Below are positions 1 through 33,012 of a DNA stretch of 33,012 nt, one piece after another. The DNA lies in the NCBI GenBank assembly GCA_001823215.1, contig MHTV01000012.1:1-33012 (forward strand), read 5' to 3'. A model generated the notes under the pieces. The model was not told where the DNA came from, made no database searches, and saw only the letters and a program-made list of their open reading frames with translations. A program made the position numbers and the translations under genes. The number at the start of each line of letters is the position of its first letter. Position 1 is the stretch's first letter. This DNA comes from Candidatus Wildermuthbacteria bacterium RIFCSPHIGHO2_02_FULL_45_25. Lineage in GTDB: Bacteria > Patescibacteriota > Minisyncoccia > Minisyncoccales > UBA10102.

Positions 1-2
1 AA

Positions 3-110
3 GGCGAACTCATTGACGCCGTGGAGAAGGTTACCTTTTCCGAGGTGGTCGAGTTGGCCCATGAATTGTTCGGTCCGAAGGGGTGCATGAAGTTTATCCG
101 CCTCTTGTGA
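3..110 (+). CDS. 3' end of a CDS running in from the left (…GELIDAVEKVTFSEVVELAHELFGPKGCMKFIRLL*), function unknown
   Basis: Open frame from position 3 to TGA at 108-110, followed closely by a strong terminator-like hairpin. Confidence 0.5.
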   Translation, partial: GELIDAVEKVTFSEVVELAHELFGPKGCMKFIRLL

Positions 111-134
111 TGCAAGAAAAGGAGGGAAGATTAA

Positions 135-165
135 GGGGCAACGCTTCGCGTTGCCCCGTTCTTTT
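135..165 (+). terminator. Rho-independent terminator
   Basis: GGGGCAACG-CTTCG-CGTTGCCCC stem followed by GTTCTTTT. Confidence 0.85.
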
Positions 166-208
166 GATTTGCCAAAAAGTGGTTTTGTTTGTACGATTGG
201 CTTATGAT

Positions 209-341
209 TTTGAATTCCCAAACCAGCGCATATAATGCTTTGAGAACGTGGATATTTTTCTGCTGAAAAATTCCTTGTGCTCGCGCCAGTCGCGCTCCCA
301 ACGTTCTCAAAGCATTATATGCGCTGGTTTGGGAATTCAAA
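209..341 (+). repeat. Palindromic element copy A: perfect 41-bp inverted arms (209-249 / 301-341) around a conserved 51-nt centre
   Basis: The reverse complement of 301-341 equals 209-249 at all 41 positions. The centre GGATATTTTTCTGCTGAAAAATTCCTTGTGCTCGCGCCAGTCGCGCTCCCA is shared with copies B and C. Confidence 0.95.
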
Positions 342-345
342 GTGT

Positions 346-1524
346 ATGAAAACGCAAAAACGCATATATCTTGATTACGCGGCAAGCGCGCCTTTAGACA
401 AAAAAGCACTGGAAGCGATGATGCCTTATCTCACAAGAGAATTCGGCAATCCTTCTTCTCTGCATTCTTTTGGACAAGAAGCGCGCGCCGCTATCGAACA
501 CGCGAGAGAACAGCTCGCGCGGTTTTTGCATTGCAAGGCAGCCGAGATTATTTTTACGGGTGGCGCGACAGAAGCAAATAACTTGGTAATCAAAGGAGTT
601 CTGGAGCATGCAAAAAGTAACACCGATACGTTGCCTCATATCGTGGTTTCGGGCATGGAGCATGAATCGGTGCTGGAACCTGCGGAACATCTGCGAAAGC
701 AAGGATTGGCGGAAGTTGCGTATGTGAAACCTGGCAAAGACGGCATTATGCGAGTAAAAGATATTGAAAAAGCGCTCCAGAAAAATACGGTGTTGGTTTC
801 GGTGATGTACGCAAACAGCGAGATCGGAACAATTCAGCCCATCAAGGAAATTGCGGAAGCGATCAGAAATGCTGAACTGGCATTTGGGCGCCGCGTGTTT
901 TTTCATACGGACGCCGTTCAGGCCGCAAATTATTTGAGTTGTGATGTGGAGAAGCTGGATGTGGATTTGCTTACGCTAAGTAGCCATAAAATCTACGGGC
1001 CCAAAGGAATTGGCGCTTTATACGTTCGAGAAGGAGTTTCTCTTTCTGCTGTGATTGAAGGTGGAGGTCAGGAATTTCAGATGCGCTCTGGCACGGAACA
1101 TGTTGCAGGAATTGTGGGATTTGGCGCCGCAGTTCAGCAGATTAATCCCAAATCGCATGATCGAATAAAAAAACTACGAGATAATCTTCTGGTCGCGATT
1201 CAACAATCTGTTCCTGACACAGTGGTAACTGGCTCTTTGGAAAAACGTTTACCAAATAATCTTCATGTGCGATTCAAGGGAGTTGAGGGGCGAGATGTGG
1301 TAATGCGATTGGACCAAGCAGGTTTTGCGGTTTCAACGGGATCAGCGTGTTCTGAAAAAACACAGGAACCATCTCATGTGCTGATATCTTTAGGGATACA
1401 ACCCAAAGACGCTCTTTCTTCGGTGCGCGTAAGTCTGGGTAAATCCACTACGCAGAAAGATATACAGGCGTTTGCGCGGGCGCTTTCTTTGCAGGTTGCG
1501 GCGCTTGGAGAGAAAGGGCTATAA
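346..1524 (+). CDS. Cysteine desulfurase (NifS/IscS family, PLP-dependent class V aminotransferase)
   Basis: PLP-lysine motif SSHKIYGPKGIGALYV, catalytic-Cys region STGSACSEKTQEPSHVL, N-terminal IYLDYAASAPLD. The ATG at 346 is preferred over 277, which lies inside the palindrome. Confidence 0.95.
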   Translation: MKTQKRIYLDYAASAPLDKKALEAMMPYLTREFGNPSSLHSFGQEARAAIEHAREQLARFLHCKAAEIIFTGGATEANNLVIKGVLEHAKSNTDTLPHIVVSGMEHESVLEPAEHLRKQGLAEVAYVKPGKDGIMRVKDIEKALQKNTVLVSVMYANSEIGTIQPIKEIAEAIRNAELAFGRRVFFHTDAVQAANYLSCDVEKLDVDLLTLSSHKIYGPKGIGALYVREGVSLSAVIEGGGQEFQMRSGTEHVAGIVGFGAAVQQINPKSHDRIKKLRDNLLVAIQQSVPDTVVTGSLEKRLPNNLHVRFKGVEGRDVVMRLDQAGFAVSTGSACSEKTQEPSHVLISLGIQPKDALSSVRVSLGKSTTQKDIQAFARALSLQVAALGEKGL

Positions 1525-1525
1525 T
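1496..1525 (+). promoter_or_regulatory. Candidate sigma70-like promoter for the HtrA gene
   Basis: TTGCGG (1496-1501), 18 nt, TATAAT (1520-1525); AGGAG at 1545-1549 precedes ATG 1561. Confidence 0.45.
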
Positions 1526-1560
1526 AGATGTAAGCAATCTAAGCAGGAGCTATTTTTTCG

Positions 1561-2844
1561 ATGGAATTTATCGAGGAATTTTTACATAAAGACTGCGCAT
1601 CCGAGCATGGAATCACAACGCCAGATCCCGCTTTTCATCCAAATGCCGCAAAAAAGCATCTTTTTTCGTTTCTGAAGATTGCGGCAGTCGGCTTATGCTT
1701 TTTGTCTATTGGATTGGGACTTGCGGCAGGAGGTGTATGGTACATGTATGAACGATTACGAAAAGAATTTGAAGTTACGCTTGAGGAAGAATTGAACAAA
1801 ATTTATGCGGCGCTTCCCGCAGAATCCGTCGAAAGAATTATCGAAAAAACAGAACGCGTTGTGGAAAAAGAATATATCCCGCAGACAAGCCAGGAGGATC
1901 AAGTCATTGCAGTAGTGGAAAAAGTGTCCCCGGCGGTCGTGAGCATTTTGTCGTCTAAAAATCAGAAGGGGGTAAGCCAGGAAGGAGGCAAGGGTTCTGG
2001 ATTTTTTGTTTCCGCAGACGGGTTGTTGATTACAAACAAGCATGTGGTGTTAGACAAAGAAGCTGTTTACACGGTTGTTACGAAAGACGGAAGTTCGTAT
2101 GAAACAACGGTTTTAGCTCGAGATCCTGTTCAGGATATCGCGGTGTTGAAGGTGGATACAAAAGCAAAACCGGTTTCTTTCATCGAATTTGGAGATGTGA
2201 ACGTTCTCGGGATAGGACAAAGCGTTATTACCATAGGAAATGCGCTCGGCGAGTTCCGCAATACAGTATCCCTTGGAGTTGTTTCGGGTTTGGGTAGGAC
2301 AATCACCGCGTCCGATAATCATGGCTTTATCGAGACCATCGAAGATGTGATTCAAACAGATGCCGCAATCAACCGGGGAAATTCGGGAGGGCCTTTGTTG
2401 AATTTGTCTGGCAAAGTCATTGGAGTAAATACAGCCACAGTTATTGGAGCTCAAAGCATTGGCTTTGCTATTCCTTCCGATCGGGCCGCTCGCGATCTTG
2501 CCCAGGTACAAGTAACCGGGAATATTACATACGCTTCCCTCGTGGAACGATATATGACTATTACTCCAGAAGTGCAGAAGGAAAAAGGTCTTTCAGTGAA
2601 CTATGGGGCGCTTGTCTTGGAAGGCAAAAAAGAATCTGCGGCGCAGACAGAAAGCGCATCTCCGGCAGTGGAATTGCGCAACGGGGATATTCTTCTGGAA
2701 ATTGACGGGAAGCGGCTCGATGAAGCATACTCCCTTTCAGATGCGTTAGAAAGCAAAAAACCGGGAGAAGGAGTGATTACGCGATTCTTGCGCGACGGGA
2801 AAGAACATCTGGTATTTGTTCTTTTGGGAGTGCAAACTGGATAG
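1561..2844 (+). CDS. Membrane-anchored HtrA/DegP-type trypsin-like serine protease with C-terminal PDZ-like region
   Basis: Catalytic triad motifs ITNKHVV (His), VQDIAVLKV (Asp), GNSGGPLLN (Ser); N-terminal TM segment; C-terminal NGDILLEIDGKRL…SDALESKKPGE PDZ-like. Confidence 0.95.
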   Translation: MEFIEEFLHKDCASEHGITTPDPAFHPNAAKKHLFSFLKIAAVGLCFLSIGLGLAAGGVWYMYERLRKEFEVTLEEELNKIYAALPAESVERIIEKTERVVEKEYIPQTSQEDQVIAVVEKVSPAVVSILSSKNQKGVSQEGGKGSGFFVSADGLLITNKHVVLDKEAVYTVVTKDGSSYETTVLARDPVQDIAVLKVDTKAKPVSFIEFGDVNVLGIGQSVITIGNALGEFRNTVSLGVVSGLGRTITASDNHGFIETIEDVIQTDAAINRGNSGGPLLNLSGKVIGVNTATVIGAQSIGFAIPSDRAARDLAQVQVTGNITYASLVERYMTITPEVQKEKGLSVNYGALVLEGKKESAAQTESASPAVELRNGDILLEIDGKRLDEAYSLSDALESKKPGEGVITRFLRDGKEHLVFVLLGVQTG

Positions 2845-2870
2845 GCCATAATTTACGGTACGATACAGAG

Positions 2871-3009
2871 AATGAGTAACATATTAGGTTTTGAGAACAC
2901 GGATATGTTTCTGCTGAAACATTCCTGGTGCTCCCCCCTTCCACCTTGCGGTGAGGGGCTCGCGCCAGTCGCGCTCCCAACGTTCTCAAAACCTAATATG
3001 TTACTCGTT
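2871..3009 (+). repeat. Palindromic element copy B: 28-bp arms (2871-2898 / 2982-3009, one G-T pair) with the shared centre plus a 28-nt hairpin insertion
   Basis: Same centre as copy A (GGATATGTTTCTGCTGAAACATTCC…GCGCCAGTCGCGCTCCCAA). Extra CCCCCTTCCACCTTGCGGTGAGGGGCTC at 2934-2961. Confidence 0.93.
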
Positions 3010-3021
3010 GCATAATAATAG

Positions 3022-3049
3022 TTGCAATCTATAAAACTTGTGTTATAAT
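3022..3049 (+). promoter_or_regulatory. Promoter for clpB, apparently giving a leaderless mRNA
   Basis: TTGCAA (3022-3027), 16 nt, TATAAT (3044-3049); ATG at 3058 is 8 nt after the -10. Confidence 0.7.
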
Positions 3050-3057
3050 TTCTTTAT

Positions 3058-5790
3058 ATGATACACGGACCAGGAAATTTTACTCATAAGGCCCAAGAGG
3101 CCATCTTGCAAGCTCAAAATCTCGCGCAGGAGCGCGGCCAACAGCAAGTGGATACCCTTCATTTGCTCTACGTCTTAGTTTCTCAAGAGGAAAGCGTGAT
3201 CTCTACGATTCTGCAAAAGTTAGGGGCGGATATAGATGGCTTAAAACGCAAGGTAGAATATGCGTTAGATCGCTTGCCAGTAACAGGCGCGGTGAGTCCG
3301 TTTGGCCAATTTTATCTTACCCAGGATTTGGCCAAAGTATTAGAGCGCGCGCGGCAGGAATCAATGAAAATGGGAGATGAATATATTTCTGTAGAGCATT
3401 TACTGTTAGCGTTGCTTGATACAGAATCCAAAGCAAAAGAAATTTTACAACGCACGAATATTATGCCAGCTGGCGAAGGGGAAGCGGCGACTTTGGAATT
3501 CGGGCATTTAGATTATGAAAGTGTGCTGCGAATGCTCGCGCAAATAAGGGGCGGAGCTCGCATTACCGATCCCTCTCCGGAATCCAAATATCAGGTGATT
3601 GAAAAATACGCTCGCAACCTGACACGGCTGGCGCAGCAAGGGAAATTGGATCCGGTGATTGGCCGGGAAAATGAAATTCGCCGGCTCATGCAGGTGTTAT
3701 CCCGTCGCACAAAGAATAATCCGGTGCTTATTGGGGAGGCGGGTGTCGGAAAAACTGCGGTTGTGGAGGGACTTGCTCAAAAAATTGTGCGCGCGGAAGT
3801 TCCGGAAAGCTTGCGGGATAAAGAAATTATCGGGCTGGATTTGGGCGCATTAGTCGCTGGCACGAAATATCGCGGTGAATTTGAAGACAGAATTAAGGCG
3901 CTCTTGAAAGAACTGGATCGCGCGGGCGGCAAATACCTCATGTTTATTGATGAATTGCATACGCTTGTGGGAGCAGGCGCTGCGGAAGGCGCGATTGACG
4001 CTTCCAATCTGTTAAAGCCGGCGCTCGCGAGAGGTGAATTGCGCACGATTGGAGCGACTACGCTCAAGGAATATCAAAAACATATCGAGAAAGATCCCGC
4101 GCTTGAGAGGCGTTTCCAGCCGATTTATGTGGCAGAGCCATCCATTGAAGACGCCATTCTTATTCTGCGCGGAATTAAGGATAAATATGAATTGCATCAT
4201 GGCGTCAAAATTAAAGATTCTGCCTTGGTATCTGCCGTGAATTTGTCTGCGAGATATATTTCCGATCGCTTCCTTCCCGACAAGGCAGTTGATTTAATGG
4301 ATGAGGCCATGAGCTCTTTGCGTTTGGATATGGAGTCAGAACCCGCGGAGTTAGAGCAGTTGAAGCGAGAAATCCAAAAATTTGAAATCCAGCGAGAAGC
4401 GTTTCAGGGAGAAAAAAAAGAACAGAAGAAGTTGAAAGGAATTCAGCGTTCTCTTGCTGACTTGAAAGAAAAGGCAAATGCAATTGAGATAAAATGGCAA
4501 GCCGAAAAAGAAGTTGTGAATAAAATTAAAGAGCTTAAAAAAGATATTGAAAAAAATCGTTTTCAAATCGAAAAAGAGCAGTCTGCGGGAAATCTTCAAT
4601 TGGTTGCGGAATTAAAGTACGGCACAATGCCCGATCTCTTAAAGAAGTTGCGCGCGGAAGAGCGTCGGCTTTCAAGGTTTCAGAAAAGTCATCCGTTTTT
4701 GAAAGAAGAAGTGGGAGATGAAGACGTGGCTGGCGTGATTTCCCGTTGGACGGGGATCCCGGCTACCCGTTTATTGGAAGAGGAAGCAAAGAAATTGGAG
4801 AAAATGGAGGATGTATTGAGAAAGCGCGTGGTGGGACAGGAAGAGGCAATTCGGGCGGTATCTCACGCGATCCGCCGGAGCCGTGCCGGTTTATCGGAAG
4901 AAAATCGGCCGTTGGGATCCTTTATCTTTTTGGGCCCCACGGGAGTTGGAAAAACTGAAACAGCGAAAGCATTGGCAGGGTTCCTTTTTAACGACGAGAA
5001 CGCTCTTATACGGCTTGATATGTCAGAGTATATGGAACGTCATACGGTTTCCCGAATGGTTGGTTCTCCTCCGGGATATGTGGGATATGAAGAAGGAGGA
5101 CAGTTTACCGAAAAGATTCGAAGGAGACCATATAGCGTGATATTGTTAGACGAAATCGAAAAGGCGCATCCGGAAGTGTTTAATATGCTTCTGCAGATTT
5201 TGGAAGATGGCCGCCTGACAGATGCCAAAGGGAGAGTCGCCTCTTTCAAGAATGCGATTATCATTATGACTTCAAACATCGGATCGCAGTTTATCGCGGA
5301 GATGACTCCGATTGGTTTTATGTCTTCCCGCAAAGATGACAAAGAGAAGGAAAAGAAAGCGGATGTGCACCGCCGCGTGATGTCAGCTTTGAGGGAGCAA
5401 TTCCGTCCGGAGTTTCTCAATCGCGTGGACGAGATCGTGATCTTCAATTATCTTGGCCGGGAGGAAATCAAAAAAATTGTGGAGCTGGAAATTAGCAAGG
5501 TGGCGCATCGGCTGGCTGAAAAAGAAATTCAAATTCAGGTAACAGATGAAGCTAAAGAACTTCTTGCGCGCAAAGGATTTGATCCAAGTCTTGGCGCTCG
5601 TCCGCTCCGGCGCGTTATTCAGCATTTGGTGCTTAATCCTTTAGCCGTGCGCGTGGTGGCAGGCGATATCAAAGCGGGAGAACGTATCATGATTGACGCT
5701 CGAGAAGAAGCAATCGTTATCAAAAGCGCGAAAGAACTCGTTGAAGAACGCAAATCGCGCCGTTCTTCGAAAATAGAAGCAGTTGTATAA
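3058..5790 (+). CDS. clpB: ClpB-type AAA+ disaggregase chaperone
   Basis: Clp_N domain, two Walker A motifs ([18 protein letters not shown]), coiled-coil middle domain with [16 protein letters not shown]-terminal [11 protein letters not shown]. Confidence 0.95.
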
Positions 5791-5818
5791 ATCTCATTTG
5801 TTTGCGAGCCCATCTGTT

Positions 5819-6556
5819 ATGGCACGATCCCTTCGGCAGGTTCTTATGATTATTGGGGTATTTGGAGCGGGCGCGCTTGGAGGGATATGGTCGCAATCCC
5901 TGTTTTTGCCTTATCTTGCTTCTCAAGAATTTTCCAGAGATTGGCAATTTATAAAGGATTGGAGTTCGAGAACCACTGTTGTGAGAGAAGTTCACGAAAT
6001 TATAATTACGGAACCCGCCGCTTTGGAGCGTGCGGTAGAAAATACACAAAAGACAACTGTTCTCGTGGAAGCAGTCCAAGGGCAAAAAAGCATTATCTCT
6101 ACGGGATTCATTTCTTCCGCCGATGGAGTAGTAATAACTTCAGCGACTGCCGCGCCCGTTGATTATGAAGTAAGAGTATGGCTTCAGGGAAATGAGGCGG
6201 CGTTGCCAGCCAATATCGTTAAACGAGACGCGACTCTTAATCTTGCCGTTTTGAAAGTTGAACGCACGGGCTTGCAGACTGCGGGATTTATTGAAATGTC
6301 CGCAATCAGTCCTGGTAAAGAAGTGTTCGCGCTTGAGCGTGCACAAAATAATGAAGGGGTTTCGATTGCCGTAGAAAAAGGCATTATTCGACAAATCGTT
6401 GGAGAAAAGATATTCACGGATTTTCAGAAAATATCTTTGAATGGAAGTCCGATATTCACGTTGAAAGGAGATGTGGCTGGCTTGCTTGTTCTCGACACAA
6501 AGAAGCAATTGCACGCAGTCTCCGCGCAGGAAGCAAGAAGTTTTCTTGGATTTTGA
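5819..6556 (+). CDS. Membrane-anchored HtrA-like protein lacking catalytic residues (putative pseudoprotease)
   Basis: Trypsin-like fold motifs (GFISSADGVVITSATAAP, LNLAVLKVERT, KISLNGSPIFTLKGDVAGLLVLD) without an intact His/Asp/Ser triad. ATG 5819 is preferred over 5783. Confidence 0.75.
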   Translation: MARSLRQVLMIIGVFGAGALGGIWSQSLFLPYLASQEFSRDWQFIKDWSSRTTVVREVHEIIITEPAALERAVENTQKTTVLVEAVQGQKSIISTGFISSADGVVITSATAAPVDYEVRVWLQGNEAALPANIVKRDATLNLAVLKVERTGLQTAGFIEMSAISPGKEVFALERAQNNEGVSIAVEKGIIRQIVGEKIFTDFQKISLNGSPIFTLKGDVAGLLVLDTKKQLHAVSAQEARSFLGF

Positions 6557-6996
6557 TGAGCATATTAGGGCAAGGAAAAATTATAGCCGAATTTATCCTC
6601 CTTTTATGTGTTGCGGGCGGTTTGTCTTTGGGAGTGTCCAAAGTTTTGGGGAAAGACCAAGACTTTGCGCGGGCACCATTTGAAGCCGAAACTCCTTGGG
6701 AGACGACTGAACCCATATTGGGAAACCAACCTTCCCAAGGGCAATCTGTTTTGAATTCGATCTCTATTCCAGTGGATCCTCAAAAAGAAAAGGAAGTATC
6801 GGGAAAAGTAAATCTTAATACCGCGGCAAAAGAAGAACTCGAGCGACTAGAAGGTATTGGGCCCGTGCTTGCGGAACGCATTATTCAGTATCGTCAAATG
6901 AACGGAGGTTTTAAGCGAATTGAAGATTTGAAGTTTGTTTCCGGTATCGGACAAAAAAAATTTGAGCAACTGAAAAACGCAATTATTGTAAAATAG
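6556..6996 (+). CDS. ComEA-like helix-hairpin-helix protein with N-terminal TM segment
   Basis: VNLNTAAKEELERLEGIGPVLAERIIQYRQMNGGFKRIEDLKFVSGIGQKKFEQLKNAI is a tandem HhH. ATG overlaps the upstream stop. Confidence 0.92.
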   Translation: MSILGQGKIIAEFILLLCVAGGLSLGVSKVLGKDQDFARAPFEAETPWETTEPILGNQPSQGQSVLNSISIPVDPQKEKEVSGKVNLNTAAKEELERLEGIGPVLAERIIQYRQMNGGFKRIEDLKFVSGIGQKKFEQLKNAIIVK

Positions 6997-7033
6997 TGTG
7001 AATAAGATAGATGCGAGAAAAAGCGTTCAAGAG

Positions 7034-7068
7034 GAGACATCCGCAAAGTGGATGTCTCTTTGCTTTTA
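7034..7068 (+). terminator. Rho-independent terminator
   Basis: GAGACATCC-GCAAAGT-GGATGTCTC followed by TTTGCTTTTATTTT. Confidence 0.85.
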
Positions 7069-7101
7069 TTTTCCTACTGTGCCGAGAGAAGAAAAATTGC
7101 T

Positions 7102-7130
7102 TTGACTTTGAACATGTTCCTTGCTATATT
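7102..7130 (+). promoter_or_regulatory. Promoter for the HTH gene, apparently giving a leaderless mRNA
   Basis: TTGACT (7102-7107), 17 nt, TATATT (7125-7130); ATG at 7138. Confidence 0.7.
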
Positions 7131-7137
7131 GGGCTCG

Positions 7138-7884
7138 ATGAATCAGAAGGCATGTATTAAACTTGCACTTGCGGCGCACCGAGTTGCAGATTTGCTGCCC
7201 GAGGATCCGATTACGCAAGAAATTGAAGATATGGTGGATGGAATTCTGGCAAATTTGATTCTTTTTTGCGAGAAAGAAGCGGTGTCGTTGGAGAAGAAAA
7301 AAACGATTGGGTTGCAAATTCAACGCGAGATTGATATCTTGCAGGTGTATTTTCGCAGGGCTCGAAGAGAGGGATGGGTAGATCCCCGAAATTTTTTCGC
7401 GCTTGAGAAAGAATACGAGAAAATTCAGGAAATCATTTTGATGTTCGAAGATGCATGGGAATCTCTCTGCCATGAAACGAACAAGAGCATCTTGATTAAA
7501 CAATCGGCGGCGCATGACAACCCCGGTTCTTCGCGCCTTGTTCTTCAGACAGAAGAAACAAAGAAAGAACGGGAAGCATCTTTCCCAGGAGCAGAACCAT
7601 TTGAAAAATCGTATGTGAAAATTTCTGGAGCCACATTACCAACTGCGCAAGAAGAGATGTTGCATCAGGGAGTGACCGAAGGAGTACCGAATGGAGTTTC
7701 CGATCGCCAAAGAAAAATACTCGAAATGCTCAAACGCAAGGAAAAAGTGCAAGTCTGGGAGCTCCAAAAAATACTTCCGCAGGTAACGAAACGGACACTT
7801 CGCCGGGATATGGATGATTTGCTCCAAAAGAACCTCGTGGAGCGCAGAGGATCATGGAATGAAGTTTTTTATCAGCTCAAGTAG
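7138..7884 (+). CDS. Protein with C-terminal DeoR-like winged HTH
   Basis: DRQRKILEMLKRKEKVQVWELQKILPQVTKRTLRRDMDDLLQKNLVERRG. The ATG follows the promoter directly; the ORF start at 7048 lies inside the terminator. Confidence 0.8.
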   Translation: MNQKACIKLALAAHRVADLLPEDPITQEIEDMVDGILANLILFCEKEAVSLEKKKTIGLQIQREIDILQVYFRRARREGWVDPRNFFALEKEYEKIQEIILMFEDAWESLCHETNKSILIKQSAAHDNPGSSRLVLQTEETKKEREASFPGAEPFEKSYVKISGATLPTAQEEMLHQGVTEGVPNGVSDRQRKILEMLKRKEKVQVWELQKILPQVTKRTLRRDMDDLLQKNLVERRGSWNEVFYQLK

Positions 7885-8035
7885 AGAGATTGTCAAGGGG
7901 AACAGAATGTGTTAATGTGCTCGCAGAGAAGCAAGCTGTGGAAAACTTGTGGAGAAAACTAGGACAAGTAGGACATTGGTAGGAAGCGATATCTTTGGCA
8001 TGTGTCCTACCTCTCATCCTTCATGTCCTATCTCT

Positions 8036-8542
8036 ATGGAAAATTTTACCTCTATTTACGACCAGTACATTTCTCGTATTTATCGATTTATTTTCCTGAA
8101 AGTGGGGACTCGGGATGTCGCAGAAGACCTTTGTTCAGAGGTTTTTTTGCGTGTGTATGAAAAATATAAAGCAAGCGATATTCAAAATATCCAAGCGTTC
8201 CTCTATCAAACCGCTCGCAATCGAGTTATTGATTATTATCGCGATCGTAGCCGGAACGCGACGATCCCTTTGTATGATATCCATGAGGAAGATGGATTTG
8301 GTAGGACAGATGATATCCTAGGACAGGCGATAGTAAATTCGGAAATGGAGCATGTCCATAAGGCGCTCAAAAAAATCCATTCTGACTATCAAGATTTGAT
8401 TATTTGGCGGTATGTAGATGAACTTACCACAGGAGAAATCGCCCAGATTTCCAATAAAAGCGAGGGGGCGGTACGTGTAGCGCTGCATCGCGCTTTAAAG
8501 GCATTACGGGATGAATTGGCGTCTGTATCAAAACATGTTTGA
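8036..8542 (+). CDS. RNA polymerase sigma factor, sigma-70 family (ECF-like)
   Basis: Region 2 YISRIYRFIFLKVGTRDVAEDLCSEVFLRVYEKY…FLYQTARNRVIDYYRDRSR and region 4 DLIIWRYVDELTTGEIAQISNKSEGAVRVALHRALKALR. Start placed at MENFTS. Confidence 0.92.
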   Translation: MENFTSIYDQYISRIYRFIFLKVGTRDVAEDLCSEVFLRVYEKYKASDIQNIQAFLYQTARNRVIDYYRDRSRNATIPLYDIHEEDGFGRTDDILGQAIVNSEMEHVHKALKKIHSDYQDLIIWRYVDELTTGEIAQISNKSEGAVRVALHRALKALRDELASVSKHV

Positions 8543-8672
8543 ATTACGAAACCAGTACATTATGAGGGTTTGAGAACACGGATATTTTTCTGCTGAAAAA
8601 TTCCTTGTGCTCGCGCCAGTCGCGCTCCCAATGTTCTCAAACCCTCATAATGTACTTGTTTCGTAATTCAAA
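8538..8672 (+). repeat. Palindromic element copy C: 41-bp arms (8538-8578 / 8632-8672, one mismatch) around the conserved centre
   Basis: Arms are reverse complements except C8553·T8657. The centre matches copy A. The left arm overlaps the sigma-factor stop codon. Confidence 0.95.
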
Positions 8673-8728
8673 GAAAATATGCATGAAACGAGGTGTAACA
8701 CTCGAGCTGTTTATTCGTCTTATTTGTA

Positions 8729-9658
8729 ATGGCAGTAGAAAAAGAACAATTTTCTTTAGAGGAGCAGCAAATAAGAGAAAAACTCGCTGCTTTCAAGAAG
8801 CTTCACATAGAACCCAGACAAGAATGGGCGCTTTCGTTACGGGCACGTTTTGAGCAGAATATGACGAGAGAGTTTTCCCCAAGTTCCAGCGATTTGGAGG
8901 TCGCGACTTTTTCTGGTATATTGCATAGAATCCGCGTGGTATTACAATATATAGAGAGGCCTGCTTTTGTAATGCCTTTCTTGACGGTATTGGTTGCGGG
9001 AGGAGCAATCGCGCAAACAGCGCAAAAAAGTTTGCCGGGAGATACTTTCTATTCCGTGCGTTCTGCGGCAGAGCAAATCCCCTTACGCTTAACAAGCGGA
9101 GAAGATCGAGTGTTCGCGCAACTTGAACTGACTCAAAGGCGCTTCGTGGATCTTCGCAAGATTGCCCAGGAAAAAAGACAAAAGAATATTCCTTCGGCTA
9201 TCAGCGCGTTGGAAATAAGCATCGCGGCGGCGTCGAAGGGATTGGCAAAAGTTGCGCAAAACGAACCTGAAAAATCATTGGAAGTAGGGATGCAAATCGC
9301 ACAGCTCCAAAAAAACAAGAAAGAAATTGAGCAGATTCTGGGAACGAAAATTGGAGAAAACCAGGAAGGAGAATTGCAGGAGATCACCAAAAAACTTGTG
9401 GAAACCGAATTGAAAGATTTGCAGAGCCGCTCATTAACAGATACCCAGGCCAGATTGCTCATAGAGGCAGAAGATGCGTATAAAAATAAAGATTATCAGG
9501 GAGCATTTGAAAAAGTCTGGCTGGCAAGCAATAATGAAATGCAAGAAACGCCGCAAGAGCAAGGAGAAGCAAGTGAGAATATCGGCAATACAGATAGTAT
9601 GAATTCGAGAGAAGAAATAAGTGGAGATCAGAAAGAAGAGATTAGGCCGGCGAATTAA
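8729..9658 (+). CDS. DUF5667-like membrane protein, putative anti-sigma partner
   Basis: Single TM (FVMPFLTVLVAGGAIAQTA) then SLPGDTFYSVRSAAEQIPLRLTSGEDRVFAQLELTQRRFVDLRKIA, which resembles DUF5667. Immediately downstream of the sigma gene. Confidence 0.75.
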   Translation: MAVEKEQFSLEEQQIREKLAAFKKLHIEPRQEWALSLRARFEQNMTREFSPSSSDLEVATFSGILHRIRVVLQYIERPAFVMPFLTVLVAGGAIAQTAQKSLPGDTFYSVRSAAEQIPLRLTSGEDRVFAQLELTQRRFVDLRKIAQEKRQKNIPSAISALEISIAAASKGLAKVAQNEPEKSLEVGMQIAQLQKNKKEIEQILGTKIGENQEGELQEITKKLVETELKDLQSRSLTDTQARLLIEAEDAYKNKDYQGAFEKVWLASNNEMQETPQEQGEASENIGNTDSMNSREEISGDQKEEIRPAN

Positions 9659-9739
9659 CATTCGAGTAATATAATGGAAAGCTGACCCCGCATTGCGGGT
9701 TGAGAATAGAAAAATACAAGAAAAGGTCGAGATGCATGG

Positions 9740-9768
9740 TTTGAAATTCGAGATTCTCGAATTTCAAA
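9740..9768. promoter_or_regulatory. Perfect hairpin in the 5' leader of the surface-protein gene
   Basis: TTTGAAATTCGAG-ATT-CTCGAATTTCAAA, 13-bp perfect stem. Confidence 0.85.
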
Positions 9769-9818
9769 TCGCAATACGTTATTGTCGAATCAAAAAAATA
9801 AACAACAAACGAACAACA

Positions 9819-12800
9819 ATGAGTAGTTTAATCAAAAAGGTTTTCACGTTCGCCGTTGTCGCAATGGTTGCTTTGAGCGTAGCAGTTCCAGCAGGATCTG
9901 CGAACGCGCAAAGCGCGGCAGAATTGCAAGCAATGATTAACAGCTTGCTTGCGCAGATTCAAGCATTGCAGGCACAATTGGCATATTCACAAGGAGGACA
10001 GACGGGAGGAATCTCCGGTATTCCAGCAGGCTTTACCTTTACAAAAAATTTGCAGGTTGGAATGACAGGCACAGATGTAATGTATTTACAGAAACTCTTG
10101 AACTCTGATGCGATGACGCAAGTTGCCGCTTCCGGAGCTGGATCTCCAGGAAACGAGACCCAGTATTTTGGACCAGCAACTCGATCGGGAGTAATCAAGT
10201 TTCAGAATAAATACGCAAGCGAAATTTTAGCTCCAGTAGGTTTGACGGCAGGAACAGGTTACTTTGGACCAGGAACACGCGCAAAAGCAAATATGCTTTT
10301 GGCCGCGGTTCCAGTCTCAACTCCAACTCCAGTCGTATCTCCTACACCTACAATGAGTCCCGGAGCGACTCCGACGCCAACGACCAGCCCAATGGTATCC
10401 CCATCAGCTGGAAATTCGTTGAAAGTAACATTGGCTTCTGACACGCCAGCAGGCGCAAGCGTTGCTGACGCGGGAAATGCCAACATGACCAAGCTGTACC
10501 TTACAGCTGGAAGTCAGGAAGTATCTGTTTCATCTCTGTATGTAACAAGATATGGTCTGACTTCAAACTCCGACCTTGAGAACATTAAAATTCTCGATGA
10601 AGCGGGAATGAAGGTAGGTTCCATTGGTACCTTAAACACCAATAACAAAGCGCAGATTACATTCAGCCCCGCATTGGCAATTGCCGCCAATACCACAAAG
10701 ACGTATTACGTCCGAGCTGGTATTGCGGACGGAACATCTGGCGGAAAAACAGTATCGCTCGGAATTGGAGCGGCTTCTGATATCGTTGCAGGTTCAGCAA
10801 CCGTAGAAGGTTCTTTCCCTGTAAAAGGAAATGACTTTACGGTTGTCGCATTAGCCATCGGTGGAGTTGATGTGAAAGAAGACGGAGCAGTTACAGATTC
10901 TACTCCTGATGTAGGAGATGTAGATGTAATTGTAAACACCTTCAAGATTGTTGTTGACTCCACAGAGGCAGTAACAGTAGATTCCATCACGGTGATGGAA
11001 TCGGGTTCCGCTTCTTTATCTGACAGCAAAAATGTGGAGTTGTATGATGTAACCAATTCAGTATCTCTGGGAACAGCTCAATGGAATGCAGATGGAAAAG
11101 CGCATTTCGCAGGATTGAACATGAAGTTGGATAAGGGAGACACACGAAGACTCCGCGTCCAGCTTGATATCATCGGCGGAACAGGCTTGCAGGTGAATGC
11201 TGACTTGATGGATGGAGATGATGTATTGATGTCTGTTAAAGGTGATACCTATGGATTTTATATCACTCCAGATGGGAATGATGCCACTTTTTGGACAGAT
11301 ACCAATAATGGTTTGGGTAATGCAGAACAAACCATTAATTCCGGAGCTGTTACGGTCGTAAAATCTACTTCAACACCAGCAACAGGAAATATTGCGCAAG
11401 CAGATGACCAGACAGTCGCAGTATTTGATCTGGTTGTTCAGGGAGAAGAAGTAAAGATTACTTCGACACGAATCTCCTTTAATCTGGTAACCATGACAGA
11501 GGGTGAAGTGACGAATATCAAGTTATTGGATAAAGACGGTAACTTGATCGCGGGTCCCAAGGACATGAATACTACCGATGTAACAGGAGCTGACAGCACA
11601 ACATTTGAAGGTTCCGCGACCTTTACGGATACGATTATTTTCCCCGTAGGCACAAACCAAATCAAAGTTGTTGCCGATATTGCTACTGATACATCTGCGA
11701 GCGACACCATCGCGGCATCCTTTGCTGATGCAGACACTGACTTGACAATCACCGGAATGGAATCTAATAACACCATTACCGCGACACCCGGAGCAGCTGA
11801 AGTAACAGGAAATGTCCAGACAGTCAAAGCAGGAGATTTGGATCTTATTTCTTTGGCCCAACCTCCAATACAAAGCATTGCCAAGGGAGTAAGTGACTTT
11901 GTCTTCTCCTTGGTATCTCTGGATGCATCAGCTTCCGGAGAGGATGCGCAAGTAACATCCTTAACGGTATCTGATGTGACTTCTTCTGGTGCGGTACCAG
12001 CAGACTTAGATAACATCGAAATCTGGGCTGACCTTACAGCAGAAAACAGCTCACGAGGCGACGGGTATGAAACTCGCGTCGCAGGACCGGATTTCCTTGA
12101 TTCTACAACCGTAGGGGGTGACGACACCATTGCGTTTACCTTGACACAGTCTATTACCGTGCCTAAGGGTAGCGCGGTAAAGTTAGCAGTTATTGCTGAC
12201 TTAGCTTCCAACGCAACAGGAACAGTAGGAACAGATACGCATACCATTACAATCAGCGCCGCGACCGTAACCGGAAAAGCAACAGGAAACGATATCGTTG
12301 AGGATGCTTCCGGATCTGGTCAGGCCATGACAATTCAGACATCTGGTACGCTGACAACATCAGTTGACTCCTCTTCTCCAAAAGATATGTTGGTAACATC
12401 AGGTTCAACAGATGTTACAATCGCAGTGTTCCGATTTGCGGCAGACGCGGTAGAATCTCTTGATTTAGATGACATTGATTTTCGGATCAGTGGTGCATAC
12501 AAGATATCAACCTTCAAGTTCTATAAGGGAAGCGGAAGCACACCGGTAAAGAGCATTCCAGGACTTGTGGGAAGTTCTACCACAGCGCAGAGCTTGAATG
12601 TTCCGTTCGATGACAATACATTTATTGTTCCGGCTTCCGGAAACGAAAAGTTGACCATCAAAGCGGATTTCTTTAGCACAACGAATGCGACAGCAGACAA
12701 CAATCTTGATGTGGAAGTAACAATGCTTAACGCGGATACAACCGGAAAATCCTCTGGGAATTCTGGAGGTACTTTGACCGATGCAACAGATCGTGTCGCG

Positions 12801-13331
12801 AATAATCATTCGTTCTTCATGTCATATCCAACGGTTACCGGGAACTCTTCTTCACCATCTGGTGATTTGCAGGCAAGTTCAAGCGCATTGTTGGCGATCT
12901 TCGATGTCAAAGCAGGATCGAATGAAGATGTTACGTTCCAGAATGGAGATGGAAATACACTGACTATTAGCGTCTCTCAAACAATGACTGACTCTGATGG
13001 TTTGCTGAATGCGTATACACTGAAGGACGAAGATGGAACAACACTTGATACTACTGCCGCTGGCGCAGCCGGTACTGAAGATTCAAGCGTAACGGTACAG
13101 TTTGACTTCAGCACAGCAGACTTCACGGTATCAGCTGGTTTGGCCAGGAAGTTGTATGTGTATTCCAGCACGATGGAATTTGAAGATGACGGTGATACGA
13201 TTCAGGTATGGCTTGATGATGATACAGCCACCAATATTGACTGGGGTATCAATCAATTAGGAAGTTACAATCACGCCGATAAGATTTTCAAGAATGATAT
13301 CTTTGGCGGAAGCTTCGTAAATCCAAGCTAA
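9819..13331 (+). CDS. Large secreted surface/S-layer-like protein with N-terminal peptidoglycan-binding-like domain and Pro/Thr/Ser linker
   Basis: Signal peptide MSSLIKKVFTFAVVAMVALSVAVPAGSANAQS; LQVGMTGTDVMYLQKLLNSD…YFGPATRSGVIKFQNKY PG_binding_1-like; PTPVVSPTPTMSPGATPTPTTSP linker; long acidic Thr/Ser-rich beta-type regions. ATG 9819 is preferred over 9693. Confidence 0.85.
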   Translation: MSSLIKKVFTFAVVAMVALSVAVPAGSANAQSAAELQAMINSLLAQIQALQAQLAYSQGGQTGGISGIPAGFTFTKNLQVGMTGTDVMYLQKLLNSDAMTQVAASGAGSPGNETQYFGPATRSGVIKFQNKYASEILAPVGLTAGTGYFGPGTRAKANMLLAAVPVSTPTPVVSPTPTMSPGATPTPTTSPMVSPSAGNSLKVTLASDTPAGASVADAGNANMTKLYLTAGSQEVSVSSLYVTRYGLTSNSDLENIKILDEAGMKVGSIGTLNTNNKAQITFSPALAIAANTTKTYYVRAGIADGTSGGKTVSLGIGAASDIVAGSATVEGSFPVKGNDFTVVALAIGGVDVKEDGAVTDSTPDVGDVDVIVNTFKIVVDSTEAVTVDSITVMESGSASLSDSKNVELYDVTNSVSLGTAQWNADGKAHFAGLNMKLDKGDTRRLRVQLDIIGGTGLQVNADLMDGDDVLMSVKGDTYGFYITPDGNDATFWTDTNNGLGNAEQTINSGAVTVVKSTSTPATGNIAQADDQTVAVFDLVVQGEEVKITSTRISFNLVTMTEGEVTNIKLLDKDGNLIAGPKDMNTTDVTGADSTTFEGSATFTDTIIFPVGTNQIKVVADIATDTSASDTIAASFADADTDLTITGMESNNTITATPGAAEVTGNVQTVKAGDLDLISLAQPPIQSIAKGVSDFVFSLVSLDASASGEDAQVTSLTVSDVTSSGAVPADLDNIEIWADLTAENSSRGDGYETRVAGPDFLDSTTVGGDDTIAFTLTQSITVPKGSAVKLAVIADLASNATGTVGTDTHTITISAATVTGKATGNDIVEDASGSGQAMTIQTSGTLTTSVDSSSPKDMLVTSGSTDVTIAVFRFAADAVESLDLDDIDFRISGAYKISTFKFYKGSGSTPVKSIPGLVGSSTTAQSLNVPFDDNTFIVPASGNEKLTIKADFFSTTNATADNNLDVEVTMLNADTTGKSSGNSGGTLTDATDRVANNHSFFMSYPTVTGNSSSPSGDLQASSSALLAIFDVKAGSNEDVTFQNGDGNTLTISVSQTMTDSDGLLNAYTLKDEDGTTLDTTAAGAAGTEDSSVTVQFDFSTADFTVSAGLARKLYVYSSTMEFEDDGDTIQVWLDDDTATNIDWGINQLGSYNHADKIFKNDIFGGSFVNPS

Positions 13332-13381
13332 TATGTCACTCGTTCTCACTTCTTTCTCTTGTAAAAGGAAGTGAAAAACAG

Positions 13382-13416
13382 CCTCCCGCCAGTTTTCTGA
13401 CGGGAGGTTTGTTTTA
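13382..13416 (+). terminator. Rho-independent terminator after the surface-protein gene
   Basis: CCTCCCGCCAG-TTTT-CTGACGGGAGG followed by TTTGTTTT. Confidence 0.88.
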
Positions 13417-13431
13417 TCTTCAAAAGGAAGA

Positions 13432-13461
13432 TTGCCTATTTCTTCCAAATTTTGATATACT
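13432..13461 (+). promoter_or_regulatory. Promoter for the fused ligase/TPR gene, apparently leaderless
   Basis: TTGCCT (13432-13437), 18 nt, TATACT (13456-13461); ATG at 13469. Confidence 0.55.
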
Positions 13462-13468
13462 TGTGTAT

Positions 13469-15745
13469 ATGCGTTTTTCCTTTGAACTTTCGTGGAAAAA
13501 TTTTCTATTTGGAGGATTTCTTTTAATTGTTTGTCTTCTTCCTCTTATAGCCAGTGCGGTACTATTTTCTCCTCCTGTATGGGGGAAGACGATTGTATTT
13601 CGGATTTTCGTGGCGGTTTTACTGGTAGGAGAGATGTGGTATGTGTTTTTGCGAAATGGAAAGAAGACAATAGAAATTCCTGCATATCATAATCCTCTTT
13701 TTGTCCCAATTCTTTTATTATTTGGACTCGCGGGGATTTTTTTTCTCTCGACAATTTTTTCGCAGGACTTTTATATGAGTTTTTGGGGGATGCCCGAACG
13801 TTCCTGGGGGTTTTTAAATTTCTTGATTCTGGTATCTTTTTCTTTCCTGGCATTTCTTTTTCTTTCCAAGAGGCAATGGGATGTGGTGTGGAACGCGGCT
13901 CTTATAGGAGGAGTTGGAGTAGCGGGTCTTGCTTTCGCGCAGCAGTTCCATCTGCAAATAGTTGATGCATTTATCGTACGGGAAGGAAGACCCGTAGGCA
14001 CTCTTGGAAGTCCTATTGTATTGGGAGCATATCTCGTCTTGCTGGCCACTATTATGTGGACATTTTTGCTTGAGCAGAGGAGAAATATCGGAAAATTTAT
14101 ACCTTATGGATGCATAGGAGCTCTTTTTCTTCTCATCATTTTTTTTACGTTAAGCAGAGGAGCATGGATTGGTTTGGCGATAGCGCTTTGCTTTTTTGCT
14201 TTTTTCTATCCTATAAAAAAGAGGATAATACATATTGGTTTTGGTATTATCCTTTTGTTTGCTATCTCCGCTGTAGTATTGGTAAATACGATTCCCGCTT
14301 CTTTTGTTCAGAGTAAACCAGTTCTCTCCACAGTTTGGTATCGATTAGATGTGGAGATAATAGCTCAAGATCCGCGCATAGTAGCTTGGCAGGAATTAAT
14401 AAAAGCTGTTGGAGATCGTCCTGTAGGAGGGTATGGCGCATACAACTCTTCGGCGGGATTTGATAGATACTATCAACCTGGTTTTATATCCGCGACAGGA
14501 TGGTGGGATACTGCACATAATCTTTTCTTAGATATTCTTTTATGGGCAGGGATACCAGGGCTTCTCATTTTCCTTGGGTTTATGGGGATTCTCTTACGCC
14601 GACTTTCCCAAGTAAAACGGCAGCTTCCATTGTATACGTTGCGCGCTCATATGCTGCAAACGTTTTTTGTGGCGTATTTGGTTACTTTGTTTTTTTCGTT
14701 CGATATGTTCCCTATTTCTCTTTTGTTTTTCCTTGGTATTGGTTATGCTTTTTTCCTTATTTCTCGATTACCTTCCGGAAAGAAGCAATTCTTTGTTTTT
14801 CCGTTGTTATTATCGCCGATACAATATCTGCCCCTGTTGATCGGAGTTACTCTTGGAGCCGCTTGGTTTATATATAGCTACAATTTGGTACCGCTTTTTA
14901 TGAATAAGGAAATTGTGCTTGCAGTACATCAAGCACAAAGCGGAAGATGCGATGAGGCTTTTGAAAAAATGGATCAGATGATGCATACCGCCTCATTTTT
15001 TGCAGAGTATGCTCGTACTCGCTATACAGATGTGGTAGCTACTTGTATAGAGGATAGTTCTCCGGAAGCGCAGTTAGCGTTATCTGAGAAGGTAGTGGAT
15101 GTACTCTCCAAGAGCGCACACGTGCGGCCTCATTCTGTTCGAGTCTGGTTATTGCTTGGAGGGTATACGAATAATCTTATTGCTTTCAGTAAGAGTGATG
15201 AAGAGAAGAAAAAACTTGCAAAAAATGTGGAAGAATATTTCCAAAAAGCAGAAGCGTTGAGTCCGCGCCGCGAAGAGATTTTTTGGGAATGGATGCGAAC
15301 GTATCGCCTTATTGGCAATGAAGAACAAGTGTGGGCAAAGGCGACTGCTTGTATTGAAATACAACCAAAAAGAGGAGTTTGCTGGTGGGAAAGAGCAAAG
15401 ATTAATTTTGAACGAGGGGATATCCCTTTAATGAAGGAGGATATTAGAGAAGCTGAAACCAGAAAGTATTTTGTAGAGAAAGAACGTTTATTGGAGCTTC
15501 TTGGAGTTTATGAAAAATTAGCTAAAGGGTCTAAAGGAACTGAATTTTATAAGAACCTTGCGAGCGTATATGAAAGGATTATTTCTCTTGATCCTAAAAA
15601 TCCCCAATATTATGCGTCTCTTGCGTTTGTGTATCGAGAACTTAAGGAATATGTGTTTGCCAAAAACGCAGCCTATAAAGTGTTAGAGTTCAATCCAAAA
15701 GCTGAACCGATGGTTATGGAATTTCTTAAAACATTGCCTCAATAA
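13469..15745 (+). CDS. O-antigen ligase (Wzy_C-like) membrane domain fused to a C-terminal TPR domain
   Basis: Multi-TM; GGYGAYNSSAGFDRYY…WWDTAHNLFLDILLWAGIPGLLIFLGFMG ligase motif; C-terminal TPR-like repeats. Confidence 0.88.
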   Translation: MRFSFELSWKNFLFGGFLLIVCLLPLIASAVLFSPPVWGKTIVFRIFVAVLLVGEMWYVFLRNGKKTIEIPAYHNPLFVPILLLFGLAGIFFLSTIFSQDFYMSFWGMPERSWGFLNFLILVSFSFLAFLFLSKRQWDVVWNAALIGGVGVAGLAFAQQFHLQIVDAFIVREGRPVGTLGSPIVLGAYLVLLATIMWTFLLEQRRNIGKFIPYGCIGALFLLIIFFTLSRGAWIGLAIALCFFAFFYPIKKRIIHIGFGIILLFAISAVVLVNTIPASFVQSKPVLSTVWYRLDVEIIAQDPRIVAWQELIKAVGDRPVGGYGAYNSSAGFDRYYQPGFISATGWWDTAHNLFLDILLWAGIPGLLIFLGFMGILLRRLSQVKRQLPLYTLRAHMLQTFFVAYLVTLFFSFDMFPISLLFFLGIGYAFFLISRLPSGKKQFFVFPLLLSPIQYLPLLIGVTLGAAWFIYSYNLVPLFMNKEIVLAVHQAQSGRCDEAFEKMDQMMHTASFFAEYARTRYTDVVATCIEDSSPEAQLALSEKVVDVLSKSAHVRPHSVRVWLLLGGYTNNLIAFSKSDEEKKKLAKNVEEYFQKAEALSPRREEIFWEWMRTYRLIGNEEQVWAKATACIEIQPKRGVCWWERAKINFERGDIPLMKEDIREAETRKYFVEKERLLELLGVYEKLAKGSKGTEFYKNLASVYERIISLDPKNPQYYASLAFVYRELKEYVFAKNAAYKVLEFNPKAEPMVMEFLKTLPQ

Positions 15746-16792
15746 TTAGTTTCCGCCAAGAGATTTATCAAAAAGTCCAGGGAAGTGCGTTCGGATGCGT
15801 TGTTTAATGTTGGGCGCAAGTCCTTCGATGCGGTCATCCTGGCGAGGATATTCCTTTTGAGTCTTTTCAATAACTGCCCGGAGGAATATTTTTACTTGCT
15901 CCTTGGATGAGGGATCTTGATCCAGAAAATCTAATGCGTGAATAATTGCTTCTCTGTAACCGCCGTTGATTGTGGATTGGGCATAGGCCAAAGCAAGAGA
16001 CTGTGAATATGCCGGGGAAGGGCCTTCTAATACAATGAGCCGTTCATAAATTTCAAATAATTGATCATAGTTTTTTTGCTGGATAGCAATCGGTAGTAAG
16101 AGGTGCAGAAACTCTGCTCGGAGAAAATGTCTGCGCATCTCTGGATCTGCCTTTGGGCTGATATCGATGGCTTGACGTTCTCCGAGGAATATCTCCACAA
16201 GTATTTTCCATGCGAGACATCTGTTACTCGCTGGAAAGTAGATAAGGCATTGCTGGGCTGTCTCTTCTGCTTGAGGATACTGTTTGGTAAGGAGGAACGT
16301 ATAAGTCATGCGATCATAAATTTCTTCGCGTGAAGGACTTAATGCGAGAGCTTTTTCCATGGCGTAAATGGAAAGTTGTCCAAATTGTTGGCGTTGTTCA
16401 TCTGTTTGTGCATTTGCCATCATTAAATTGGTGTAAGCTGCAAGGGCAATCCATGACTTGGTCTCGTAAGGATAACGCTGTACGCGCTTTTGAAGAAGTT
16501 CTTGGATTTGCCATATACGTATGATACGAGTACTTTTATCCAATTGAGGGAAGCATTTAGTAGTGGCATCGATAAGCTGATTCTGGAGATATCGTTCTGT
16601 AAAAGTTTCTCGAGGCAAGGAATCAAGTATTTCAAATGCTTCATCGCATTCTTCTTGTTGCGTGAGCGCAATAACAAGATTTAACTTGTGATTGATTAAA
16701 AGAGGTTTCATGCTCATAGTATACATAAGCCAAAGACTGCTAGCTCCGAGAATCCCTAGGATGAGATATTTTGCGGGTTTTGAAAGTTTCAT
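15746..16792 (-). CDS. TPR protein with N-terminal TM, paralogous to the C-terminal half of 13469-15745
   Basis: EECDEAFEILDSL…KSWIALAAYTNLMMANAQTDE…EKALALSPSREEIYDRM matches RCDEAFEKMDQM…RVWLLLGGYTNNLIAFSKSDE…QKAEALSPRREEIFWEW. Confidence 0.82.
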   Translation of the reverse strand: MKLSKPAKYLILGILGASSLWLMYTMSMKPLLINHKLNLVIALTQQEECDEAFEILDSLPRETFTERYLQNQLIDATTKCFPQLDKSTRIIRIWQIQELLQKRVQRYPYETKSWIALAAYTNLMMANAQTDEQRQQFGQLSIYAMEKALALSPSREEIYDRMTYTFLLTKQYPQAEETAQQCLIYFPASNRCLAWKILVEIFLGERQAIDISPKADPEMRRHFLRAEFLHLLLPIAIQQKNYDQLFEIYERLIVLEGPSPAYSQSLALAYAQSTINGGYREAIIHALDFLDQDPSSKEQVKIFLRAVIEKTQKEYPRQDDRIEGLAPNIKQRIRTHFPGLFDKSLGGN

Positions 16793-18147
16793 GATGCTCG
16801 GGTTTTGTTTTTGTTGAACGATGGCGAAGGAAGAGAAAGGAGAAAAAGAGAATAAGCAATAAGCATAAAGAAAATAAGAGAGGTTGCGAAAGAATTAAAA
16901 GAAAAGACCATGGTTGTTAAATAAGCTACCATGGCGGTTTGGGTTATATGAATAGCGCGTGTATGCTCTGGAGACACAACGCGTTTTTTTGAAAGAAAGA
17001 AGAAAAGCGAACCCAAGAAACCCAAAAAAACAAGGAATCCTACAAATCCGGTGGTTACTGCCAAGTCCAGATAAAAATTGTGAAATGTGTCCCACCACCC
17101 TTCCATCCTTCCATAGAACCTTGGGTTGTTGGAATCAAAATAGCGGTCAAATGCTATGGAGGAGTTGTAGGGTCCATATCCAAAAAATGGCCGATCGTTG
17201 AGAGCTTGTATCGCAAAAGACCACGAAGCAAAGCGTGGTTCCGTATGGATAATTTCTTCCAGGGAAGATCGCTGCCAGATATTTGAGAGAAGTGTGCTAT
17301 TCTGTACGAAATTTGGCGGTGGAATAGTTTGAAGGAGAAGATACATCGTTATAGCCATGCCGATAAGCCCAAGGGCGACTATCCGAAGCAGCTTACTGCT
17401 TTTATGGGATGGATAAAAAAGGAAGAAAAAGAAAGTGCTAACCGCTAACCCCACGAAAGCCGCTCTGGTACCGCTTAAAACAATTCCAAAAAGCAAGAGA
17501 AGCGTAAAAGCAACGAAGAGAATTTTAGACTTAAGTGTAGAAGAATTCCAAAGGAAAGACACTGAAAATGGCAAAAGCGCAACAAGAAAAATAGCAAAGA
17601 ACATTGTGTTTCCGAAAGTGGAAGCAGGACGTCCGGGATCTGCCCGAATAAACGCAAGATTAATATTGAGATATTGGATAATGGCGATCAAGGTAGCCAC
17701 CAGTGCCACGCTAAGAGCTATTTTCCAAACTTTTTCCCAATTACGCTGAGAAAGCGTGAGGAAGAGGAATACTGCAAAGAAGATGTAACTAAGATCATTG
17801 AGAACTCCCCATCCTCGAAATGGAGTGCCGGAGAAACTAAAAGAGGGATCTAAAGAAAAAAGATTGGCAATCACCAAGATTCCTCCGAATCCCAAAAGTA
17901 ACAGAAATGGAATGCGAGCCGGCTTTTCTGGAAGTAACTTCCATGTATCCTTGAGGATGATTCTTGCGATAAAGAAGTTGGCAAGAAGGATAAATAGGAT
18001 ACGGAAAAGATTCGCTTGTACCCAAGGGACTGGAATTGCCCACGGCCAGCCATCTACCAAGGGAAGGAATAGAATGGTTAAAACACCGCCAAAGTAGAGC
18101 CAGGAGAAGGTATCGTTTCTTAGGTGTTCTATTGTATTGCTTCGCAT
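16789..18147 (-). CDS. O-antigen ligase (Wzy_C-like), paralogous to the N-terminal half of 13469-15745
   Basis: FFGYGPYNSSIAFDRYF…WWDTFHNFYLDLAVTTGFVGFLVFLGFLG; multi-TM; 4-nt ATGA overlap with the downstream TPR gene. Confidence 0.88.
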   Translation of the reverse strand: MRSNTIEHLRNDTFSWLYFGGVLTILFLPLVDGWPWAIPVPWVQANLFRILFILLANFFIARIILKDTWKLLPEKPARIPFLLLLGFGGILVIANLFSLDPSFSFSGTPFRGWGVLNDLSYIFFAVFLFLTLSQRNWEKVWKIALSVALVATLIAIIQYLNINLAFIRADPGRPASTFGNTMFFAIFLVALLPFSVSFLWNSSTLKSKILFVAFTLLLLFGIVLSGTRAAFVGLAVSTFFFFLFYPSHKSSKLLRIVALGLIGMAITMYLLLQTIPPPNFVQNSTLLSNIWQRSSLEEIIHTEPRFASWSFAIQALNDRPFFGYGPYNSSIAFDRYFDSNNPRFYGRMEGWWDTFHNFYLDLAVTTGFVGFLVFLGFLGSLFFFLSKKRVVSPEHTRAIHITQTAMVAYLTTMVFSFNSFATSLIFFMLIAYSLFLLSLPSPSFNKNKTRAS

Positions 18148-18308
18148 ACGATTCTATGATACAAAAAGCTATACCTCTCGTCTATGGTTAGATTGACTTT
18201 ATCCGTGGCGAGGTAATATTTGTATGCTTTATTTTCTTGATATAGACAAGACTTTAAAAATAAGAAACAAGTGGAAGGTAAGATTCTCAAATTTAATAAG
18301 ATAGGATT

Positions 18309-19307
18309 ATGGCATTGGATTTTGAAGGGAAAAATATCCTGGTAACCGGAGGTACAGGATCATTCGGGCAAAAATTTGTGGAAGTTGTGTTAAAAGAGCA
18401 CAATCCCCGATCAATTCGGGTATTTTCTCGAGGAGAGCACGCCCAATGGGAAATGGCGCAAAAATTTCAAGATGAGCGCATGCGCTTTTTGATTGGAGAC
18501 GTACGAGATAAGGAACGTTTGTCTCGTGCCATGAATGATGTGGATATCGTAGTGCACGCTGCTGCTTTAAAGCAGATTGTGCTTGGAGAATACAATCCTC
18601 TTGAGGTTATTCAGACCAATGTTATGGGAAGCGCAAATGTCATTGATGCCGCTATCGATAACAATGTAAACAGGGTGTTGTTTATTAGTACGGACAAAGC
18701 GGTAAACCCCGTGAACTTGTATGGCGGAACAAAGCTTTGCGCCGAGCGTCTTTTTGTGCAGGCAAATGTGTATGTGGGGCAGAATCGCAGAACGAAATTC
18801 GCTGTTGCCCGTTATGGAAACGTGGTGGGCAGCCGCGGAAGCGCGATTCCGCTTTTTCTTGAGCAAAAGAAATCGGGAAGAATCACGGTAACAGATCAGC
18901 GCATGACTCGTTTTTGGATCACTCTCGATCAGGGGGTGCGCTTTGTGCTGAATTCTTTGGATCGTATGCAGGGTGGAGAAGTGTTTGTTCCAAAAATACC
19001 AAGCACAAAAGTAATGGATTTGGTGGATGTGATTGCGCCAGGCGCGGAGGTTGATTTTATTGGTATCCGCCAAGGCGAAAAATTGCATGAGATTTTACTG
19101 GCAGAAGAAGAGAGCCGTCACGCAAGAGAATTTGATTCCTTTTTTCTTGTGGAACCGGAATTCTCATTTTGGAAAGCTGAATCTATTACTGGGGGTATAC
19201 GTATTCAGGAGAAATTTATTTATTCAAGCGATTCGAATAGTCACTGGCTCACAAAAGAGGAGCTTCAGGAGATTGTTCGGCTGTATCAAGGAGGTTTGGA
19301 GGTATAA
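18309..19307 (+). CDS. pseB: UDP-N-acetylglucosamine 4,6-dehydratase (inverting), PseB-like
   Basis: NAD-binding TGGTGSFGQKFV, RVFSRGEHAQWEM, HAAALKQIVLGEYNPLEVIQTNVMGSANVIDAA, STDKAVNPVNLYGGTKLCAE. Confidence 0.92.
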   Translation: MALDFEGKNILVTGGTGSFGQKFVEVVLKEHNPRSIRVFSRGEHAQWEMAQKFQDERMRFLIGDVRDKERLSRAMNDVDIVVHAAALKQIVLGEYNPLEVIQTNVMGSANVIDAAIDNNVNRVLFISTDKAVNPVNLYGGTKLCAERLFVQANVYVGQNRRTKFAVARYGNVVGSRGSAIPLFLEQKKSGRITVTDQRMTRFWITLDQGVRFVLNSLDRMQGGEVFVPKIPSTKVMDLVDVIAPGAEVDFIGIRQGEKLHEILLAEEESRHAREFDSFFLVEPEFSFWKAESITGGIRIQEKFIYSSDSNSHWLTKEELQEIVRLYQGGLEV

Positions 19308-19378
19308 AATGCGTTTGCTTGACATTTTTAATCTGATATGGCAGAAGTAGTATAGCTATTCGCGGGAGGGAAACGATT

Positions 19379-20365
19379 ATGTTTATGCCATGGTTTTGGT
19401 TGATTCCGGTGGGACTGCGAGTTGTTACTGCGCATATTGCAGTGCCGATTATGCTGAAGCATGTGACGGGGATGCCGTCGCGGCTGCAGAAATTTGCGCT
19501 TCAATTTGGTTTCGCTTTTATCTTTGCGGTTACTCTATGGGCGATCGCATGGGTGGTTAAACAGCGAGGCGGATTTGAAGATGTCCCATGGTTTCAGGAA
19601 GCGCTGGATCCTGCGTTGCCAGGAATTCTCTGGTATATTGCCCTGTTCGGAGTGGTCAACGCGTTTGCCGCATACGCGCAATGGCGCGCGGTGGATATCA
19701 GCATGAGCAAGAATGCTCTGTTTGGGCAAGCTGATGATTTTCTCGCGCTTCTATTGGGCTATACAATTCTCCATGAAGCGGAGATTCTGACGCCTTATCT
19801 GGCGTTCGGAGTTATTCTGTGCATGGTTGCGGCTCCGGTATTTACCGTTGTTTCCAATAAATACGGCGCAAAAACTTCCGGTCCTAAAGTGCTGGGCATA
19901 AAAATACCCCAGCTACTTTTGTGGGTTGGAATGTACACTTTCGTGTGGGGTTTTGCGGAAGTGCTCATGCGAGGGTATGCGTCCACGAGTGTTCCTCTGC
20001 CCGGATTCATGGTTGCGTGGTACGCGGGAAGTTTGTTGGGAGCTTCTCTGATGTTTCTGATGTTCAGAAAAAAAGAGAAGTTGCAGGGGATTTCTTCCAA
20101 GAGATTCTTTGGGCTTAAAGCGGTGGCAACACTCGGATTCCTAATCTTCATGTCCAATGCTTTGGCATACTCCGCTCTTTGGATGGCGGAATTAACCAAA
20201 GTAATTCCTATTTTCCAAGGAACCGAGATCGTGTTTCCCTTGCTGATTGGCCTCTATGTCTTCAAAGAGCGTAAAGGGCTTCATTGGCAAGAAGGAGCCG
20301 TGCTGGCAGTGGGAGCAATTGGAGTGGTGATTGTAGTCGTGGCCTCGCATTGGCCGCTCTTCTAA
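19379..20365 (+). CDS. EamA/DMT-family-like multi-TM transporter
   Basis: About ten hydrophobic segments; C-terminal TKVIPIFQGTEIVFPLLIGLYVFKERKGLHWQEGAVLAVGAIGVVIVV typical of EamA. GGAGGG upstream of the ATG. Confidence 0.75.
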   Translation: MFMPWFWLIPVGLRVVTAHIAVPIMLKHVTGMPSRLQKFALQFGFAFIFAVTLWAIAWVVKQRGGFEDVPWFQEALDPALPGILWYIALFGVVNAFAAYAQWRAVDISMSKNALFGQADDFLALLLGYTILHEAEILTPYLAFGVILCMVAAPVFTVVSNKYGAKTSGPKVLGIKIPQLLLWVGMYTFVWGFAEVLMRGYASTSVPLPGFMVAWYAGSLLGASLMFLMFRKKEKLQGISSKRFFGLKAVATLGFLIFMSNALAYSALWMAELTKVIPIFQGTEIVFPLLIGLYVFKERKGLHWQEGAVLAVGAIGVVIVVVASHWPLF

Positions 20366-20374
20366 GGAGGTTAA

Positions 20375-20410
20375 AGAAAGGTCTCCCTTGCAAAGCAGGG
20401 AGACCTTTCT
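20375..20410 (+). terminator. Terminator-like hairpin after the EamA-like gene
   Basis: AGAAAGGTCTCCC…GGGAGACCTTTCT, 13-bp arms; no long T-tract beyond the stem. Confidence 0.65.
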
Positions 20411-20490
20411 GATTGCTTTACCTTGATTTTTATGCGAATATGCGGTAAAGTATGTGTGGTTTTTTCCAGAAAATTCGAGGAGGCAAAAAC

Positions 20491-21405
20491 ATGGGAGAGA
20501 ATGTTTTCCGGAGAGCCAAAACGGTTGCAGATCAAGTTGCAGATCAAGTGGAATCTGCGCTTCAGGAAGCGAATCGGCTTGGAGAACCAGATCGAGTTGC
20601 TGTAAGGCAACTCAACGAGGAAGGCATTCATTTGGGAGTGCAACAAGGGCGTTTTGAAGAAGCGCTGGCGTCCTTTTTGGAGGGGTTGCGCAAGAGTGGC
20701 CATGATCTCCAATTGCGCGCGGATTCTCTCATGAACATGGGGGATATGTTGCGCAGGGGGCCGGGCGATCTCGACCTTGCCCGAAAGCTCTTTGTCATGG
20801 CGGAGTTGATGCCGCTCTCATTCACACGCAGATCTCGTCTGCGTACCATGGAGGCAATGCTGTACATTCATGCGACCGAGCAAGGGAAAAATGATCCTTG
20901 GGGAATTGCTAAGAACCTGGCGTTGCTTGAGGAAGCGATAGTTTTGGCAGATGCTGCCACCCAAGAAAACCCTGAAGAATCTTGGGCAGCAAAACTTTTT
21001 GCTGCTCATAGGTACTTGGGGACGATTGGTGTCTTTGGGAATCCAGATCAAAAGGCAAAGGGTTTGAGGCTCATTCATCAGTTGCTTCCCTTGCTGGATC
21101 CTAATTCTCCATCTGCGGCACGGTTCAAGTATTCTCAATCTTTAATCGTCCGTTCGGAATATCCCCAAGAGTCGGTAATGCTCCTTATGCAGAGTGCTGA
21201 ACGCATGAAAGAGGAGTTTCCTCTGGATGCGGGAGCATATCTCGCTTTGGCGGGGTTGATCTGCATCGAGGATCTCAAAGATACCGAACAAGCGGAGGAA
21301 TACTGGAAACAAGCGGAGGAATTTCGAGAGAGAATTGCAAAATTCAGCAATAGTGGCTATGTTATAGTCACATTGGATAAGTTGAAGCAAGCTCTCGGAA
21401 AGTAA
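20491..21405 (+). CDS. TPR-like repeat protein, function unknown
   Basis: Helical repeat pattern; AGGAGG at good spacing upstream of ATG 20491 (the ORF track start at 20452 is less likely). Confidence 0.65.
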   Translation: MGENVFRRAKTVADQVADQVESALQEANRLGEPDRVAVRQLNEEGIHLGVQQGRFEEALASFLEGLRKSGHDLQLRADSLMNMGDMLRRGPGDLDLARKLFVMAELMPLSFTRRSRLRTMEAMLYIHATEQGKNDPWGIAKNLALLEEAIVLADAATQENPEESWAAKLFAAHRYLGTIGVFGNPDQKAKGLRLIHQLLPLLDPNSPSAARFKYSQSLIVRSEYPQESVMLLMQSAERMKEEFPLDAGAYLALAGLICIEDLKDTEQAEEYWKQAEEFRERIAKFSNSGYVIVTLDKLKQALGK

Positions 21406-21483
21406 TAAAGTGGCGGGCCTCGTGTCCGCCATTGTTATTTTTGAAGAGGATATGATATTGTAAACTATATAATTTTTACCCTT

Positions 21484-22128
21484 ATGAGTACGCTGAATGA
21501 GCAAAGATGGGGAGGAGAGTTTGGAGAAGAATATACAATGAGGAATCCATTAGATATGCAAGCTATGGATGGCTTGTATATGGAGAGTTATGGAGTCTCA
21601 AGAGCAATGCTAAATAAAGAATTTCTCGATAGTTTAAACCGTTCAATAAAAATTTTAGAAGTTGGAGCGAATGTTGGGATGCAACTTGCTCTTCTCCAAA
21701 AAATTGGCTTTGAGTCTCTTTACGGAGTTGAACTAAATAGAAAAGCGATCGAGATTTCCCGGTCGTTTACAAAAAATATCGATATTATTCAAGGTTCAGC
21801 ATTAGATATCCCTTTTAAGGATCATTTTTTTGATTTGGTATTGACTTCAGGGGTGCTTATTCATATTCCCCCTTCAAATATCCAGCAGGCAATAAGCGAA
21901 ATTCATAGATGTACGAAGAGATATATATGGGGCTTTGAGTATTATGCACCTGCCTATACCGACGTTGTGTACAGGGGAAAGAACGATATGTTGTGGAAGG
22001 CAGATTTCGCAAAACTCTATCTTGATTCGTTTGCGGATGTAGAATTAGTGAAGGAGAAGGAATTAAAGTATCGAAGCAATGAAAATGTGGACAAGATGTT
22101 TCTATTGAAGTTGAAAGATAAAAATTAG
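21484..22128 (+). CDS. SAM-dependent methyltransferase, pseudaminic-acid-biosynthesis-associated methylase type
   Basis: EQRWGGEFGEEYTMRN N-terminus, SAM motif ILEVGANVGMQLALL, DIPFKDHFFDLVLTSGVLIHIPP. Confidence 0.85.
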   Translation: MSTLNEQRWGGEFGEEYTMRNPLDMQAMDGLYMESYGVSRAMLNKEFLDSLNRSIKILEVGANVGMQLALLQKIGFESLYGVELNRKAIEISRSFTKNIDIIQGSALDIPFKDHFFDLVLTSGVLIHIPPSNIQQAISEIHRCTKRYIWGFEYYAPAYTDVVYRGKNDMLWKADFAKLYLDSFADVELVKEKELKYRSNENVDKMFLLKLKDKN

Positions 22129-22252
22129 CGCAATTATGTAAGTAGATAGGTCTTTAATGTATCTACCAACAAAGGTCGGCAATGGTTAGAAAAAAACAAC
22201 TTAGGGCTGCTCCTGATTTGGGGCTTATAATGTAAGGATTATATCTGATACT

Positions 22253-23692
22253 ATGAAATGGTGCTTTATTGTAAATAATGCTCCTTTTTTAACGGAATTT
22301 TTTATCAAGCTCTCTCGGGAAGTTGTTAAGACAAACGACGAATGCCTTGTTATTTTAACGAGCAAGTTTGTCGAATACGAAAAAAAAATGCTTTTCCCCG
22401 CTCCAACAAAGTTTATCTCTAAGGTCGATTGGATCAGACAATCTTATCGGCCAGGAAGTGTAGCATTTCACAATGTTTCATGGAAAGAGTTTTTCCCCTT
22501 ATTCGATAGGTCAAAGCGTATTTCTTTAGATTATGAAAAAGCGTTTGATCGAACTGATCAAGATTATCAATTTTACCAATATATTTTCGAATCAGAAAAT
22601 CCTGATTTGATATTGTTTGAGCCTCCAAGTGGCATAGGCACTGAAATCGCTTATCTGTTCGCCCGAGAACGAAAGATCCCCTACTTGGGAATTCTTGTTT
22701 CAAGAATTCCTGATCGCCTGGAGATATGCGATTTAGAATGTGTTGATGCCCATTCCTGTTCTTTATTTGAGCATTTATTGATGGAAGAAATTACTTCAGA
22801 GGAACGTGAATTCGCGCAGAATTACATTCGCAGTTTTCTTTTACATACTAAAGTGCCCTCTTATGTAGGAACGCAAAAGGTTATATTTTCTCCTTTGGGA
22901 TTTATCTGGCATTATATCCAAGCTATACGGAAAAAAGGAAAGGCGCTTGTGTGGTATGCAAAAATACGAAAAGAAGTGAAACGATATGATGTTGAAAGTG
23001 AGATCCGTTGGATGCGAAGTTTTGCTGCCCCTCTTGAGATGTTACGCAGACAGTTTCGCATCTTGTCGCAAAAGAGGATATATAGCCTTTATGACGAACG
23101 AGATAAAAACCGTTTTTTTGTTTATCCTCTGCAACTACAGCCTGAAACTTCCACATCACTATGCGCTACCTATTACAATGATCAATTAAGTACCATTCAA
23201 AATATTGCTTTCACGTTGCCTTTTCCTTATAAACTATATGTCAAAGAACATCCTGCGGCTATTGGCACGCGAGAAAATTTATTCTATAAAAGGCTCAAGA
23301 AAATCCCTCATGTAGTTCTCATTGCTCCTGAAGAACAAGTTTCTCGACTTATTAAGAATTGCTGTGGCGTGATAACCCTTACAAGTACAGTTGGGATGGA
23401 ATCTGCGCTCGCAGGCAAACCAACCTATGTTTTAGGGAGTGCTGCGTATGAATATCATCCCTTATGCAGAAAAATTTCTAGCTTTGACCAGTTAAGAGAG
23501 TCTCTGCGGCAAGATAGAGAACGTCCTCCTGAAAGCCCCGATCTGCAAGAATTGAATTTACGTTTTATTGTCTCTTATTTAAGGAGAACTTTGCAGGGAG
23601 ATATTATTGCTTCTTGCAGGGAAACCGATTCAAATAATTATGCCGAAATTTATCAAAGTTTTCGAAGAAGAGCTCTCGAGTTGCGTGGATAG
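22253..23692 (+). CDS. Capsule polysaccharide biosynthesis/export-type protein (possible glycosyltransferase)
   Basis: C-terminal LYVKEHPAAIGTRENLFYKRLKKIPHVVLIAPEEQVSRLIKNCCGVITLTSTVGMESALAGKPTYVLGSAAY resembles the Capsule_synth family. Confidence 0.72.
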   Translation: MKWCFIVNNAPFLTEFFIKLSREVVKTNDECLVILTSKFVEYEKKMLFPAPTKFISKVDWIRQSYRPGSVAFHNVSWKEFFPLFDRSKRISLDYEKAFDRTDQDYQFYQYIFESENPDLILFEPPSGIGTEIAYLFARERKIPYLGILVSRIPDRLEICDLECVDAHSCSLFEHLLMEEITSEEREFAQNYIRSFLLHTKVPSYVGTQKVIFSPLGFIWHYIQAIRKKGKALVWYAKIRKEVKRYDVESEIRWMRSFAAPLEMLRRQFRILSQKRIYSLYDERDKNRFFVYPLQLQPETSTSLCATYYNDQLSTIQNIAFTLPFPYKLYVKEHPAAIGTRENLFYKRLKKIPHVVLIAPEEQVSRLIKNCCGVITLTSTVGMESALAGKPTYVLGSAAYEYHPLCRKISSFDQLRESLRQDRERPPESPDLQELNLRFIVSYLRRTLQGDIIASCRETDSNNYAEIYQSFRRRALELRG

Positions 23693-23809
23693 CGATTTTG
23701 CGGTAAAATTTCAATTCATACGGTGGCCATGTATGCTAAAAAGGTAGTCATATCCAATAGAAAAAGGATATTTACGTGAATGGATAAAATATATATAGTG
23801 TAGTAAGGT

Positions 23810-24970
23810 ATGGGCTCGAAATCTTATACAAAATTTTTACCCTATGGAAGCCAATGGATTGAAGAAAGCGATATTCAGGTGGTGCAAAAAGCACTGCGAA
23901 GTGGGTGGCTTACTCAAGGGCCTTTGGTAGAAAAATTCGAACAGGCGATGGCGAAATATTGTGGTTCGAATTATGCTGTTGCTGTTTCGTCGGGGACATC
24001 GGCTTTACATGCGGCCTACGCAGTGGCTGGAATTCGAGCCGAGGACGAGGTTATTACTCCTCCTCTTAGTTTTTCTGCTACAGCGAATGCGATTGTGTAT
24101 TGCGGAGGCAAACCAGTTTTCTCGGATATTGATGAAGATACGCTTTGTATCGATCCTTACGAAATTGAGAAAAAGATTACAAAACGAACCAAAGCTATAG
24201 CTCCCGTTGACTTTGCGGGACGCCCTGCGGAATACGATGTTATTCTCAAAATCGCAAAGAAACATAAACTTTTAGTTATTGAGGATGCCGCGCATGCCCT
24301 TGGTTCCGTATATAAAGGAAGCAAAATCGGGAGTATTGCGGATATGACGATCTTGAGCTTTCATCCGGTTAAAACAATTACCACAGGTGAAGGAGGAATG
24401 ATTCTTACGAACAGAAGAGATTTTTATGAGCGGTTGAAAGTGTTTCGCCATCATGGCATTGTAAAAAAACCGGAGAAAGGCGGGTGGTATTATGATATTG
24501 AACAACTTGGGAATAACTATCGGATTACCGATTTCCAGTGCGCTCTTGGATTAAGCCAGCTCCGTAAGCTTCCGGGATTTGCAAAACGAAGGAGAGAGAT
24601 CGTTACAGCATACAACCGGGCTTTTGAACATTTGCCTTTTTTGATTCTTCCTCGTATCGAAGCACATATCAATCCGGTATTTCATCTCTATGTGGTACAG
24701 TTGCGTCTTGATATGCTGAAAACGGGAAGAAAGACAATCTTTGAAGATTTACATAAACAAGGCATAGGCGTGCAGGTACATTATATCCCTGTGCATCTTC
24801 TCTCCTTCTATCAAAAGCAGTTTGGCTATAAGAAAGGAGATTTCCCAGTGACAGAACGTTATTATGAGAGAACCATTAGCTTGCCCTTATTCCCAAAAAT
24901 GAGCTTGAAGGATGTAGAAAGAGTTATTAAGGTATTTATGAATACAATAAATATGTATGCAGGAAGATAA
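23810..24970 (+). CDS. pseC: UDP-4-amino-4,6-dideoxy-N-acetyl-beta-L-altrosamine transaminase (PseC-like, DegT/DnrJ/EryC1)
   Basis: FLPYGSQWIEESDIQVVQKALRSGWLTQGPLVEKFEQAMAKYCGSNYAVAVSSGTSALHAA; VIEDAAHALGSVYKG; LSFHPVKTITTGEGG (PLP lysine). Confidence 0.92.
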   Translation: MGSKSYTKFLPYGSQWIEESDIQVVQKALRSGWLTQGPLVEKFEQAMAKYCGSNYAVAVSSGTSALHAAYAVAGIRAEDEVITPPLSFSATANAIVYCGGKPVFSDIDEDTLCIDPYEIEKKITKRTKAIAPVDFAGRPAEYDVILKIAKKHKLLVIEDAAHALGSVYKGSKIGSIADMTILSFHPVKTITTGEGGMILTNRRDFYERLKVFRHHGIVKKPEKGGWYYDIEQLGNNYRITDFQCALGLSQLRKLPGFAKRRREIVTAYNRAFEHLPFLILPRIEAHINPVFHLYVVQLRLDMLKTGRKTIFEDLHKQGIGVQVHYIPVHLLSFYQKQFGYKKGDFPVTERYYERTISLPLFPKMSLKDVERVIKVFMNTINMYAGR

Positions 24971-26132
24971 GCGCAAATCTATCCGTTACTGTCGTCGTTG
25001 TATCTATCCTGAAACTAAACCCGATCTTCATATTGATCAGGAAGGTGTTTGTAGCGCATGCCTTTCATTTGAACAGCGTGAAAAAATAGATTGGAATACT
25101 CGAAAAGAGCAGCTCCATGAAATTCTTGAGCGCTATCGCTCGCGGGATAAGAATATCTACGATTGCATTGTGCCGGTGAGTGGAGGGAAAGACAGTCATT
25201 TTCAAGTAATAACAATGCTTCGCTTGGGAATGAATCCTTTGTGTGTTACTGCTACCACTGATGCGTTAAGCCCATTGGGAAGACGCAATATTGAAAACGT
25301 AAAGAAATTAGGAGTTGACTATATTGAGCTGACTACAAACCCGGTCGTTCGGAGGAACATTAATCGCCTTGCCTTACGGCAGGTAGGAGATATTTCCTGG
25401 CCAGAACATCTTACAATCTTTACCATTCCAGTTCGGATTGCGGTTCAATTGAATATTCCCTTGATTATCTGGGGAGAGAATCCACAAAATGAATATGGAG
25501 GACCAGCGACAGCTCAAAAAGATAATGTCCTGACGAGGCGTTGGCTTGAAGAATTTGGAGGACTCTTGGGATTACGAGTAACTGATCTCATTGGGCAAGA
25601 AGGCATCGAACAAAAGCATTTAATCCAGTATACATATCCATTGGATGAAGAATTGCAAAAAGTTGGAGTAACTGGACTTTTTCTTGGATATTTTGTGCCG
25701 TGGGATGGATATCATAACGCATTAATCGCCCAAGCACATGGATTTGAGACATATCCGAAAGTTATTGAGGGATCTTTTGTAAATTATGAAAATTTAGATA
25801 ATTACCAAACTGGTATTCACGATTATTTTAAATTTCTTAAGTATGGATTTGGAAGGGCTACGGATTTAGCATGTCTTCATCTTCGAAGAGGACGCCTGGC
25901 ACGAGAGGAGGCGTTGGAGCTTACAAAAAAGCATGATGGCATATTCCCCTGGACTTATTTGGGGTTTCCTTTGGAAAAAATATTGCAGGAAATCAATATG
26001 GATATTGATGAATTTGTGCAGATTTGCGATCGTTTCACTAACAAAACAATTTTTCTTTGTGATGCGCGAGGGAATCTTATTAAGAATGCTTCAGGTTCTC
26101 TGACAAAAATTAATTATGATAATGTAAATTAA
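24957..26132 (+). CDS. N-acetyl sugar amidotransferase (PseA/WbpG-like ATP-pyrophosphatase)
   Basis: RYCRRCIYPETKPDLHIDQEGVCSACLSFEQREKIDW; PP-loop CIVPVSGGKDSHFQVITM; WGENPQNEYGGP; FLGYFVPWDGYHNALIAQAHGF. Confidence 0.9.
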   Translation: MQEDKRKSIRYCRRCIYPETKPDLHIDQEGVCSACLSFEQREKIDWNTRKEQLHEILERYRSRDKNIYDCIVPVSGGKDSHFQVITMLRLGMNPLCVTATTDALSPLGRRNIENVKKLGVDYIELTTNPVVRRNINRLALRQVGDISWPEHLTIFTIPVRIAVQLNIPLIIWGENPQNEYGGPATAQKDNVLTRRWLEEFGGLLGLRVTDLIGQEGIEQKHLIQYTYPLDEELQKVGVTGLFLGYFVPWDGYHNALIAQAHGFETYPKVIEGSFVNYENLDNYQTGIHDYFKFLKYGFGRATDLACLHLRRGRLAREEALELTKKHDGIFPWTYLGFPLEKILQEINMDIDEFVQICDRFTNKTIFLCDARGNLIKNASGSLTKINYDNVN

Positions 26133-26163
26133 GAAATGGAGATAAGGAATATTGAAAAGACGC

Positions 26164-26787
26164 ATGAGTAAAGTGGCAATTATTAATTATGGAATGGGTA
26201 ATTTGGATTCTGTTGCTCGAGCGATTCAAGAGTGCGGGGGAAATATTGAGATAACGAGTAGTGCTGATAATGTAAAGAGTGCTACACATATTATTTTGCC
26301 TGGGGTAGGATCGTTTCGGAAAGGTATGGAAAATCTCAAATCACTTCAGCTCATGGATGTGCTGAAAGAACAGATTATTGTGAAAAAAATTCCATTTCTT
26401 GGGATTTGCCTTGGCATGCAACTACTTGCTACAAAAGGACAAGAAGGAGGTGAGACAGAAGGGTTGGGGTTGTTGGAGGGTGAAGTAAAGATGCTTGAGT
26501 GCGTAAGTGAAGAGCGCCTTCCTCATATGGGATGGAATGAAGTTGATTATGAGAAGGAATCTTCCTTATTCTTCTCTATTCCCTCTCATAGGGATTTTTA
26601 TTTTTGCCATAGTTACCATTTTGTTCCCGCAGATGATTCCCATGTTATTGCACGAACATCTTATTGTCAAAACTTCGTTTCAGCGGTTCAGAAGAGAAAT
26701 TTATTTGGGGTTCAGTTTCATCCTGAAAAAAGTCAGGCAATGGGCTTTCAGATATTGAAAAACTTTTTAGCATTTTCTCATGCTTAA
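26164..26787 (+). CDS. hisH: HisH-family glutamine amidotransferase (sugar amidotransferase partner)
   Basis: VAIINYGMGNLDSVARAIQECG; GICLGMQLLATKGQEGG nucleophile region; GVQFHPEKSQAMGFQILKNF. ATG 26164 is preferred over TTG 26152. Confidence 0.92.
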   Translation: MSKVAIINYGMGNLDSVARAIQECGGNIEITSSADNVKSATHIILPGVGSFRKGMENLKSLQLMDVLKEQIIVKKIPFLGICLGMQLLATKGQEGGETEGLGLLEGEVKMLECVSEERLPHMGWNEVDYEKESSLFFSIPSHRDFYFCHSYHFVPADDSHVIARTSYCQNFVSAVQKRNLFGVQFHPEKSQAMGFQILKNFLAFSHA

Positions 26788-27538
26788 GGTAAGAATAATC
26801 CCGACACTGCTGTATCGAGATTTTGAATTGGCAAAAGGAATTCGTTTTGATAGCTGGCGGAGAATTGGCGGTGTAGTGCAAGCTGTGAGAGTATATAATA
26901 TGCGAATGGTAGACGAGCTTATATTCTTGGATATTACGGCAACTCTCCAGAAACGCGATCCTAATTTTCAGATTGTTGATGACCTTGCAGATGAATGTTT
27001 CATGCCCTTAACTGTGGGTGGCGGTGTTCGAACAATACAGGATGTCCAGCGGTTATTACAGGTGGGAGCCGATAAAGTTGCAATGAACACTGCGGGGATA
27101 GAGTTTCCTGAACTTATTAAACTTGTTGCCAATAAATTTGGTTCTCAATGTGCAGTGGTTTCGATTGATGTAAAGAAATCTCCTAACGGGAAATATAGTG
27201 TATATACTCATAGCGGAACACAATCAACAGATCTCGACCCAATTTTTGTGGCAAAACGAGCGGAGGAATATGGAGCAGGAGAAATTCTTCTGTGTTCTAT
27301 TGATAGAGATGGAACAATGGAGGGATATGATATTGAGTTAATTCAACAGGTGGCTCAAGCAATTTCAATTCCGATTATTGCTTCGGGAGGAGCCGGAAAC
27401 TATGAACACATGGCACAGGCAGTGATAGAGGGAGGAGCTTCTGCGGTGGCGGCAGGGAGTATTTTTCAATTTACCCAGCAGACACCCAGAGAGGCAAAAC
27501 TGTTTCTGAAGGAAAAAGGAATACCCGTACGGTTATAG
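26780..27538 (+). CDS. hisF: HisF-family cyclase subunit (sugar amidotransferase partner)
   Basis: VRIIPTLLYRDFELAKGIRFDSWRRIGGVVQAVRVYNMRMVDELIFLDITA; PLTVGGGVRTIQDVQRLLQVGADKVAMNTA; IPIIASGGAGNYEHM. Overlaps hisH by 8 nt. Confidence 0.92.
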   Translation: MLKVRIIPTLLYRDFELAKGIRFDSWRRIGGVVQAVRVYNMRMVDELIFLDITATLQKRDPNFQIVDDLADECFMPLTVGGGVRTIQDVQRLLQVGADKVAMNTAGIEFPELIKLVANKFGSQCAVVSIDVKKSPNGKYSVYTHSGTQSTDLDPIFVAKRAEEYGAGEILLCSIDRDGTMEGYDIELIQQVAQAISIPIIASGGAGNYEHMAQAVIEGGASAVAAGSIFQFTQQTPREAKLFLKEKGIPVRL

Positions 27539-27650
27539 ATAAGTATATAAAAAGCATATTGTAAGAGAAAAGCACGAATTGTCTTTTGCGAATGCCTAGA
27601 CAAGGGAAAGGTATGTATTAAAAACTTCTAAATTTTGATTTGTAAACAAT

Positions 27651-28385
27651 ATGTCCGTGCACGTTATTATTCAAGCTCGAATGACTTCTCAACGTTTGCC
27701 CGGCAAAGTGCTTGAAAACATTGAAGGCATGCCAATGCTTTGGCATGTGGTGAATCGAGTAACTTATGCAAAACATGTTGATAAAGTTATTTTGGCTATT
27801 CCCGATAACACGGAGAATGATATATTAGAGAAGACATCTGAAAAATATGCATGGCATTATGTTCGAGGTAATGAAGAAAATGTATTGATGCGGTTTTATG
27901 AAACTTTTAAAGCATTTCCTTCGGATGTGATAGTTCGTATAACTGCTGATTGTCCTTTGATTGATCCACAAGTTCTTGATATGATGCTAGAAGCTCATTT
28001 TCAAGGAGAAGTTGATTATACTGCGAATTCAAATAAGCGAACTTTTCCTCGTGGGCTCGATATAGAGATATTTAACGCAGATGTTCTGAAAAGAGCGAAC
28101 ACTCATGCTCAAAAAGCTTATGAGCGTGAGCACGTAACTCCATATATCTACGAGCATCCAGAGATATTTACGTTACAGGATATTGAAGCGCCGAAAGACT
28201 TACAAAGACCAGATATCCGTTTGACAGTTGATACGAAAGAGGATCTTCTACTCGTAAGGGAAATTTATAAACATTTGTATAAAGAGGGAGAAATCTTTCT
28301 AACGAAAGAAGTGATCAATTTATTCATCGCGAATCCATATCTCCTGAAGATTAACGCGATGATTGAACAAAAAAAATTAAAATGA
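27651..28385 (+). CDS. SpsF-like cytidylyltransferase family protein
   Basis: VIIQARMTSQRLPGKVLENIEGMPMLWHVVNRV; DVIVRITADCPLIDPQVLD; DIRLTVDTKEDLLLVREIY. Confidence 0.85.
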   Translation: MSVHVIIQARMTSQRLPGKVLENIEGMPMLWHVVNRVTYAKHVDKVILAIPDNTENDILEKTSEKYAWHYVRGNEENVLMRFYETFKAFPSDVIVRITADCPLIDPQVLDMMLEAHFQGEVDYTANSNKRTFPRGLDIEIFNADVLKRANTHAQKAYEREHVTPYIYEHPEIFTLQDIEAPKDLQRPDIRLTVDTKEDLLLVREIYKHLYKEGEIFLTKEVINLFIANPYLLKINAMIEQKKLK

Positions 28386-28429
28386 CGATATTTTGAACTG
28401 TTTATTAATAAAAAGTAACAGCAGGACAG

Positions 28430-29179
28430 ATGATACAATTTCTAAGAAAAAACCAGACAATTCGATCGCTTTACTACGTTTCTCGATTTTATAAAAAGCT
28501 TTTCTGGAGAAATCTATTAAACATAGAAAGAGCTCGAGTATTTTTAAAAGTGCATCCTTATACAATGGGAAGTTATGAACGTTTAGAAAATGCCTTCGAG
28601 CTTGCGAGGAACATAGAGCGCGAGCGAAAAGAAGGTGCTTTTGTGGAGTGTGGCGTATGGAAAGGAGGATGTATCGGAGCTATGGCCTCTGTGGCTCATC
28701 AAGCAGATTCACATCGTCATATATGGTTATTTGATTCATTTGAGGGTTTGCCAGAACCTAGTTCTCAGGATGGTTCGGTCGCGGAGCGTTACTCAAAAGG
28801 GAAAGCATTGGGAGCTTTACGTTCTATTCAAAAATGCGTGGGGCCTCTTCAGGATGTGAATAAACTTTTTTTTAGCATTTTAGGTCTCAAGAAAGAATAT
28901 ATTCATATTGAAAAAGGATGGCTTCAGCACACACTTCCTTTAGCAAAGAAAAATATCGGGTCAATAGCTATTTTGCGTATTGACGTAGACTGGTATGAAT
29001 CCACGAAGTGCGTCTTAGATTTGTTGTATGATCAAGTAGTGCCAGGAGGGTATGTTATTATTGATGACTATGGGCATTGGGAAGGGTGTAAGAAGGCAGT
29101 TGATGAGTTTATGCAAAAACGGAGCATTCGCGTTCCTCTCCAATGGATTGATTATACAGGTGTCTACTTTGTAAAATAA
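28430..29179 (+). CDS. TylF/MycF-like O-methyltransferase
   Basis: GAFVECGVWKGGCIGAMASVAHQ, IWLFDSFEGLPEPSSQDG, IAILRIDVDWYESTKCVLDLLYDQVVPGGYVIIDDYGHWEGCKKAVDEF. Confidence 0.88.
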   Translation: MIQFLRKNQTIRSLYYVSRFYKKLFWRNLLNIERARVFLKVHPYTMGSYERLENAFELARNIERERKEGAFVECGVWKGGCIGAMASVAHQADSHRHIWLFDSFEGLPEPSSQDGSVAERYSKGKALGALRSIQKCVGPLQDVNKLFFSILGLKKEYIHIEKGWLQHTLPLAKKNIGSIAILRIDVDWYESTKCVLDLLYDQVVPGGYVIIDDYGHWEGCKKAVDEFMQKRSIRVPLQWIDYTGVYFVK

Positions 29180-29204
29180 AGTGGCGTTTCGCAAAGAAAA
29201 ACAT

Positions 29205-30677
29205 TTATTCTTCTTTAAGTAAGCGAGCAGAATTTCTTTGTTTGAGAAAGCTCAAAAAGAATGTTATTTCTTTCTTTGTAATACCCTTGAAAAGCAGAAT
29301 AAGGATTGTATAGGACACGATACCAACTGTTATTGCAAAGAGCGTGCTCCAAAGTTCTTTGGGATGGAGAAGGAATACGATACCTGCCATAAGCAAAGAG
29401 GCAAGAGTACTCTTGAAGATAAACTTCCAATCTATAGGAAATGGGAAAAAGCGGTTAGCAAAATACCAAATGAGCGCGAACGCGAAAAAGTAGGATATGA
29501 GAGTGGTTATTGCGGCTCCTGTAATACCGAACGTAGGGATAAAAAGCATATTAAGCATAAAGTTGATCACAGCAGATCCGATCCATATGCTCCCAAGAAT
29601 ACGTGTTTTTTTATATAACAATAAAACCTGGCTAAAAATGGTGGATGTATTGTAGAGAAATAGACTTAAAGCTACAAGGGAAACAATAGATGATGCATTT
29701 CGGGCAATCTCTTCTGTGGAAAAAATAGTAAGTAATGGAGACGCGAGAATTGTAAGACCGAAGACCGATGGGATTGAAACGAGTAAAAGATATTTAAGAG
29801 AATAGCTTAAATATCTTTTACTTTCTACGAGTTTGTTTGCGGCAAATAATTTTGTTACGGTTGGCTGTAATACAAAAACAAGAGAGATGATAAGAATGTT
29901 TAAGGTATTTCCAAGGGCATAAGCTGGCATATAGTAGCCTACAAAAAGTACTCCCCAGAATCCAGCTATAATATAGCGATCACTTGCTTGGACGATCTTG
30001 TAAGAGAAGCTACCGAATACAGAAGGTATGCTGAAATGAAGATATTCTCGCAGTCTGGAGAAGTGAGGGATTGCAAATCCTATTTTACGAAACACTATTA
30101 TGCTTGCTACTAAAAAAGTTCCTATTTGGATGAGGAGTAAAGAAGTAATTGCTCCTGTAATTCCCAAACCAAGGAAGATAGATCCAATAACCAGAACGAG
30201 TTCTCCAAATGTAATAGCAAATTCAAAACAAGCGAACCTGACGATTTCTCCGAAAGCATGAAATACTGCAAGAAGAGAAGTATTCAGAGACTTAAAGAGA
30301 ATTAATAATCCAAGAAGTATAACGAGAGAATCTGGAATTTTTAATAGGGTTGCAATGCTATTGTGGTACACAGAAAAAATTATGCTAATTCCAATGGCAG
30401 GAATAAGAATAAAGATAAAGACAGACCAAATTTGATCTCGAATATGGGAGAGTTCTTTAGTTCCGGGAATAAATCTTGTAAAAGCTTCTGGCAGTCCCCA
30501 AAGGATAAAAGGGCTTACAAAGCTAACTGTGATAAGAATTTGTGACCATACCCCATATGCTTCAGCCCCAAGAGTTTTTGTGAGAATAGGCAAAAGGATA
30601 ATTCCCTTCAGTCGGACGATGATTTGAACAAAACCAGATACCCCCGTATCTTTTATAAATTTTGCGTAGTTCTGCAT
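29205..30677 (-). CDS. Polysaccharide flippase (Wzx/MATE-like)
   Basis: About twelve or more TM segments; N-terminal FIKDTGVSGFVQIIVRLKGIILLPILTKTLGAEAYGVWSQILITVSFVSPFILWGLPEAFTRF is typical of the family. Confidence 0.85.
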   Translation of the reverse strand: MQNYAKFIKDTGVSGFVQIIVRLKGIILLPILTKTLGAEAYGVWSQILITVSFVSPFILWGLPEAFTRFIPGTKELSHIRDQIWSVFIFILIPAIGISIIFSVYHNSIATLLKIPDSLVILLGLLILFKSLNTSLLAVFHAFGEIVRFACFEFAITFGELVLVIGSIFLGLGITGAITSLLLIQIGTFLVASIIVFRKIGFAIPHFSRLREYLHFSIPSVFGSFSYKIVQASDRYIIAGFWGVLFVGYYMPAYALGNTLNILIISLVFVLQPTVTKLFAANKLVESKRYLSYSLKYLLLVSIPSVFGLTILASPLLTIFSTEEIARNASSIVSLVALSLFLYNTSTIFSQVLLLYKKTRILGSIWIGSAVINFMLNMLFIPTFGITGAAITTLISYFFAFALIWYFANRFFPFPIDWKFIFKSTLASLLMAGIVFLLHPKELWSTLFAITVGIVSYTILILLFKGITKKEITFFLSFLKQRNSARLLKEE

Positions 30678-30809
30678 AAGATTAGTAAAGTGAGAAATCT
30701 TCAGCTAAGGTTGATTTACTATACTGTGAAATACGAAACTCCACAACCAACATTTTCCTTTCGCATGCCAAACAACCGCAGTTCAATGCGGTTTTGGTAA
30801 AAGTCTGTT

Positions 30810-31523
30810 TTATTTCAATACGGACTGGTAATTTTTAAGTAAAAATACAGCTTCTTGTCTCAAGTTGCTCTTAACCCACGCTTTTTCCTTTTCGCCCGGT
30901 AAAAGTTCAGCCAATCCTCGCAATATCTCGTTGTCCTTGACCGCTTCAATAACCAAAACGCAATCAGCTATATGTTCTTTGATAGTTTTGCCGGTTCTTG
31001 CTTTGACCACCTCGGCATTGATGTCCCAATTATTTTTTGCAAAAAACCAAATATCGTAAATATCGCGCATGGCGAGCAATCTTCTGCTGGTTAAAGCAGA
31101 GAGCTTGCTTGCAAAAAAATAATCCTTCTTGCCAACAAGCATAGAAATGCCGAGATATTCTTTCACTTCGTAATGCTCTTTAATATCCGGCATAAGAATT
31201 CTCACATTCACTTCAACTTTGATATTGTGGTCGGTATCGCCATAAGAGAGCAGAAAGAAAATGGTGCTTTGTTTTATATAATTTTCTTTAACCTCTCCGT
31301 ATTTCGCCAATATGCCGGCAATTTTCTCGTATACGAGCTTTTGCGCAGCTTCATTAACAGACAATAAGTCAAAATCCAAATCAACAGAAAATCTGGAGAG
31401 ACCATAAAAAAAGTACGCGCAGGTACCGCCTTTGAACCCAATAAGGGAAGAGATGGAAGTATCAGAATAGATATCACGAAGAATCTGCCCCATGATGAGC
31501 TGATGTTTTTCTTTATTGAGCAT
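30810..31523 (-). CDS. AbiEii-type nucleotidyltransferase toxin (type IV toxin-antitoxin)
   Basis: SLIGFKGGTCAYFFYGLSRFSVDLDFDLL nucleotidyltransferase motif; paired with AbiEi, 11-nt overlap. Confidence 0.85.
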   Translation of the reverse strand: MLNKEKHQLIMGQILRDIYSDTSISSLIGFKGGTCAYFFYGLSRFSVDLDFDLLSVNEAAQKLVYEKIAGILAKYGEVKENYIKQSTIFFLLSYGDTDHNIKVEVNVRILMPDIKEHYEVKEYLGISMLVGKKDYFFASKLSALTSRRLLAMRDIYDIWFFAKNNWDINAEVVKARTGKTIKEHIADCVLVIEAVKDNEILRGLAELLPGEKEKAWVKSNLRQEAVFLLKNYQSVLK

Positions 31524-32088
31524 ATTTTTTGTATCCAGCCAGCCGCTTTATCAACTGCTTGTTATCATACATTTTAACCAATTCAAAACATTTCTCCCAG
31601 TTAATTGCTCGGAGGTTATCAAAATAAAATTTAGGAGATAAATAAATAGTATCTAGGAATGCTCGCTCCGGCGTGGCGATGCTGTAATTCTTTTCATTCT
31701 TAATGCCAAGCGCGTTGTAAAGAACGCTGTCTTTTAATTTTCTAAAAATGATCGCGTGACCATCAATCTTTTTTGTAATAGGATAGGGACCGGCTACAAA
31801 AATCGCCTCGTGATGCTGAAAAATAATTCCAGCTTCTCGGAGAACTGTTTCAAAACTTATGTAAGAAGGGGTATACACACTTGTTGCCAATTCTTTAACA
31901 TCATATTCCTTGCTCTTTGCGAATATGCCGCGAGTCAAACGAATCAATGATCCTTGTTTGGCATAGTATTTAATCTTTGAAAAAAGATTGGCCGTGTTAG
32001 TTTCCTCCCAAATCAAAGCAATATCCTTTATAGTCAGGATTGTCTTTGAAGATTGGTATAGCTTGGCAATAAGATTGTCGGTAGCCAT
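31513..32088 (-). CDS. AbiEi-type antitoxin/transcriptional regulator
   Basis: N-terminal wHTH (ILTIKDIALIWEETNTANLFSKIKYYAKQGSLIRLTRGIFAKSKEYDVKELATSVYTPSYISFETVLREAGII) plus SIATPERAFLDTIYLSP. Confidence 0.82.
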   Translation of the reverse strand: MATDNLIAKLYQSSKTILTIKDIALIWEETNTANLFSKIKYYAKQGSLIRLTRGIFAKSKEYDVKELATSVYTPSYISFETVLREAGIIFQHHEAIFVAGPYPITKKIDGHAIIFRKLKDSVLYNALGIKNEKNYSIATPERAFLDTIYLSPKFYFDNLRAINWEKCFELVKMYDNKQLIKRLAGYKKYAQ

Positions 32089-32104
32089 ATATCAATATGT
32101 TTAA

Positions 32105-32131
32105 TGGAAAGGTGATATTTCCACCTTTCCA
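32105..32131. promoter_or_regulatory. Perfect 10-bp inverted repeat upstream of the AbiEi gene, candidate operator
   Basis: TGGAAAGGTG-ATATTTC-CACCTTTCCA, 16 nt upstream of the minus-strand ATG. Confidence 0.65.
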
Positions 32132-32140
32132 TTGTATATT

Positions 32141-32343
32141 ATTAAGGAATGGGGATCAAGTGTCTCTACAAAAACAAAACCGCAATTCAATCCTCCACTC
32201 TTCAATATATTCAAAGTGAAAACCTGAATTGCAGCTATGAAACTGTTATAAAGAACTGCTCCACTGTTCAGTCCTCCATTGCTGAAGAACTGAATTATGG
32301 AGGGAAGCGTACGCGTTTCACTAACGCGTACGCTTCCCCTTTT
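32141..32343 (+). ncRNA. Putative structured non-coding transcript ending in a strong terminator
   Basis: Two repeats TTCARTCCTCCAYT (32187…, 32268…), stem GCAATTCA/TGAATTGC, then a terminator. The only + ORF (65 aa) runs through the terminator. Confidence 0.35.
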
Positions 32344-32345
32344 TG
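32302..32345 (+). terminator. Very strong Rho-independent terminator
   Basis: GGGAAGCGTACGCGTT-TCACT-AACGCGTACGCTTCCC (16 bp) followed by CTTTTT. Confidence 0.88.
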
Positions 32346-32359
32346 AAGATTTTGATTAC

Positions 32360-32382
32360 GGAGTTCTCCGAACTCCTTTTTT
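32360..32382 (+). terminator. Second + strand terminator in tandem
   Basis: GGAGTTC-TCC-GAACTCC followed by TTTTTT. Confidence 0.8.
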
Positions 32383-32863
32383 AAGTTAGAAGCGCGGCTC
32401 CGATAATATCGCTTAGCAGGAGCATTTCCTGTTGCGGAAAAAACCTGTAATGCCGCCATCCAAGGGTGGCACGGTAGAAAAAGATGGATTGGTATGCTGG
32501 ATCCCCACACGGACTCCCGTCTGTGTGTACCTGTTGCTCCCACAGAAAAAAAATGGATTCCCCGGGCAAGGCCGTGTTGTACCGATCCCTTGGGTTCGTC
32601 TTGGTTATGACCTCCCCGAGGTCGTTCAAGACATCTTGGCTTTTCGTAATCATCCACTTGGGCTCCCCATGGGAACAGTTCCCTATGGGGATTACGAAGT
32701 TTCCCGGAGGAGCGCGACGAATCAGCGCCCTCACGTCCTCGTTGAAGGCGCCCTGCAGGCGGCCCACCTCCCAATGGGACATCCGTCCCTGGCCGCAGGA
32801 ATTCACTGCAGTCCCCTTTCCTTGAAGATCGGCTATTTCTCTCTCAAACTTTGGAAATAACAT
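32381..32863 (-). CDS. Hypothetical protein
   Basis: Open 161-codon frame from MLFPKFEREIADL with GGGAGAG upstream; no recognised domain. A competing + ORF overlaps it. Confidence 0.5.
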   Translation of the reverse strand: MLFPKFEREIADLQGKGTAVNSCGQGRMSHWEVGRLQGAFNEDVRALIRRAPPGNFVIPIGNCSHGEPKWMITKSQDVLNDLGEVITKTNPRDRYNTALPGESIFFLWEQQVHTDGSPCGDPAYQSIFFYRATLGWRHYRFFPQQEMLLLSDIIGAALLT

Positions 32864-33012
32864 TTTTTCTCTCCCTGGCACGGCCTGCCGTTCGGTCAGG
32901 GCTTATGCGCCATTATTTGGTCTGCTTGCTATTCTTCATAGTGTGGTGTGAATAGTTGTCCCTTCTTGCTGGGCTCACTTGATCAGGAAATTCAGAGATA
33001 TTGCACAATCGG

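Follow-up and report, generated by a model that had tools for sequence, protein, structure and literature searches.

The window analysed here is the entire contig MHTV01000012.1 (C12; 33,012 bases) of a draft genome of 868 kb, which comes from an uncultured bacterium of ultra-small size, comprises 46 contigs and is estimated to be 97% complete. Two neighbouring loci encode Wzy_C proteins with a TPR half (Table 1). The + copy is a single gene, the open reading frame of which can be extended to a TTG codon at 13409 (13409-15745); the likely start is the ATG at 13469. The - copy encodes the corresponding halves as two proteins. No base separates the stop codon of its TPR gene from that of the + gene (15745/15746). 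The two loci probably specify related membrane enzymes that attach sugar chains to the neighbouring surface-coat protein, here termed SURF.

Table 1. Features of the window and tandem copies in two relatives
Feature	Positions	Strand	Remarks
HTH regulator	7048..7884	+	Upstream of SURF in 23/23
ECF-type sigma factor	7949..8542	+	Upstream of SURF in 30/30
DUF5667 protein	8729..9658	+	Upstream of SURF in 25/34
SURF, large secreted surface protein, candidate acceptor	9810..13331	+	1,173 aa; located upstream of the + copy
Fused gene, putative O-oligosaccharyltransferase (O-OTase)	13469..15745	+	758 aa; 12-TM Wzy_C ligase half, TM13, predicted extracytoplasmic TPR half
Split copy, TPR half, own signal-anchored protein	15746..16792	-	348 aa; a single TM helix at the N-terminus precedes a TPR solenoid
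ATGA start/stop overlap, 4 nt	16789..16792	-	At the split; predicted cytoplasmic loop between last ligase TM helix and TPR anchor
Split copy, ligase half	16789..18147	-	452 aa, Wzy_C; Arg228, Arg305 and His356 kept
PseB-like UDP-GlcNAc 4,6-dehydratase	18309..19307	+	473 bits against TIGR03589 cut-off of 408; starts glycan cluster
Wzx/MATE-type flippase	29205..30677	-	Plausible exporter of lipid-linked glycan
Tandem copies in G101 (locus L098)	2506-6808		One fused and one split, the combination seen in the window
Tandem copies in G105 (locus L083)	8615-13728		Recent sisters

The ligase halves of the two copies share 40% identity over 415 aligned residues (score 649, shuffle maximum 79) and the TPR halves 30% over 297 (score 280, shuffle maximum 56); in each half the similarity lies tens of shuffle standard deviations above chance. 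PF04932 (Wzy_C) matches the two ligase halves with 72.4 and 75.0 bits against a gathering score of 31.7, and no other Wzy_C protein was found in the 868 kb genome. Pfam TPR matches in the TPR halves are weak and below threshold, but consistent. The PglL_A motif (PF15864) is absent from the Pfam matches of both copies at E ≤ 0.01, and no strong repeats were found at the locus. The initial annotation had described convergent O-antigen-ligase/TPR paralogues, the + copy fused and the - copy split at a 4-nt ATGA, with shared motifs running through both halves. The reading frames and the sequence bear this out, and every motif pair that it quoted is present within the homologous alignment.

Architecture and origin of the two copies

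Arg215, Arg288 and His338 are required in Escherichia coli WaaL and are conserved in PglL (PMC3643930). Alignment with the WaaL structure (PDB entry 7tpg) places Arg230, Arg303 and His350 of the + protein and Arg228, Arg305 and His356 of the - protein at these positions. Amongst 60 aligned rows Arg303 and His350 are invariant and Arg230 is present in 57, and the three residues are also retained in the other split forms described below. The AlphaFold2 model of the fused protein (pLDDT 91.5, pTM 0.90) matches WaaL 7tpg in its membrane half (TM-score normalised by target 0.63, E 2.7e-5; E 1.7e-7 in the profile search). For the C-terminal half, models and profile search alike yield TPR superhelices. 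The split-off - TPR chain is likewise modelled with confidence (pLDDT 91.9, pTM 0.84) and matches TPR folds in the PDB. Since the catalytic residues are kept and the models of the fused protein and the - TPR chain are confident, neither copy looks decayed.

In the fused model 12 helices form the ligase half. The catalytic loop (about residues 275-351) lies between TM9 and TM10, a second loop spans residues 432-449 and a long helix from residue 450 opens the TPR half. With the N-terminus in the cytoplasm, the split point would face the cytoplasm, and the catalytic loop and the TPR half the exterior. The - TPR protein begins with MKLSKPAK followed by a TM helix, as expected of an N-in signal anchor. 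A pair of cysteines in the TPR half is all-or-none over the 60 rows (both in 52, neither in eight, a single one in none), which fits a disulfide on the outer face. That the TPR half faces outside had been proposed earlier; as a prediction from sequence this is supported by hydropathy, the positive-inside rule, the 12+1 arrangement of TM helices and the cysteine pair, all of which agree.

In the full-length tree the + gene clusters (98/84) with copies from two relatives, G005 and G023, in each case the copy proximal to the surface protein. The - gene clusters (98/88) with G003 and with the distal G023 copy. Because the two genes group with different paralogues in relatives, the pair would appear to consist of old tandem paralogues, of which the + copy has since been inverted: the - copy retains the convergent orientation to SURF, and the + copy sits flipped between the - copy and SURF. 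A recent inverted duplication within this genome is disfavoured by the best tree, although a sister relation of the two genes is compatible with the data (p 0.31). Unrelated phylogenies of the halves had been raised as a concern. In the TPR-half tree the - copy has the longest branch (1.98), and the tree is compatible with co-inheritance; since placement of the - TPR half with the same seven-row group passes (AU p 0.32), the histories of the halves do not appear demonstrably unrelated.

Recurrent fission at one predicted cytoplasmic loop

A single-sequence search of the genomes' contigs gave no relative; an alignment query was successful. At the thresholds used, the family is present in 82 of 247 genomes of the order and 212 of 384 of the class. 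Its members are nearly all in one frame, of about 640-950 aa (mostly about 640-880 aa in the class), fusion being the usual state throughout the class. Two further single genomes are split at the loop that is broken in the - copy. In G029 the halves share a 7-nt ATGTTAA overlap, and the sister G122 is fused; in G101 the overlap is 14 nt, in the other frame, the split copy lies beside a fused tandem copy and the sister G112 is fused. Five class-level genomes (loci L231-L235 in G504, G553, G491, G498 and G413), which form one clade with full support, carry a ligase of about 440-520 aa directly followed by a protein of about 200 aa with an N-terminal TM helix. The small protein gives weak TPR matches in four; that of L234 gives none at threshold, yet aligns by eye. 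The junctions in L231-L235 are +12, -4, +7, -17 and -4 nt.

The ligase tree requires four fission changes, in three single genomes (this genome, G029 and G101) and in the five-genome clade, and a one-clade origin of the three single-genome splits is rejected (AU p 8e-5). Fission has therefore taken place on at least four occasions, each time at this predicted cytoplasmic loop. Faster evolution of the TPR half as a general result of fission was considered and dropped: the TPR/ligase branch ratio is raised in this genome (2.1) and in G101 (2.4), G029 shows no such rise (1.1), and equally high ratios occur in some fused copies.

A sequencing indel at the junction had been named as a possible cause of the split. 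That the break is such an error of sequencing or assembly, or the early decay of a redundant copy, with the - gene a single frame or a pseudogene, is in our view very improbable, even though the genome is a metagenome-type draft, the - TPR half evolves fast and its frame extends without a stop over the 34 codons before its own ATG, such that a frame change could join the halves. Catalytic and TPR residues are conserved and the TPR fold is confident. A random indel is unlikely because splits recur independently at the same loop, with other overlaps and frames; the chance that three independent random indels fall within one loop of about 25 of the 758 residues is estimated at about (25/758)^2 given the first. 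No frame break was seen elsewhere in 57 other aligned copies, an apparent further split in G204 being a run of N. The 4-nt overlap itself is an ordinary gene junction in compact genomes such as these, and one also joins tandem fused copies in G005 and G112. Nor do we think it probable that ribosomes shift by -1 within the A-rich stretch preceding the overlap and so make some fused product, giving a short and a full-length enzyme. The TPR frame does lie at -1 to the ligase frame and continues open upstream, and AAC AAA AAC AAA ACC precedes the stop, but a canonical slippery heptamer is absent, the own ATG of the TPR reading frame stands directly before the anchor helix, the G101 split is in the other frame and the gaps of 7 and 12 nt in the clade could not be bridged by frameshifting. 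We are highly confident that the split of the - copy is real.

A conserved surface-protein locus

SURF has a signal peptide and a weak PG_binding_1 match, together with a coiled coil and beta-rich repeats, both judged by eye. It also contains a linker rich in Pro/Ser/Thr (77% over a stretch of 30 residues). Such linkers are frequent but not universal amongst its homologues. A SURF homologue lies within 2.5 kb of the transferase in 38 of the 39 core contigs with enough flank, in 37 convergent and in one on the same strand. This is the linkage to a surface protein gene that characterizes the WsfB type discussed below, the term surface protein implying no S-layer role for SURF. In one of the split class-level loci (L231) the ligase and TPR-like pair also adjoins a SURF-like gene, on the same strand. 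Together with the HTH regulator, the sigma factor and the DUF5667 protein, SURF forms an order-wide block (7048-13331) that suggests a regulated surface coat. Further SURF paralogues lie elsewhere in the genome (G000:C13:19-1509 and G000:C30:4353-8456, G000 being this genome), with 38-47% identity to segments of SURF, and are possible additional acceptors. Between SURF and the + transferase there is a terminator-like inverted repeat (13382-13407; 11 pairs, eight of them G-C), so that the two are probably transcribed as separate units; the frequency of consensus promoters and terminators did not exceed that in shuffles.

PglL-type O-OTases often adjoin the gene of their target, and adjacency has served to find targets (PMC3643930). 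In outgroup members with the same architecture SURF was adjacent in none of the five with flank, plus one on the same strand, and copies lie in sugar clusters without SURF. The acceptor may therefore vary.

SURF and TPR distances were compared over 32 genomes by partial Mantel tests, which may be liberal where the taxa are related. With sigma-factor and ligase distances controlled for, the partial correlation is 0.39 (p 0.001); SURF does not correlate in this way with ligase distances (-0.25). The signal survives leaving out any one multi-member family. By segment, the correlation with SURF is 0.41 for TPR1, 0.22 for TPR2, 0.13 for LIG2 and 0.04 for LIG1; a recombination gradient as the cause is not favoured, since it predicts the strongest signal in TPR2, at the 3' end. 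The DUF5667 and HTH proteins also correlate with the TPR half (0.33 and 0.19), and part of the co-divergence is therefore locus-wide and the signal not fully specific to SURF; adding DUF5667 or HTH distances leaves SURF and TPR correlated at 0.37 and 0.31, respectively. SURF divergence is thus matched more closely by TPR than by ligase divergence, though not with full specificity, and we regard this as supportive but not conclusive. The earlier suggestion that the surface protein next door is the likely partner is strengthened by the synteny and by co-divergence that persists after control for neighbouring genes.

The downstream glycan cluster also encodes a DegT aminotransferase, a CMP-sugar-synthase-like cytidylyltransferase, methyltransferases and a WbuX-type N-acetyl-sugar amidotransferase with GATase and HisF-like partners, which probably serve sugar metabolism and not histidine. 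A PseI synthase scores above cut-off on contig C17 (G000:C17:1141-2208). With this PseI, the genes at 18309-28385 suggest a pathway to a nonulosonic (pseudaminic/legionaminic-type) acid with an amidotransferase, and the glycan may plausibly contain a sugar like pseudaminic or legionaminic acid, perhaps one that bears an acetamidino group. A polytopic membrane protein at 19379-20365, which has no Pfam or NCBIfam match, has relatives (27-28%) in a similar locus of G029 and G122. At the contig end (30810-32088, - strand) an AbiEii-type nucleotidyltransferase toxin gene and an overlapping upstream partner are likely to form a type IV toxin-antitoxin pair.

Proposed function and known systems

We consider both loci to encode WsfB-type (Wzy_C plus TPR) O-OTases for a surface glycoprotein, and put the probability of this reading at about 0.6. 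From the homology, fold, catalytic residues, recurrent fission at one loop and synteny with SURF, which are established by computation, we infer enzymatic activity, glycan donor, acceptor, coupling and reassembly as follows. The adjacent sugar cluster would make a polyprenyl-linked glycan, which the flippase would export. The membrane half would take this glycan and transfer it on the outer face by means of the conserved Arg/Arg/His loop. The TPR half, hanging outside on the thirteenth TM helix, would hold the acceptor, most likely SURF. In the - copy the chain would be cut in the cytoplasmic loop before the thirteenth helix, such that the TPR half is a signal-anchored protein in its own right, produced through translational coupling at the ATGA, and the two chains would reassemble in the membrane. 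The interpretation offered in the initial annotation is as a whole partly supported.

Wzy_C alone cannot tell a polymerase, WaaL and an O-OTase apart, and the two proteins might instead be polysaccharide polymerases or ligases with a lipid or wall acceptor, the TPR half being a scaffold or chain-length partner that does not bind the acceptor. The flanking genes, typical of O-antigen or capsule clusters, the missing PglL_A motif and the outgroup copies in sugar clusters without SURF all fit such a role. It would leave the near-fixed linkage to one surface protein and the co-divergence of SURF with the TPR half, not the ligase half, to be explained, and elsewhere fused Wzy_C-TPR enzymes are predicted S-layer O-OTases (PMC2943079). 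We judge this role to be possible but unlikely, and prefer the assignment as O-OTases of a surface glycoprotein.

Several known systems resemble parts of the present one. WaaL shares the fold of the membrane half and the catalytic residues; it differs in having no TPR half and in its acceptor, lipid A-core. Patescibacteria are not known to have an outer membrane. The PglL/PilO enzymes have Wzy_C, the Arg/Arg/His residues and frequent adjacency to the gene of the target protein (PMC3643930), and PglL also bears a C-terminal TPR motif (PMC2943079). Their targets are pilins, however, and PglL_A was not detected here. WsfB of Paenibacillus alvei, a predicted S-layer O-OTase, combines Wzy_C with a C-terminal TPR (PMC2943079), as does the + copy, and is likened to it by architecture, not by sequence. 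WsfB belongs to Bacillota; here the setting is Patescibacteria, where two paralogues occur with an ECF sigma factor and a surface gene in convergent orientation. WsaB of Geobacillus stearothermophilus has no TPR, and its neighbour wsaA encodes a separate TPR protein, a complementing role of which was under investigation (PMC2943079). This resembles the - copy in arrangement, a TPR-less Wzy_C protein beside a separate TPR gene. WsaA is encoded upstream, has 168 aa and its role is unproven (PMC2943079), whereas the - TPR gene lies downstream, encodes 348 aa with a membrane anchor, overlaps the ligase gene by ATGA and has a fused paralogue adjacent to it.

By analogy with WsfB, which is fused, and with WsaB and its separate TPR protein WsaA (PMC2943079), neither form is new in kind. 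In the open-access literature we found no description of O-OTase/surface-protein pairing in Patescibacteria. As far as our searches of that literature show, it is new that fission has occurred repeatedly and independently at one loop, that Patescibacteria have a conserved module of sigma factor, surface protein and O-OTase, and that one genome has fused and split forms side by side. We would advance only tentatively the idea, which we think doubtful, that the TPR half is a separable acceptor-recognition subunit evolving with the coat, and that repeated fission frees it to serve or swap ligases. Were it true, genomes with one fused and one split copy, of which this one and G101 are examples, would operate two enzymes of coat glycosylation that differ in their choice of acceptor or glycan, from a coat locus that is under sigma-factor control and is conserved across an order of Patescibacteria. 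The assembly and decoration of the outer coat with which Patescibacteria presumably meet their hosts are poorly understood. With its natural series of fused and split forms and an adjacent candidate acceptor, the family makes the proposal from S-layer systems, that a separate TPR protein may complement a TPR-less transferase, directly testable.
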